A stretch of DNA of 60,839 nucleotides, from positions 1 through 60,839 of the forward strand of contig DRHW01000009.1 in assembly GCA_011053005.1 (NCBI GenBank). Reading direction: 5' to 3'. A model generated the notes under the pieces. The model saw nothing but the letters and a program-made list of their open reading frames with translations. It made no database searches and was not told the DNA's origin. The stretch's first letter is position 1, and every line of letters begins with the position of its first letter. Position numbers and translations under genes: made by a program. Below are positions 1 through 60,839 of the stretch, piece after piece. Source of the stretch: Methylophaga sp. GTDB lineage: Bacteria > Pseudomonadota > Gammaproteobacteria > Nitrosococcales > Methylophagaceae.

Positions 1-140
1 GTCAGCAGAATCAGCAGAATAGATAAATTTACTAAGCATTCCTAATTAATGGCTTAAGACCTATACCTTATGGTTAGTTAACATGCTGGTAATTATTCGA
101 CTATGGGGTGTAAGTTAAATATTACATCATCGTTAAAATA

Positions 141-219
141 GCATCATATCTAATGATGCATAAATATTTGACATTAATGAGTTGCTGGAGCAATATAACT
201 GCATCAAAGTTAATGAGGC
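141..219 (+). promoter_or_regulatory. Promoter/operator region of the hsd operon
   Basis: A perfect -35 hexamer TTGACA lies at 168-173, with an AT-rich but poor -10 (around 191-196). Two 19-base elements that match at 15 positions lie exactly 60 bases apart, at 141-159 and 201-219. The first is a perfect inverted repeat (GCATCAT, 5-base centre, ATGATGC). The second is an imperfect version that overlaps the ribosome binding site of the first gene. A further TAATGA half-site lies at 174-179. This layout suggests binding of a dimeric regulator around the promoter, which is inference; no regulator gene is visible next to it inside the window. Confidence 0.4.
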
Positions 220-225
220 AATATT

Positions 226-807
226 TTGATCTTATCAGATATAGCAAGGATATCAGTGGGGCACTCATTTCGAGGCAAGCTTCCTGAGCGTAAAGGTTCG
301 ACTACTTATGCCGTACAGTTAAAAGATGTCTCGCAAGCAGGCGTGAACTGGCAGAGTTGTATCGAAACTGAAATTACGGGTAAAGCGGCACCTAAATTTC
401 TTGAACCTAATGATATTTTATTTATTGCTCGAGGTAATAATAATTTTGCAGTTCTTGTGGATGAAGTCGCTACACAACAAAAAACCGTTGCATCTCCTCA
501 CTTTTATCTTATTAAGGTAGATACAAAGAAAGTTGAACCCGAGTTTCTCACATGGATACTCAATCAACAGCATAGTCAGCGTTATTTTCAGCGTGAATCT
601 GAAGGCTCTCTAGCTAAAAGTATTCGTCGCAACGTACTAGAAAAGACAGTTATCGTGCTACCTAGCATAGAAAAACAACAACAAATTGTTCGACTCGTTA
701 CAACGATTAGTAAAGAACAAGATACACTCCAAAAACTTATAGATAATGGTAATCAAGCAATGACAGCCATTGCCAACCAATTATTTAATGAATACTCGAA
801 AGGATAA
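226..807 (+). CDS. Half-length HsdS-like specificity protein
   Basis: This 193-residue protein looks like a single target-recognition domain of a type I restriction specificity subunit, followed by the usual C-terminal coiled-coil-like helix (EKQQQIVRLV and onward). A full HsdS has two such units in about 400 residues, so this is half size. The start is TTG at 226, preceded by a GAGG-type ribosome binding site at 215-218; no ATG fits. It ends 3 bases before hsdM and so is cotranscribed with it. It could be a genuine half-subunit that dimerises, as known for some type I systems, or a remnant of a split hsdS. The intact frame and good spacing favour a working gene. Confidence 0.75.
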   Translation: MILSDIARISVGHSFRGKLPERKGSTTYAVQLKDVSQAGVNWQSCIETEITGKAAPKFLEPNDILFIARGNNNFAVLVDEVATQQKTVASPHFYLIKVDTKKVEPEFLTWILNQQHSQRYFQRESEGSLAKSIRRNVLEKTVIVLPSIEKQQQIVRLVTTISKEQDTLQKLIDNGNQAMTAIANQLFNEYSKG

Positions 808-810
808 ACC

Positions 811-2334
811 GTGAACGAAATTGTTAATCAGGACAACATCAACAAAACACTTTGGTCAGCATGTGACACCTTTAGAGGCACTATTAGTGCTGATACGTAT
901 AAAGATTTCATTCTTACTATGCTATTCCTCAAGTACATCTCTGATGTATGGCAAGACCATTATGAGGGTTATCAAGCAGAATATGGTGATGAACCTGAGT
1001 TGATTACTGAGATGATGAAAAACGAGCGTTTTGTTTTGCCACCATCTGCAAGCTTTTATACCTTGTATGAGCATCGCCATGAACCCGGAAATGGTGAACG
1101 TATCGACCAAGCCTTACATGCCATTGAAGAAGCTAATGGCACTAAACTACGTGATTCAAGCAAAAGCGTATTCCAAGATATTTCATTCAACACCGATAAA
1201 CTAGGTGAAGAAAAACAAAAAAATACCATTCTTCGACATCTTCTAGAAGACTTTGCTAAAGAAGAAATGAACCTACGTCCATCACGAGTCGGCTCATTAG
1301 ATGTAATAGGTAATGGCTATGAATATTTAATTAAAAACTTCGCAGCCAGTGGTGGTCAAAAAGCCGGTGAGTTTTATACACCACCAGAAGTATCAGATCT
1401 TATTGCTGAACTGCTTGAGCCCAAAGCCGGCGATACTATTTGTGATCCAGCCTGTGGTTCTGCATCGTTACTGATGAAGTGTGGTCGAAATATTCGTAAC
1501 AGCACTGGCCAAAAAAACTACGCCCTTTATGGACAAGAAGCGATTGGTTCAACATGGTCACTCGCAAAAATGAACATGTTCCTACATGGTGAGGATAACC
1601 ATAAGATTGAATGGGGCGACACCATACGCAACCCTAAGTTATTAGATGAAAATGGTAATTTAATGTTATTCGACATTGTGACTGCTAACCCGCCATTTAG
1701 TTTAGATAAATGGGGTCATGATGAGGCTGACAATGATAAATTCGGTCGTTTTCGTCGCGGTGTACCGCCAAAGACTAAAGGTGACTATGCATTTATCTTA
1801 CACATGATTGAAACGCTCAACCCCAAAACAGGTCGTATGGGTGTTGTGGTGCCGCATGGTGTGTTATTCCGTGGGTCTAGCGAAGGTAAAATCCGTACCA
1901 AACTGATCGAGGAAAACTTACTCGATACCGTAATCGGTCTGCCTGAAAAACTATTTTATGGCACAGGTATTCCAGCAGCGATATTGCTTTTCAAAAAAGA
2001 AAAGTCAGATGAAAAAGTATTATTCATTGATGCAAGTCGTGAATTTAAAGCGGGTAAAAACCAAAACCTACTAACACAAGACAATATCAATAAAATTGTT
2101 GAAACCTATAAAAACAGAACAGCAATTGATAAATACAGTTACCTAGCAAGCCTCGATGAAATTAAAGACAATGATTACAACCTTAATATTCCCCGTTATG
2201 TTGATACCTTTGAAGAAGAGGAAGAAATCGATTTAATGGCAGTGCGAGCAGAGCGTGAACAGCTGAAAACTCAACTTGAACAGTTAGAAGCTGAAATGGC
2301 TCAGTATTTGGAGGAGTTAGGTTATGGTGCCTAG
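811..2334 (+). CDS. hsdM: Type I R-M methyltransferase subunit HsdM
   Basis: This 507-residue N6-adenine DNA methyltransferase is the modification subunit of a type I system. Visible features in order are the N-terminal helical domain typical of HsdM, the GEFYTPPEV segment near residue 186, the SAM-binding motif DPACGSA near residue 213, and the catalytic NPPF motif near residue 293. The C-terminus is a glutamate-rich coiled coil that should contact HsdS. The start is GTG at 811 behind an AAAGGA ribosome binding site. The 3' end overlaps the next hsdS by 11 bases, which indicates translational coupling. Length and motifs are normal for the family. Confidence 0.95.
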   Translation: MNEIVNQDNINKTLWSACDTFRGTISADTYKDFILTMLFLKYISDVWQDHYEGYQAEYGDEPELITEMMKNERFVLPPSASFYTLYEHRHEPGNGERIDQALHAIEEANGTKLRDSSKSVFQDISFNTDKLGEEKQKNTILRHLLEDFAKEEMNLRPSRVGSLDVIGNGYEYLIKNFAASGGQKAGEFYTPPEVSDLIAELLEPKAGDTICDPACGSASLLMKCGRNIRNSTGQKNYALYGQEAIGSTWSLAKMNMFLHGEDNHKIEWGDTIRNPKLLDENGNLMLFDIVTANPPFSLDKWGHDEADNDKFGRFRRGVPPKTKGDYAFILHMIETLNPKTGRMGVVVPHGVLFRGSSEGKIRTKLIEENLLDTVIGLPEKLFYGTGIPAAILLFKKEKSDEKVLFIDASREFKAGKNQNLLTQDNINKIVETYKNRTAIDKYSYLASLDEIKDNDYNLNIPRYVDTFEEEEEIDLMAVRAEREQLKTQLEQLEAEMAQYLEELGYGA

Positions 2335-3529
2335 TGGATGGAAAATCACCTCATTAGGAAATATATGCGACGGTCAGCTACAAACCGGTCCATTCGGTAG
2401 TCAGCTTCATGCACATGAATACACTGATTCAGGCACTGCCGTCATAATGCCTAAAGACCTTATAAACAATCGTGCTGATATAAACTCAGCCGCTAAAATC
2501 CCTGCTGAAAGAGCACAAACATTATCCAAACATACACTAAAAGATGGTGACTTACTTTTTAGTCGCAGAGGTGATGTCGCACGATTCGCTCTGATTGATG
2601 ATAAATCGAAAGGTTCATTATGTGGGACAGGTTGTCTTAAAGCTACACCATCTGAAAAACATTCTTCGAAATTCTTAGCTTATTTTTTACAAAAAGACGC
2701 TGTAAGAAAATGGCTTGAACAGAATGCTGTCGGTCAAACTATGCCGAATATGAACACTTCAATTCTTATGGAACTACCTCTCATGGTTGCTTCATCATAC
2801 GTGGAAGAAGAAAAAATCGCCCAAATCCTATCCACATGGGATAAAGCCATCACCACCACCGAACAACTTCTCGCCAACAGCCAGCATCAGAAAAAAGCCC
2901 TGATGCAGCAACTGCTCACCGGCAAAAAACGCTTTGCAGGATTTAATGAGAAATGGGAATCGACACACCTTCATAATATTGCAACCATAATAATGGGCTC
3001 ATCGCCAAAATCAACTGCATATAATGATGACAACAATGGCCTCCCATTACTTCAAGGTAATGCTGATATCAGCAATAGAAAGTCAGCTCCCAGGTCATTT
3101 ACATCTGAAATAACTAAAGAATGTCAAATAGGTGATATTTTACTGAGTGTACGAGCTCCTGTTGGTAATATTGCTAGTTCGCTACATAATGCCTGTATTG
3201 GAAGAGGCGTAGCTGCAATAAGGGCTAATGAATGGTCAGTACAGCCTTATATTTATCAATGGTTGTTATGGTTTGAATCTCGTTGGAAAAGCCTATCACA
3301 AGGAAGCACATTCGAATCAGTAAATAGTTCAGATATAAAATCTTTACGCCTGAGTATTCCCTGTATAAAAGAGCAACAAAAAATTGCATCCGTCCTAAGC
3401 AGTGCCGATCAAGAAATAGAAATTCTGCAACAAAAGTTGGATTACCTAAAACAAGAGAAAAAAGCCTTGATGCAGCAGTTGTTGACAGGTAAGCGTAGAG
3501 TCCAAATTAACGATAAGGAGGTCGCATGA
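2324..3529 (+). CDS. hsdS: Type I R-M specificity subunit HsdS
   Basis: This 401-residue protein has two target-recognition domains, each followed by a conserved helix. The helices share the segment KKALMQQLLTGK (coded near 2893-2930 and 3461-3492), the internal repeat that gives HsdS its pseudo-symmetry. It determines which bipartite DNA site HsdM methylates and HsdR cuts. The start ATG lies inside the end of hsdM, and the stop overlaps the next gene by an ATGA, so the three genes form one transcript. Target-recognition domains vary too much to predict the recognised sequence. Confidence 0.93.
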   Translation: MVPSGWKITSLGNICDGQLQTGPFGSQLHAHEYTDSGTAVIMPKDLINNRADINSAAKIPAERAQTLSKHTLKDGDLLFSRRGDVARFALIDDKSKGSLCGTGCLKATPSEKHSSKFLAYFLQKDAVRKWLEQNAVGQTMPNMNTSILMELPLMVASSYVEEEKIAQILSTWDKAITTTEQLLANSQHQKKALMQQLLTGKKRFAGFNEKWESTHLHNIATIIMGSSPKSTAYNDDNNGLPLLQGNADISNRKSAPRSFTSEITKECQIGDILLSVRAPVGNIASSLHNACIGRGVAAIRANEWSVQPYIYQWLLWFESRWKSLSQGSTFESVNSSDIKSLRLSIPCIKEQQKIASVLSSADQEIEILQQKLDYLKQEKKALMQQLLTGKRRVQINDKEVA

Positions 3530-4758
3530 TGGATAGAACCATAACGTTGACAGTTAAAGATAATGTTGGAACAGAGTTCAAGTTAGAAACATTAAAGCAG
3601 CTAGAGCAGTTTGCTGTGAATGAACATGCTTTCTGGCAATCAAAAACAGAAAGTTTATCTGGTTACACAGGTAATGTAGGCCACTACCTCAATGCTGCAA
3701 ATTATTTTCAACAAATAATTACTCATATCACGAATTTTAAAAGTAGCTTAAAAACATGGGATGACGCCACATTACAAGGCCAAATAGATCAACATATTAG
3801 CAATAATGTGATTAGAAATTTAACACCCCACTGGCTTTGGTCTGGGCATCCATTTGTTGATGAGTGGTTAAATGTCGCAGACAAATACGGTAATAATGCG
3901 GCAAACGCTTTCATTGAGGCATTTATTAGTAACCGGCAATTCAGTAACCTAAATAATATAGAGTATCTGAAAGGTGCTGTACTAGCTTATGAGTTTGAGC
4001 TTCAAGATGAATCAACTTTAACTAAGCGTAGAAATAGTGAGCGAGCGTCTATTTCGAAAGTACGAAGTGACCTGATTGATGCCAAAGATACTTTGTTTAA
4101 CGATGTTCATGAGTTTCAAACTGATTTTCATGAGTGGGATGAAAACACACGAGCCCAAGCACAACGGTTATATGAGGCACACGCAAAGTTAGGTGAGCGT
4201 CGAGCAAACAGACATACCAGAAGTTTTGACCATCAAATGGATGAGTGGCATCAAAATATTGAAAACCTAGAACATACTTATAAAGAAAAACTTCGTCTTG
4301 AGAAACCAGCTGAATATTGGCGAACTAAAGCCCGTAGCTATTTTAAACAAGGTGCTTTTTGGTCATCTTTACTTGGCCTGGCGTTAGGTGGCGGTATTTA
4401 TGGGTTTGGACAATTTTTCTCTCAATGGTTGCAAGCACAACAATTACAGGTCGAATTGGACTCACTTCAAGGCATTGTATTGTTCGTGACAACATTGTCT
4501 ATATATGCTTTTACAATTAAAACAGTATCTCGATTAGCATTTAGTTCTTTTCACCTTCAACGGGATGCTGAGGAGCGTGAGCAACTGACTCATGTATATC
4601 TTGCATTAACGCATGAAAAGGATGAGTTAGATACTGAGGCTAGAAATATCGTACTTCAAGCGCTATTTAGTCGAGCAGACACTGGGTTATTAAGTGGGGA
4701 TTCAGGTCCTACTATGCCTGGATTGCACGAAATTGTTAGAGCAACAACTTCAAGATAA
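3526..4758 (+). CDS. DUF6161-like membrane protein in the R-M operon
   Basis: This 410-residue protein begins at ATG 3526, overlapping hsdS by 4 bases. The first 260 residues are mostly helical and charged, with a long coiled-coil-like stretch at about 165-255. Two probable membrane segments follow near residues 277-300 and 315-335. The C-terminus contains a conserved-looking block (LQRDAEEREQL, then ALFSRADTGLL and a PTMPG ending) that I associate with the DUF6161 family. Its function is unknown. Its position between hsdS and hsdR suggests it serves the restriction system or a defence module nested in it. Confidence 0.7.
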   Translation: MMDRTITLTVKDNVGTEFKLETLKQLEQFAVNEHAFWQSKTESLSGYTGNVGHYLNAANYFQQIITHITNFKSSLKTWDDATLQGQIDQHISNNVIRNLTPHWLWSGHPFVDEWLNVADKYGNNAANAFIEAFISNRQFSNLNNIEYLKGAVLAYEFELQDESTLTKRRNSERASISKVRSDLIDAKDTLFNDVHEFQTDFHEWDENTRAQAQRLYEAHAKLGERRANRHTRSFDHQMDEWHQNIENLEHTYKEKLRLEKPAEYWRTKARSYFKQGAFWSSLLGLALGGGIYGFGQFFSQWLQAQQLQVELDSLQGIVLFVTTLSIYAFTIKTVSRLAFSSFHLQRDAEEREQLTHVYLALTHEKDELDTEARNIVLQALFSRADTGLLSGDSGPTMPGLHEIVRATTSR

Positions 4759-4776
4759 ATTGTTAAGGAGATTAGC

Positions 4777-5013
4777 ATGACTAAACGTGACACACATAGG
4801 GTAATGCCACATAAAGATGGTGGTTGGCAGGTAAAACGGGATGGAGCTCTAAAAGCAAGTCATCATACGTCTACTAAAAAAGAGGCTGAACTGTTGGCAA
4901 GACCAATAAGCCGTAATCAGGAAACTGAACTTCAAATACATGGCAAAGATATGAAAATACAGCGTTCTGATAGTCATGGTAATGATCCTTTTCCGCCTAA
5001 AGATAAAAAATAA
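4777..5013 (+). CDS. DUF2188-like small protein
   Basis: This is a 78-residue protein with an AAGGAG ribosome binding site just upstream of ATG 4777. The order of a GGWQVKRDGA-like segment, a helix rich in Lys and Ala, an I-H-G-x-D-x-K-I-Q core and a final DPFPP is the pattern of the small DUF2188 family. That family is widespread and functionally uncharacterised, often found near mobile or restriction genes. It lies 18 bases after the DUF6161-like gene and is probably in the same transcript. Confidence 0.75.
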   Translation: MTKRDTHRVMPHKDGGWQVKRDGALKASHHTSTKKEAELLARPISRNQETELQIHGKDMKIQRSDSHGNDPFPPKDKK

Positions 5014-5027
5014 AATTTGTTAGATTA

Positions 5028-5756
5028 ATGAAATTTCAAACACTATTTTCTGCCAGCAATGCCTTATCTAAATGGTTAAAGCTCGATTTTCCGCGATTAC
5101 CAGTGGGTGAAGGCCAGCGTGTAGGTGTTGTGCCATTGCTAACAAATAGCGAGATGATTTCATGGCAATGTCATGTAATGTTTACTGATAGTTGGCGTGA
5201 GCGGGCAACGGTAATTGCGGTTGAGGCTCATAGTCGATTTACTCTGCTAATACCGTTTGATGTTGTGCCCAGTCAGGACAAACTTGAGCAAGTGATTTGT
5301 GAGCAATGGGCAAACGAGCTAGTAGGCTTGGCGATTAAACATGGTGAACTTGATCGAGATGCTATACCGCGAGTTTTTACTCAGTTTTATGAACGGGTAA
5401 AAGAGGTTACCTGGGTAAGAAATATGGATATGAGTGTTCAAGGCCATGTCAGTGATGCTGAGCAGTGGGTTAGAGATACATTAGCAGGCAGAGGGTTGGA
5501 TGCACTAGATGATGAGTTGGCACAAGATATTGCTTGGCATATTAATTCACTCCAGAAGCGGGCTAAAGATAAACTGGGCAATAAACGCACTTTATACCCC
5601 GTTCCATTATTTGTTGAGGATGGTTTATTCCACTTTGCATCCCCGCTAAGTCGTCATCATGATTTCAATAATCCTTACGAAATTCAAACTGGAAAAACGG
5701 ATAATGTGATTTCATTTATGGGGTATTTGGCGGAGAAAAATAATAATGAAAAGTAG
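5028..5756 (+). CDS. Hypothetical protein, 242 aa, in the R-M operon
   Basis: The N-terminal half alternates beta-like and helical segments (for example WQCHVMF and FTLLIPFD). The C-terminal half is helical and ends in an Asn/Lys-rich tail. I do not recognise it with confidence; its start loosely resembles DUF6933-type proteins. The ribosome binding site before ATG 5028 is weak. It lies 14 bases downstream of the DUF2188-like gene, so it is likely the last gene of the first transcription unit before the gap at 5757-6044. Confidence 0.6.
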   Translation: MKFQTLFSASNALSKWLKLDFPRLPVGEGQRVGVVPLLTNSEMISWQCHVMFTDSWRERATVIAVEAHSRFTLLIPFDVVPSQDKLEQVICEQWANELVGLAIKHGELDRDAIPRVFTQFYERVKEVTWVRNMDMSVQGHVSDAEQWVRDTLAGRGLDALDDELAQDIAWHINSLQKRAKDKLGNKRTLYPVPLFVEDGLFHFASPLSRHHDFNNPYEIQTGKTDNVISFMGYLAEKNNNEK

Positions 5757-5910
5757 CATCGCTAAATTTGACAGTCTTTTTGTCAAAGCTCAGAATAGTC
5801 ATAACACAATCGTCACGCTTAGTACCCTTATGGGCAACGCGCAACCTTGGTGGCTTTTTAATTTTCTTAGTCTGTTAATCTTCCTTTTAATAGTAAAACG
5901 ATTAAATAGT

Positions 5911-5940
5911 TTTACATTATCACCAAAATGTAATTATAAT
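5911..5940 (+). promoter_or_regulatory. Probable sigma-70 promoter for the NYN-nuclease gene
   Basis: TTTACA (5911-5916) and a perfect TATAAT (5935-5940) are separated by 18 bases. Transcription from it would begin near 5947 and pass through the structured segment and terminator-like hairpin at 5954-6020 before reaching ATG 6045. Confidence 0.55.
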
Positions 5941-5946
5941 TACTAC

Positions 5947-6020
5947 ACAACTCTCCCCTTGCAGGGTTATTTAGTTAACTGCTGTTTGGGGCGAAAAGAC
6001 CGCCTAAATGGCGGTTTTTT
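5947..6020 (+). ncRNA. Structured leader or small RNA ending in an intrinsic terminator
   Basis: Downstream of a strong promoter lies a compact structured stretch. A CCCC...GGGG closing pair encloses a GCAG...CTGC stem with a small loop. It is followed by a perfect terminator hairpin (ACCGCC at 5999-6004, 5-base loop, GGCGGT at 6010-6015) and six T. The next gene starts 24 bases after the T run. This could be an attenuator controlling the NYN gene or an independent RNA of about 75 nt. The terminator is directly visible; the RNA is inference. Confidence 0.4.
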
Positions 6021-6044
6021 CATTTCTGGCATAGGGAAAGCCGT

Positions 6045-6731
6045 ATGAAAACAATCTGTTATGTCGATGGCTATAACCTGTTTTATGGTTGTTTGAAACA
6101 TAGCGATGATAAATGGCTTGATCTCTATAAGCTATTATTTGAACACATCATTCATCAACAAAATCCTGAAAGTGAACTTGCTGAAATTAAGTTCTTTACT
6201 GCAGATATTAAAGCCAAAGTTGCCTCTCACGGCGATGCTGCCCAGCAGGCACAGCAAGCTTATCATCGAGCTCTAAAACAGTTATATCCCACAAAAATTT
6301 CCATTATCAATGGCTACTATAGCTTGGAAAAAGCAAGACTGTTGGCCTATAAGCAACCGCCTGATAAGTCTGATAGGGTTGAAGTTTGGAAGCTGGAAGA
6401 GAAACAAACAGATGTGAATATTGCGCTAGAGGCCTATCGTGATGCTATTAAAGGTAACGTGGAACAACTCGTATTTGTTTCAAATGATACTGATTTGGCA
6501 CCAGCCTTGAAAGCAATACGCGAAGACGTGCAAGATAAGGTGCAAATGGGCATCATTATTCCTATCCGAAAACCTCGTGAGGGTAAATCTCATCGTCCTG
6601 GTAACCAACAATTGAATAATTATGCTGATTGGGAACGAAATTATATTACTGATGAAGAACTGGCTAGTTCTCATCTACCTGACAAGATCCCAACTAATAA
6701 AAAGACAATTATCAAACCGGAGTATTGGTAA
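6045..6731 (+). CDS. NYN/PIN-like (LabA/DUF88-type) nuclease
   Basis: This 228-residue protein belongs to the NYN branch of PIN-like ribonucleases. The N-terminal YVDGYNL carries the first catalytic Asp (residue 8), the middle KQTDVNIAL carries the second, and VFVSNDTDLAPAL carries the paired DTD acids that bind metal. NYN proteins are generally RNA-processing or toxin-like nucleases. It overlaps hsdR at TAATG, so it is translated with it. It has its own promoter and leader, which suggests regulation separate from the upstream hsd genes. The specific target is unknown. Confidence 0.85.
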   Translation: MKTICYVDGYNLFYGCLKHSDDKWLDLYKLLFEHIIHQQNPESELAEIKFFTADIKAKVASHGDAAQQAQQAYHRALKQLYPTKISIINGYYSLEKARLLAYKQPPDKSDRVEVWKLEEKQTDVNIALEAYRDAIKGNVEQLVFVSNDTDLAPALKAIREDVQDKVQMGIIIPIRKPREGKSHRPGNQQLNNYADWERNYITDEELASSHLPDKIPTNKKTIIKPEYW

Positions 6732-9700
6732 TGACTCAATATATTCCTAAGTTTCAGGAAGAATACAGTGCCAAGCTGCCTGCATTAGCTTTACTGACCA
6801 ATCTAGGTTGGTCGTTTATATCTCCACAACAGGTACTCTCTGAACGTGGCGGTAGAAACAGTGAGGTGATTTTGGCTGATGTGTTACGGGCTGAGCTCTC
6901 AAAAAGACGTTTTACCTTCGCTGGTAAAGAATACCCATTGTCTACACATGCTATTGAAAATATTGTTGCTGAACTTTCTGGACCTGCTCTGAATGAGGGA
7001 CTGGGGATAGCCAATGAACGAATATACAACCATCTACTGTATGGCATTTCTGTCACTGAATTTGTTAATGGTAAAAAGGCAAACCCAACGATTTCGTTAA
7101 TTGATTGGCATGATGTTAGTAATAACAGTTTTGTATTTACTGAAGAATTTACCGTGTTACGTACTAATGGGATTGATACTCGACGCCCCGACATAGTGTG
7201 CTTTGTGAACGGCTTGCCCTTAGTTATTATTGAGGCGAAACGCCCCGATGGGCATAGTAATAAAGGTCCAACAATTGATGAGGGTATATCTCAGAGCTTA
7301 CGCAATCAACGTAATGACGAAATTCCTCAGCTATTTGCTTATAGTCAGCTTTTATTGTCGATAAATGGTACTGATGCACGTTATGGCACTCAAGGAACAC
7401 CCACAAAGTTTTGGGCTGCATGGCGGGAAGAAGATATTCCTGAAGTGAAAATGTTAGCCATTAAAAATAAACGACTGACTGAAAAACAAAAAAACCAATT
7501 GTTTGATTATCGTGCACCTGCAGATCGTACTTGGTATAACACACTGATTAATGGTGGTGATTTAGCACTAACGGGGCAAGATAAATTGCTTATTAGTCTC
7601 TTATCGCCTGAGCGCTTACTAGAAATGATTCGTTATTTCACGTTATTTGATAGTAAAGCGGGGAAAATTGTTGCACGTTATCAGCAGGCATTTGGTATTA
7701 AACGACTGATTGAACGTATCAATATTAAAAACAATAAAGGTGGCCGTGAAGGTGGGGTTATCTGGCATACCACAGGATCGGGTAAGTCGTTCACCATGGT
7801 CTTCCTTTCTAAAGCCTTAATTCTGCACGATACACTTAAACAATGCCGTATTGTGGTTGTAACTGATCGTGTTGACTTAGAAAGCCAGCTTAGTCGTACA
7901 TTTCAATCTGGTGGAGAGCTTGCCAGTAAAAAAGATAAAGCGGCAGCAATGGCGACTTCGGGCCGACGATTGGCAAGCCAAATTGGTCTGGGTCATGAGC
8001 GTATTATCTTTTCACTGATTCAAAAGTTTAATACCGCAACCAAAATACCTGAATGTCATAACGACAGTGCCGATATGATTGTATTGATTGATGAAGGACA
8101 TCGCAGTCAAGGTGGCGAAAATCACATTCGAATGCGTCAAATGTTACCCAATGCTGCTTTTGTGGCCTTTACCGGTACACCATTACTTAAAGACGATAAA
8201 ACAGAGAATAAGTTTGGCAAAATTGTTCATGCTTACACGATGCAACGTGCGGTTGAAGATGGTGCGGTTACCCCTTTACTGTATGAAGAACGTATACCTG
8301 ATCTTGATGTTAATGAACGTGCTATTGATAGTTGGTTTGAGCGAATTACAGAAGGCTTAACAGATGAGCAAAAAACGGATTTAAAACGCAAGTTTGCGAA
8401 GCGTGGTCAGGTATATCACTCAGACGATCGAATTCGATTGATTGCATACGATATTGCTTACCATTTTGATAAAAATATCGATGAAGGTCTTAAAGGGCAA
8501 TTAGCCTGTGACAGTAAAGCTTCAGCAATTAAATATAAAAAATACTTAGATGAAGTTGGCTTATTCGAAAGTGCTGTGGTGATGAGTTCGCCTGATACTC
8601 GAGAAGGCAACACTTCAGTTGATGAAGAGGATACGCCTGAAGTCACTAAATGGTGGAAAGAGCATGTTGGTACGCAAGACGAACAAGCCTATACCAAACA
8701 CCTAATTGAACGCTTTGAAAATGATAACAAACTCAAAGTACTTATTGTAGTCGATAAGCTGCTAACAGGATTTGATGAGCCTAGAAATGCGGTGTTATAT
8801 ATCGACAAACCACTGAAAGAACATAATCTGATCCAAGCCATCGCCAGGGTTAACCGACTACATCCACAAAAACAATTTGGTTTGCTTATTGATTATCGAG
8901 GCATTTTATCTGAACTCGATACAACTATAGCAAAGTATCAGGACTTAGCTGCACGTACTCAAGGTGGCTATGATGTCAATGATATCGCTGGTCTTTATCA
9001 TCAAATGAGTACTGAATATAGACGCCTTCCTCAGCTTTATAAAACACTGTGGGCTATATTTAGTAGTGTTAAAAATAAAAATGATATTGAACAGTTACGC
9101 CAAGTATTAGTACCTCGCACAGAAATGAGAGACGATGAGTTAGTCGATATTAATCAAAAAGTACGTGATGACTTTTATGATGCATTAACGGCATTTACAT
9201 CATGCTTAAAGGTAGCCCTGCAATCTGCTACATTCTATGAAGATAAAAGTTTTTCAGACGAAGATAGACGCCACTACAAAGAAACGGTTAAACAGTTTTC
9301 AAGTCTTCGCCAATTAGTTAAGCGTGATGCAGGTGAAACCATTGATTATGATGAGTATGCTGAGCAAGTTCGTAAATTAATGGATAAACATGTGGTCGGC
9401 GTTGAAGTACGAGATCCTGAAGGTGTATATGAAGTGGGTAAAATGGGCCAGCAAAAGCCTGAGACGTGGAGTGATGATAAAACTCGAAATGAAACCGATA
9501 TCATAAGAACGCGGGTGACTCGCACTATAGAACAGAAATTACGAGACGATCCTTATGCTCAAGAAGCTTTCTCCAAATTACTGTTACAGGCTATAGAAGA
9601 AGCAGAAGCGTTATTTGAACATCCAATGAAACAATTTATGCTGTTTCATGAATTTGAGCAACAGGTTGAAGAACGTCAATTAGAGGATATACCTAATAAA

Positions 9701-10012
9701 TTTGACGGTAATCATCATGCTCAAGGTTACTTTGGCGTGTTTAAGAAAGTATTACCTGATGTATTAGCCGTGACTGATATGCAAGTGCAAGATAAATGGG
9801 TGAAATTAGCTTTTGATATCGATGAATTAGTTGAGAAAGCAGTCGCTGAATATTCTATTAATCCACAAAATATTGAAGCTGAAATACGTAAAAAACTATT
9901 ACCCATGATGTTTACTGAAATTAAAGCGATTGGTTACGGTATGGATCAGGCTAAAGCCATCGTGGAATATGTCGTGCAAATAACGCGAGTGGGATTTTCT
10001 GGGGGCCAATAA
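6731..10012 (+). CDS. hsdR: Type I R-M restriction subunit HsdR
   Basis: This is a protein of about 1093 residues, full length for HsdR. The nuclease core PD-(D/E)xK is visible as PDIV...VIIEAK at about 152-171. The DNA-translocating helicase follows: Walker A TTGSGKS near 347, the DEGH box near 454, and a late ARVNR-type motif VI. The C-terminal third is helical. I chose ATG 6731 (TAATG overlap with the NYN gene) over the upstream TTG at 6725. All catalytic residues seem present, so with HsdM and HsdS the restriction system should be functional. Confidence 0.94.
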   Translation: MTQYIPKFQEEYSAKLPALALLTNLGWSFISPQQVLSERGGRNSEVILADVLRAELSKRRFTFAGKEYPLSTHAIENIVAELSGPALNEGLGIANERIYNHLLYGISVTEFVNGKKANPTISLIDWHDVSNNSFVFTEEFTVLRTNGIDTRRPDIVCFVNGLPLVIIEAKRPDGHSNKGPTIDEGISQSLRNQRNDEIPQLFAYSQLLLSINGTDARYGTQGTPTKFWAAWREEDIPEVKMLAIKNKRLTEKQKNQLFDYRAPADRTWYNTLINGGDLALTGQDKLLISLLSPERLLEMIRYFTLFDSKAGKIVARYQQAFGIKRLIERINIKNNKGGREGGVIWHTTGSGKSFTMVFLSKALILHDTLKQCRIVVVTDRVDLESQLSRTFQSGGELASKKDKAAAMATSGRRLASQIGLGHERIIFSLIQKFNTATKIPECHNDSADMIVLIDEGHRSQGGENHIRMRQMLPNAAFVAFTGTPLLKDDKTENKFGKIVHAYTMQRAVEDGAVTPLLYEERIPDLDVNERAIDSWFERITEGLTDEQKTDLKRKFAKRGQVYHSDDRIRLIAYDIAYHFDKNIDEGLKGQLACDSKASAIKYKKYLDEVGLFESAVVMSSPDTREGNTSVDEEDTPEVTKWWKEHVGTQDEQAYTKHLIERFENDNKLKVLIVVDKLLTGFDEPRNAVLYIDKPLKEHNLIQAIARVNRLHPQKQFGLLIDYRGILSELDTTIAKYQDLAARTQGGYDVNDIAGLYHQMSTEYRRLPQLYKTLWAIFSSVKNKNDIEQLRQVLVPRTEMRDDELVDINQKVRDDFYDALTAFTSCLKVALQSATFYEDKSFSDEDRRHYKETVKQFSSLRQLVKRDAGETIDYDEYAEQVRKLMDKHVVGVEVRDPEGVYEVGKMGQQKPETWSDDKTRNETDIIRTRVTRTIEQKLRDDPYAQEAFSKLLLQAIEEAEALFEHPMKQFMLFHEFEQQVEERQLEDIPNKFDGNHHAQGYFGVFKKVLPDVLAVTDMQVQDKWVKLAFDIDELVEKAVAEYSINPQNIEAEIRKKLLPMMFTEIKAIGYGMDQAKAIVEYVVQITRVGFSGGQ

Positions 10013-10013
10013 G

Positions 10014-10781
10014 GTGAATGTGAAAATTCAGCATCAGCCAATAGAGATTACTCACAATAAAAATACTTACCAATTTCGATATGGTGATGAGTTAATCGTT
10101 TTTGAACGTATTAATCGAAATAGTGCTACCAGACGGATATTAATCAAAGTCCATGCAGATTGTCGAGTCATTGTACAAGCAGCGAATGATGCAAGTGATG
10201 ACGATGTGCTGCAAGCAGTTAAAAAGCGTAGTCGTTGGATTTATAAAAAACTAAACGCATTTAAAGAACAGCTTAGGCATGTGATACCACGGCAATATGT
10301 AAGTGGAGAAAGCCATTTTTATCTAGGTCGACGTTATATGCTTAAAGTGATGGTTGATCCAAATAGTAAACCTCAGGTAAAACTATTACGTGGCAGGTTT
10401 GAAGTGACGCTGAGAAAGAGCGATCCAATCAAAGTGAAAGAGCTACTTAACTCTTGGTATAGAGTCAGAGCTAAAGCTGTTTTTCAACGCCAATTAATGG
10501 CAATAATGGATAAAACATTGTGGGTGAAAGAAGTACCACCAATTCGTGTTTTTGCCATGGAAACACAATGGGGTAGCTGCTCGCCAAATGGACGATTGAC
10601 ACTTAATCCTAAGTTGGTAAAGGCTAATAGAGAATGCATAGATTACGTTATTCTGCATGAGCTTTGTCACTTAGTTGAGCATAATCATAGTGAGCGATTT
10701 TATAAATTAATTAATCAAGTTATGCCTGATTGGCAAAAAGTAAAATTACATTTAGATCAGAAGTATTCTATTTTTAGCTGA
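10014..10781 (+). CDS. DUF45/YgjP-like zinc metallopeptidase
   Basis: This 255-residue protein has the zinc-peptidase signature HELCH near residue 215, followed by EHNHSERF, matching the DUF45 (YgjP, M48-like) family. It starts with GTG one base after hsdR ends. Proteins of this family are frequent companions of type I restriction loci. Whether they process HsdR or another partner is not established. It is the last gene of the operon. Confidence 0.85.
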   Translation: MNVKIQHQPIEITHNKNTYQFRYGDELIVFERINRNSATRRILIKVHADCRVIVQAANDASDDDVLQAVKKRSRWIYKKLNAFKEQLRHVIPRQYVSGESHFYLGRRYMLKVMVDPNSKPQVKLLRGRFEVTLRKSDPIKVKELLNSWYRVRAKAVFQRQLMAIMDKTLWVKEVPPIRVFAMETQWGSCSPNGRLTLNPKLVKANRECIDYVILHELCHLVEHNHSERFYKLINQVMPDWQKVKLHLDQKYSIFS

Positions 10782-11693
10782 TCTAGTACTTCTTAAGCAG
10801 ATCAGATAACAAACTTATTTATAATGAAATGGCAGTTTTACAGTTTTAGCACTGTTATTACTGCTGACTGGTTAAACACGCTTGAAATCTAGGTCTATCA
10901 GGGCTAACGCTAAATATGGCTTTGTGGATTTATTTTTTATGGACAAAATATTAATTCAGATAGCTCCTTTTCTTAGATTTAATACAGGTATTAAAAAATG
11001 CTGAAACACTTCATGTTTGCACAATCTAAAGACGTGACATACATCTCGTTTAGCAACGCCAGATCTGGCGTTGCCCTCAGCACACATGACTTTGTGAGGG
11101 GTATATAAATCATATTATTTTGAAAGCTGTAACGAAAATGTGTACTGGTCGAGTTATTTTTGATGTGACTTTAAGCTTGTTTGACTACTTCTAGATTCTA
11201 GCTTTATGACTGGCCTAGTCAACGCTTTTCTTAGGTTGCATAAATAAGTACACAAGCTGATTAACGCCGAGCTTGATAGGTACAAATATTGGTAACATAT
11301 TCCACCAATGGATATTCACTTGTTTAAGGCTAGATGGCCGTTCAAGCAGGTTAAACCGCAATAAGATACGCCTTACATACATTGGGGCAATAATATTCCG
11401 GTAATGGTCTTATCATTTTCACTGTTCTTTGATTCACTAGTCTCACTGTCTGGTTGATGTCAGTCATAATCAACTTCATTGCTGATGCAATCTTTATTCG
11501 TCGACGTCCATTGGTTGAACCTGTTTCAGCTGCAATATATAAAATATCCAACAGACATCAAAAGAATATTTACATGATTAATCTTGCTTAATCTCTTAAA
11601 TATCAACGATGACCCACTAAGATACCTGAACTAATATCAATATTTGTAAAAATATTCAAAAAAGCGGGCGCTTAAAACGACCTAAAGCCCGTT
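10782..11693. other. Gene-poor stretch with a palindrome and a decayed minus-strand frame
   Basis: No intact gene is evident. Contents: a perfect 22-base palindrome at 11053-11074 followed by an imperfect hairpin with CCCTCA and TGTGAGGG arms (about 11074-11101). On the minus strand an open frame at 11351-11551 continues with protein-like composition in another frame down to about 11200, as if a gene had been frameshifted. I do not recognise the encoded sequence. A hairpin at about 11663-11692 (GCGGGC with GCCCGT) followed by six T on the minus strand could be a minus-strand terminator. Confidence 0.4.
11053..11074. repeat. Perfect 22-bp palindrome, copy 1 of 2
   Basis: The arms GCAACGCC and GGCGTTGC flank a central AGATCT, giving a perfect 22-base palindrome. 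A near-identical copy with longer arms lies at 26239-26268. The surrounding sequences are unrelated, so the palindrome itself is the repeated unit. It could be a binding site for an element-encoded protein or a small REP-like element. Confidence 0.6.
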
Positions 11694-11731
11694 CCTTATA
11701 AGGCCGGAAATTCTTACGGTTTTATAAGGAG
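11694..11731 (+). promoter_or_regulatory. Hairpin occluding the ribosome binding site of the sigma4-like gene
   Basis: CCTTATA (11694-11700) can pair with TATAAGG (11723-11729), with an inner CCG/CGG pair (11704-11706 and 11717-11719). The right arm contains most of the AGGAG Shine-Dalgarno (11727-11731) of the gene starting at 11737. Translation would need melting of this hairpin, as in RNA thermometers or regulated leaders. The pairing is visible; the regulatory effect is inferred. Confidence 0.45.
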
Positions 11732-11736
11732 ACGCT

Positions 11737-11979
11737 ATGACAAAAATACCATCATTTATAGAATTAAAATCAATCCTATCAACCCTCACTGAAAAAGAAG
11801 CCCGTGTGATTATTGCTCGCTTTGGTCTAAAAGATAGAAAGGCACAAACTCTAGAACTGGTCGGCAAATCATTTGGTGTAACACGAGAACGAATTAGTCA
11901 AATTGAAGCAAAAGCACTTCCTAAATTATGGACTAAAGCACTGCATTTAAAAGCCAAGCCAGAAGATTACTTGGACTAA
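11737..11979 (+). CDS. Free-standing sigma-70 region 4-like protein
   Basis: This 80-residue protein aligns by eye with region 4 of RpoD-type sigma factors. The segment [15 protein letters not shown] is followed by the helix-turn-helix [24 protein letters not shown], the part that reads -35 elements. No region 2 is present, so it cannot be a complete sigma factor. It may bind DNA or the RNA polymerase beta flap as a small regulator. A strong AGGAG ribosome binding site sits inside a hairpin. It is followed 43 bases later by the zinc-ribbon gene, possibly in one transcript. Confidence 0.8.
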
Positions 11980-12022
11980 AAAATAATGTCTCACCCCATC
12001 TTTAATTCAAGGAAAAATGCCA

Positions 12023-12673
12023 ATGCTTAGATTAAGTACAGATATTAAAAAATGCTCAAACTGTTCATGCTTACTCGACAATAGAGAAATGGAGCGGGGA
12101 AGTCTTATCTTAACGAGATGGACGGATGGAAAAACAAACCACAGTCTCGCCAATATATCAGGCGATATCCGCCATGATTTTCTGGTGAAGTGCCCACAGT
12201 GTTTATATTTGGTTTGGTTTAATCAACTACAGCCCATCGAATCTATCAATAGTTTCACAAGTGTTCAAGACCCGTTAAAGCACTCAACAGCATTTAGTAT
12301 CCCTAAGTTTGATGATTATATTGATGAACTTAAATCTGGACGAATTAATGTTGAAAACGAGCAGGCATTGCGAAAAGTTGCATGGTGGGCAGGGAATGAT
12401 GCAAGACGCGACCGTGAAGTGAACATCCGGATGTTAGGTGATGAAATAGAAAACCTACACACATTAGCAGCAATGATTGACGTTTCGATAGTACACGATA
12501 GGCTCACAAAAGTAGAAATCAAACGCGAGCTAGGACTTTTTGATGAGGCTGAACATTTAATTTCAGAGTCTTTTCAATATAAACACTTAGAGAGGAACAA
12601 GCTTTTTATTCAAACATTAATACAAAAGCAAGATCATCATGTTCAAGCTTATCCTTTCATAAAATTTGAATGA
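12023..12673 (+). CDS. Hypothetical zinc-ribbon protein
   Basis: This protein of about 216 residues has an N-terminal CxxC (CSNC, residues 11-14) and a second CPQC about 50 residues later, a likely treble-clef or zinc-ribbon fold. A helical, acidic and basic C-terminal half follows. I chose ATG 12023 because AAGGA at 12010-12014 is correctly spaced from it and too close to the ATG at 12017. I do not recognise the family. It follows the sigma4-like gene directly and may act with it. Confidence 0.6.
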   Translation: MLRLSTDIKKCSNCSCLLDNREMERGSLILTRWTDGKTNHSLANISGDIRHDFLVKCPQCLYLVWFNQLQPIESINSFTSVQDPLKHSTAFSIPKFDDYIDELKSGRINVENEQALRKVAWWAGNDARRDREVNIRMLGDEIENLHTLAAMIDVSIVHDRLTKVEIKRELGLFDEAEHLISESFQYKHLERNKLFIQTLIQKQDHHVQAYPFIKFE

Positions 12674-12752
12674 TTGGGCCCGTCGCGTCCAAATAGATGA
12701 TATTCAATAGTGCGAATACACATTGCATTTAAACGATTAATGGTGAGGAATT

Positions 12753-13094
12753 ATGAATAATATATTTGATGACCACTTTGAAGCTAAACGACTAGAGCGA
12801 CTCAGAATACAATGCTTATCTAATGTAAATATATCTGGAGAAATAATTTTTGCAGCTATGGATGATAATCTTCCATATATAAATCAATCGGCATGGATGT
12901 TTCAAAATAATGATAACCAAATATTAAGTGACAGTGGCTATAAATATTACATGTTATCTATGCTCGATATTTTTGCAGAATATCGTTCCCAGTTTGAAGG
13001 CTTAGAGTGTCGAGGAGGGGTAGTAAGCTTAAAAAATAGTGCTAGTGTCATTGTTTGGATGCCACAGATTGAGGTACTTGCCTTAATCAAATAG
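12753..13094 (+). CDS. Hypothetical protein, 113 aa, possibly frameshifted at its end
   Basis: This small acidic protein begins at ATG 12753 with a GAGGAA ribosome binding site. No known domain is recognised. After its stop, another frame reads on with protein-like composition to a stop at 13187-13189 (including ADVLDKHSSLINRESYLEI), so the native protein may have been about 30 residues longer before a frameshift. Alternatively that stretch is chance. Confidence 0.5.
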   Translation: MNNIFDDHFEAKRLERLRIQCLSNVNISGEIIFAAMDDNLPYINQSAWMFQNNDNQILSDSGYKYYMLSMLDIFAEYRSQFEGLECRGGVVSLKNSASVIVWMPQIEVLALIK

Positions 13095-13217
13095 TAAGTG
13101 TCACTTTAGCCGATGTATTAGATAAACATAGTTCATTAATTAATCGGGAATCATACTTAGAGATTAATAGTATTTTAGGTATGAATTAATAGGGTAATCT
13201 GTGGAGACCGGAGACAA

Positions 13218-14289
13218 ATGAGCAAAGAAAAACTAACTGAAATTGCAGGGGAATATCTTGCAGATATATTGGAACAATCAGGCACCATACTATACAGCAG
13301 TCAAGAAACGTTAAAGCTTGGAAATGTATATCTGCTTGGTTTAAATCCGGTTGGAGTAGGTAGTGATCCGCTTATTAAAAGCATAGATACAATGCTTACT
13401 TAAGAAGATAATTCTTATCTTGACGAGAGTTGGAAGAACGGCACTGGCGTATGGGAAAATGGAGAAGCACCATTTCAAAAACGTGTGTGCTTTCTTCATG
13501 AAAGCTTGGGACTTAACCCTCCTGAAGTATGTTCAAGCAACCTTATATTTGTTCGTAGCGTAACGGCGAATTATATTAGCTTTGATCTTGCAAAAACATG
13601 CTGGCCCTTTCATGAAGCTGTTTTACATATTGTGCAGCCAAAATTAATTCTGGCTATCGGTAACTCAAGTACTTCCGCATATAAATGCTTGCATAAATTG
13701 ATGGGGGGAGCTGAAGAGTATATTTCCTCAGGTCATGGTCATTGGCATGTTAAAGGCTTTAGTATATAAGTCGTTTTATGTTGCAGGAATGCCTCATGTA
13801 ACCCATTATTCACATCAGGGTAAAGCCCAAGTGCTTGAGTGGATCTTGAGTAAACTACAAAAAAAGTGGGAAGTCATGATTGAAAATATTTTAAGTTGTA
13901 ACCTTGTAGGCCAAGTGATAAATGGTTTAATTCCTTTTGGCTCAGAAAATAAAGATGAGTTTAAATATCAGTACAGGTCTTCTCTTGAAGCCACAAGAGG
14001 AGTCACTGGCGTCGTTTATGTTTTTAGATCTGAAAATTTAATTCCACGACTAAAAGGACACAGTAATATTTTATATATTGGTGAAACAAAATATGATGTT
14101 TGGAACAGATATAATGTTGAAATTGATGCCAATAACTACTGGCATGTATATGAATATATAGTGCAAGGTTACGGTAAAATATATATTGATGTTTATCAAT
14201 CAAATAATCATAAACTTACAGAGCATAGATTTCTTAATCAATATTTTCAAAAGCACAAAGAGCTACCTCCAATCAATAGAAGAGGATGA
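13218..14289 (+). pseudogene. Broken uracil-DNA-glycosylase-like / GIY-YIG composite gene
   Basis: The first part resembles the uracil-DNA glycosylase superfamily: YLLGLNPVG (the GxNP catalytic loop), then CSSNLIFVRS, a CWPFHEAVL helix, and SGHGHWHVKGF near the end. An in-frame TAA at 13401-13403 interrupts it with clear homology continuing after it. Near 13766 the frame shifts from 0 to +1; removing one base restores a family-like SFYVAGMPHV segment. The restored frame runs without a stop into a GIY-YIG domain (GVVYVF, ILYIGETK, a conserved Arg and Glu, final PPINRR), so the ancestral protein may have been a fusion of about 355 residues. Two lesions make it a pseudogene as a whole. Confidence 0.65.
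13876..14289 (+). CDS. GIY-YIG nuclease domain (possible stand-alone gene)
   Basis: The C-terminal part of the broken composite could be translated alone from ATG 13876, preceded by GGGAAG, to give 137 residues. The GIY-YIG core is recognisable as GVVYVF followed by LYIGETK, an Arg about ten residues on (NRYNVE) and a late Glu (TEHRFLNQY). Enzymes of this family cut DNA as homing, repair or restriction nucleases. If the upstream glycosylase is dead, this domain may still be produced. Confidence 0.5.
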   Translation: MIENILSCNLVGQVINGLIPFGSENKDEFKYQYRSSLEATRGVTGVVYVFRSENLIPRLKGHSNILYIGETKYDVWNRYNVEIDANNYWHVYEYIVQGYGKIYIDVYQSNNHKLTEHRFLNQYFQKHKELPPINRRG

Positions 14290-14531
14290 TATCAATATTA
14301 ATTTTAATCAGTTCGGAGTTAATCTGAGAATTTCATTTTGACCAAAAAAGTAGCTAGAAAGAGTAAAGTCTGAGTCGTCATACTACACTTAAAGTTTTAT
14401 TGATCGTAAACCGTTCTTGGCTGAAATGAATTTAGCTCTAACCTGAACTGTTTGTCGCCTATTCTAATAATATAGAACTTCCAGCTCACATCTGAGTGGC
14501 CTCATTCAAATCTTTGTCATAGCAAAATAGT

Positions 14532-14552
14532 AAAGGGGCTTAAAGCCCCTTT
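14532..14552 (-). terminator. Rho-independent terminator for the minus-strand cluster
   Basis: A perfect 9-base stem (AAAGGGGCT with AGCCCCTTT) around a 3-base loop lies 3 bases beyond the stop codon of the minus-strand gene ending at 14556. It is followed on the minus strand by an interrupted T tract. Confidence 0.7.
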
Positions 14553-14555
14553 GAC

Positions 14556-15323
14556 TTACGCAACATATTCGACGTGCTCAATATCTGCATCATAGTAAAG
14601 ATCCTTTGCAAGCCATTTATGCCCGAAAAACTGCTTGACTTCCTCGATTGTTTCACAAATTTTGCTATAGAAATAATCATGATCGTTTGCCCATTGGGTT
14701 CTACTTACTTTATGACAAATGAATTTACCAGCTAGCGTTTTATAGAGATCTAATTCTGTCCAACGACCAGTTTGTCCACTATAAAAATCCCCCATGGCAT
14801 GATTAGGTGAGCTGGCTGCACTTCCAATCAGTTCGCCTGTAAATCTAATGCTAGGAGCGTTATTAATTTCAAGTGTATATGTTTGCATGTCTGTGTCCTC
14901 GTATACGTCAATGTCAGTTACCTCTTCAATTTGAAGTACACTGTAATCTATGCTGCTGAAATCAGAATCTAAGTAGTGAGCTAATTCGTTTACATCCAAT
15001 GCCTCACCATCTTCGTCGATAACGGAAACACCTTCTACGGTCCAAATATCATCTTGCCCTTCAGTACCTACCGACAGTGAATCAGCATCGTATTCGTCGT
15101 AGTTAAAACTTTCAGTGTAAGTGATTTTGATTCCATTTAGGATTGAGGTTTGGGTAGCCAAACCAAAAACATGTTGAATATCTATCAGTTCAACATAGTC
15201 GCTTTCTGCATCATATTGTTCTGTTTTGTGAATTACATGATCAATTACGTCATAATCTTGTTCGCGATTCCAATCTTCGCGTTTCACTAAGATTATAAAT
15301 TCATCAATAGAGATAGTTTTCAT
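14556..15323 (-). CDS. Hypothetical acidic protein, last gene of the minus-strand cluster
   Basis: I placed the start at ATG 15323 (MKTISIDEF, 255 residues); an upstream GTG at 15377 is possible but has no better ribosome binding site. The protein is strongly acidic, with many DE-rich segments in its first 150 residues. The C-terminal 80 residues are more conserved-looking, with Trp-rich and aromatic positions (GRWTELDLYKTLAGKF, EVKQFFGHKWLAKDLY). That tail resembles hypothetical proteins of integrative elements, but I cannot name a family. A clean terminator follows. Confidence 0.6.
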   Translation of the reverse strand: MKTISIDEFIILVKREDWNREQDYDVIDHVIHKTEQYDAESDYVELIDIQHVFGLATQTSILNGIKITYTESFNYDEYDADSLSVGTEGQDDIWTVEGVSVIDEDGEALDVNELAHYLDSDFSSIDYSVLQIEEVTDIDVYEDTDMQTYTLEINNAPSIRFTGELIGSAASSPNHAMGDFYSGQTGRWTELDLYKTLAGKFICHKVSRTQWANDHDYFYSKICETIEEVKQFFGHKWLAKDLYYDADIEHVEYVA

Positions 15324-15737
15324 TATTAAGTCTTTTTGTCCCAGAATCCGAAGGGTACGGTCGTGAATACCTTCCACCTTTTTATTATGTGTGACGATTT
15401 GTTGGTTGTTAACACCCTAGAACAGTTTTATTTAAATTAAATTTGTAATGTTTAAAATTTTAATTATCTAAAATGTATCTAACCAGTTGATTTATATATA
15501 TCTATTTAATGGAATACATTTGAAACACATGGTGAACTACATTAAGACTATATTTAAAACTGGAAAGACACTTGCGTAAGTGCGTATAAATCGGGTGTAT
15601 GAAGATAATTCCCTCTATTAATTAGACGAAGAAGGATCTTGATCTCGAAAACTTGAATAAAATAATCATAAAATAAGCGATTACACCGAGAATGTTATAA
15701 GTCATCTTGGAAAAAACTGTGATGATTAGATGACCAA
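15324..15737. other. AT-rich intergenic stretch
   Basis: No gene is supported here. The DNA is AT-rich with many homopolymer runs. One small hairpin (CACTT GCGT AAGTG, about 15571-15584) is present, and the promoter for the minus-strand gene at 14556-15323 is presumably here, but no clear hexamers stand out. Confidence 0.4.
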
Positions 15738-15917
15738 CTAGTTATAGTTTCGATGCAGTGGGTAATTAAAGTGCTTTTCTAATAACTGCTGAATATCATC
15801 GATCAGCTGATCGCCCGCAGGATCGTCAACAAAATTAGGATCAATCTTGTTGTTGATTGTGCGAGCGATCTCTATAAGCGCACCGTCGATATTTTCCATG
15901 TATATTACTTTGTTCAT
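15738..15917 (-). CDS. Small hypothetical protein, 59 aa
   Basis: A short frame begins at ATG 15917 with a well-placed GGAG ribosome binding site on the minus strand. It encodes a helical protein (ALIEIARTINNKI, QLIDDIQQLLEKH). It lies between the metallophosphoesterase genes and the acidic protein on the same strand and may belong to that cluster. No family is recognised. Confidence 0.5.
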   Translation of the reverse strand: MNKVIYMENIDGALIEIARTINNKIDPNFVDDPAGDQLIDDIQQLLEKHFNYPLHRNYN

Positions 15918-16065
15918 CACTTATCTCCATTTGTACAAATATTTTCCAATAGCTTTTAATTCAAAAGTCTTCATTTGACCAAGTCATTTTGATTGATAGC
16001 TTTTTCTATTGAGGCTTGATGGTTCAAGGTCCAAAAATAATAATATAATCATGACTTCTTATGTC

Positions 16066-16899
16066 TTATAAGACAACAATCATTGGTTTTAAACCTTTAT
16101 ATGAAACAACACCATATTGATTCCCTGGATAACCAGCTGGGTGATTCATCACTAAGGTTCTACCAATACGCTGCGATTTTGCATGATGGATATGCCCATA
16201 AAACCACGCGTTAGGACCTAGCTGTTCTATCAGTTCATCTAGGTTGTTAGCGTAAGCCGCCGAGAGTAAGTCATATTCATAACCTGCAGGCATACACAAA
16301 GCTGAGGGTGCATGGTGTGTGACCACGATTGTTTTACCATCAAAAGGTTGTTCTAGCTCAGTCTTAATATAACTAATACTGTGCTTAAACCATTGCATCA
16401 TGTCATTTGGGGTCACTTTACGATTGTCATGAGCATATAATGCTATTTGCTCAAAATCATTCATATTCCATAGAACTTGTTGCAATACCCTCGCTTTTTT
16501 ATGAGCACCAAGCAGGTTAAAATCAGTCCACATAGTCGCGCCTATGAACCGACATCCTTTGATGACAACTGACTCACAATCTAGGACATGCACATTAGTA
16601 CTGTGAGTTATTTCCCTAATTTGTTCTAGAGCAGAAACTTCTTCACTGGCATCATAAAACTCGTGATTTCCCAACACGTAGATGACAGGCACATTGAACA
16701 GTTCAGACTGCCTGACTGCCCAATGTGCACCGAATCCTTGCGTGTCTATGTCTCCGGCTAATACGATGACATCAATTTTTTGATCTCCAATATGAAGATC
16801 TGGCAGGTTATTGCTTCTGCGTAGATATTCATTATGAATATCGCTGATAAGCGCCACTCTGAGTCGTTCAGTCTTCTGATTATCTACATCTGATTCCAT
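16066..16899 (-). CDS. Metallophosphoesterase 1 (calcineurin-like)
   Basis: This protein of about 277 residues has all calcineurin-like phosphoesterase motifs: SDIH (Asp20, His22), LAGD (49-50), GNHE (77-80), VTHH and GHIHH, which together bind two metals. I start it at ATG 16899, spaced 8 bases from AAGG, although a GTG lies 9 bases upstream. It begins only about 10 bases after the stop of metallophosphoesterase 2, so it is cotranscribed. It resembles metallophosphoesterase 3 in length and in the GNHEFY and THHxPS blocks, suggesting duplication. The substrate could be a nucleotide, nucleic acid or phosphoprotein. Confidence 0.88.
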   Translation of the reverse strand: MESDVDNQKTERLRVALISDIHNEYLRRSNNLPDLHIGDQKIDVIVLAGDIDTQGFGAHWAVRQSELFNVPVIYVLGNHEFYDASEEVSALEQIREITHSTNVHVLDCESVVIKGCRFIGATMWTDFNLLGAHKKARVLQQVLWNMNDFEQIALYAHDNRKVTPNDMMQWFKHSISYIKTELEQPFDGKTIVVTHHAPSALCMPAGYEYDLLSAAYANNLDELIEQLGPNAWFYGHIHHAKSQRIGRTLVMNHPAGYPGNQYGVVSYKGLKPMIVVL

Positions 16900-16909
16900 T
16901 TCTAACACC

Positions 16910-17446
16910 TTATTTAATAATTCCTTTACGTACTAATGTTTCTTTAATAACGGATAAATTGACTGGTGTGAAATTCCAACATTCCACTCCCATGTTTAAA
17001 TATCGTGGGTCATCAAGCTCGATATCGTGCAAATGACCGTGTAAGTTATAGGTAAACCGATAATCAAGCTGGCTGGTATGAATAGGAATATGAGTCATAA
17101 TCCCACGATCGTTTTTACTCATCGTCAGCTCTTTGCTTGCTAAAATTTCATCAAAATATTCGGCATAACTTGCCAAACCACCATCATAATGATCGTGATT
17201 ACCGGCGATGAGCGTCATCTTGCCGTTCAATCGACGTAATAGGTGCATATTTGATTTTCCGAATACGGCGTCACCTAAGTGATAAACACGATCATTGACG
17301 CCAACCACCGCATTATGTCGCTCAATCAGCACTTCATTCATCTCGTCAATATTGGCAAAGTCACGTAGTGGCTTATCATTATCACGTTTAAATTTGAGCA
17401 CATTACTGTGTCCATAGTGTGTATCTGCTGTAAAAAATACTTCCAT
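16910..17446 (-). CDS. Metallophosphoesterase 2 (short calcineurin-like)
   Basis: This 178-residue protein belongs to a different, shorter branch of the calcineurin-like family. It has ADTHYGH (Asp8, His10), HLGD (58-59), AGNHDH (82-86), THIPIH and HGHLHD. A good AAAGGAAGAG ribosome binding site precedes ATG 17446. It lies between two longer relatives in the same transcript. Short members of this family are often annotated only as phosphoesterases or hydrolases, and no substrate can be assigned. Confidence 0.88.
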   Translation of the reverse strand: MEVFFTADTHYGHSNVLKFKRDNDKPLRDFANIDEMNEVLIERHNAVVGVNDRVYHLGDAVFGKSNMHLLRRLNGKMTLIAGNHDHYDGGLASYAEYFDEILASKELTMSKNDRGIMTHIPIHTSQLDYRFTYNLHGHLHDIELDDPRYLNMGVECWNFTPVNLSVIKETLVRKGIIK

Positions 17447-17485
17447 TGTTTCTCTTCCTTTATTCTGTATTTACTTTGATTATGT

Positions 17486-18256
17486 TCATAGTTCAATCAC
17501 CCAGTTAGATTGATAATCAGATAAAAAGTGATCCCCGTTCATACCTTCACTCGGATAACCCATCTGATTGCTAACGACTCTGCACTTGCCTAACATCTCG
17601 TCGATATTGGAATGTGAATGGCCATATATCCATAAATCAGCTTGTTCCACTAACTCATCTAGGTTAGATAAAAATGCTGATGATATAGCACTGTATTCAT
17701 ACCGTTTATGTTGAGTAAGGATGCTTGGTCCATGATGTGTGATAACCACTGTTTTTTCTGTAAATGGCTCAGCTAATTTCATCTGTAACCATGCTCTGGA
17801 CTCTTTATGAATTGCCAACGCATCTGCAGGGCTGAATGCCCGATAGGTATTTCTAATGACTCTATGATCATTGAGTGCATTACCGATATATGCCATCGTG
17901 AATTGTTGGTGCTCGTGACCTGAACCTTTGTAATCTGTCCACATCGTGCAGCCCAAGAAACGAACACCATCAATGACCACTTCATTGTTTTCAAGAAAAT
18001 GGACGAGGGCACAGCTATCAGCCACAGCCCTAAATTTATCGAGTACCTCAGAATAGTCATGGTTATAAAACTCATGATTCCCAGCAATAAATAAAACAGG
18101 CTTGTTTTGTCTTTGTGCTTCACTGATTGCAAACTCAATGGCTTTAATTCCTACATGGATATCGCCTGCAAGCACAATCACATGTGCATCCGTAGTGGGT
18201 AACTGATAATCTTTTCTCATTTCGAGATGTAAGTCTGAACAAAATTGTATTTTCAT
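17486..18256 (-). CDS. Metallophosphoesterase 3 (calcineurin-like)
   Basis: This 256-residue protein has SDLH (Asp8, His10), LAGD (31-32), AGNHE (59-62), VITHHGPS and a YGHSHSN block, so the bimetal centre is complete. It is the closest visible paralogue of metallophosphoesterase 1: both have GNHEFY, a TMWTD segment and LDELVEQ or LDELIEQ helices. The start ATG 18256 has a GGAATAAG ribosome binding site. It follows the AAA ATPase gene by 74 bases. Confidence 0.88.
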   Translation of the reverse strand: MKIQFCSDLHLEMRKDYQLPTTDAHVIVLAGDIHVGIKAIEFAISEAQRQNKPVLFIAGNHEFYNHDYSEVLDKFRAVADSCALVHFLENNEVVIDGVRFLGCTMWTDYKGSGHEHQQFTMAYIGNALNDHRVIRNTYRAFSPADALAIHKESRAWLQMKLAEPFTEKTVVITHHGPSILTQHKRYEYSAISSAFLSNLDELVEQADLWIYGHSHSNIDEMLGKCRVVSNQMGYPSEGMNGDHFLSDYQSNWVIEL

Positions 18257-18330
18257 AATTCTTATTCCATGTTAAGTTGGTTTTTAATGTAATAGCAGGC
18301 GCTAAACAAATTATTAGCACCTTCTATTGC

Positions 18331-19428
18331 TTATAAAAAACCTATCCGTTTATCATTAGCTTCATCTTCAACCATCACAATGTCATCAGCCATAATCTGC
18401 AATTGCTCGTCTAATTTATGACGATGTTTAAAAACTGCTTCACTGGCTGCTGAAGTTAATATACGTTTCATTTCACGTGGGCTAGCCACGCTTAGCTTGT
18501 TCAAAATATCCATGCTTAAAGTCTGACTAAACCGTTTACCCCAGTCATTTTCAGCCAATAAATCTTTATAAACTGACTGAGCGATAGCAGGCATTTGTTC
18601 GCGTGTTGGTGCTTTGACCTTAAAAACCGTCATTCTTGATAGAATAGGAGCTGGGATGGCTTCAACGTAATTAGCCGAGGCTACCCAATTAATATCGCTG
18701 CAATCCATAGCAATCGTTAGAGCTTCATCTTTAAACGTTCTCGCCGTATCACGCTCTAAAAGAGTGTAAAAACAGCCCATCGGATCGTAATTTCCACTAC
18801 TGACCTTGTCGATTTCATCAATCAACAATATTGGATTAGCTACCTTGCTTTGACGCAAAGAATCACTCACAAAGCCAGGCTTTCCATCTGACCAACTTGT
18901 GCTACTGCCAGCGAGTACAAAACCAGCAGATGTCGTCGACATATCAATTTGAAAGAAATCTACAGACAGTACCTTGGCTAATTCTCGTAGAAAGCGCGTT
19001 TTCCCGATGCCAGGGTCACCTACAATCAGTAGCGGTGGCAAGTAAACAATAGCCGGTTGAGATAAGCTGGCTAGTAACAATGCTTTACGATAGTGCAAGA
19101 CAACGTCACTAAAGTTTGGGAATTTATCAGCTAAAGGAATCAGCTGTCCCAGCATGGCATCGTTAATCGATGCAAGTGATCGCATGTTACCTTCTTGTAT
19201 CATTGCTTCGAGACGAGGTTTTAAACGACTGTCCTTGGCTTGCTCGTTCATGACTTTTACGACGTCCACTATCGCGAAGATAGGTTTGTCATCACAAGGC
19301 AGATCTCCAAATGGATCATCTACATTCTCGTTAGAGTCGGTGCACGCAATTTTGGTCAAAAACGCGTGTGCATCATGTAATTGCCCATCATCTACCATGG
19401 CGTTTTCTATTTTTTTCTTATTGCCCAT
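18331..19428 (-). CDS. AAA ATPase (Lon/MoxR-like module without protease)
   Basis: This is a protein of about 365 residues starting at ATG 19428, chosen because AAAGGA lies 8-10 bases upstream; the longer frame to 19536 runs through a terminator. Walker A is GDPGIGKT (137-144), Walker B LLIDEID (201-207), with sensor 1 near NWVASANY and an arginine-finger region near ILSRM. The ATPase core looks like that of Lon, but no protease domain follows and the C-terminus ends after the lid. It is the first gene of the cluster with three metallophosphoesterases. A remodelling ATPase that gates phosphoesterase activity is one possibility, as inference. Confidence 0.82.
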   Translation of the reverse strand: MGNKKKIENAMVDDGQLHDAHAFLTKIACTDSNENVDDPFGDLPCDDKPIFAIVDVVKVMNEQAKDSRLKPRLEAMIQEGNMRSLASINDAMLGQLIPLADKFPNFSDVVLHYRKALLLASLSQPAIVYLPPLLIVGDPGIGKTRFLRELAKVLSVDFFQIDMSTTSAGFVLAGSSTSWSDGKPGFVSDSLRQSKVANPILLIDEIDKVSSGNYDPMGCFYTLLERDTARTFKDEALTIAMDCSDINWVASANYVEAIPAPILSRMTVFKVKAPTREQMPAIAQSVYKDLLAENDWGKRFSQTLSMDILNKLSVASPREMKRILTSAASEAVFKHRHKLDEQLQIMADDIVMVEDEANDKRIGFL

Positions 19429-19460
19429 ATTCGGCTTCCTTTGATTAAGTGCCGAGCAAT

Positions 19461-19491
19461 AAAAAGCCCGACAGGTTTGACCTCCGGGCTT
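19461..19491 (-). terminator. Terminator/attenuator 33 bases ahead of the AAA ATPase gene
   Basis: On the minus strand, AAGCCCG pairs with CGGGCTT, enclosing a second stem AGGT/ACCT with a 3-base loop, and is followed by five T. It would stop transcripts before they reach the ATPase start at 19428. A second hairpin with an 8-base perfect stem (CAGGAGGG and CCCTCCTG, 19514-19533) lies just upstream. This position, inside the 5' leader, suggests attenuation. Confidence 0.65.
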
Positions 19492-19551
19492 ATCAAATCT
19501 ATACATGACAAAACAGGAGGGGTAGCCCTCCTGCACACAACAGGCGAGCTA

Positions 19552-19611
19552 TTATCGATGGCGTGAATGCCACCAATAATTATTTATCTCGACTCGTATC
19601 GTGTTGTGCAT
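19552..19611 (-). CDS. Putative 19-codon leader peptide
   Basis: A short frame on the minus strand starts at ATG 19611 with AGGAAAG upstream and reads MHNTIRVEINNYWWHSRHR, ending at TAA 19552-19554. It contains two adjacent Trp codons and several His and Arg codons. An 8-base inverted repeat (19537-19544 and 19619-19626) brackets the frame and could mask its ribosome binding site. Two hairpins, the last an intrinsic terminator, follow before the ATPase gene. Short length makes coding uncertain. Confidence 0.35.
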   Translation of the reverse strand: MHNTIRVEINNYWWHSRHR

Positions 19612-19652
19612 AATCTTTCCTGTTGTTTAAAGCGTTATATTTAATTTTATGT

Positions 19653-19696
19653 AAAAAAAAGCCCCAACTTAATCATCTTAAGTCGGGGCTTTTTTG
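19653..19696. terminator. Strong bidirectional terminator
   Basis: AGCCCC, A, ACTTAA pairs with TTAAGT, C, GGGGCT around a 5-base loop, with runs of A on the left and T on the right, so it can end transcripts on either strand. It separates the ATPase leader from the region to the right. Confidence 0.75.
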
Positions 19697-20049
19697 ACTC
19701 GATGATGCTTTGTGCATCACCAAAAAATATAGGCAATGCTATTTATGAAATGGAATGATTCCAGATTGTTATATATCGAATAGTCATCGTATTTTTAGCC
19801 TATGTATGTTTTGTACGCATTAAAATTTGTAGATGAATTTACGCTTAGCTCATTGTTAAGTCAATGTACTGTTGGTAAATTATATCCGGTAAGTAACATT
19901 ACGTATGATTTAAAGCGAAAAATACAGTTAGAACTATCTTGCTGTATTGTTCATCTCTACTCTGTAACGTGACTTTTCATGGCTGATTGTCTCTATTAAC
20001 TAGGAGACTGTTTAATCAGAAAAAAAGTAGATAAAGCTCACTTCATTTT
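19697..20049. other. Intergenic stretch without a recognised gene
   Basis: No supported gene. A short hairpin (GATGC...GCATC) lies near 19712-19727, and a GTCTC...GAGAC hairpin followed by TGTTT near 19988-20013. The rest is AT-rich. Confidence 0.4.
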
Positions 20050-20478
20050 TTAAAGAAGCGCAAATCCTTCTGATTGTAAGGATGATAAATCGTTTTGATT
20101 TGTCGAGTGAAAATAAAAAAATAATAAAGCGAATATAATTGGTACAAAGACCAAAATTGGCATGAGCTGTGCGACATTATATCCGACAACTGCCAGCATT
20201 ACATACACAAAAATTATAAACAACGGAGTGTAGCCTGCCCAGATATTGCTACAAAATTTTTCACCTTGAGGCGTTATAATTCCTAATACCGATTTTTTTT
20301 TAATAATTAAGGTTATTTCTTCACCAACTGAACTTCGTAAGAACGAGTTTAATTGATGAGTTATGCCTATGTTCGTTAGAATCAGATCGTCTATTCTGAT
20401 AACGCTATATGTTGCACCTACGTTGGTACGCTCAGTAGAGGTTCCTAATAAACCTAAAGTTCCTGTATGTTTTTCCAT
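20050..20478 (-). CDS. Hypothetical membrane protein with two membrane segments
   Basis: This is a protein of about 142 residues. I chose ATG 20478 because AAAGGA is spaced about 7 bases from it and adjoins the ATG at 20484. The first 80 residues form a soluble beta-rich domain (TYSVIRIDDLIL, EEITLIIKKKSVLGII). Two closely spaced hydrophobic helices follow (about residues 83-125), then a short polar tail. The family is not recognised; similar small two-helix proteins are common in mobile regions. Confidence 0.55.
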   Translation of the reverse strand: MEKHTGTLGLLGTSTERTNVGATYSVIRIDDLILTNIGITHQLNSFLRSSVGEEITLIIKKKSVLGIITPQGEKFCSNIWAGYTPLFIIFVYVMLAVVGYNVAQLMPILVFVPIIFALLFFYFHSTNQNDLSSLQSEGFALL

Positions 20479-21029
20479 ATTCATTCCTTTGTTTAAAAAA
20501 TAGTTGATTTTTTACTTCGTACCAGCGGTGCTGAATTACATAGATTTTTTACAATTTATAATTATTTGCGTATTAATAAATATCTCGATTGAGGTAGCAA
20601 GATGCCATTAAAATAGAACAATTAGAATTCAAAAGCATAACTTGTTTTTTGCAATAAATAGAGGTTTGATATGCTAGCATAGCTACAACGTTAATACCTG
20701 TAGTAAAAATTAGATGTTATAGAAAGATGTTTTTATATTGAGCCAATAAAGGTTCTTCGCACGGCCTATGTTCAATGTGTAATTTAAATTAATTGATATG
20801 TTCATCAATGTATTAAGTTCATTTTTAAATGTGTTGATGTCTTTAATTAGTAAAGAGTAATGCCTAAAATGTGCGACTATCGAGTACGATATTGATGGTG
20901 CATTAAAAATCAAAATTATATATATCTGTAAAAAAATAAAAAAATTTTAACAGAAAAAAGCAATCTAAATATTAGATGAGTGCTTTAACTAATTTTTGCG
21001 TATGTAGATAATAAATCAAGGAAGGTAAG
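20479..21029. other. AT-rich gap before the large ATPase gene
   Basis: Very AT-rich DNA with no supported gene. A minus-strand frame at 20710-20913 has no ribosome binding site and low-complexity composition. The promoter of the plus-strand ATPase gene is presumably in the last 150 bases, but no clear hexamer pair could be fixed. Confidence 0.4.
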
Positions 21030-24000
21030 GTGAGTTTAATTAATTCAGATGAGCGTTTTTTTTACGGGAGAGGGCGTGAGTTAGCAAAACTTATTGAACA
21101 TTGGCAATTAGTAAAAGATAAAAAGCAGCCATGTTGGGTAAATATTATCGCTGAAAGTGGCTCTGGTAAGACAAGGATCGTTCAAGAGTTCTATAAATCA
21201 ATTATTAAAATGGACGATGAGTTAGGTTATTGGCCTGACTATTTACCTCAAATTAATGAACAGCTAGAAATTAACCCAAAGTTAGAAGAATTCGCCGATA
21301 AACAACCTGAGCAGCTGTCTGAAATTCCTTGGTTGTGGTGGGGGATTAAAGGTCTTAATACCGGGATGAGAGAGGGGCAAGCAAACAACTATGCAGCAGA
21401 TGTTGCTCGGAGATATCTAGACCCTCACTTGGCTAGTTATCTTTATAGGTCTATAGCAATATCAGCAGGAAAAAGTACTTTTAAAGACCTTAGAAATATT
21501 GCAATGAATATCCTTACAGTTGGGTGGTGGGATGCAATATTATTTATGTCTGACCGTAGTAAAGATGCAAAAAAAATGCAGGAAGCTAGTGAGTTACTAA
21601 AATTAGATATTTTAAGTAGAAGCAAAAAGAGACAAACGGATATCCAAGAATCGTTACTCGAAGGCTTATATCAAATAATTTCTGAGAAAGAAATACACCA
21701 ATTAATAACAGATAAAGTAACTAAAAATCACAATATAGCATCTTTACCATTGATATTGGTTTTAGATGATGTTCAGTGGTTCGATCAAGAGTCTCGAACG
21801 TTGATAGCACGTTTAATCGAAAAAGTTGGTAATCAGAAACTACCTTTAATGATTATTTCAACAACATGGACAAAAGAGTGGCAAGAAGGGTGCGATTCAC
21901 TTAAATCAACGTATGACGGATTTCAGGGTGAAAAATGCGAGATCAATCTATCAGGTTTTGATGGAAATGAGGCAGCTAGCTTTATTCGCGCAAGAAAGCC
22001 GAATCTATGTGTGAATGACATTCAAATGATAAAAGACAGGGCTAATGGTAATTATAGACATATCACTGAGCTTATGAATGCTATTGAACGAGATGAAAGA
22101 TGTATAAATGACGAAGGTGAATTAAGTCAGTTTGGTCTCAAACAGTTAAATAAAAATACCAGTCTTGAGCACCTTATTGCAGAAAGATACTATGATCTAA
22201 GGGCTGAGATTAGAAGTGCTGTAGAAATCTCAAGTGAACAAGGTCCTCGTTTCGATGTTGAAAAGACTGTGATAGTTAAAAATATTCTAAGTGATACACC
22301 AGAAAAAGAGCATAACGAAATATTAGTTTTTAAGGCGATCAACGATGCTGAAAATCCTGGTTCAATAATCAGTACTATTACACTGAATGAAACAGAGTCA
22401 GCACTAAAAGAATTTATTCATGGTCCATATTTCAAAGTTATAAATGATTTATATCTTGAAGATGAAGAGCGATCTTTAAAAGTAAAGAATGCATATCATT
22501 CAATTTTAATTGAAAAGATCTGTAGTCAGAATGATTTAGAGTTTGCTACAAAGATATTTTTGGAAACGAATGATATAGAAAAGAAGCTTCATCTGTCTCT
22601 AGTTATACTTCAATACTTAGTCGAAAATAATCAATATTTCAAAGCACTATCTTATATAAAAAAAATTGCAGAAATATCTACTGAAATCTTATTTCGCGAT
22701 CATTATAAAGATAACCTTGAAAGTCATCCTATAGAAAAATATGTTGAGTCTTTTGGATGGCCTGATAATCATTATCTACAGTCTATATCAGCACTGAAAG
22801 TCATCAATTATTACGGTTATTTATTAGCTAAAGAGATGTCTATTTCAGAGAACGGTGCCCAGATACTTGGAATGATAATAGGTCTGAAATTAGACAGTGA
22901 ATTAGAAGATTATATCGAAAATGGAGATACTTCAAAAGATATACCTTTATCGCAGTTAATTGATGCATGTAGGCTACTCATTTTATACAAGGACACAATT
23001 GGAGAAACAAAAACTCGAATTAAATATCGTTCTTATATGGAAAAACTTTTAGTACTAAGACTGGAAGAACAATACCAATTCGATAAATGTGATGAAGACT
23101 TATTCGAGCTTGTGAATGTTGTTCACGAAAAAGCAGAGTTAGAGATTAAATTTGCATATAGCAAAGCCAAAAGGAAGGCAATTTATGATGAACTAAGAAA
23201 TTTTGATGAATGGTTAAATAAAAATATTGTTAAATTTTGTGACAAAAAATATTACGACATAATACTAGCTAGACAGATTGTAACAACGTTAATAATTACA
23301 CCTGTGGTAGTGGTTGATTATTCAATAATGGAAGCAAATAAACGCAATATTTTTGAGCGTGCTGCAGATAAGTTAGGAGATATTTTATATTGTCTTGATG
23401 AAGTTGACGATGAAAAAGTGGCACATTGCTTTATGAATGAGATCGCTTTAGGAAGCCCTGAGTTAGCCAAACAGTTGCTTTTTGCTGCAAAAGTTGTCTT
23501 AGAAGAATCATTATTGTCTAATTACTCAATAGCTACATTATTTTTAGACAGACTTTTCAGAGTTAGTAATGCACTTTTTGAGCAATTAGAAGACAACGCA
23601 TATTTTGATACTCATTTTATGAGAGTGTTAATGGAGCTTTGGCTCGCTCTCTTTGAAAGATATAAACGTAATTATCAAACTAAGACTAAAAAGAATTCTG
23701 AGAGTAACTATATTCATGAAGGTTCCAGATTTGAATTTTATCTATTAGTAGATAGGGTCGTCAGTCATGAAGAGGTGATGAATATGCTGCCACGTATTGC
23801 AAAGATAGGACAAAATATTTATGAGCATAACCGTGGAAATATTGAAGTGATGGTGAGTTACGCTCGGTTTAATGTAATGGAGTTAGATGACATGCAAGGA
23901 TTACGCAACAATGATGTCAGAGAAAGAGCTCTAGGTTATTTTACGAGGATCATAGAAGATGCGAGATTGACGAATGATCCTAGAAGGATAACAAGGACTA

Positions 24001-24152
24001 ATATGCCTGTATTTCTTGAATGGATTATAAAGCTTTATCATTTATTTCTAAAAGAATCTGATACAGATAAAGAGCTATGGAATCAAGTTACAGATCTTTA
24101 TAAAAAGGACCTTACAAATCAATTAAAACGACACGGATATATGTCTTCATGA
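21030..24152 (+). CDS. Large AAA_16/STAND-like ATPase, 1040 aa
   Basis: The N-terminus opens with FYGRGRELAKL, the usual lead-in of AAA_16 (ORC/STAND-type) ATPases. Walker A AESGSGKT (41-48) and Walker B LVLDDVQWFD near residue 243 follow, then a STTWT sensor-like segment. About 650 residues of helical, unrecognised sequence make up the rest, which could be a repeat-type sensor. There is no N-terminal effector such as a nuclease, TIR or protease. GTG at 21030 is preceded by GGAAGG. It stands alone, so a single-gene defence or regulatory role by analogy with STAND proteins is inference. Confidence 0.75.
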   Translation: MSLINSDERFFYGRGRELAKLIEHWQLVKDKKQPCWVNIIAESGSGKTRIVQEFYKSIIKMDDELGYWPDYLPQINEQLEINPKLEEFADKQPEQLSEIPWLWWGIKGLNTGMREGQANNYAADVARRYLDPHLASYLYRSIAISAGKSTFKDLRNIAMNILTVGWWDAILFMSDRSKDAKKMQEASELLKLDILSRSKKRQTDIQESLLEGLYQIISEKEIHQLITDKVTKNHNIASLPLILVLDDVQWFDQESRTLIARLIEKVGNQKLPLMIISTTWTKEWQEGCDSLKSTYDGFQGEKCEINLSGFDGNEAASFIRARKPNLCVNDIQMIKDRANGNYRHITELMNAIERDERCINDEGELSQFGLKQLNKNTSLEHLIAERYYDLRAEIRSAVEISSEQGPRFDVEKTVIVKNILSDTPEKEHNEILVFKAINDAENPGSIISTITLNETESALKEFIHGPYFKVINDLYLEDEERSLKVKNAYHSILIEKICSQNDLEFATKIFLETNDIEKKLHLSLVILQYLVENNQYFKALSYIKKIAEISTEILFRDHYKDNLESHPIEKYVESFGWPDNHYLQSISALKVINYYGYLLAKEMSISENGAQILGMIIGLKLDSELEDYIENGDTSKDIPLSQLIDACRLLILYKDTIGETKTRIKYRSYMEKLLVLRLEEQYQFDKCDEDLFELVNVVHEKAELEIKFAYSKAKRKAIYDELRNFDEWLNKNIVKFCDKKYYDIILARQIVTTLIITPVVVVDYSIMEANKRNIFERAADKLGDILYCLDEVDDEKVAHCFMNEIALGSPELAKQLLFAAKVVLEESLLSNYSIATLFLDRLFRVSNALFEQLEDNAYFDTHFMRVLMELWLALFERYKRNYQTKTKKNSESNYIHEGSRFEFYLLVDRVVSHEEVMNMLPRIAKIGQNIYEHNRGNIEVMVSYARFNVMELDDMQGLRNNDVRERALGYFTRIIEDARLTNDPRRITRTNMPVFLEWIIKLYHLFLKESDTDKELWNQVTDLYKKDLTNQLKRHGYMSS

Positions 24153-24221
24153 AAATGATTAGATCAGTTTATTCATAATTACTTCTAGAAAGCTTTTAAA
24201 TATTTTTTTTCGTCTAAACTA

Positions 24222-24698
24222 TTATTGATTTATTTGGCATTTCAGATCCTGAATTTCAAATGACATCGTGGCTATCTTTTTTTCCAAAATCAACAATCGT
24301 TCTTCAGTATTAGGGCTTCTTTTACGTGGCTTTTTGTCACGGACTTTGATCTCTTGCTCACGCCATTGTTCGGCTGAATCAGGAAAGGTATCAAGCATAC
24401 TTTTCCTGATATTAATGATACTAGCCGTTACATCCAACTTTCGTAAATACGGATAAGCCAGTACAACTTTATACGCTCTAATCCAAGCTCGCCAGCCTGA
24501 ATCATTCCAATCCAACTCCCACCTTATGTATTCACTCCAATTCTCGTGATGGGTACGTCCAATTTCACTGTTTTCAATCTGCTCATGAGTAGGTCGCCCA
24601 GGCGAAAATAAAAAGGGCATAGCATCATGAATCGCATCCATGAGTTCGATCCACTTTCCATCATTCTTGAGCTGTTTCAGTTCTTTTTTTAGAGACAT
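24222..24698 (-). CDS. Hypothetical protein with C-terminal coiled coil
   Basis: This 158-residue, charged helical protein contains FSPGRPTHEQIENSEIG, reminiscent of short DNA-binding segments. A Trp-rich middle (WSEYIRWELDWNDSGWRAWIRAY) follows, and a Lys-rich linker leads into a 30-residue coiled coil at the C-terminus. It converges with the large ATPase gene. A DNA-binding or mobilisation-type accessory protein is possible; I cannot name a family. Confidence 0.6.
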   Translation of the reverse strand: MSLKKELKQLKNDGKWIELMDAIHDAMPFLFSPGRPTHEQIENSEIGRTHHENWSEYIRWELDWNDSGWRAWIRAYKVVLAYPYLRKLDVTASIINIRKSMLDTFPDSAEQWREQEIKVRDKKPRKRSPNTEERLLILEKKIATMSFEIQDLKCQINQ

Positions 24699-24860
24699 GA
24701 CTTTTTAGATTTAGATGGTAATTAATTTTTATATCTTAACAGTTTAATAGTTTATGTTATACTTGTATTTGTTTTGTTAATAATTACAATATTAATGCTT
24801 TAATGATGACTGAATAGCTAAAGATATTGATGACCTTGTTTTGGATTATTGAGGTAATAC

Positions 24861-24899
24861 CTTTAGCCCCATACATCTTGAGGATGTATGGGGCTAAAG
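24861..24899. repeat. 17-bp perfect inverted repeat upstream of the recombinase gene
   Basis: Arms at 24861-24877 and 24883-24899 pair perfectly around the loop TTGAG, beginning CTTTAGCCCC on the left. No T run follows on either strand, so it is not a normal terminator. A shorter outer pair (GATGACC 24829-24835, GGTCATC 24903-24909) and a separate perfect hairpin (CGTTCA TTT TGAACG, 24932-24946) lie close by, all ahead of the recombinase start at 24971. Confidence 0.8.
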
Positions 24900-24970
24900 T
24901 GGGGTCATCGTGATGTTCTACAGTGGATAAGCGTTCATTTTGAACGGCAAATATAAATAAGGTGTGAGTT

Positions 24971-25846
24971 ATGTTCAACACTTCTTTAAAAGATGAAACT
25001 CATAACAAATATTTACAAATGGCCAATAGTTTTTTAATAAAACATGACCTAGATATTGTTAACAACGGTGAAAGACTTTGTACAATATTAGCATCTATTA
25101 GTTCTGACTATCGACCAGCGTACTGGCGTAATTTACGTAATGCCATTTCTTATTATTTGTTCACTGAAAATCATCGAAACCTTGCTGAAAAAGTAAGGCA
25201 ATTATCGAACCCAGTCACGCTAGAAAATGGTGACGTTAAACCTAAACAACAACGCTGTAAAAAAGTGACAGAACAAGATATGCAGATGTTAATGGTTGAA
25301 GCGATGCAGCAAAAAAATCGTACCTTAGTGGCGGCCATATATATAGCCAATTTGACGGGATGTAGACCCTGTGAGATGCCGACAATTTCACACGTTTCTG
25401 ACAATACATTTCTTATAGTTGGTGGCAAGAAAAGATCGGATCGCGGCCTAGATAGGATGTTAAAAATTAATGATAGAGCTACAGCTGAGTTATTTGGAAA
25501 GATGTTGAAAATTATCTCAGGAAAAGAGATGAAACCAATACAAAATGCATTCGACAGATCATCAAAAAAAACATTTAGAAAACGAAAAGTTACGCCAAGC
25601 TTGTATTCATTTCGGCATCAGATGGGAAGTGATCTTAAAGCTTCTGGAATTGATAGAAAGACTGTTGCATATCTAATGGGTCATAGGGCAACTCAATCAG
25701 TCAATGTTTACGGTAATAGACGTACGGCAGGAGGCCGTAGTATTAAAATTGTACCTGGAATTAATGATGATGAAATTAATAAGTTGGTGAAAGAAAATCA
25801 TCAAATCGGCGTGATTAATAGTAGTGAAAATAACAAGTTGTACTAA
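24971..25846 (+). CDS. Tyrosine site-specific recombinase
   Basis: This 291-residue protein has the catalytic layout of the phage integrase family: Arg132 in TGCRPCEM, a beta-hairpin Lys (153/154), the SFRH block with Arg215 and His216, GH at 237-238 and nucleophile Tyr247 in NVYGNRR. The position that is usually His in HxxR is Tyr212, a departure from the consensus. The N-terminal 95 residues form a core-binding-like helical domain. A structured palindromic region lies directly upstream. It may move the element or catalyse an internal inversion. Confidence 0.8.
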   Translation: MFNTSLKDETHNKYLQMANSFLIKHDLDIVNNGERLCTILASISSDYRPAYWRNLRNAISYYLFTENHRNLAEKVRQLSNPVTLENGDVKPKQQRCKKVTEQDMQMLMVEAMQQKNRTLVAAIYIANLTGCRPCEMPTISHVSDNTFLIVGGKKRSDRGLDRMLKINDRATAELFGKMLKIISGKEMKPIQNAFDRSSKKTFRKRKVTPSLYSFRHQMGSDLKASGIDRKTVAYLMGHRATQSVNVYGNRRTAGGRSIKIVPGINDDEINKLVKENHQIGVINSSENNKLY

Positions 25847-25888
25847 CAGAATTAGATGGATCTATTTTTTAATTAATAGGTGAAATTC

Positions 25889-26197
25889 ATGACATACAAT
25901 AACTACATAATAGCGATAGGGTATGAAGGTAAAATTATCAGTTACGATTATTATCTGACGATAAGTGATCGTAAATTTAACTTAGAAAGAAACGTATATC
26001 CCATTAGGACCTCTTACGAATATTACTTAAATCTTGATCAGAAAAATGAAATTGTTGCTCAACTACAAGACTGTATTGTTGGTAAAGCGACGTTTCCACA
26101 TGGCTATGCATCAGGATGTAGCATGCAACTTGGTGACTTGATCGATGATTATGGTTACGAGCCAAGAATATGGGATATTTGTATGGGGCATATTTAA
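25889..26197 (+). CDS. Hypothetical protein, 102 aa
   Basis: The start ATG 25889 is behind AGGTGA. The protein is rich in Tyr and Ile with alternating hydrophobic positions in the first half, and ends with a short acidic region. No family recognised. It lies 43 bases after the recombinase gene, and the repeated palindrome at 26239-26268 follows it. Confidence 0.5.
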   Translation: MTYNNYIIAIGYEGKIISYDYYLTISDRKFNLERNVYPIRTSYEYYLNLDQKNEIVAQLQDCIVGKATFPHGYASGCSMQLGDLIDDYGYEPRIWDICMGHI

Positions 26198-26238
26198 GAT
26201 CAAAGTATAAATTAATGGACAGTTAAGCCATGTTCCAG

Positions 26239-26268
26239 TTGAGCAACGCCAGATCTGACGTTGCTCAA
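26239..26268. repeat. 30-bp near-perfect palindrome, copy 2 of 2
   Basis: Arms TTGAGCAACG and CGTTGCTCAA flank a core that differs from a perfect palindrome at one base pair. The central 22 bases match the palindrome at 11053-11074 at all but one position. It lies between two small genes, 25 bases ahead of the next start codon. Confidence 0.6.
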
Positions 26269-26292
26269 TCAGCGTTTATTTGGAGTAGTAAA

Positions 26293-26646
26293 ATGTACAC
26301 AGATGATATTTTAAGATTTCTTCCCCCTGATCACGTCTCACTTCGAGATTGGAACATTATTATTGTTGATGTCCCGAATGAGTGTCACGAAGAAATATTT
26401 GTAGGCTATAGCGAAGGTGACCGCTTAGGTCGTCTCAGCACGCCGATTAAAAATTACGATGCAAATACTGGGATAGGTGAAACACGTTCCGGCTCTAGCT
26501 ACATGACAATAGGTGAACCAGGTAGCCCCCATGATGATGCTATTTACGTACTAGAGCAAACCTTCGGTAAAGATCTGATAGAAAGAGAGTTATTTAGCGA
26601 CAGTGGCCAAAGTGTATTGGCGTTTAAATATCCTCTTAATAAATGA
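26293..26646 (+). CDS. Hypothetical protein, 117 aa
   Basis: I chose ATG 26293 with a GGAG ribosome binding site; the frame extends upstream to 26230 but that part is the palindrome. The sequence has an acidic, Gly-rich middle (RSGSSYMTIGEPGSPHDD). No family recognised. Confidence 0.5.
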   Translation: MYTDDILRFLPPDHVSLRDWNIIIVDVPNECHEEIFVGYSEGDRLGRLSTPIKNYDANTGIGETRSGSSYMTIGEPGSPHDDAIYVLEQTFGKDLIERELFSDSGQSVLAFKYPLNK

Positions 26647-26777
26647 AAACTTAATACCTTTTGTCATGTTAGATGATGTAAGAGATTCAAATAGTAATAG
26701 ATATAGCAGATTTAGCCATAAATTCTGGCGCTTGAAATAGAAAATTCAACGATATTTAATTAGGGAGGATGGGTGTT

Positions 26778-27338
26778 ATGAAAAAGGAAAAAAATTATCC
26801 ACTGTTCATTGATTTTGAGGCTTCAAGCCTGAGCGTCAAAAGCTATCCTATTGAAGTAGCTTGGTCTTTAGAGGATGGCACTATAGAAGGTTATTTGATC
26901 AATCCTGATGCTATCGAAGGCTGGACTGACTGGGATGTCTTTGCTGAATCAATTCACGGTATATCTAAAGAGCAGTTATCGATTGAAGGAAAAGATCCCA
27001 AGTGGGTCGTACAACGTATGAATGAAGTCCTTGATGGTAAGGTATTGCTCACCAACGCGTATGAATACGATTTAGATTGGTGTGAAACTTTATTTAAAGC
27101 TGCAGGTGAGTACATGTTATTTAACTTGGGTGATGCTTGGTATGTATTTGGAAGAGAATTATTCATTGAGCCATCCCTAGAAAACGTGATGTTAGACCAG
27201 CCTGTAAGTTCACAAGTAATTTATGATGAATTGGCGAAAATCAGTAAATCTGCATGGAAAAATGTCGAAGGAGGGCAGCATAGGGCAGGTGTAGATGTCC
27301 AACAATTGATAGAAATGTGGAGAATTGTAAGTAAGTAA
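26778..27338 (+). CDS. DEDDh 3'-5' exonuclease-like protein
   Basis: This is a protein of about 186 residues. The first exonuclease acids are in FIDFEAS (Asp12, Glu14), a third Asp is in YEYDLDW, and the final pair is HRAGVD with the H-x4-D spacing of the DnaQ/RNase T family. The helix IHGISKEQL is also typical. I chose ATG 26778 because GGGAGG at 26763-26768 touches the ATG at 26769 but is well spaced from this one. It lies alone in the accessory region. Substrate (DNA or RNA) cannot be told. Confidence 0.75.
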   Translation: MKKEKNYPLFIDFEASSLSVKSYPIEVAWSLEDGTIEGYLINPDAIEGWTDWDVFAESIHGISKEQLSIEGKDPKWVVQRMNEVLDGKVLLTNAYEYDLDWCETLFKAAGEYMLFNLGDAWYVFGRELFIEPSLENVMLDQPVSSQVIYDELAKISKSAWKNVEGGQHRAGVDVQQLIEMWRIVSK

Positions 27339-27495
27339 AAGCTTAGTCAGGAGTCGTTACGGTTGGAGATAAATATACTTAACAAACGAGACTTATCATG
27401 ATTTTCGACATATACATTATTGTTGTTATAAGATATTGAGTTAGTTATTTAAATTTATATTAAAATTGGTTGTCTTATGTCGTATAATTGTAATT

Positions 27496-27903
27496 ATGTT
27501 GAAAACATTAGAAAGTAAAATTAAATATAGAATCTCTCGGAGCAAAGACTCGGTCTTTATTCTCAAAGATTTCGACGACTTATCTGGTTACGATCAGATA
27601 GGCCGTACTTTGCGTGCGCTAGAGAAAAAAGGTGAGATAGCGAAGATCAGTCGTGGCATGTACGCAAAGGTAATGGTATCGCCTTTTAAGGCAGATCTTA
27701 TTCTTGTTAAGCCGCTCACCATGCTGGCCAGAGAGGGATTGATTAAACTAGGTATTACCGTTGTCACGTCCAAGGCTGCCACCGACTACAATAGCGGTCA
27801 ATCTACTCAGGTTCCAACCGGTAGACGAATAGCTGTAAAAGGTCGTGTTTCAAGAGAGATCAAATTCAATAAACAAAAGGTTTACCTAGAAAATGCCTCT
27901 TAA
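27496..27903 (+). CDS. AbiEi-type (DUF6088) antitoxin
   Basis: This is a protein of about 135 residues starting at ATG 27496. It has the winged-helix opening of AbiEi-family antitoxins (SVFILKDFDDL, GYDQIGRTLRALEKKGEI, SRGMYAK), the DNA-binding part that represses the abiE operon. Its stop overlaps the start of the toxin frame, as expected for abiE. The toxin is destroyed, so this gene is an orphan. An upstream frame extension to 27466 lacks support. Confidence 0.78.
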   Translation: MLKTLESKIKYRISRSKDSVFILKDFDDLSGYDQIGRTLRALEKKGEIAKISRGMYAKVMVSPFKADLILVKPLTMLAREGLIKLGITVVTSKAATDYNSGQSTQVPTGRRIAVKGRVSREIKFNKQKVYLENAS

Positions 27904-28040
27904 TGAAACATTAACATTAGCGATTGTATCTGAGTTAAACGTAGATCCTTCTTTTATTGAAAAAGATTGATACGCCACTCAAGTTATGGCTGTGGTTAAT
28001 GCTATTTCTTATTCTTATGTAGGGGTGGCAATTTATTGAC
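27893..28040 (+). pseudogene. Remnant of AbiEii nucleotidyltransferase toxin
   Basis: The frame beginning at ATG 27893, overlapping the antitoxin stop, reads like the start of AbiEii (IVSELNVDPSFIEKD). The next codon, normally Trp in IEKDW, is TGA at 27968-27970. The reading continues as YATQVMAVVNAI and is lost near 28040. The catalytic part is absent, so the toxin cannot be made. Confidence 0.75.
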
Positions 28041-28329
28041 GCAGCCGCGAAGTGTGCGAAGAACCCCAGAAGTAACCTAATCAAATGAGTCAGCCATTTT
28101 GTTGTTTGTGACGTAGATGACAAATCAATAAAGCCTTCTATTCTATGCTTATTGCCATCGTAATCACTACTGGCAACAGAGCATGAATGAGCAGACTAAA
28201 CAACGTTATCTTAAATTAGCTGCTTACTTTTTACAGTTGCGGTTAATAGACACAGCGGCGTATTAGGTGAGCGCGATGCATAATAATATGCGCTTCAACA
28301 GGTAGCCAACCCTCTAAATTACGGCAGTT
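28041..28329. other. Degraded stretch between AbiE and SNF2 remnants
   Basis: No intact gene. Short protein-like fragments occur (for example a plus-strand piece near 28183-28248 reading MNEQTKQRYLKLAAYFLQL). They cannot be assigned. Confidence 0.35.
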
Positions 28330-28554
28330 GATCCAACCGCCAAGCCCGATCGTGTTTATCGTATTGGTCAAACTAAACCGGTTAGCGTGTATATCCGGAT
28401 TGCGGCTCATCCAAAACAAAAGTCGTTTGATGTGCAACTAAGCCAACTGCTAGGAAATAAAATCGATTTAAGTAATGTCGTCGGTGCTCCTGATATTGTT
28501 GAGGCATCTGATTTGTCAGGGATTTTTTATGGTAATGGGGACAGGCTAATTTGA
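28330..28554 (+). pseudogene. C-terminal remnant of an SNF2-family helicase
   Basis: A 74-codon frame without a plausible start reads DRVYRIGQTKPVSVYI, the RxxRIGQ motif VI that is diagnostic of SNF2/Swi2 helicases. It is followed by a family-like tail (KSFDVQLSQLL) and ends at TGA 28552-28554. The rest of the helicase is missing. Such helicases belong to several defence systems, so this may be the scar of a lost one. Confidence 0.7.
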
Positions 28555-28577
28555 GGTGGCTGTGGCCCAATGCAAAG

Positions 28578-29381
28578 TTAGATAGGAAGGTACGTCCAGA
28601 TATTATTGAGGTTACCTATTTGTAGGTGCTGTGACGTTGGTGGCGATTCAGTAAAGTCAGTTAACTCATATAGGTGAAGTGTGTAAAGCAATAATGCTGC
28701 TCGGGTGTTGACTTGAATGACCATGCTTTCTTCACTGCCATTATGGTCGGAGGCGATCACTTTTCTTTGCTGTTCATTAAACTGCAGATTGGGCGTTAAC
28801 AATAAGGTAACCATGGTGTTCCACGACTTGTCATTATCGATATGAGCTGCATTAAGTTTTTCAGGAATGAGTGTTAGAGTCGGATTTATTCTTGCAATAT
28901 TGAAATCTTTAAATGACTTTGATTGCAGCTCATAAGCCCTGATATGCCAGCGAAATCCACTACGAATAACTGAGTGAGGGTAGATTGTTCTTAGTTTTAG
29001 GCCGGTAGGATCATTCATTGACCGATAAGAGACTTTCAGGCCAAACGAATTGCGAATAGATTTATTGAGTACACGATAAATTTCCGGATTAATAGCTCTG
29101 CTTTGAGTTTGCATTATATATGCAAAGTTATTTGGCGCTAATGCAATTGAATAGTATTCATCAAAACTGTATGTACTAACATATTGACCTAGAGCATGGT
29201 CAGGTACGTATCGTCGTGTGCTCCCATCATAAAACACAGCGTTAGGATAACTTAACTTTAACCCTTGAAAGTCCTTTGTTGCTTGTGTAGATGCAATTCC
29301 AAACATCTTTACTAGATCGCCCCGTGAGACCTCACCTTCCCAGTATGTCTTTAATAGAATATAGCGTAGACGTTTTTCCAC
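28578..29381 (-). CDS. WYL-domain transcriptional regulator (BrxR/CapW-like)
   Basis: This is a protein of about 267 residues. I chose GTG 29381, preceded by TGAGG; the frame is open further upstream. The N-terminus has a winged helix-turn-helix (EVSRGDLVKMFGIASTQA). The middle WYL domain shows FRWHIRAYELQSKSFKDFNIARI, and a C-terminal WCX-like domain follows. Regulators of this type repress defence operons and are encoded divergently from them, as here with Wadjet. The perfect palindrome at 29447-29467 between the two is its likely operator. Confidence 0.85.
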   Translation of the reverse strand: MEKRLRYILLKTYWEGEVSRGDLVKMFGIASTQATKDFQGLKLSYPNAVFYDGSTRRYVPDHALGQYVSTYSFDEYYSIALAPNNFAYIMQTQSRAINPEIYRVLNKSIRNSFGLKVSYRSMNDPTGLKLRTIYPHSVIRSGFRWHIRAYELQSKSFKDFNIARINPTLTLIPEKLNAAHIDNDKSWNTMVTLLLTPNLQFNEQQRKVIASDHNGSEESMVIQVNTRAALLLYTLHLYELTDFTESPPTSQHLQIGNLNNIWTYLPI

Positions 29382-29446
29382 ATAGAACCTCAGAGTAATA
29401 ATTTCGATTAAAATATAACATAATACCCTACATGACATAAAGTGTT

Positions 29447-29467
29447 ACATAACACATTGTGTTATGT
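29447..29467. promoter_or_regulatory. Operator-like palindrome between the WYL regulator and jetA
   Basis: ACATAACACA and TGTGTTATGT form a perfect 10-bp inverted repeat around a single T. An overlapping GTGTTA..TAACAC arrangement (29442-29455) adds another half-site. A possible -35 TTACAT (29445-29450) and -10 TAATAT (29468-29473), 17 bases apart, would place the palindrome in the promoter spacer, where a dimeric repressor would block transcription. Confidence 0.65.
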
Positions 29468-29495
29468 TAATATTCGTCATGGATGATATAAGAGT

Positions 29496-30941
29496 ATGGA
29501 ACGCATGAGCAAAAGTTTTTTTGATTATTACCCCGACAATGTATTTAATTTATTGGTGGGTGAGAATAAGTGCCTCTACTTGGGGATCATCTCAGTGTTA
29601 TTTCGTAGCTTTTTTGATGACACATCTGACTATAACGACGTTAGTGTTTCCGATACTCTAATACGCAATAAGGTAAAGCTTGAATTAATAGAAAGAAACA
29701 CATTGATTGACGAAGATACTCAGCAATTAGTTTCGATTAATGACGGTGCAGACATTCAATCCTATACAAATCGTATTTATTCACGGTTTGTTGAATGCGG
29801 ATGGCTAAAGGTCGACCAACAAGGTCATAAAAAACACGTTTTAATGTCGCCTAAAATTATTGAGTTACTTGAGTTCTTAGAATCAGCAGGTCGAAATTTA
29901 TCAAGTGATGTTGGTGGTTCCGTTTTCTCCATATATCACACTCTAAAAGGTCTTCATAACGATAACCGGATAACACCCAATGATATCGTTGCAGGACTTA
30001 GCAAGGCTGTTGAAGATAGTCGGCTAATTGCACGGCGTATGGGCCGACTCGCTCACTTTATACGAGATATGTCAGAAAAAGTGGGCGAAATTAGTAGTTC
30101 CTCAAAAAAGGTCGATTTATTTTTTGACTCGTACATCAAGGAATCCAGTTTTAGAGACTATAAAGATTTCAAAGGACCTAATCATCCATTTAGATTTAAG
30201 TCTGACATAATAAAGCTGATTAATGAGTTTGAATATGACGTGGCAATCAGGGTTCATTTTTCCGATGCAATATCATCAATTAATGGTACAAGTCGAGAAC
30301 AAGCGGGTCATGAGCTTGTAGTTATGCTATCAAAAATTAGAACTGTTTTTGCTAATGCCGATTACTCTTTGAATCGCATAGAAACCTGCAATTTGAAACT
30401 TGTTAGACGAGTCACTGAATCAGTTAAATATCAAAGGCGTAACACGCAAGGTAATGAACGCTTCAAAGAAGTGCTACAACTTCTGCGAGGTAGAAGCGAT
30501 ATAGAAAATCTAGCAGTAGCTAATTCATTACCTGCGATATTTGCCTTGTCAGATGAGGCTGCATATAGGCCAAAACAAAAAAAGAAGCCTATAAAGCAGG
30601 GCACGGGCTCGATGCTTCGCAATGTATCAGAAGAAGAACTTTTAGCTCAACAAGAAAAACGTCAATACATGGATTCTATTAAGGTAACTGAAAGATCACT
30701 ATATAACTGGTTGAGTCTAATTCTCGCTGGCAAAGACCGCGTGACATCGTTAGATATTTCTATAGAAACACCTTTTGAGTTTTTCGCATTTGTTCAAGCT
30801 CGTAGACTTTGCCTAGGCAGCGAAGAGTTCAGGAGTTCATTCGCCAAAACGTATGTCGACTATCAGTTTACTACTATAAGCGAAAAGCTGATTGATCACG
30901 GTGTAGTCATTTGTCGACAGTTTGATATAGCAAAGAAATAA
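29496..30941 (+). CDS. jetA: Wadjet protein JetA (DUF3375)
   Basis: This 481-residue protein is the first gene of a four-gene Wadjet operon. JetA is the kleisin-like subunit of the JetABC SMC complex, which recognises and helps destroy small circular plasmids. The sequence is helical with winged-helix-like ends, and its length matches DUF3375 members. The assignment rests mainly on the order and sizes of the four genes and on clear JetC and JetD motifs. ATG 29505 (MSKSFF) is an alternative start with GGA nearby. Confidence 0.85.
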   Translation: MERMSKSFFDYYPDNVFNLLVGENKCLYLGIISVLFRSFFDDTSDYNDVSVSDTLIRNKVKLELIERNTLIDEDTQQLVSINDGADIQSYTNRIYSRFVECGWLKVDQQGHKKHVLMSPKIIELLEFLESAGRNLSSDVGGSVFSIYHTLKGLHNDNRITPNDIVAGLSKAVEDSRLIARRMGRLAHFIRDMSEKVGEISSSSKKVDLFFDSYIKESSFRDYKDFKGPNHPFRFKSDIIKLINEFEYDVAIRVHFSDAISSINGTSREQAGHELVVMLSKIRTVFANADYSLNRIETCNLKLVRRVTESVKYQRRNTQGNERFKEVLQLLRGRSDIENLAVANSLPAIFALSDEAAYRPKQKKKPIKQGTGSMLRNVSEEELLAQQEKRQYMDSIKVTERSLYNWLSLILAGKDRVTSLDISIETPFEFFAFVQARRLCLGSEEFRSSFAKTYVDYQFTTISEKLIDHGVVICRQFDIAKK

Positions 30942-30950
30942 AGGAATAAC

Positions 30951-31577
30951 ATGTTTAATGAAGTAAAACTATTAATCACTAATACTAGCGTCAGTGAAGA
31001 CGATATTGCTGCTTCAGCTGCTTATTTATTGAAGAAACAATTTGTTCTTCGAAATGAAACGGGTGATAAAACACATTTTGCTTTTATTGATAAACATTTT
31101 GTTTTATTTAAAAAGTGGTTTGCATTTATCGGGGCAAAACTTGAAGTTAATTACGAAGCAGGCTTTATTGGTTATCTACCAAAGGAAAGCTTATCTAGTC
31201 TGAAAATGAATGAAACCGCAGCCTTACTTATATTGAGAGTCATTTACCACGATGAAAAGGTAGCGGGTTCCTCTGAGTACAACTACATCACGATTAGTGG
31301 GCAACTATTGGTAGATGAATACAGGCGACTCACAGGTAGGGATGATCTGGGTCAGAAGGGGACGTTTAACGCGATTTTAAGACCATTAAGACAAAAATCG
31401 GTGATTAAGTTTGGTGAAGAAGATGTTGAGACAGGTATTCGTGATGTCATTATTTTTCCCACGATTGAAATGGCTATAAATAAAGATTATGCCGACAATT
31501 TAGTCGATGCGCTTATAAATTCTGAGTCTACGCAGGAAGCTCAAAAAGGTAAGGAGGAATACGATGAAACTAACTAG
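30951..31577 (+). CDS. jetB: Wadjet protein JetB (DUF4194)
   Basis: This 208-residue protein has the composition of winged-helix KITE-type partners of SMC complexes (DUF4194, MukE-like role). It includes a conserved-looking segment (ETAALLILRVIYHDEK) and a C-terminal helix. It starts 9 bases after jetA behind an AAAGGAA ribosome binding site and overlaps jetC by 14 bases. In Wadjet it binds JetA and JetC to make the loop-extruding complex. Confidence 0.87.
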   Translation: MFNEVKLLITNTSVSEDDIAASAAYLLKKQFVLRNETGDKTHFAFIDKHFVLFKKWFAFIGAKLEVNYEAGFIGYLPKESLSSLKMNETAALLILRVIYHDEKVAGSSEYNYITISGQLLVDEYRRLTGRDDLGQKGTFNAILRPLRQKSVIKFGEEDVETGIRDVIIFPTIEMAINKDYADNLVDALINSESTQEAQKGKEEYDETN

Positions 31578-34500
31578 AATTGTATTGGTAAATTGGTATT
31601 TATTTAATCCTATTGATATTGATCTACGTGGAAATACTGCATTAATTGGTGAAAATGGAGCCGGAAAAAGTACCGTAATTGATGCTATTCAAGTGGTGCT
31701 ATTTGGAGGGAATAACCGCTATATAAAATTCAATGCACAATCTTCTGATAGTGGCAATGACCGTAGTATTAAAACCTACTGTCTTGGTGTATTTCGACCT
31801 GAGAGTGAGGGGGGCACAGCAGGTGCAAACCGACTACGTTCGGAATGCGTAAGTTATTTAGCTTTATGCTTCGAAGATGAGAACGGTAAAGTTGCAAACC
31901 TTATGGTGGGTATTGAGGCTAGACACGATGAAGCTAGGGCAGATGTGCATTTGATGGCAGTAAGTGAAGGTGATAAGCCTCTCAGTTACAAAAACTTTGT
32001 TGATGTTAATCCAGACGGTACATACAACATTAATCTCATTGCAACCACAAAGAGTCGCTTAAAGCTTGAAGGCTTTGATTTCACATCCTTTGAAAAAAAG
32101 AGCGACTACTTTTCTGCTGTATCTAAATTGATTGGTCCTAAGGATCATATTGATTGGATAGATCCGACCGTACTGAGTGGAACGTTATCTCGTTCATTAT
32201 CACTTAGTGAAATTACGGGTGTATCAAATTTTGTCGAAAACTTTATTCTCGAAGAAAAGAAAATCAATATCGACACGTTAATCAACTCGCGCAATCGTTA
32301 TCGTGAACTTCAGGTAGAAGTAGCTAAAGATAAAGCTAAGCTAGAAGCATTAAATCCTATCAAATCAAAGTTTAATTCGTCGCTCACTAGCATGACAAAT
32401 GAGGTTTCATATCAATGGATCCATGCTGAAAAGACAATAGAGAAACTCGAGTTGGATATTGAGTCTAAACGTGAACAGCGCTATAACTATTATCTTGATG
32501 CCAGAAAAGATAATAGAACTAAGATTGCGAGTAAACAAAAACGTCAAATACTTTCTGATGAATTAAAAGAACTACGTGATGAAGTCGCCAGTAACGATAT
32601 TGCCAAACAAGAACGAGATATTAATAACAAAATCAAGTTATTTGACAAAGAAGTCGTTACGTTAGAAGCGACGCTAGCTAGGCTATATATCAAGCTCGAC
32701 GCAATCAGTAAACTTCAGTTAGATGTGGATGTGAATATTGATGTTAGTTCAATTGAACGTCTTAGAATAGCTATTGAGCAGGGTGAGCCAAATTTCAAGG
32801 CAATCGATGAATGTATAACTGTATTGATTGTCTCTTTAGCTAAAGAACTGAAGGATTATAGTCTTACTACGTTCTCAGATGTTAGTAATAAGAGCATGAA
32901 TATTGATGCAGAACTAACAAACCTTTATAAGTTGATAAAAGACGCTAAAGATGGAAAACCATCATTATCGCCAAAAACAAATTTGGTCGTAAAAGCACTT
33001 AAGGAGCACGGCATAAATGTCGCCGCTATTTGCGAATTAGCTATTATCAGCAACAAGGATTGGCAGCCAGCTATTGAAGCTGTGTTGGGCACTAGCGGCT
33101 GTGAGGCACTTATTGTTGAGCCAAAAGACGAGGTAAAGGCAATTGCGATATACCGTAAGTTAAAAGGCCTGGTTGGTAGTAGCATTTACGGAGTAAATAT
33201 TGTAAAAACCAGCAAATGGCGTAGCTGGCTAAATACTTTTGATAAAAATAGTGCAGCTCAGCTCATACAATCTGACAATGAATACGCTTTAGCTTATCTG
33301 CATCATCGCCTAGGAGGGCTTTTATTAGTAAAAACCGAAGAAGAGTTAAAGACGAATAGGGCTATTACTCAAGATGGAATGATATCGACTAGCTCTATTG
33401 TGTCAAAAAATAAATTACCGACCACGTTCAAGTTAATTAAGGACCAAGCAGATAATATTGAAGTATGGCAGGCCGAATTCGATAAGAAAGGTGCTGAAAA
33501 ACTGATATTTGATGTTGCTAAGGCTCGTCATAATAATAATCAGGAAATATTATCTGATTTTATCAGTTTATATGCCGAAGACACACCATCAACAGTAAAT
33601 ATTGATGAGCGACTTGGAGATATAAAAAATGAAAAGGAAATACTTGAGAAAAATTTAGAAAAACTCGACCTGACCTCGGTTCATCAAAAAGAGGTTCGAA
33701 TTGAGACTATTGGAACAGAGATTAATACGTTAGACAGCAGTATCGAAAAAAGTGCAAAAGATTACGGTATCTCTGCCGCTGTCGCTAAAGGATTACAAAA
33801 AGAAGAGTTGTTGATATTTGAAAAAGAATTGCCGGCGATTACTCTAAAACGTACAGAGTTAGAATCTAGTCCACTTTATGACCAACATGTAATAGCAGGA
33901 CTTGAAGATAAAACTACAGATGAAGTTGGCGAGGATCTGATGATCTATCTGAATAAAGCGACCGTAGCGCAGAATCGAGCAGAAACTAGCTTTAATGATG
34001 GAAGAGAGAGGCTTAAAGCTTATTTGACTGACGATAACTTTATTTTAGACAGGGCCGTAATTGCCAAAGACAAATTAACTTTTTTAATAGATATCATTGC
34101 CAAGCAGTTTGCCTATATTGAAGAACACGGCCTGGCCCGTCATGACGAAGAAGCTAAAAGAGCCTGTCAGGATGTCAACGAAGCGTTCAGAACAGATATG
34201 ATTAACCGTCTACGAGAGTCATTCTCCTTCATGAAAGCACAGTTTAATACTTTAAATAAAGTATTAAGAAATAAAGAGTTCCATCATGAAATGTATCAAT
34301 TTACCTACAAAAAAAAGACTGAGTATAAAGATTTAATTGATTACATCATAAACACAAATGACCTTGATACTGTAGCTGCCAATGATCTATTTGATGACAC
34401 ACCTGAAAATGTTATTGACCAAATTGATCAGCTTGTCGATGGTGCTGCCAATAACAGTACCGTTATTGAAGATTATCGCCAATACTTTACTTATGATGTC

Positions 34501-34923
34501 CGAGTTATTCGAAAAATATCTGAAGAGAAATCTGAAGAAGTGATGCTGAGTAGGCTTTTAAAAACGGGATCTGGTGGTGAGAAAAAATCACCTTTCTATG
34601 TGGCAATTGCTTCATCATTAGCAAGCGCATGGAAAACCTTGAAGCACCCTGACGAAAGTGCTGGAATAATTTTGCTTGATGAAGCATTCGATAAGTTATC
34701 AGAACGTAATTTAAGCAATGCGATACATTTTATGAACGAGGTTGGTCTTCAGCTCATTATAGCTGCACCGCTGGAACGAGAACCGGTGTTTAGACCAGCA
34801 ATGGATACCGTGATTTATTTTACGAAAGAAGGACGGGCTGTTGACGTTGAGTCAGACATACTAACAGATGTAGGTCGAGCATTATTGACAGATTCCAATC
34901 CTTCACTGAGAAAAAGTGCATGA
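31564..34923 (+). CDS. jetC: Wadjet protein JetC (SMC-like ATPase)
   Basis: This 1119-residue SMC/MukB-like ATPase has an N-terminal Walker A GENGAGKST (29-37). Long coiled coils at about 270-430 and 690-800 flank a hinge-like globular part at about 470-680. The C-terminal head has TGSGGEKKS as ABC signature and IILLDEAFDKLS as Walker B. A GGAGG ribosome binding site sits just before ATG 31564 inside jetB. JetC drives DNA loop extrusion to sense plasmid size. All ATPase motifs look intact. Confidence 0.93.
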   Translation: MKLTRIVLVNWYLFNPIDIDLRGNTALIGENGAGKSTVIDAIQVVLFGGNNRYIKFNAQSSDSGNDRSIKTYCLGVFRPESEGGTAGANRLRSECVSYLALCFEDENGKVANLMVGIEARHDEARADVHLMAVSEGDKPLSYKNFVDVNPDGTYNINLIATTKSRLKLEGFDFTSFEKKSDYFSAVSKLIGPKDHIDWIDPTVLSGTLSRSLSLSEITGVSNFVENFILEEKKINIDTLINSRNRYRELQVEVAKDKAKLEALNPIKSKFNSSLTSMTNEVSYQWIHAEKTIEKLELDIESKREQRYNYYLDARKDNRTKIASKQKRQILSDELKELRDEVASNDIAKQERDINNKIKLFDKEVVTLEATLARLYIKLDAISKLQLDVDVNIDVSSIERLRIAIEQGEPNFKAIDECITVLIVSLAKELKDYSLTTFSDVSNKSMNIDAELTNLYKLIKDAKDGKPSLSPKTNLVVKALKEHGINVAAICELAIISNKDWQPAIEAVLGTSGCEALIVEPKDEVKAIAIYRKLKGLVGSSIYGVNIVKTSKWRSWLNTFDKNSAAQLIQSDNEYALAYLHHRLGGLLLVKTEEELKTNRAITQDGMISTSSIVSKNKLPTTFKLIKDQADNIEVWQAEFDKKGAEKLIFDVAKARHNNNQEILSDFISLYAEDTPSTVNIDERLGDIKNEKEILEKNLEKLDLTSVHQKEVRIETIGTEINTLDSSIEKSAKDYGISAAVAKGLQKEELLIFEKELPAITLKRTELESSPLYDQHVIAGLEDKTTDEVGEDLMIYLNKATVAQNRAETSFNDGRERLKAYLTDDNFILDRAVIAKDKLTFLIDIIAKQFAYIEEHGLARHDEEAKRACQDVNEAFRTDMINRLRESFSFMKAQFNTLNKVLRNKEFHHEMYQFTYKKKTEYKDLIDYIINTNDLDTVAANDLFDDTPENVIDQIDQLVDGAANNSTVIEDYRQYFTYDVRVIRKISEEKSEEVMLSRLLKTGSGGEKKSPFYVAIASSLASAWKTLKHPDESAGIILLDEAFDKLSERNLSNAIHFMNEVGLQLIIAAPLEREPVFRPAMDTVIYFTKEGRAVDVESDILTDVGRALLTDSNPSLRKSA

Positions 34924-36095
34924 GCGGCACAGCGTTAGTTATGAGTATCCTTACTTCTCTTATAACTAAAAGTGATAAACATCATGAACGTAACGCTAAA
35001 ATAAGCTCTAAGGAAGTTCTTATGGCTCCATACCGTAATCAAAAACCAATAGGTATGGTTGATGAGGTTAATCGATTATTAGCCAGTTATGAATCACGCG
35101 GACTAATTACAATTACATGGCATGTAAGAAATGTTTCCATAAAGTTCATCCGTCTGAATGATGGTGATCAATTAGCAACAGATCTTAATATCAAACGCTA
35201 TAGTCAGCGATACAGCGAATCACTAAATTTATTGGATAACACGTTTAGCCAAGGTGTTTACCCAGACATTCGTCAAGATATTATCTCTAAGTGGCAACAA
35301 TATGCTACCTATGAAGGCTTTCATGCTGATGATGTTGATAAAGTTATTTTGGCAATCAAAGGTGCAGATGCTGTACTTGAGCGAGAAGACAAAACACAAG
35401 ACATTGATTATCGCCATCTTTCAGTCAATGCTTTCAGCGACTCAAAAGAACTTGATAAAAACATTGGTAGCATCGCACGTATTCTGAAAGTAATAAATAC
35501 AGAAATTGAGCCAAGTTTAGAAGCCAAAGATGTACTCCAGTTATATGGTGTTGTACCAATAGCTCATCCTGTTTATATCTCAGGCCAACTTACATTTATT
35601 TCTGGCAGCAGCACGTTAAATGCTAGTTTTCCACCTGCTGTCGGTATCTGGCCAATGGCTGTTGATAAAATAATGTCTAATGATAAGGTTAATCGTGTCA
35701 CAAGTATTGAGAATCTAGCGACGTTCATGCGTTATGTTTGTAATGAAAAGGCTGAAGATGAAGTGGTGCTCTACACCGGAGGCATACCTAGTCCTGCTTG
35801 CCGAACTGTTTATAAGATGATCGTTTATGCTTTGCCCAACTCAAAATTTTATCACTGGGGCGATATTGACCTAGGTGGGTTTATTATCCTGAGCATGATG
35901 GAAAAGATAGCTGGGCGATCGGTATTGGCATTTAGAATGAGCACCGATAATTACAAAGATAATGATCAGCAAGATACATTCTCCACCAGAGAAATTAATA
36001 GGTTGAATGCCTTAACATTATCAAAAGATAATCACGAACTATTGAAAAATATTATAGCTGTTGGGCATAAATTTGAGCAAGAAGCTTACTATTAA
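34920..36095 (+). CDS. jetD: Wadjet nuclease JetD (DUF3322/DUF2220, Toprim)
   Basis: This 391-residue protein overlaps jetC by ATGA. The C-terminal half carries the Toprim-like block HWGDIDLGGF near residue 312, with an upstream conserved Glu region (EVVLYTGG), matching the topoisomerase VI-like DUF2220 nuclease. The N-terminal half is the DUF3322 arm. JetD makes the double-strand cut in plasmids held by JetABC. With the other three genes intact, the system appears complete. Confidence 0.9.
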   Translation: MSGTALVMSILTSLITKSDKHHERNAKISSKEVLMAPYRNQKPIGMVDEVNRLLASYESRGLITITWHVRNVSIKFIRLNDGDQLATDLNIKRYSQRYSESLNLLDNTFSQGVYPDIRQDIISKWQQYATYEGFHADDVDKVILAIKGADAVLEREDKTQDIDYRHLSVNAFSDSKELDKNIGSIARILKVINTEIEPSLEAKDVLQLYGVVPIAHPVYISGQLTFISGSSTLNASFPPAVGIWPMAVDKIMSNDKVNRVTSIENLATFMRYVCNEKAEDEVVLYTGGIPSPACRTVYKMIVYALPNSKFYHWGDIDLGGFIILSMMEKIAGRSVLAFRMSTDNYKDNDQQDTFSTREINRLNALTLSKDNHELLKNIIAVGHKFEQEAYY

Positions 36096-36479
36096 AAACA
36101 ATGTTAGAGTCATTATTAAGAAACTTTATGACATTGCTTTTGTATTGGAAATAGATATTAAGGATGTAGTAATGGTCGCTATATATAAGTAATGAAGAAG
36201 GGTGTTGATTTTGTGTAAGCTAAGTGTGTGTTGAACAGAATCTTTAAACTCGGAGCCAATTTATATTTAGTATTAGGTGTTATTCGAATTTCATTAAGAA
36301 TGCGCTCACATCTTAATCATCCCCTGCTTATGAATATTTTGCTCAACTAATGTGCAAAGCCGATGAGATGGTTGATATTATTGAACTACTGGAAGGAGCT
36401 CAATGAAAATTAAGGTGGAGATGAATAATCGCTGCAAGTTAAAATTTTTGGGTGTGTAAGTAGATGAGGTATTTAGATA
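36096..36479. other. Decayed stretch between Wadjet and the tRNA-Ser gene
   Basis: No intact gene. A frame just after jetD ends in a stretch resembling a protein C-terminus (KKLYDIAFVLEIDIKDVVM, 36117-36173). A short frame near 36350-36406 reads MCKADEMVDIIELLEGAQ. These may be remnants of genes truncated at the island end. Neither is firmly recognised. Confidence 0.35.
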
Positions 36480-36517
36480 CAAAAAAACCCATCATTAATT
36501 CAATGATGGGTTTTTTG
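36480..36517. terminator. Bidirectional terminator after tRNA-Ser
   Basis: AACCCATCATT and AATGATGGGTT form a perfect stem around a 5-base loop, with A runs on the left and T runs on the right. It can end the tRNA-Ser transcript on the minus strand and any transcript arriving from the Wadjet side. Confidence 0.8.
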
Positions 36518-36566
36518 TTGGGTTAATAATAAATGACTGAGCAAGTCATTGATTTTAAACCATATC

Positions 36567-36656
36567 TGGCGGAGAGTCAGGGATTCGAACCCTGGGAGGG
36601 TTTAACCCCTCGCTGGTTTTCAAGACCAGTACATTCGGCCGCTCTGTCAACTCTCC
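36567..36656 (-). tRNA. tRNA-Ser (anticodon UGA)
   Basis: The minus strand folds as a class II tRNA. Acceptor stem GGAGAGT pairs with ACTCTCC, followed by discriminator G and an encoded CCA. The anticodon stem-loop CTGGT-CTTGAAA-ACCAG gives UGA, the long variable arm is GC-rich, and the T loop is GGTTCGAATCC. Its 3' end faces the accessory region, so it is a likely attachment site for the island. Confidence 0.97.
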
Positions 36657-36666
36657 AAGACGCGAA

Positions 36667-36695
36667 ATAATACTAGGGTTGCCTTTAGAAAACAA
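36667..36695 (-). promoter_or_regulatory. Promoter of tRNA-Ser
   Basis: On the minus strand TTGTTT (36695-36690) and TATTAT (36672-36667) are 17 bases apart. A GC-containing discriminator follows, and the tRNA starts about 10 bases downstream. Confidence 0.6.
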
Positions 36696-36732
36696 CCTTA
36701 AATTTTAATTTATTTGATTTGATGGTGAATGC

Positions 36733-36760
36733 TTGCACTTCTGAACTTATAAGGTACGAT
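36733..36760 (+). promoter_or_regulatory. Possible promoter of the YccA-like gene
   Basis: TTGCAC (36733-36738) and TACGAT (36755-36760) are separated by 16 bases, about 55 bases upstream of ATG 36816. Confidence 0.4.
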
Positions 36761-36815
36761 CGTAGTCTTAAATTTGTATCTGAAAAAAACTCACACATAT
36801 CGGAGATTTATAGTG

Positions 36816-37487
36816 ATGAATTATGATGCTCAATCTACAGTTGTACGTTCGCAAGGTTCAGCTCTTGCAACAAATAAATTATTACGTAGTACTTATGTAT
36901 TATTAGCGATGACGCTGGTTTTCAGTGCGTTAACTGCAGGCATATCTATGGCTTATAATTTGCCTCATCCAGGTATGATTATTACTTTGGTTGGCTATTT
37001 TGGTTTATTGTTTTTGACAACTAAGTTACGTAACAGTGCTTGGGGTATTGCCTCTGTTTTTGCGCTAACCGGTTTTATGGGGCTGACATTAGGTCCTATC
37101 GTGAACCATTATTTAAACATGAATGGTGGTAACGAAATCGTAATGCAAGCATTGGGCGGCACAGGCATTATCTTCTTTGCTTTGTCTGCTTATGCAATTA
37201 AAAGTGAAAAAGACTTTAGCTTTATGGGCGGCTTTTTGATGGTAGGGATTTTAGTTGCATTCCTTGCTGGCCTTGGCGCATTTTTCTTTGAAATGCCAGG
37301 TTTGTCATTAGCTGTTTCTGCTATGTTTGTACTATTAATGTCGGGTTTGATTTTGTATCAAACTAGCGAAATCGTAAACGGTGGTGAAACCAATTACATC
37401 ATGGCGACCGTTACTTTATATGTAACTATCTATAATCTATTTACTAGCTTGTTACATTTATTAGGCGCGTTTGGCGGCGATGACTAA
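36816..37487 (+). CDS. yccA: Bax inhibitor-1/YccA family membrane protein
   Basis: This is a protein of about 223 residues with seven predicted membrane segments spread evenly from residue 28 to the end. It has the family-like opening (ALATNKLLRSTYVLLAMTL) and the final YNLFTSLLHLLGAFGG. YccA-type proteins sit in the inner membrane and modulate FtsH-mediated quality control. I chose ATG 36816, downstream of GGAG, rather than the longer frame. It is the first core gene beyond the tRNA and is followed by its own terminator. Confidence 0.9.
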   Translation: MNYDAQSTVVRSQGSALATNKLLRSTYVLLAMTLVFSALTAGISMAYNLPHPGMIITLVGYFGLLFLTTKLRNSAWGIASVFALTGFMGLTLGPIVNHYLNMNGGNEIVMQALGGTGIIFFALSAYAIKSEKDFSFMGGFLMVGILVAFLAGLGAFFFEMPGLSLAVSAMFVLLMSGLILYQTSEIVNGGETNYIMATVTLYVTIYNLFTSLLHLLGAFGGDD

Positions 37488-37518
37488 ATTTCATTATTGA
37501 TAAATTGGTGATGATTTT

Positions 37519-37549
37519 GACAAGCCTCGCTCAGTGCGGGGCTTGTTTG
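37519..37549 (+). terminator. Terminator of the YccA-like gene
   Basis: ACAAGCCTCGC pairs with GCGGGGCTTGT (one T-G wobble) around a 5-base loop, followed by a short T-rich stretch. Confidence 0.65.
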
Positions 37550-37716
37550 TATCTAACATTCGGAAAATGCATCTAATAATGTTGGATGATTTTAAATTAT
37601 GAAGTGTGCTTGGTTAGTGATTATTACAACAGCATATATTTTCAATATGATGGGCATTATTAACTATAAGATGTTGTCACACTTAATATGTCTATCTCAG
37701 AGTAACCCTATTAACT

Positions 37717-38730
37717 ATGTCCCAGCTTGATATTCAACCACAATTAATTGATCGTTTTGGTCGGCATGTGACCTATGTACGCATGTCAATTACAGACCGT
37801 TGTGATTTTCGTTGTGTGTATTGTATGGATGAAGAAATGACATTTATGCCGCGTGAGCAATTGTTAACGCTGGAAGAAATCGTTTTTATCTTGCGTGCAT
37901 TTTGCGAGTTGGGTGTTGAAAATATTCGTATCACAGGTGGTGAGCCATTAATACGACGCAATATAGATTGGTTATTTGAACAGGTTGGCCTGCTTAAAAA
38001 GACGACAACTTTAAAAGAACTTAATATTACTACCAATGGTTCGCAGCTACCCAAATATGCAAAATCAATGGCGGAATCAGGTGTTGATAGAATTAATATT
38101 AGCCTTGATTCGCTGAAAGATGAGCGGTTTCGTGAATTAACACGAACAGGTGATTTGAATACTGTACTAGCAGGCATTGAAGCGGCTAAACAGGCTGGCT
38201 TTAAACGTATTAAGCTTAATGCGGTGATCATGAAAGGTCGTAATGATGATGAAATTGTTGACTTGGCTCAGTTCGCTATCGATAACGACTTGGATATTTC
38301 ATATATAGAAGAGATGCCGCTAGGTCATGTGAGTCATCAACGAAATGAGAGTTATTGCTCTAGTGATGAAGTTCGAACTATTTTGCAACAGGCGTTTGAA
38401 CTGACAAGCAGTGATATCCAAACGGGTGGTCCTTCACATTATTATCGTGTTGCAGGTTCGAAAAGTAAGATAGGATTTATTTCACCACATAGTCATAATT
38501 TTTGTGAAAGCTGTAACCGCGTACGAGTCACAACAGAAGGGCGGTTATTATTGTGTTTAGGACAGGAACATTCTGTTGATCTACGCGATATTATTAGAAA
38601 AAACCCCGATGATATTACGCTGTTAAAACAGGCAATTATTGATTCGATGGCGATCAAACCTAAAGGTCATGATTTTAACATTAAAGAAGAGCCTATTATT
38701 TTTCGACATATGAGTGTGACTGGCGGTTAA
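37717..38730 (+). CDS. moaA: GTP 3',8-cyclase MoaA
   Basis: This 337-residue radical-SAM enzyme performs the first step of molybdenum cofactor synthesis, turning GTP into the cyclic intermediate used by MoaC. The N-terminal cluster is Cys29-x3-Cys33-x2-Cys36 (RCDFRCVYC), with the ITGGEPL SAM motif. The second cluster is FCESCNRVRVT plus a later Cys (LLLCLG). The C-terminus ends in the conserved Gly-Gly required for activity. No other moa gene lies nearby. Confidence 0.95.
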   Translation: MSQLDIQPQLIDRFGRHVTYVRMSITDRCDFRCVYCMDEEMTFMPREQLLTLEEIVFILRAFCELGVENIRITGGEPLIRRNIDWLFEQVGLLKKTTTLKELNITTNGSQLPKYAKSMAESGVDRINISLDSLKDERFRELTRTGDLNTVLAGIEAAKQAGFKRIKLNAVIMKGRNDDEIVDLAQFAIDNDLDISYIEEMPLGHVSHQRNESYCSSDEVRTILQQAFELTSSDIQTGGPSHYYRVAGSKSKIGFISPHSHNFCESCNRVRVTTEGRLLLCLGQEHSVDLRDIIRKNPDDITLLKQAIIDSMAIKPKGHDFNIKEEPIIFRHMSVTGG

Positions 38731-39091
38731 TTGTCGATATCTAATATCAATAGACATTTTTGCAACTAGCATTAAAAACTCATTGATGGCGATATACGCT
38801 TTCTTCCAAGAAGGCGCTTAATATTGAAAAGTGCTATCAAAATTAAATTGTATTAAAGAGCTCCATTGATGTTTTTTAAAGCATTGTTATGAACAACAAA
38901 ACAAGTTGGCATTGGCATGTCGATGCCATATGAGCTTAGATATTTTCTGGTATTTACGAGCCAGAAACAGTTCGAAAATAGCTGCCCAGTAAAGACGAAA
39001 AGATTGATTAAACTTGCTTTGAGCATATAGCTGGCTTAGACTAACCGAGCTAAATACTAGGTTGTTTTTTTATTTTATTAGGAGGTCCACT
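38731..39091. other. Intergenic region between moaA and sodB
   Basis: No gene is supported. A possible sodB promoter is TTGCTT (about 39014-39019) with TAGACT 17 bases later (about 39037-39042). No recognisable iron-regulatory site could be assigned. Confidence 0.35.
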
Positions 39092-39673
39092 ATGGCTTTT
39101 GAATTACCACCACTACCTTATGCTGATGATGCGTTAGAACCAACAATTTCTGCAGAAACAATTAGCTTTCATTATGGTAAACATCACCAATCTTATGTGA
39201 CTAACTTGAATAATTTAGTACCTGGTACTGAATTTGAAAATGCATCGCTAGAAGAAATTATCATGAAAGCAAGCGGCGGCATCTTTAACAATGCTGCGCA
39301 AATCTGGAATCATACATTTTACTGGAATGGCTTAACGCCAAATGGTAAAGATGCTGTTTCTGGTGATTTAGCAGCTGCAATCGATAAGAAATTTGGTTCT
39401 TTTGAAGAATTTAAATCTAAATTTTCAACGTCTGCAGCGACTAACTTTGGTTCAGGTTGGACTTGGTTAGTTAAAAATGCAGATGGCAGTTTAGATATCG
39501 TAAATACAAGCAATGCTGGTAGCCCACTTACATCAGGTCAGACACCTTTATTGACGTGTGATGTATGGGAGCATGCTTATTACATCGATTATCGTAATGC
39601 TCGCCCTAAATATGTTGAATCATTTTGGGGATTGGTTAACTGGGATTTTGTAGCGAAAAATTTCGCAGCTTAA
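39092..39673 (+). CDS. sodB: Iron superoxide dismutase SodB
   Basis: This 193-residue cytoplasmic enzyme converts superoxide to peroxide and oxygen. Metal ligands are visible in SFHYGKHH (His), WNHTFYW (His) and [12 protein letters not shown] (Asp and His). The [15 protein letters not shown] context is that of the iron type. A strong AGGAGG ribosome binding site precedes ATG 39092; an upstream in-frame ATG at 39062 has none. The gene seems monocistronic. Confidence 0.95.
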
Positions 39674-39833
39674 TAACTGTGCGTTATTAATTTCAAGCAA
39701 ATTTTGCTTAGAATGACATAACGATATAAAATACCGTGTTATTTGATTTATGGCAGTTTCATTTGAAACTGCCATTTTTCGTTTTAAGCCTTGGGTTTGT
39801 TCAGTAATGAGTAAAAACGAGGTGATAATGTAA

Positions 39834-41054
39834 ATGGATGAAACAATGACAACACACAGCTCAGCTATTATGCCGACATACGGTCGACTTGACGTTGCTT
39901 TTACGGAAGGTAAAGGCGCGTGGTTAACGGATACCGATGGTCGAAAATATCTGGATGCCTTGAGTGGTATTTCTGTGTGTAATCTAGGTCATGCTCATCC
40001 TGAAGTGACACGAGTAATTTGTGAACAAGCAGCGACCTTAGTTCATACATCAAATATTTATCATATTCCGCTACAAGCTCAGTTGGCTGAAAAGTTGACA
40101 CAGTTGTCGGGTATGGAGCAAGTATTTTTTGGCAACTCAGGTGCAGAAGCGAATGAAGCAGCCATTAAAATTGCACGTAAATACGGTCATAGTCGTGGAA
40201 TCGATAAGCCTGTTGTTATTGTGATGGAAGGTAGTTTTCACGGCCGAACAATGGCGACATTGACTGCAACGGGAAATTCTAAAGTTCAAGTAGGTTTTGC
40301 ACCACTGGTCCCAGGTTTCGTTCGTGTTCCATACAATGATCTAGATGCTTTAAAAATGGCCGTAGGTCATTGGCCTGAAGCCGTGGCTGTGTTATTGGAG
40401 CCCATTCAAGGTGAAGGCGGGATTAAAATTCCAGATGCTGATTATTTAGCATCGGTACGCAATATTTGTAATCAACGTAAGTTATTGATGATGCTAGATG
40501 AAGTTCAAACAGGCATGGGGCGTACAGGCACGTGGTTTGCTTTTCAACATAACGAAGATGTTAAACCGGATGTAATGACCTTAGCCAAAGCATTAGGAAA
40601 TGGGTTGCCGATTGGTGCTTGTTTGGTTGCTGGGCCTGCTGTCGGCGTGTTAGAAGCGGGTAATCATGGTTCTACGTTTGGTGGTAATCCACTAGTTTGC
40701 CGTGCAGCATTAGCAGTTATTGACACTATTGAGAACGATAATTTAATTGATAATGTAAATTATTTGGGCGTTGAAATGCTTGCCGGTTTTAAGGCCAGGT
40801 TAAATGGTGTTGAGGGTGTTAAAGCTATTCGTGCGGCAGGCTTTATGTTTGGCATTGAGTTAGCAATACCTTGTGCAGAATTAGTTAAACAAGCGTTAGA
40901 TAAAGGTATTTTGATCAATGTGACAGCAGATAAAGTCATTCGATTATTGCCTCCTATGATTATTAATGCTGAGGAAGCGAATCAAATAGTGTCAATGGTC
41001 AGTGATTTGATTATTAATTTTCTTTCCACACACGCTGTTGAGAGCGATGCATAA
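39834..41054 (+). CDS. argD: Acetylornithine aminotransferase ArgD
   Basis: This 406-residue class III PLP-dependent aminotransferase makes N-acetylornithine in arginine synthesis. Visible family blocks are [38 protein letters not shown] and [14 protein letters not shown], which contains the PLP lysine. It is followed two bases later by argF, so the two arginine genes form an operon. ATG 39846 is an alternative start. Confidence 0.93.
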
Positions 41055-41055
41055 T

Positions 41056-41967
41056 ATGAGACATTTTTTAACGTTAAAAGATCTAACATCTTTAGAATTA
41101 GAGCGGTTAATTGACCGGGCTATCGAATTGAAACGGATGCATAAAGCGGGCGAGATTTATGAGCCACTTAAAAACAAAGTATTAGCGATGATTTTTGAAA
41201 AATCATCAACGCGTACTCGTGTTTCATTTGAATCAGCCATGCTTCAATTTGGTGGTGGTTCAATCTTTTTATCGCCGAACGATACTCAGTTGGGTCGAGG
41301 TGAGCCTATAGAGGATTCTGCTCGGGTTATTTCTAGCATGGTTGATGTAGTGATGATTCGCACATTTGAACATGAAAAAGTGGAACGCTTTGCTCAATAC
41401 TCATCAGCGCCAGTGATTAATGCATTAACTGATGATTATCATCCGTGTCAGTTATTAGCCGACATGCAAACGTATGTTGAACATCGTGGCTCTATTAAAG
41501 GCAAAACAGTTGTATGGGTTGGTGATGGCAATAATATGTGTCATTCCTATATTAATGCTGCCGAACGATTTGGTTTTGATTTGAATATTGCAACGCCAGT
41601 CGGTTATGAACCAAGTGAAGCTATCGTGGCACAGGCGAAGGCTAAAATCCGTTTATTTAATGATGTGAAAAGCGCTGTTAAAGATGCTGACATGATTGTG
41701 ACTGATGTGTGGGCGAGTATGGGACAAGAAGAAGAGCAACGTAAACGTGAAGTTGCTTTTGCTGATTTCCAAGTTGATAGCAGTGTCATGGCTTTAGCGC
41801 ATCATGATGCGTTGTTTATGCATTGTTTGCCTGCTCATCGTGGTGAAGAAGTTTCAGCAGAAGTATTGGATGGCCAACAAAGTGTTGTTTGGGATGAGGC
41901 TGAAAATCGTTTACATGCTCAAAAAGCATTATTAGAGTTTTTGTGTGCTAGTGTGACCGCGGCATAA
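41056..41967 (+). CDS. argF: Ornithine carbamoyltransferase ArgF
   Basis: This 303-residue protein makes citrulline from ornithine and carbamoyl phosphate. Motifs are [10 protein letters not shown] (carbamoyl phosphate), HPCQLLAD and [13 protein letters not shown] (ornithine and catalytic Cys). I chose ATG 41056, two bases after the argD stop, rather than the longer frame that overlaps argD. A terminator follows. Confidence 0.95.
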
Positions 41968-41972
41968 AATTA

Positions 41973-42011
41973 AAAAGCCCCGTTTATTAAAATTATAAAT
42001 GGGGCTTTTTA
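41973..42011. terminator. Bidirectional terminator between argF and murU
   Basis: AAAAAGCCCC and GGGGCTTTTT form the outer stem, with an AT-rich inner stem. Runs of A and T let it serve the converging argF and murU transcripts. Confidence 0.8.
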
Positions 42012-42036
42012 ACATATGAATATTAGTAATAATATA

Positions 42037-42711
42037 TTAAGGATTAAGACTTTTCGCTAATTCTTCTAAGCGCTCAATAGTCCCAATATCAGACCATGCT
42101 CCTTGATAAAGCTCACCGCTTATTTGAGCGTTCGTCATTGCTTTCAGTAATATTGGTTTCAAGGCTAATCGTTGTACGGCTAAACCTTCAAATAGAGTAG
42201 GGTGATAAATACCAATGCCACTATAAGTGTATTTATGTTCGCCTTGTTCATGAATTAAACCTGACGATGATAAAGCAAAATCACCAAGTGGATTATGCGG
42301 TGGGTTAACAATCATCACCAAATGACAAAGACTTTCTGCTGAAAGTGGCTTTTCAACTAATGTTTGAAAGTTATAGTCTGTCCACAAATCACCATTTACA
42401 ATTAAAAATGGCTCATCACCTAATAATGGTAAAGCATTAATAATGCCGCCTGCCGTCTCTAATCCACCTTCTTGTTCTGGGGAATAGATGATGTTAGCAC
42501 CATATTGCTGACCATTACCTAATATTGCAGGAAATTGATCGGCAAGATGAGCAGTATTGATAATAATGTCAGTAATACCAGCTTTGACTAATGCTTGAAT
42601 AATATATTCAACAAGACGATATTGACCGGCTTTTAATAAGGGCTTTGGCGTTGTGTCGGTATAAGGACGTAAACGTTCGCCTCGACCAGCAGCTAAAATC
42701 ATGGCTTTCAT
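42037..42711 (-). CDS. murU: N-acetylmuramate-1-phosphate uridylyltransferase MurU
   Basis: This 224-residue nucleotidyltransferase has the N-terminal signature LAAGRGERLRPYTDTTPKPLL and the metal-binding VNGDLW. Together with the kinase immediately upstream it matches the MurU/AmgK pair, which recycles N-acetylmuramic acid to UDP-MurNAc in many gammaproteobacteria lacking MurQ. The two genes overlap by ATGA. Confidence 0.88.
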   Translation of the reverse strand: MKAMILAAGRGERLRPYTDTTPKPLLKAGQYRLVEYIIQALVKAGITDIIINTAHLADQFPAILGNGQQYGANIIYSPEQEGGLETAGGIINALPLLGDEPFLIVNGDLWTDYNFQTLVEKPLSAESLCHLVMIVNPPHNPLGDFALSSSGLIHEQGEHKYTYSGIGIYHPTLFEGLAVQRLALKPILLKAMTNAQISGELYQGAWSDIGTIERLEELAKSLNP

Positions 42712-43703
42712 TAAATGGCTACTATTGCAGGTTGTTGTTGAAGAAAATCACTCAACTCTGAAAACTCAGGATATTTAGCACTTATTTTACGTACATAGGC
42801 TAAGGTGAGCGGTAGATCATTCATATAATTAGTTTTGCCATCACGATAATTAAGTCTACAAAAAATTCCTAATACCTTGATATGGCGTTGCAAACCCATC
42901 CAGTCAAACCATTGTGTAAATTGTGTGATCGAAATATCTGTCATTAAGCCTTGTTGTTGAGCCGTCGATAAATAATAGTGGATCCAGTTATTTATTTTTT
43001 CTTCGGGCCAAATAATATAACAATCACGTAATAATGAGACGAGATCATAAGTAATCGGTCCGATAACTGCGTCTTGGAAGTCGATAATGCCTGGAGAATG
43101 TTCATCAGTGTGCATTAAGTTACGGGAATGATAATCGCGATGAACAAATACTTGTGGTTGAATTAGTGCATTTGAAATTAAAAGGTTAAAGGTTTTTTGT
43201 AGAAATGTAGGTGCTTCGATATTTAAATGTTTGTCTAAAAACCAAGTAGGGAACAGACTCATTTCTTGCTCTAGTAATTCAGCGTTATAAGCAGGTAACT
43301 CAATCTCTTTAATTTCACACAATTGGATTTTAATTAGACTATTAATAGCAGATTTATATAACGCATCAGACGTGAGTTCATTAAGTTCATCAAGATACGG
43401 AAGATATCCAAAGTCAGACAATAATAAAAAACCAGCATCAATATCACGTTGATAAATCTTAGGTACGTTAATGCCTCGTTCGTATAAAAAAGTTCCTATT
43501 TCGATAAAGGGCTGGGTATCTTCTTGCTGCGGCGGCGCATCCATTAATATCCATGTTTTATCCTGAACGGTTACTCGAAAGTAACGTCTAAAACTCGCAT
43601 CGCTTGATGCGGGTTCTAATCTGTAATCTGTTGATGATAAAACAGTTTTAAGCCATTGGTGAATTTCATCGAGGCGAGGATCAACCTTTAATATAGATGA
43701 CAT
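42711..43703 (-). CDS. amgK: Anomeric sugar kinase AmgK
   Basis: This 330-residue aminoglycoside-phosphotransferase-fold kinase carries VHRDYHSRNLM (catalytic Asp and Asn) and GIIDFQDAVIGP (metal-binding Asp). In MurU-linked operons this enzyme phosphorylates MurNAc and GlcNAc at the anomeric carbon. It is the first gene of the pair and starts at ATG 43703. Confidence 0.88.
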   Translation of the reverse strand: MSSILKVDPRLDEIHQWLKTVLSSTDYRLEPASSDASFRRYFRVTVQDKTWILMDAPPQQEDTQPFIEIGTFLYERGINVPKIYQRDIDAGFLLLSDFGYLPYLDELNELTSDALYKSAINSLIKIQLCEIKEIELPAYNAELLEQEMSLFPTWFLDKHLNIEAPTFLQKTFNLLISNALIQPQVFVHRDYHSRNLMHTDEHSPGIIDFQDAVIGPITYDLVSLLRDCYIIWPEEKINNWIHYYLSTAQQQGLMTDISITQFTQWFDWMGLQRHIKVLGIFCRLNYRDGKTNYMNDLPLTLAYVRKISAKYPEFSELSDFLQQQPAIVAI

Positions 43704-43903
43704 ATATATTTAACTTCCGCTTTTAATCTATTGAATCTAAGGTAAAACTATTACTTATTATCGCATGCTTAAGATGAATACATGCCGAAATAAAAATTGA
43801 AGTGTATAGTATTGCGTTCTGTGTAGTATTCGTTATTTTATTAGTGAGAATATACCCAGATGGATAGTATATTATCCGTTATAACTATAATTTTGGAGAG
43901 AAA

Positions 43904-44482
43904 ATGAAAAGTCTTGTTTTTATCGTACTAATAGTACTTGCAGGAATAGCTGGCTATAATTTTATTAATAAGCCGACTGAAACTGTTGTGTCTACAGCCG
44001 TTGTAGAAGAAACAGCACCTATCAGTGAATCAGCATCAAATGAAGCAGCTTCATCTGAAGTAGAAAATAGTGCTGATATTGAAAGTACTCCAAATAATGA
44101 AAGTAGCGTGGAAGAGTCTGTCGCTGTAGAGTCTGATGGTACGAATATGATTACGCCAGCTGATATGCCTGAAGATGCTCAACATGAAATGTATAAGGCA
44201 ATGATGGACTACAATAAATGTATGATGCAGGATAAGCCTGAATATCATGATGACAAAACAAAAATTGAAGATATCGCAGGTAAAACGTTAGCGGAATGTG
44301 AACCTAACTTAGATACACTTACAGCCGTTTTAGAAAAAAATAATGTAAATGCTGATCTTCGTGAGGGTATGGCAAAAACAGTACGTCAACGCACCGTTCG
44401 TAAGTTGATGTCAGCAGTGATGCAAGCTCAAGCAGCTACTTTGATGTCGCATGAAGGACAAGCACCTGCTGAAACGAAATAA
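43904..44482 (+). CDS. Membrane-anchored protein with acidic linker
   Basis: This 192-residue protein begins with an N-terminal membrane anchor (residues 2-19, LVFIVLIVLAGIAGY). A long Ser/Glu-rich low-complexity linker follows (about 25-80), then a helical C-terminal domain with two conserved-looking Cys (YNKCMMQ and LAECEP). It probably sits in the inner membrane facing the periplasm. I know no family. GGAGAG precedes ATG 43904. Confidence 0.65.
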   Translation: MKSLVFIVLIVLAGIAGYNFINKPTETVVSTAVVEETAPISESASNEAASSEVENSADIESTPNNESSVEESVAVESDGTNMITPADMPEDAQHEMYKAMMDYNKCMMQDKPEYHDDKTKIEDIAGKTLAECEPNLDTLTAVLEKNNVNADLREGMAKTVRQRTVRKLMSAVMQAQAATLMSHEGQAPAETK

Positions 44483-44497
44483 GCGATAAGTAAAATT

Positions 44498-45091
44498 TTA
44501 TGATTGATTCGGCTGAAGCACATCAATGCCTTCAGCTTCAAGCAGGCTAATCAGCCGAATCAATGGTAAACCGATAAGACTATTAGGATCATTACCTTTT
44601 AGTTTTGAAAACAAACTGATGCCAAAGCCTTCAGATTTGAAACTTCCTGCACATTGATAAGGTTGTTCCTGATGCAAATAAAACGTTATTTGTGATGCTG
44701 ATAAAATTTTGAACTCTACTTCAAATGTTTCAACTAACGATTGCATGTGTCCTGTTTGGCTATTTAATAAAGCCAATCCAGTTAAAAACGTTACTGTTTT
44801 GCCAGAGGCAGCACTGAGTTGTTTGACGGCATTCACATGATCGCCCGGCTTGCCTAAAACATCCCCCTCTAATACGGCAACTTGATCTGAACCAATAATC
44901 AACGCATTTGGATGACTTTCTGCAATTTTATATGCCTTCTGCTCTGACAATCGCTTTACCAACTGTTCAGGCTGTTCTCCGCTAACTGCACTTTCATCAA
45001 TATCAGGCGAAAGCTGAATAAAAGGTAGGCAGAGTTTATTTAATATTTCAGCACGAAAGGGCGAACTAGAACCTAGAATCAGTTGTAGCAT
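44498..45091 (-). CDS. Maf-family nucleotide pyrophosphatase (YceF-like)
   Basis: This 197-residue protein has the Maf opening LILGSSSPFRAEIL, a SPDIDE motif, the SDQVA block and the GKP loop. Maf proteins hydrolyse modified or damaged nucleoside triphosphates; the CAGSFKSEGFG segment fits the YceF (7-methyl-GTP) branch. In many relatives yceF lies beside yceD-rpmF, which here is 14 kb away. It follows pgm on the same strand by 11 bases. Confidence 0.88.
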   Translation of the reverse strand: MLQLILGSSSPFRAEILNKLCLPFIQLSPDIDESAVSGEQPEQLVKRLSEQKAYKIAESHPNALIIGSDQVAVLEGDVLGKPGDHVNAVKQLSAASGKTVTFLTGLALLNSQTGHMQSLVETFEVEFKILSASQITFYLHQEQPYQCAGSFKSEGFGISLFSKLKGNDPNSLIGLPLIRLISLLEAEGIDVLQPNQS

Positions 45092-45102
45092 GAATGAAGC
45101 TC

Positions 45103-46752
<1,650 letters not shown>

Positions 46753-46818
46753 TTATTTGGTGATAATGAGGATTGTACTTATACTGTCCAATTTATTCTT
46801 CGCTAATATACCGATCCG

Positions 46819-47712
46819 ATGACAAGCACTCAACAACCTAATGCTGCACGCTTAATGCGCTGGGCAACTTATGCCTCAGTGACGACAGCACTTGTTCTTA
46901 TTATCATCAAAATAGGGGCGTGGTTTATAACGGATTCGGTGAGTATTTTAGCGACGTTAATTGATTCAAGCCTAGATGTATTAGCTTCATTAGTCAATTT
47001 GTTCGCAGTTCGTCATGCCTTGCAACCCGCCGATCGTGAGCATCGATTTGGTCATGGCAAAGCAGAGCCTTTGGCGGGTATGGGTCAAGCCATGTTTATT
47101 GCAGGTTCGGCTGTATTATTACTACTTCAAGCGGCTGGACGCATTATTAATCCACAACAAATGGGTACTGGTTTCGAAATTGGTATTGGTGTCATGGTGT
47201 TTTCAATGGTGGCAACATTTGCATTAATCAGCTATCAGCAGTATGTGATTAAGCATACCAATTCAACAGCTATCAAGGCTGACAGATTACATTACAAAAC
47301 GGATTTATTAGTTAACGCCAGCGTGATTGTCGCTTTATTGCTGACTTTTTATGGCTGGGCTGGATTTGATGCCATATTTGCTTTAGGTATCGCTATCTTC
47401 ATTTTGTACAGCGCTTGGGACATCGTTAAAGAATCAATAGACTTATTGATGGATCATGAATTGCCAGATGAAGAACGAGAAAAAATTCGTGAAATCGTAT
47501 TAAAACATCCAGGAACGCAAGGTTTCCACGATTTAAGAACCCGTCGTTCTGGCACCATGGTTTTTATACAGTTACACTTGGAATTAGATTCAAAATTGAG
47601 TTTATTGGCGGCGCATAATATTGCGGATCAATTAGAACGAGATCTATCAAGTTTATTTACAGAAGCCGAAGTTATCATCCATGAAGATCCTGTTACCGTG
47701 GCGACTTTATAA
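46819..47712 (+). CDS. Cation diffusion facilitator (FieF-like)
   Basis: This 297-residue protein has six membrane segments and the metal sites of the family: LIDSSLDV in TM2, HRFGHGKAEPLAG after TM2, and DRLHYKTDLLVN in TM5. The C-terminal 85 residues form the cytoplasmic dimerisation domain. It should export divalent cations such as zinc or ferrous iron from the cytoplasm. Confidence 0.9.
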   Translation: MTSTQQPNAARLMRWATYASVTTALVLIIIKIGAWFITDSVSILATLIDSSLDVLASLVNLFAVRHALQPADREHRFGHGKAEPLAGMGQAMFIAGSAVLLLLQAAGRIINPQQMGTGFEIGIGVMVFSMVATFALISYQQYVIKHTNSTAIKADRLHYKTDLLVNASVIVALLLTFYGWAGFDAIFALGIAIFILYSAWDIVKESIDLLMDHELPDEEREKIREIVLKHPGTQGFHDLRTRRSGTMVFIQLHLELDSKLSLLAAHNIADQLERDLSSLFTEAEVIIHEDPVTVATL

Positions 47713-47793
47713 CTTAAAAATACGAAATAGCTGACAATGTCAAAGGTAGATCTCGTATAATTTGTCACTCTTGAAATTAAGAAGATATTCATT

Positions 47794-48378
47794 TTGACGC
47801 AAAATACCTCTATTGTTTTGATTGTTGCAACATTCGCTGTCAGCGCCCTTATACTGCTAATTATTAATAACCGTAAAAAAGCTACACATCGCCAAATGAC
47901 GGCGATCTTAAAACCATTTATTCAAGATGAAATAAAGCACATTATTATTCCTGATGGTATTGGTGGTTTGCTAGAAATTGAACATTTAATATTGATGGAG
48001 CATGGCTTGTTGCTAATAGAAACTTATCCTATGAGCGGTAATCTATTTGGGGCAGAAACAATTAATCAATGGACACAACTTGTCGATGGTCGAAGTTATA
48101 AGTTTGCTAATCCATTACGTCGTATCCGGATATCACGTCAGGCATTGAAGGAATTAGCACCTAATATTCCCATTTTTTGCCGAGTCGTATTTAATGCTGA
48201 TTCAGTGTTCCCTAAAGGTAAGCCTGGCGATGTCTCTGTATTATCATCACTGGCAGATGATCTATCTAATATAGTATCTTCAACAGTCAAGACGGAGCGA
48301 ACAAGCGAAGTTTGGCAACGGATTTTACGAATTGCACGTAAGGATGGTCAAGCAATTCAGCGTGATGGAGAAGCATAA
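47794..48378 (+). CDS. Membrane-anchored NERD-domain protein
   Basis: This 194-residue protein has an N-terminal membrane helix (about 5-25). A NERD-like domain follows: IKHIIIPDG, a core beta segment LIETYPMSG, and NPLRRIRISRQAL. NERD domains are related to nucleases, but the function of these anchored proteins is unclear. The start is TTG 47794; no ATG fits. The end overlaps the next gene at the last base of the stop. Confidence 0.75.
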   Translation: MTQNTSIVLIVATFAVSALILLIINNRKKATHRQMTAILKPFIQDEIKHIIIPDGIGGLLEIEHLILMEHGLLLIETYPMSGNLFGAETINQWTQLVDGRSYKFANPLRRIRISRQALKELAPNIPIFCRVVFNADSVFPKGKPGDVSVLSSLADDLSNIVSSTVKTERTSEVWQRILRIARKDGQAIQRDGEA

Positions 48379-49286
48379 TGACTGATAAGAAACTTGTTGT
48401 CGCTATATCATCCCGAGCATTATTTGATTTGGATGAAAGTCATCAAATATACGAGCAGCAGGGGACTCAAGCTTATTGCCAATACCAAATTGAAAATGAA
48501 GATGTGCCATTACAACCCGGCGCAGCTTATGATTTGGTTAAAAAGTTATTATCTTTAAATAGTAAAGACAGTAATAAACCTTTAGTTGAAATTATCTTAT
48601 TGTCACGAAATAGCTCTGACACTGGCTTGCGTATTTTTAACTCTATACAACATCATCAGTTGGCGATTACGCGAGCTGTATTTACATCAGGCAGCAGTCC
48701 ATATCGATATGTATCAACTTTTGGTGCCAATTTATTCTTATCAACAAGCCAAGAAGATGTTCGTAAGGCCTTAAACGCTGGCATTGCAGCAGCAACAATA
48801 TTACCATTTAATATGGGCGGTAAATCTCAGTACGAGCAACTACGCATAGCATTTGATGGTGATGCGGTATTATTTTCAGATGAGTCTGAACGAATTTTCA
48901 AAGAACAAGGTTTGCATGCCTTTACACAAAATGAACTGCAAACTGCTAAAAATCCTTTAAGTGGCGGACCATTTAAAGATTTCTTAATGGCATTGAACCA
49001 TCTTCAAACTGAATATGGGGAAGATAAAATGTCAATTCGAACAGCCTTGGTGACTGCACGTTCTGCACCAGCTCACGAGCGTGTTATTCGTACATTACGT
49101 GCATGGGATATAAGAATCGATGAAGCTATTTTTTTAGGCGGTATGGCAAAAGGACCGTTTTTAAAAGCATTTGGTGCAGATATATTTTTCGACGATCAAC
49201 CTGGGCATTGTGACTCGGCACGTGAACACGTGGCAACAGGGCATGTGCCTCATGGCATAGCCAATGAAATAAAAAACTTGGATTAA
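48378..49286 (+). CDS. Cytosolic 5'-nucleotidase
   Basis: This 302-residue protein matches the NT5C1-type 5'-nucleotidase family. It has the N-terminal ISSRALFDLDES, where the usual catalytic DxD-like acids lie, VEIILLSRNSSDTG, AFDGDAVLFSDESE and FFDDQPGHCDSA. It removes phosphate from nucleoside monophosphates. It overlaps the NERD gene by one base and is in the same transcript. Confidence 0.85.
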   Translation: MTDKKLVVAISSRALFDLDESHQIYEQQGTQAYCQYQIENEDVPLQPGAAYDLVKKLLSLNSKDSNKPLVEIILLSRNSSDTGLRIFNSIQHHQLAITRAVFTSGSSPYRYVSTFGANLFLSTSQEDVRKALNAGIAAATILPFNMGGKSQYEQLRIAFDGDAVLFSDESERIFKEQGLHAFTQNELQTAKNPLSGGPFKDFLMALNHLQTEYGEDKMSIRTALVTARSAPAHERVIRTLRAWDIRIDEAIFLGGMAKGPFLKAFGADIFFDDQPGHCDSAREHVATGHVPHGIANEIKNLD

Positions 49287-49545
49287 TCAATAGGATTTAG
49301 TCGTTATTGATGGATGAAATGAATAAGCTGAGCATCAGGTATGAGCATTCTCACCCCCTAAAAAAGCTATTATTGGTAAAGTAATTGTAATATTGAAAAT
49401 TAAAGATTTCCTTTCATTTCAATAGTTTTGTAGGAAAGTGCATATCTCATCGTGATTTTTGAGCATTAAAGACTAGTTTTCTACGTTATCTGTGTCTATA
49501 ATAGCCGACTTCATCAGATAGCAAATTATCTGAACAACGTTTTTT

Positions 49546-49630
<85 letters not shown>

Positions 49631-49696
49631 TATCTAAAAGTCTGGCAGCTATATTATAGTTGTCAGAACTTTGAAATCCCGAGATTGAGGTAAAGA

Positions 49697-50998
49697 ATGC
49701 AAGTTACTGTAGAGAACGTTAGCGAACTCGGCCGCCGTATGACGGTGACAGTCGAAGATGCCAATATCGAACAAGCTATCCAAGAACGTTTAAAAGCCCT
49801 TCGCCCAACAGTGAAAATGGCTGGTTTTCGTCCTGGTAAAGTGCCAACAAAAATGATTGAGCAGTCACATGGACCTGCAGCTCGTCGTGATGTTATCGAT
49901 GCCTTAGTTCAAAGCAGCATGCAAGAAGCATTTGTTCAAGAATCAATTAATCCAGCTGGCCCTCCTCATATCGATACGATGAAAGAAGAAGGCAGTGACT
50001 TCGTCTACACATTAAAATACGATGTTTTTCCTGATGTTAAAGAAGTTAAGCTCGATGGCATTACTGTAGAAAAAACAATCGCAGAAGTGAAAGATGAAGA
50101 TGTAGATGCAATGTTAGAAACACTACGTCAACAACGTTTAACGTGGGAACCTCTCAAACGTGCCGCTAAAGAAGAAGATGGTGTGACTATCGATTTCGTT
50201 GGCAGCATTGACGGTGTAGAGTTTGATGGCGGTAAAGGTACTGATGTATTAGTCGTTATCGGTGATGGCAATATGTTGCCTGAATTCGAAAACCAATTAA
50301 TCGGTACTAAAGCGGATCAAGAGCTTACTGTTACGATGACATTCCCCGCTGATTACCGCGCTGAACACTTACAAGGTAAAGAAGCTTCATTTGCAGTGAC
50401 AGTTAAGTCTGTAGCGAAAAAGAAACTACCTAAGCTTGATAAAGAGTTTGCAGCGATGTGTGGAATCGATGATGGTTTGGCTGCATTGAAAAAAGAAGTG
50501 CAAGCAAATATGACTCGCGAGCTTGAATCAACTTTAAAAGCGACAAATAAACGCATCGTAATGGATAGCTTGATTGCTAATAATGCAATTGCATTACCTG
50601 AATCTCCTGTAGAGCGTGAAGCTGAATACTTGATGGAGCAAGCTAAAAATAACTTAAAAAATCAAGGTGTTAATATTGAAGGGATTCCTTTCTCTATTGA
50701 TACTTTTAAAGATTCTGCGAAAAAACGCGTTTCATTAAGCTTATTGATTGGTAAAATCATTAATGATAATGACATTAAACCAGATGAAGCACGTGTTAAA
50801 GCCGTGATTGATGGTATCGCAGCAAGTTATGAAGATCCTGAAGATGTTGTAAAATTCTACATGAACGATCAACAAAAGCTATCTGAAGTACAAATGATGG
50901 TAGTTGAAGATACTGTTGTTGAATGGGTTTACACAAATGTTAAAGTAGAAGAAAAATCAGCAACCTTCTCTGAGGTGATGAACGCTGCTTCAGCGTAA
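49697..50998 (+). CDS. tig: Trigger factor
   Basis: This 433-residue ribosome-associated chaperone has the N-terminal ribosome-binding signature GFRPGKVP. A middle FKBP-like peptidyl-prolyl isomerase domain (about 155-240, VTIDFVGSIDGVEFDGG) is followed by a helical C-terminal substrate cradle. It leads the conserved tig-clpP-clpX-lon run. Confidence 0.96.
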   Translation: MQVTVENVSELGRRMTVTVEDANIEQAIQERLKALRPTVKMAGFRPGKVPTKMIEQSHGPAARRDVIDALVQSSMQEAFVQESINPAGPPHIDTMKEEGSDFVYTLKYDVFPDVKEVKLDGITVEKTIAEVKDEDVDAMLETLRQQRLTWEPLKRAAKEEDGVTIDFVGSIDGVEFDGGKGTDVLVVIGDGNMLPEFENQLIGTKADQELTVTMTFPADYRAEHLQGKEASFAVTVKSVAKKKLPKLDKEFAAMCGIDDGLAALKKEVQANMTRELESTLKATNKRIVMDSLIANNAIALPESPVEREAEYLMEQAKNNLKNQGVNIEGIPFSIDTFKDSAKKRVSLSLLIGKIINDNDIKPDEARVKAVIDGIAASYEDPEDVVKFYMNDQQKLSEVQMMVVEDTVVEWVYTNVKVEEKSATFSEVMNAASA

Positions 50999-51084
50999 TC
51001 AATTCTGAATCGTAATGATAGCTCGTTCTCATTGATTTGGGCACGGGCTATTTTTTTATTTATAAAAACAGTTTGAGGCCGACT

Positions 51085-51723
51085 ATGATGTCTAATATTT
51101 TTGATAATAATGCTAGTGTTATCAGCAATGCCCTAGTGCCAATGGTGGTAGAACAAACCTCACGTGGTGAGCGGTCATATGATATTTATTCTCGTTTATT
51201 GAAAGAACGTGTCATTTTTTTAGTCGGTCAAGTTGAAGACCATATGGCTAATTTAGTGGTCGCTCAAATGTTGTTTTTAGAATCAGAAAACCCAGATAAA
51301 GATATTCATCTTTACATTAACTCCCCGGGTGGTTCTGTGACTGCCGGTATGGCTATTTATGATACGATGCAGTTTATAAAGCCAAACGTCAGTACATTAT
51401 GTATTGGTCAAGCTGCAAGTATGGGGGCTGTTTTATTGACTGCAGGTGCTGAAGGTAAGCGGCATTGCCTACCTAATTCACGTGTTATGGTCCATCAACC
51501 ACTGGGTGGTTTCCAAGGTCAAGCATCAGATTTTGATATACATGCACGTGAAATTTTGACTATTCGTGAACGTTTAAACAAAATTTTAGCAAAACATACA
51601 GGTCAAACTCTTGAGAAAATTCAGAAGGATACTGATCGTGATAACTTTATGAATGGTGAAGAAGCACAAGCATATGGCTTAATTGATTCTGTGTTAGATC
51701 GCCGTCCAGAGCAAAAAGCATAA
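51085..51723 (+). CDS. clpP: ATP-dependent Clp protease proteolytic subunit
   Basis: This 212-residue serine protease forms the Clp barrel. Catalytic Ser112 is in GQAASMGAV and His137 in MVHQPLGG; the third Asp lies in the helix region near 186. I chose ATG 51085 (a second ATG follows directly), with TGAGG upstream. It is cotranscribed with clpX. Confidence 0.96.
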
Positions 51724-51761
51724 AGCGTTAACAAAAGATCTATGGGTAGGAATGTTTAATT

Positions 51762-53042
51762 ATGAGCGATGATAAAAATAAAAACGATGACGATAAATTA
51801 CTTTATTGTTCATTTTGTGGCAAGAGTCAGCATGAAGTAAAAAAACTGATTGCTGGACCTTCTGTATTTGTTTGCGATGAATGTGTGGATTTATGTAATG
51901 ACATTATTCGCGAAGAGCTTCAAGATGCAAAAACAGTAGAAGCGGATACTAAGCTTCCAACACCTCGTGAAATAAAAGAAGCGCTTGATAATTATGTTAT
52001 TGGCCAAGAAAGAGCCAAACGAGTGTTATCCGTTGCCGTATATAATCATTATAAACGCTTAAATTTTGGTAGTAAGAAAAACGACGATATCGAACTATCT
52101 AAAAGTAATATTTTGTTGATAGGGCCAACTGGAAGCGGTAAAACTTTGTTAGCTGAAACGTTAGCTCGCCAATTAAATGTACCATTCACAATTGCAGATG
52201 CTACAACATTGACCGAAGCGGGCTATGTTGGTGAAGATGTTGAAAACATCATTCAAAAACTCTTGCAAAAGTGTGACTATGATGTTGAAAAAGCTGAAAC
52301 TGGCATTGTTTACATTGATGAAATTGATAAGATTTCGCGAAAATCAGATAACCCATCGATTACACGTGACGTTTCAGGTGAAGGCGTTCAACAAGCTTTA
52401 TTAAAATTAATTGAAGGTACAACGGCATCTGTTCCTCCTCAAGGAGGAAGAAAACATCCACAACAAGAATTCTTGCAAGTTGATACAAGTAAGATTTTAT
52501 TTATATGCGGTGGTGCTTTTGCTGGACTTGATAAAGTTATTCGCAACCGCTCTCACAAAGGTGGTATTGGCTTCTCTGCAGAAGTACAAAGCACAGAAGA
52601 CAATCGTGTAGTGAGCGATGTTTTAAAAACAGTTGAACCTGAAGATTTAATTCAGTTTGGATTGATTCCTGAGTTTGTTGGTCGCTTACCGGTTGTTGCG
52701 ACATTAAATGAACTTGATGAACAAGCATTAGTGCAAATTCTAACGGATCCTAAAAATTCGCTAACAAAACAATATCAAAAATTATTTGATATGGAAGGTG
52801 TTGCGATCGAGTTTAGAGATGATGCTTTACACGCTATTGCCAAAAAAGCAATGGATCGTAAAACGGGTGCACGTGGTTTGCGGTCTATTATTGAAAACGT
52901 ATTGTTAGATACGATGTTTGACTTGCCCTCTACCGACAACGTTTCTAAAGTGATTATTGATGAGAATGTGATTAATGGCGAAAATGATCCTATTTTGATC
53001 TATGAAGACAAGTTAGCTGAGCTTTCATCTGCTGAAAGTTAA
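51762..53042 (+). CDS. clpX: Clp protease ATP-binding subunit ClpX
   Basis: This 426-residue unfoldase has an N-terminal zinc finger of four Cys (CSFCGKS...CDECVDLC). Walker A is GPTGSGKT, Walker [10 protein letters not shown], and the IGF loop that docks on ClpP is seen as GGIGFSAEV. It starts 38 bases after clpP. Confidence 0.97.
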
Positions 53043-53069
53043 AAAACATCCATCTTTAAACTCTGAAAA

Positions 53070-53132
53070 TTAAGGTAATTACATTACCTTTTCATAATTC
53101 AAGCACCATAATTTCATTATGGTGCTTGAATT
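53070..53132 (+). terminator. Tandem hairpins between clpX and lon
   Basis: AAGGTAAT and ATTACCTT form a stem followed by TTTT (53072-53092). Right after it lies a perfect 17-base stem (53096-53112 with 53116-53132) around a TTC loop, without a clear T run. The first is a likely clpX terminator; the second may protect the 3' end or regulate lon. Confidence 0.55.
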
Positions 53133-53219
53133 ATGTTTTATCTCCCCCATATCCTTATTCAAGATTAATTCAATAGTTGATGGCGTGTGTTTACCGCTAT
53201 TCGAAAGAGGTTTGATTAA

Positions 53220-55643
53220 ATGGAAAATGAAATGACAACTCAAGTAATCGACACTAGTTTAGAGATTGTTCCTGTATTACCTCTTCGTGATGTAGTTGTT
53301 TATCCGCACATGGTTATTCCTTTATTTGTTGGGCGTGATAAATCAATTCAGGCTTTAGAAGCTGCTACCGAGCAAAATACGGCTATCTTTCTCGTTGCTC
53401 AAAAAGATTCGGGTGAAGATGAACCTACGGCGAGTTCGCTTTATGAAACGGGAACGCTTGCTAATATATTACAACTGCTAAAACTTCCTGACGGTACTGT
53501 CAAAGTATTAGTCGAAGGCGTGAGCAGAGCAAAAGTATTAAAATACGACGCGACAGATGAGTATATTAAAGCTGAAGTAGCTACGTTTAATAGTGAAGAA
53601 TCTGATGAGCGCGAACGTGATGTGCTTATGCGCACGTTATTGAGTCAGTTTGAACAATACATTAAATTAAACAAAAAAATTCCACCAGAAGTGATTGCTT
53701 CTCTTGCCGGTATTGAAGATGCCGCTAGAATGGCTGATACAGTCGCTGCACACATGACGCTTAAGCTTGAAGACAAGCAACAGCTATTAGAGCAGAGTGA
53801 TGTTGGTGCGAGAATGGAAAAATTGATGGCTTTTCTTGAGTCTGAAATTGATATTCAACAGATTGAAAAGAGAATACGTGGCCGTGTTAAAAAACAAATG
53901 GAAAAAAGCCAACGCGAATATTATCTAAATGAGCAAATGAAAGCGGTTCAGAAAGAATTAGGTGAAATTGACGAGAGTTCAAACGAACTGGATGATTTAG
54001 CAGCTAAAATTAAGTCGACCAATATGTCGGTTGAAGCTAAAGAGAAAGCAGAGTCTGAGCTTAAAAAACTAAAAATGATGTCACCAATGTCATCGGAAGC
54101 GACAGTGGTTAGAAACTATATTGAATATTTAGTAGATGTGCCATGGAAAAAACGCTCTAGGATTGCGTTGGATCTTAAACGTGCACAAGAAGTATTAGAT
54201 GAAGATCATTTTGGTCTTGAAAAAGTCAAAGAACGCATTTTAGAATACTTAGCCGTACAAGCACGGGTTAAAAAATTAAAAGGTCCTATCCTATGTTTAG
54301 TTGGTCCGCCGGGTGTAGGTAAAACTTCAGTTGCTCAATCTATTGCACGTGCGACTAATCGTAAATATACCCGTATGGCACTGGGCGGGATGCGTGATGA
54401 AGCTGAAATTCGTGGTCATCGTCGGACATATATTGGTTCAATGCCAGGTAAAGTGATTACTAATATCACGAAGGTTGGTGTGAAAAATCCACTATTTTTG
54501 TTTGATGAAATTGATAAAATGGCTCAAGACTTTAGAGGTGATCCTGCATCAGCGTTGCTTGAAGTTTTAGATCCAGAACAAAACTCCACCTTTTCAGATC
54601 ATTATTTAGAAGTTGAATATGATTTATCTGATGTCATGTTTGTATGTACAGCGAATACGTTGAATATTCCTGATGCATTACGTGATCGTATGGAGATTAT
54701 CCGTCTCGATGGTTACACTGAAGATGAAAAACTGAACATTGCTACACGATATCTATTGTCAAAAGCGATGAAAGATAATGGTTTGAAATCTGACGAGGCT
54801 GAAATTACTCCGGATGCGATATTAGAAATTATTCGTCGCTATACTCGCGAAGCTGGTGTACGTAATTTACAACGCGAAATTTCTAAAATTTGTCGAAAAT
54901 TGGTCAAACAGATTTTACAAGATAAGCCAACGTCAAAAATCTCTGTAACGCCAGATAATTTAGAAGACTATCTAGGTGTTTATCACTATCAATATGGTAC
55001 GGCTGAAGAGGCTGATCAAGTTGGTCAAGTGACTGGCTTAGCATGGACTGAAGTTGGTGGCGAGTTACTGACAATTGAAACGGCAGTGATGCCCGGTAAA
55101 GGAAAAGCAGCTTATACAGGAAAGCTTGGTGATGTAATGCAAGAGTCGATTCAGGCTGCAACAACGGTCGTTCGTTCGCGTTCTACTGATTGGGATATTG
55201 CACCAGACTTTATGCAAACTCACGACATTCATATTCACGTACCTGAAGGTGCTACACCTAAAGATGGTCCAAGTGCAGGTGTGGGGATGTGTACCGCGAT
55301 TGTGTCTGCCATTACAGGGATTCCTGTTAAGTCTAATGTTGCGATGACGGGTGAAATAACGTTACGTGGTGAGGTGCTAGCAATCGGTGGTTTGAAAGAA
55401 AAATTATTAGCAGCACATCGCGGCGGAATCAATACCGTTATAATCCCGCATGATAATGTTAAAGATCTTAAAGAGATTCCAAGTAACATTAAAGATAGCC
55501 TAAGGATCATTCCTGTTCGTTGGATAACTGAAGTATTGGCTGCAGCATTACAGTCAATGCCAGGTGATGCAACTAACATTGATACAGTGCTCAGTACTGA
55601 TAATAAGAATTATCATGAGGGCAAGATTGAAAATCGTCATTAA
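53220..55643 (+). CDS. lon: ATP-dependent protease Lon
   Basis: This 807-residue protease has an N-terminal LON domain (PVLPLRDVVVYP), a coiled-coil linker, AAA Walker A GPPGVGKTS and Walker B FLFDEIDKM. The C-terminal protease has catalytic Ser in PKDGPSAGVGM and Lys in GGLKEKLLAAHRGG. It degrades misfolded and regulatory proteins. GAAAGAGG precedes ATG 53220. Confidence 0.97.
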   Translation: MENEMTTQVIDTSLEIVPVLPLRDVVVYPHMVIPLFVGRDKSIQALEAATEQNTAIFLVAQKDSGEDEPTASSLYETGTLANILQLLKLPDGTVKVLVEGVSRAKVLKYDATDEYIKAEVATFNSEESDERERDVLMRTLLSQFEQYIKLNKKIPPEVIASLAGIEDAARMADTVAAHMTLKLEDKQQLLEQSDVGARMEKLMAFLESEIDIQQIEKRIRGRVKKQMEKSQREYYLNEQMKAVQKELGEIDESSNELDDLAAKIKSTNMSVEAKEKAESELKKLKMMSPMSSEATVVRNYIEYLVDVPWKKRSRIALDLKRAQEVLDEDHFGLEKVKERILEYLAVQARVKKLKGPILCLVGPPGVGKTSVAQSIARATNRKYTRMALGGMRDEAEIRGHRRTYIGSMPGKVITNITKVGVKNPLFLFDEIDKMAQDFRGDPASALLEVLDPEQNSTFSDHYLEVEYDLSDVMFVCTANTLNIPDALRDRMEIIRLDGYTEDEKLNIATRYLLSKAMKDNGLKSDEAEITPDAILEIIRRYTREAGVRNLQREISKICRKLVKQILQDKPTSKISVTPDNLEDYLGVYHYQYGTAEEADQVGQVTGLAWTEVGGELLTIETAVMPGKGKAAYTGKLGDVMQESIQAATTVVRSRSTDWDIAPDFMQTHDIHIHVPEGATPKDGPSAGVGMCTAIVSAITGIPVKSNVAMTGEITLRGEVLAIGGLKEKLLAAHRGGINTVIIPHDNVKDLKEIPSNIKDSLRIIPVRWITEVLAAALQSMPGDATNIDTVLSTDNKNYHEGKIENRH

Positions 55644-55662
55644 ATAACAAGGGGAAGCGGGC

Positions 55663-56397
55663 ATGACTACTGTACAACTTCAACGGATTATTGGTGTTGC
55701 TTTGTTATTTAGCGTCGTCATTGCTATTGCGATGTTATTGATTCGCAGTGCTGATGAGAGTACTGACGAACAAACTTCAAAACTGGCTTTTAAATCTGAG
55801 CGTACTGAAACTAAGTTGCCCTATGTATCTGAAGCTATCATTAATTTGGAAGCAGCAGCTAAGGATTCTGAAGAGTTGGCGCTAGAACAAAAAGTTGAGG
55901 AGGATAATTCTGCACCTGCATTTGAATCAGCAAAGGTTGCGCCTCTAGAGCCAGTAAAAACGCCGTTATCAGGAAAAGCTTCAGCACCTGAAAAAGTGAC
56001 ACCCCCAACAAAAAATCCAGTACCAGCTCAAAAAATGTCAGAACCAGTTAAGTCTATTGCTATACCTAAAAAGACATCAGAGCCCGTTAAAGCTACAGCA
56101 CCAACTAAGGCATCAGTTCCAGCAAAGTCTTCGGTACCTGCAAAAGTAACGCAAACTCAACCAGCAGAAAAGTGGGTCATTCAGTTAGCTAGTTTTTCAG
56201 TTAAAGCAAATGCTGATGCACTTAATGTACAGGCCAAACAAATGGGATATAAATCTGTCATTGAAGATACTGATACTGCTAATGGCAAAATTTATCGAGT
56301 ACGTATTGAACCTATGACTGATAAACAGCAAGCACAAGCTGTGGCAAGTGAGATTGACAGCAAAATGAAGCTTAATACTCAGGTGCTACAAGAATAA
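55663..56397 (+). CDS. SPOR-domain membrane protein (DedD-like)
   Basis: This 244-residue protein has an N-terminal membrane helix (about 7-24), a long Pro/Ala/Lys-rich periplasmic linker with repeated AKSSVPAK-type segments, and a C-terminal SPOR domain (WVIQLASFSVKANAD onward). SPOR domains bind denuded septal peptidoglycan, so it probably works at the division site. Its place before cvpA and purF fits dedD in other gammaproteobacteria. Confidence 0.85.
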   Translation: MTTVQLQRIIGVALLFSVVIAIAMLLIRSADESTDEQTSKLAFKSERTETKLPYVSEAIINLEAAAKDSEELALEQKVEEDNSAPAFESAKVAPLEPVKTPLSGKASAPEKVTPPTKNPVPAQKMSEPVKSIAIPKKTSEPVKATAPTKASVPAKSSVPAKVTQTQPAEKWVIQLASFSVKANADALNVQAKQMGYKSVIEDTDTANGKIYRVRIEPMTDKQQAQAVASEIDSKMKLNTQVLQE

Positions 56398-56490
56398 ACT
56401 TGGGTAGTGTTCAACAATAATTCTGGGTTGATGTTAGCCAATCTGTTAAAATTCCCTGTTTAGTAGCAAGATACCATTTCAGGGGCGTAT

Positions 56491-56982
56491 ATGGTTTGGG
56501 TTGACTATTTGATTATAGGCATAATATTTGTTTCCTCAGGGATCAGTATAGTTCGTGGCTTTATCAAAGAAGTTTTGTCTTTAGTTAGTTGGGCTTTGTC
56601 TTTTTGGGTGGCGCTGACTTTTCATCCACAATTGGCAGGCTTACTGGTTGATTATATTGCGACGCCTTCAATCCGTTTATTCACTGCCTTTTTCGCCTTA
56701 TTTGTTGTTACATTAATACTCAGTGCACTAGTGAATAGCATGATTTCTTCACTGGTTGAAAAAACAGGATTAACAGGGACAGATCGATCATTAGGTATCA
56801 TTTTTGGCTTAGTACGTGGTGTAGCTATTGTGACTTTGTTGGTGCTTATTGCTGGAGCAACACCTATGCCGGAAGATAATTGGTGGCAATCATCATTATT
56901 ATTGGAACATTTTCAAAAAATGGCTGTTTGGCTGCAAGCGTTATTGCCAGCAGATATTGCAGAATATATACACTTTAGCTAA
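56491..56982 (+). CDS. cvpA: CvpA family membrane protein
   Basis: This 163-residue protein has four membrane segments and the family opening DYLIIGIIFVSSGISIVRGF. CvpA proteins are inner-membrane proteins linked to envelope integrity and colicin V export, and are commonly located directly before purF, as here. Confidence 0.9.
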   Translation: MVWVDYLIIGIIFVSSGISIVRGFIKEVLSLVSWALSFWVALTFHPQLAGLLVDYIATPSIRLFTAFFALFVVTLILSALVNSMISSLVEKTGLTGTDRSLGIIFGLVRGVAIVTLLVLIAGATPMPEDNWWQSSLLLEHFQKMAVWLQALLPADIAEYIHFS

Positions 56983-57002
56983 TTTATAGGGCTTAAAATA
57001 AT

Positions 57003-58511
57003 ATGTGCGGAATTATTGGTATTGTTAGTCACTCCGAAGTTAATCAGAGTTTATATGACGGTTTGACTGTATTACAACACCGTGGTCAAGATGCTGCTGG
57101 TATCGTGACGTGTGATGATAATAGCCAGCTATTTTTACGTAAAGATAATGGTCTGGTCAAAGATGTGTTTCATACTCGTCACATGCTTAAACTAAAGGGT
57201 AATATGGGAATTGGCCATATTCGTTATCCTACTGCAGGTTGTTCTACCTCTGCCGAAGCGCAGCCATTTTATGTCAATTCTCCGTTTGGTATTTCTTTGG
57301 CTCATAACGGCAACTTAACTAACACCAAAGTATTAAAAGATGAGTTGTTTCAAAGTGATCGTCGTCATTTAAATACTAATTCAGATTCAGAAGTATTATT
57401 GAATGTTTTGGCTCATGAACTACAAAAAACAAGCAAATTAACACCTGGTGCTGAAGATATTTTTGAAGCAGTGTCTCAGGTTCATAAACGCTGCCGCGGG
57501 GCTTATGCTGTTGTTGCTTTAATTGCAGGTGTTGGTATTTTAGCTTTTCGTGATCCTTATGCTATTCGCCCCGTTGTAATCGGTAAGAGAACAACAGAAT
57601 TAGGTGACGATTATATGGTCGCATCTGAAAGTGTTGCTATTGATTCATTGGGCTATAAGTTAGTGCGTGATGTTGAGCCGGGTGAATGTATATTCATCGA
57701 CAAGGCTGGAAATTTTCATTCTCGTCAATGTGCTGAAAACCCAGTTAAAGTACCCTGTATTTTTGAGTATGTTTATTTTGCACGACCAGATTCTATGATC
57801 GATGGTATTTCAGTGCATAAAAGCCGTATGCGTATGGGCACAAAACTAGCAGAAAAGATTAAGCGTGAATTTGCTGATCATGATATTGATGTTGTGATTC
57901 CAATTCCAGATACTAGTCGAACAGCTGCATTGCAATTAGCGTACGATCTAGGTGTAGTCTATCGTGAAGGCTTTATAAAAAATCGTTACATTGGTCGTAC
58001 GTTTATTATGCCTGGCCAATCAGAACGTAAAAAGTCAGTACGTCAAAAACTAAACCCGATTGGTTTAGAGTTTGAAGGTAAGAATGTACTATTGGTTGAT
58101 GACTCAATCGTTCGTGGTACAACATCACAACAAATTGTACAAATGGCTCGTGATGCTGGCGCAAGAAAAGTGTATTTTGCATCTGCTGCACCACCCGTTA
58201 GATATCCAAATGTATATGGCATTGATATGCCTTCACCGCACGAGTTTGTTGCACATGATCGTAATGTGGAACAAATTGGTAAAGAACTGGGTGTTGATTG
58301 GCTTATCTATCAAGATTTAGAGGATCTTATTGCGGCAGTTAACAAAAGATCGGATATAGAACACTTCGATACCTCATGTTTTAATGGTAACTATATTACT
58401 GGCGATATCGATGCTTCTTATCTTTATTACATTGATGCTTTACGTAATGATTCATCTAAAAGTGACACTGAAAACAGTAGTGCTTTTATGGAGTTACATA
58501 ACGACGATTAA
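57003..58511 (+). CDS. purF: Amidophosphoribosyltransferase PurF
   Basis: This 502-residue enzyme carries out the first committed step of purine synthesis. It starts Met-Cys, where Cys2 is the glutaminase nucleophile after Met removal (MCGIIGIV). The glutaminase domain includes GHIRYPTAG. The phosphoribosyltransferase domain carries the PRPP loop [14 protein letters not shown]. No cysteine-rich iron-sulfur insertion is visible, matching the enterobacterial type. Confidence 0.96.
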
Positions 58512-58609
58512 TGTTGATTCTAGATTATTTTTTTAAAAAATCATCGCTAATCTAACTACAATAATAAGTCTCGCTTCTATAAGCCGATTTAATGTTATGT
58601 AGTTAGATT

Positions 58610-58638
58610 TTGCGATACAGTTTGTTTTCTTATATAAT
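58610..58638 (+). promoter_or_regulatory. Promoter of yceD
   Basis: TTGCGA (58610-58615) and a perfect TATAAT (58633-58638) are 17 bases apart. The predicted start of transcription (about 58645) is only a few bases before ATG 58649, so the mRNA would be almost leaderless. Confidence 0.6.
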
Positions 58639-58648
58639 TCCGGCGGAT

Positions 58649-59173
58649 ATGCATCAAAAACTACCAAAAGATATAGACCCATTTAGATTGGCTCAAAATG
58701 GTTTGAAATTGGAGGGGACACTTCCTGTTTCAACTATGAAGCGTCTAGGTGGATCACTTGCTAGCGCAGAAGGTGAAGTAGCAGTAACAATGAATTTTGA
58801 TGTTGATGAAACAGGCTTGCCATTTATGTATGGTAAGTTTAGTGCTCAATTATCATTAATATGTGAACGTTGCATGAAACCAATGTCGTTCGATGTGAAT
58901 GTCGAATGTCATCTTGCAATTCTTAAAAGTGAAAGAAAAATTGAAGAGTTGGCGGAGTTATATGACCCATGGATTGTTGAGACTAAAGATCCTGTGTTGT
59001 TAGCTTCGGTTGTCGAAGATGAATTGATTTTAGGTTTACCCTTGGTGCCCAGGCATGAGCATGCTTGTTTGCCTAAAGAAGCATGGTATCGAGGGGACGA
59101 TATAGATGAAAGTGAGAAAGAAAAGAAAGTGTCACCATTTGAAGTTCTTGCATCACTAAAATTAAAGAAGTAA
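58649..59173 (+). CDS. yceD: YceD/DUF177 family protein
   Basis: This is a protein of about 174 residues. A central CERCMKPM holds the metal-type Cys pair, and a later acidic DEL-LGLPLVPRHEH segment is typical of YceD. The C-terminal helix (SPFEVLASLKLKK) is conserved. YceD lies ahead of rpmF throughout gammaproteobacteria and has been linked to large-subunit rRNA biogenesis. I chose ATG 58649 rather than the longer frame. Confidence 0.9.
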   Translation: MHQKLPKDIDPFRLAQNGLKLEGTLPVSTMKRLGGSLASAEGEVAVTMNFDVDETGLPFMYGKFSAQLSLICERCMKPMSFDVNVECHLAILKSERKIEELAELYDPWIVETKDPVLLASVVEDELILGLPLVPRHEHACLPKEAWYRGDDIDESEKEKKVSPFEVLASLKLKK

Positions 59174-59247
59174 GCGTTTGTTTCGATTCTAAAAATTTAG
59201 AGTCAGCAGGTCAAGTATAGTATTTATTAGAAGTTAGGAGTTTAGCA

Positions 59248-59427
59248 ATGGCAGTTCAAAAAAGTAAAAAGAGTCCATCACGTCGCGGTATGCGTCGTTC
59301 ACATGATGCATTAACTGAAGCAACATTGTCTGTTGATTCAACATCAGGTGAATTACATCGCCGTCATCACATTACTGCTGACGGTTTTTACCGTGGTCGT
59401 AAAGTGATTACAGCTACAGGTGAGTAA
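59248..59427 (+). CDS. rpmF: 50S ribosomal protein L32
   Basis: A 59-residue protein starting [20 protein letters not shown], the near-invariant opening of L32. The C-terminus reads [16 protein letters not shown]. It starts behind TTAGGAG and lies between yceD and plsX as usual. It is one of the clearest small genes in the window. Confidence 0.97.
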
Positions 59428-59439
59428 GGCTGAATTCTA

Positions 59440-60459
59440 TTGAGTCTTACATTATCTATTGATGTCATGGGCGGGGATCACGGTCCAAGTGTCGTGATCC
59501 CCGCTGTAATTCGGGCATTAAAATTATATCCTAAAACTCACTTTATATTAGTTGGCGATAAAGATGTAATTAGTTCAACATTGAATGAACACAATGTGCA
59601 AAATGACGAGCGTTTAATTATTCGTCATGCTTCACAGCAGGTTACAATGGGCGAGTCACCCGCCATCGCATTAAGAACCAAAAAAGATTCCTCGATGCGT
59701 GTCGCATTGAATCTCGTCAAAGATGGTTCGGCCGCTGCTTGTGTCAGTGCTGGTAATACCGGTGCATTAATGGCTACGGCTCGTTTTGTGTTAAAAACCA
59801 TTCCAGGGATTGAACGTCCCGCAATCGTCTCCGCGCTTCCCACAATGAAAGGCCATACCTATGTGCTAGACCTTGGGGCTAATGTTGATTCGAGTGCTGA
59901 ACATCTTGTTCAGTTTGCTGTTATGGGCTCAGTATTAGCCGAGCTCGTTGATGGTAAGAAAAATCCTACTATTGGTTTGCTGAACATCGGTTCAGAAGAA
60001 ATCAAAGGTAATGAACGCGTCAAAGAAGCGGCTCGTTTATTAATGGATACCGATCTCAACTATTATGGCTTTGTAGAAGGTGATGGTTTATATCGTGGTG
60101 ATGTCGATGTCGTCGTTTGTGATGGTTTTGTCGGTAATGTCGCGCTGAAAGCAAGTGAAGGCGTCATTCATATGATTCGTCACTTCTTGCGCCAATCATT
60201 TGGTCGTAATATCTTTACTAAACTAGCTGGCTTAATTGCTTCGCCAGTATTAAAACACTTCCGCGACGAATTAGATCCTAGAGCTTATAACGGTGCCAAC
60301 CTAATTGGTTTGCAAGGCATTGTAATTAAAAGCCATGGTGGTACCGATGAAATAGGCTTTGCCAATGCAATCAAAATTGCCATTATCGAAGCTGAACAAG
60401 ATATTCCAAAACATATTAGTAAGCATTTAGAAATGTTATTAGAAGGGCATGCTCCTTGA
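59440..60459 (+). CDS. plsX: Phosphate acyltransferase PlsX
   Basis: This 339-residue enzyme makes acyl-phosphate from acyl-ACP for phospholipid synthesis. The opening [12 protein letters not shown] and the middle [11 protein letters not shown] are diagnostic. The start is TTG 59440; the AAGG overlapping the rpmF stop is its likely ribosome binding site. It overlaps fabH by 4 bases. Confidence 0.95.
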
Positions 60460-60839
60460 TCTATTCAAGAATAGTAGGAACGGGTAGTTATTTACCTGAA
60501 AAAGTGCTCTCTAATCATGATCTTGAAAAAATGGTCGAAACATCAGATCAATGGATTCAAGATCGTACTGGTATTAAAAAACGTCATATTGTTGCCGAAG
60601 ATGAAACCACGACAGATTTAGCTTTTTTTGCTGCAGAAAAAGCAATTGAAGCTGCGGGTATCACTAACGATGATATTGATTTAATTATTGTTGCTACTAC
60701 AACACCTACACGAATTTTCCCTAGTACAGCCTCTTTAGTACAAGAGAAATTAAATATTAGCGGTTGTCCTGCATTTGATTTACAAGCTGTTTGTACTGGC
60801 TTTATTTATGCGCTAACCGTGGCGGATAAATTTATCAAA
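60456..60839 (+). CDS. fabH: 3-oxoacyl-ACP synthase III FabH (partial, cut by window end)
   Basis: The first 128 codons of FabH, which starts fatty-acid synthesis by joining acetyl-CoA to malonyl-ACP. The start appears to be TTG 60456 within TTGA of the plsX stop. Visible are [24 protein letters not shown] and the catalytic Cys113 in DLQAVCTGF. The catalytic His and Asn lie beyond the window. Confidence 0.95.

Follow-up and report, generated by a model that had tools for sequence, protein, structure and literature searches.

A protease-less Lon-like AAA+ ATPase recurrently encoded beside metallophosphoesterases in Proteobacteria: a candidate conflict system

In a stretch of 60,839 nucleotides from Methylophaga sp. 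(assembly GCA_011053005.1, contig DRHW01000009.1, positions 1 to 60,839; the window in the following), a gene cluster on the minus strand, running from 19428 to 16066, lies on a mobile island and encodes an AAA ATPase and three metallophosphoesterases (MPEs). This grouping is real and goes beyond chance, because three of the seven PF00149 matches in the genome are packed into 2.2 kb at the cluster and because the linkage of ATPase and MPE recurs elsewhere. We consider it about evenly balanced whether the cluster belongs to a recurrent, modular type of ATPase-metallophosphoesterase operon on mobile and island DNA in Proteobacteria, which probably serves in conflict and acts on a substrate that we infer. 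No description of the ATPase-MPE pair was found in the literature searched, which lay mostly outside subscription papers and preprints, and we regard the gene group as a concrete candidate for a conflict system of a new kind.

Table 1. The genes of the cluster and the leader of its first gene, in window coordinates
Feature	Position	Strand	Description
Structured 5' leader of the ATPase gene	19429..19600	(-)	Hairpin resembling a terminator, with T's after it, upstream of the ATG
AAA ATPase	18331..19428	(-)	365 aa; ATG at 19428; first gene of the cluster
MPE1	17486..18256	(-)	256 aa; calcineurin-like metallophosphoesterase; phrog_1649 family; PptH-like fold
MPE2	16910..17446	(-)	178 aa; short metallophosphoesterase; phrog_547 family
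MPE3	16066..16908	(-)	280 aa; paralogue of MPE1; phrog_1649 family

The four genes (Table 1) are separated by gaps of 74, 39 and 1 bp, the last of which applies to the GTG start of MPE3, located 1 bp past the MPE2 stop, and none of the four has lost its catalytic motifs. The preliminary description had recognized a Lon-like ATPase without a protease and three phosphoesterases of two subtypes, with two paralogues flanking a short third type. The Pfam, NCBIfam and PHROG matches bear this out, with MPE1 and MPE3 (36.1% identity) surrounding MPE2. Of the extent then assigned to the cluster, 14556 to 19428, the part from 16066 to 19428 stands, but the membership of the 273-aa ORF at 14556-15377 is unsupported and was given up, as this frame lies about 690 bp past MPE3, is absent from the neighbouring gene clusters listed and matches nothing in Pfam, PHROG, NCBIfam or PADLOC.

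The RNA fold of the leader upstream of the ATPase gene has an energy of -63.2 kcal/mol (z -4.95), and none of 200 shuffled sequences was as stable. It matches no Rfam family at the gathering threshold and may be regarded as a candidate attenuator. A leader motif common to the loci was rejected, as its one match in the window is at chance level and the matches among the loci are the window's own copies. The Rfam scan of the window yielded two tRNAs only.

The ATPase matches the Pfam AAA family PF00004 with 50 bits and carries GDPGIGKT as Walker A and ILLIDE as Walker B motif. Its resemblance to Lon is partial: the NCBIfam model TIGR00763 aligns with residues 133-285 at 90 bits, the cut-off being 608, and Lon entries of the PDB match inside residues 119-286 with a best E of 2e-21. 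Neither Pfam nor NCBIfam shows a peptidase past residue 285, and only about 80 residues follow the AAA match. The Pfam matches of the protein include no SMC or ABC family. That the gene might be a broken Lon is ruled out by the intact motifs and by a separate Lon relative in the window, a Lon-sized ATPase of 807 aa with an AAA match at 53220-55643. The predicted structure of the ATPase is poor (mean pLDDT 55), and its best PADLOC match is DolB with 25 bits.

Among the phosphoesterases, MPE1 and MPE3 match PF00149 with 52 and 63 bits and phrog_1649 with 182 and 156 bits, respectively, and MPE2 matches PF00149 with 23.5 bits (cut-off 21.5), phrog_547 with 171 bits and aq_1665 (1xm7) with an E of 1.3e-7. 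The motifs DxH, GD, GNH[E/D], TH and GHxH occur in all three, and 20 of 21 partner MPEs carry the full set. The AF2 model of MPE1 (pLDDT 92.6) has its best PDB match in PptH, 6unc (VIA-align Z 24.2, rmsd 3.0, 245 residues aligned; Foldseek TM 0.73), with the next match at Z 17.6. PptH is also the best PDB profile match (E 2e-8, positions 5-77). The sequences of MPE1 and MPE3 by themselves found nothing useful in the PDB. Nucleases and nucleotide enzymes such as Mre11, Rv0805, MPPED2 and Dbr1 likewise match MPE1 structurally, Mre11 and SbcD at a Z of about 14-16 (Mre11 entries about 15-16), more weakly than PptH.

The linkage was followed with the ATPase as query in a phylum sample, in which, among the matches listed, 13 of 39 ATPase loci lie within 2 kb of an MPE at a per-locus chance of 1.27% (P 1e-15); counted by genome or by family, and again among the matches listed, 11 of 29 (P 1e-12) and 5 of 9 (P 5e-5) are linked. 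The relatives together with the class sample give 3 of 12 within the same distance (P 7e-4), also among the matches listed. Taking all ATPase rows, which include near-copies (e.g. L334/L335 and L319/L320; L and G numbers are our own handles for loci and genomes), 22 of 66 are linked to an MPE within 2 kb, 20 of these 22 on the same strand, and 44 are not, once more among the matches listed. The locus L258 lies outside the 66 rows and L038 was chosen for its MPE match, and neither belongs to the two chance-tested samples. For the class sample, nine ATPase rows above 137 bits were kept besides the window, lower rows being taken as Lon by score and open frame. The phylum sample comprises 39 rows of at least 160 bits whose frames are too short to be Lon, together with G499:C3, which has an odd frame of 3929 residues; it leaves out rows below 160 bits, including the short frames G534, G549, G489, G565 and G657, which were taken as Lon ends, and genomes already in the class sample. 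The search profiles A1 (built from the window, L052 and L066) and A7 (window, L066, L129, L131, L133, L135 and L038) contain rows near MPEs and may therefore favour subfamilies in which the genes are linked. The local MPE profiles went through two rounds of rebuilding from their own matches, and some loci stop at contig ends.

The arrangement of the linked genes is often tight. Six of the 22 linked rows (window, L129, L263, L316, L327 and L333) carry at least two MPEs in the orientation of the ATPase, as do, among viral-collection loci, L187 and, by profile matches only, L178. Gene ends overlap by 1-4 bp, dependent on the start codon, as annotated in L258 and L262 and as judged from the longest ORFs in L129, L133, L312, L314 and L316. 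The distances of ATPases and those of their partner MPEs are correlated, with a Mantel r of 0.54 for 21 pairs and of 0.73 for the 14 pairs left after dropping seven rows of one family (p 1e-4 in both cases). On the ATPase tree of 67 rows, linkage needs 10 changes, 7 of them forced by well-supported branches, against a shuffled mean of 18.9. ATPase-MPE operons were found in alpha-, beta- and gammaproteobacteria, and because similar pairings recur, tightly packed, in such distantly related bacteria, ATPase and MPEs look like a real molecular partnership. The possibility raised at the outset, that the genes are randomly associated in other genomes, fails, because the two kinds of gene co-occur far above chance, often close together on the same strand and sometimes with multiple MPEs.

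What recurs in the neighbourhoods is the pairing, but not the exact four-gene set of the window, which was seen nowhere else among the loci examined and is rejected as a conserved unit; the loci differ in gene content. Closest to it is L333, with an ATPase, about 0.5 kb on an MPE2 relative, an MPE1/MPE3 relative and a zinc-finger-like ORF. Outside the window's own genome, MPE2 itself turned up in none of the 58 genomes. Two near relatives of the window ATPase, L064 and L065, have no MPE (L065 starts at a contig end), and a third, L066, has one 3.4 kb away. Eight of the best ten plasmid rows were examined, two unannotated rows being omitted: ATPase and MPE are directly adjacent in L257, L262 and L263, three ORFs lie between them in L259, an MPE2-like gene is located 5 kb from the ATPase in L260, and L261, L264 and L265 have no MPE partner. 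Five further plasmid matches (L039, L266, L267, L268 and L269) have no partner either. Viewed from the MPEs, 41 class loci together hold just one weak ATPase-like match (36 bits) in the stretch, and L129, a class MPE locus outside those 41, has the ATPase. Small ORF families of the window, c2 and c5, recur with MPEs in mixed order in L001, L002, L040, L054, L056, L057 and L066.

Several of the loci have defence genes in their surroundings. The window also carries a type I RM system and Wadjet, CBASS is about 3 kb away in L258, L317 has an MkoC-type Mokosh, type I RM and AbiEii, L323 has a PADLOC TIR-type pAgo-associated protein plus pAgo, and L313 a type III RM. The PADLOC library, dated 2023, contains no named system that ATPase and partner both match strongly, and MPE2 is without any match. 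PADLOC matches amount to about 16 of 117 proteins near linked loci, a sum over distinct family names from the best 25 of 41 families in which a protein may therefore count twice and unlisted families are missed, versus about 9 of 119 near MPE-only loci, which is no significant enrichment (Fisher P 0.14, using 9), where 9 holds if the SspH and mad8 matches are the same three proteins and the number is otherwise up to 12. The 19 linked loci of this comparison include L258, which was picked knowing the pair and contributes CBASS matches, and the 12 control loci are possibly on islands themselves.

As we picture the operon, one protease-less Lon-like AAA+ ATPase would precede, or sometimes follow, one to three MPEs from a few subtypes, namely MPE1/MPE3-like with the PptH-like fold, MPE2-like, and a third subtype that we take to be PrpA/NinI-like. 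Judging from family knowledge, the AAA protein may form an ATP-driven ring for sensing or remodelling a target and would then either hand this target over to the MPEs or license them; the MPEs would break phosphodiester bonds by means of a two-metal centre. The most likely targets would come from an invading element, either its nucleic acids or its nucleotide signals; interchangeable MPEs could provide different specificities, and the system would probably serve in conflict with phages or competing mobile elements. A more specific version, which we put forward tentatively and consider possible rather than probable, is an undescribed family of systems directed against phages or plasmids, in which one AAA+ sensor-unfoldase drives one to three swappable MPE effectors against several phosphodiester targets per operon.

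The 44 unlinked ATPase rows, together with most of the examined MPE loci, which are unlinked as well, would also suit a looser scheme that we consider rather unlikely, namely that this ATPase is just one of the genes that mobile elements gather in no fixed order, along with MPEs, an exonuclease, HAD and SLOG enzymes and zinc-finger-like ORFs, and that the neighbouring genes in the window do not form one machine. The mixed order of the c2 and c5 families and MPEs fits such a gathering, as do the NIF-type HAD phosphatase beside L314, the cpYpsA-SLOG gene inside L318 and a gene beside L316 that is presumably HAD-like. However, the overlapping or close gene ends, the matching strand and the correlated distances exceed random shuffling, and so does a linkage repeatedly gained or lost in far branches. 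Error-prone and Y-family polymerase genes near L257, and what we take to be similar polymerase genes near L313 and L332, could point to an accessory complex for processing DNA ends, comparable to SbcCD or Mre11-Rad50, by which the element would have its DNA repaired or trimmed, and the presence of Mre11 and SbcD among the structural matches agrees with this; yet the partner is an AAA+ and not an ABC/SMC ATPase, MPE1 is far closer to PptH than to Mre11, and varied, duplicated MPEs would be unusual in a repair core, which makes such a complex improbable.

Just as improbable in our view is that PptH-like MPEs remove a phosphodiester-linked group from proteins presented by an AAA unfoldase. PptH strips phosphopantetheine from carrier proteins, as the accessible part of PMC8557913 describes, it leads the structural matches by a wide margin in addition to being the best profile match, and a Lon-like AAA module suits protein substrates, but a common fold does not establish function, the nucleases and nucleotide enzymes named above match MPE1 too, and neither a carrier protein nor a transferase stood out among the neighbouring gene clusters listed. 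MPE relatives are common on viral contigs (at least 499 confirmed of 600 pattern matches listed), which would be in line with a role of the MPEs in hydrolyzing nucleotide second messengers or damaged-RNA ends from host defences while the ATPase aids persistence of the element. Calcineurin-like phosphodiesterases are predicted as counter-nucleotide enzymes in a review on jumbo phages (PMC7824862), and in mycobacteria a phage MPE has been described as subverting host defence (PMC12287305). Nevertheless, the ATPase is absent from viral contigs in two scans with the ATPase query and present in just 2 of 81 MPE-bearing viral loci, and several bacterial loci adjoin host-type defence systems, and we think that such a counter-defence role is unlikely. 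The modular conflict operon is the reading that we prefer, and the ATPase, as a partner protein, offers a route to a role for phrog_1649, a common unexplained phosphoesterase family of phages and plasmids.

Compared with known systems, the ATPase shares with Lon protease an AAA core that aligns over about 155 residues, including Walker A, Walker B and the conserved N, R and R positions, but it lacks the peptidase and a match to the Lon N-domain (Pfam, NCBIfam), many members of its family have a short C-terminal IGF-like end, and its MPE partners are encoded as separate genes. The PADLOC candidate model PDC-S10 matches MPE1 and MPE3 with 48 bits each and aligns with their N-terminal halves, covering model positions 10-112 for MPE1 and 4-116 for the best MPE3 stretch out of a model length of 223, whereas neither the ATPase nor MPE2 matches it. 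PptH, the phosphopantetheinyl hydrolase of Mycobacterium tuberculosis, appears from the model to be the closest solved fold of MPE1 with metal-binding motifs kept, but the identity to MPE1 is 16-18%, and the accessible part of the PptH source mentions no AAA partner. With SbcCD and Mre11-Rad50 the cluster has in common the pairing of an ATPase with a metallophosphoesterase and the MPE nuclease fold; the ATPase there, Rad50/SbcC, is of the ABC type according to the accessible part of PMC7824862, whereas here an AAA+ ATPase (PF00004) is combined with one to three MPEs.

The four genes that the preliminary description had assigned to one cluster, an AAA ATPase followed by three calcineurin-like metallophosphoesterases (MPE1, MPE2 and MPE3), are present in this order on the minus strand at the proposed place, whereas the stretch at 14556-15377, which had been taken in as well, is a separate ORF without family match. 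The view of a Lon-like ATPase without protease also holds, as a Lon-type AAA module is present and the peptidase is absent, and the two proposed phosphoesterase subtypes were recovered in a PHROGs scan that assigned MPE1 and MPE3 to phrog_1649 and MPE2 to phrog_547. The Walker motifs of the ATPase and the catalytic signatures of all three MPEs are intact. The intergenic gaps are only 74, 39 and 1 bp, which suggests that the four genes form one transcription unit, and the folded leader with its hairpin upstream of the ATPase would suit conditional expression.

Features of the window
Feature	Position	Strand	Remark
Type I restriction-modification, HsdM, HsdS and HsdR	811-10012		three other genes between the subunits
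AbiZ-like gene	3526-4758		between these subunits
PDC-S63-like gene	5028-5756		between these subunits
HEC-09-like gene	6045-6731		between these subunits
MPE3	16066-16908	-	
MPE2	16910-17446	-	
MPE1	17486-18256	-	
ATPase	18331-19428	-	365 aa
RNA leader, candidate attenuator	19429-19600	-	very stable fold (z -4.95), terminator-like hairpin before ATPase start
AAA_16 protein	21030-24152	+	1040 aa, past the ATPase
Tyrosine integrase	24971-25846		
c2 ORF	26230-26646		
WYL protein	28578-29438		just before Wadjet genes
Wadjet JetA, JetB, JetC	29496-34923		
Candidate JetD	34920-36095		may be JetD; after JetABC
ATPase relative	53220-55643		Lon-sized, 807 aa

The co-occurrence of ATPase and phosphoesterases in other genomes, on which the preliminary description had made its proposal depend, was found to be far above chance. 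The ATPase served as query in 59 genomes (its own and 58 relatives), 369 genomes of the class and 398 of the phylum, and MPEs were located by PF00149 and by local profiles. In relatives and class, 3 of the 12 listed ATPase loci, window excluded, have an MPE within 2 kb and are thus termed linked (L052, L129 and L133), and 6 have one within about 5 kb (additionally L066, L131 and L135); in the phylum, 13 of 39 loci among the matches listed are linked. From the MPE density, chance would yield 1.3 to 1.5% per locus, and therefore P is 7e-4 for relatives and class and 1e-15 for the phylum. Among the matches listed in the phylum sample, linkage amounts to 11/29 when counted by genome (P 1e-12) and to 5/9 by family (P 5e-5). 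Altogether 22 of the 66 compared ATPases are linked, 20 of them on the same strand. The most frequent ATPase neighbour among the clusters listed is the MPE1-like family (22 loci, overlapping frames of the ATPase gene set aside); MPE2-like proteins occur at 5 loci, one of which is the window, and the number for c5-type ORFs is similar. Proteins are called MPE1-like here if they are matched by a profile that was built up from MPE1 and MPE3 of the window together with relatives of these two, and MPE2-like if phmmer retrieves them with MPE2 as query; the PHROGs scan itself covered the window proteins and two others.

Among the linked modules found, none is as rich as that of the window, where three MPEs from two families are encoded. 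Plasmid modules consist of ATPase and MPE in Microvirga terrae, of ATPase and two MPEs in Sphaerotilus, and in Bradyrhizobium USDA 123 the MPE comes first; the Rhizobium leguminosarum BT01 plasmid locus was picked in knowledge of the pair. Among chromosomal or unnamed loci, L129 encodes the ATPase, an MPE1-like protein and a further MPE, and L133 the ATPase and one MPE; by reading, we take this last MPE of each to be PrpA/NinI-like, and its computed match in L129 is PF00149. Other arrangements are ATPase with two MPEs of unlike scores (L316), MPE, ATPase, MPE (L327), and ATPase, MPE2-like, MPE1-like and c5 (L333). The c5 family is zinc-finger-like ('CGDGW ... VKEKFGG'), lies near MPEs or the ATPase (L001, L056, L066, L135, L306, L333) and gave no Pfam match in two scanned copies. 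Small uncharacterised ORFs of family c2 lie near MPE relatives (window, L001, L002, L052, L056, L057); the window copy has no match in Pfam, PHROG or NCBIfam. In L318, a circularly permuted YpsA SLOG protein (PF12694, 872-1363) has the ATPase on one side and an MPE on the other, and in L039 a 'putative molybdenum carrier protein' is close to the ATPase.

Several observations speak against one fixed system. No MPE is found within 2 kb at 44 of the 66 ATPases, including one large clade of 12, several of which have common neighbours that by reading appear housekeeping-like. Starting from the MPEs, an ATPase match was obtained at 2/12 loci around relatives (L052, and L063 at 41 bits), at 2/81 viral loci, at none of 14 genome-collection loci, and, weakly, at 1/41 class loci, a set to which L129, itself an MPE locus of the class with the ATPase, did not belong. 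Within the genus, the gene content beside MPEs is shuffled.

When linkage is mapped on a tree that comprises the 66 ATPases and Lon, 10 changes are required, at least 7 of them forced, compared to 18.9 in shuffles (0/500 as low); the pair has therefore formed or dissolved repeatedly, yet far from randomly. Distances of ATPases and partner MPEs correlate (r 0.54, 21 pairs; r 0.73 for 14 pairs when seven rows of one family are dropped), as would be expected for genes travelling together. The window ATPase groups with that of L052 from the same genus; the latter is truncated, and 0.7 kb separate it from a relative of MPE3. The window's own genome contains a degraded second MPE1 copy (L053, G000:C40, 1766-2427), adjoining genes read by eye as Y-family polymerase, HD-domain and integrase, and a second ATPase family member (L064, G000:C33, 3929-4969; 44% identical) with integrase-like and HD-domain genes nearby and no MPE within 2 kb.

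With respect to function, the modelled fold of MPE1 is closest to PptH (Z 24.2, next match Z 17.6), with further matches to Mre11, Rv0805, MPPED2 and Dbr1, and its family profile retrieves PptH first from the PDB (E 2e-8). This points to a phosphodiesterase, the substrate of which is not fixed by a fold match. The ATPase may license the MPEs in an ATP-driven manner. In the window, which is one entire contig, the cluster is located between the type I restriction system and the Wadjet set, and near linked loci CBASS, MkoC-type Mokosh, type I and III restriction, AbiEii, a TIR-type pAgo-associated protein with pAgo, and Kiwa genes are found. As known defence neighbours are thus present, yet their enrichment in linked versus control flanks is not significant (about 16/117 versus about 9/119, P 0.14), we consider a role in conflict likely and a role in defence a lead. 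The AAA_16 protein (PF13191, 50 bits), which also has weak STAND-type matches, is possibly a further conflict gene.

In a PADLOC scan, the cluster matched no named defence system, and PDC-S10 (PDC presumably meaning phage-defence candidate) was a weak, single-gene lead. Among the papers listed in a literature search for the ATPase-MPE pair, none describes it. The pairing of an ATPase with a phosphoesterase is of a kind already known.
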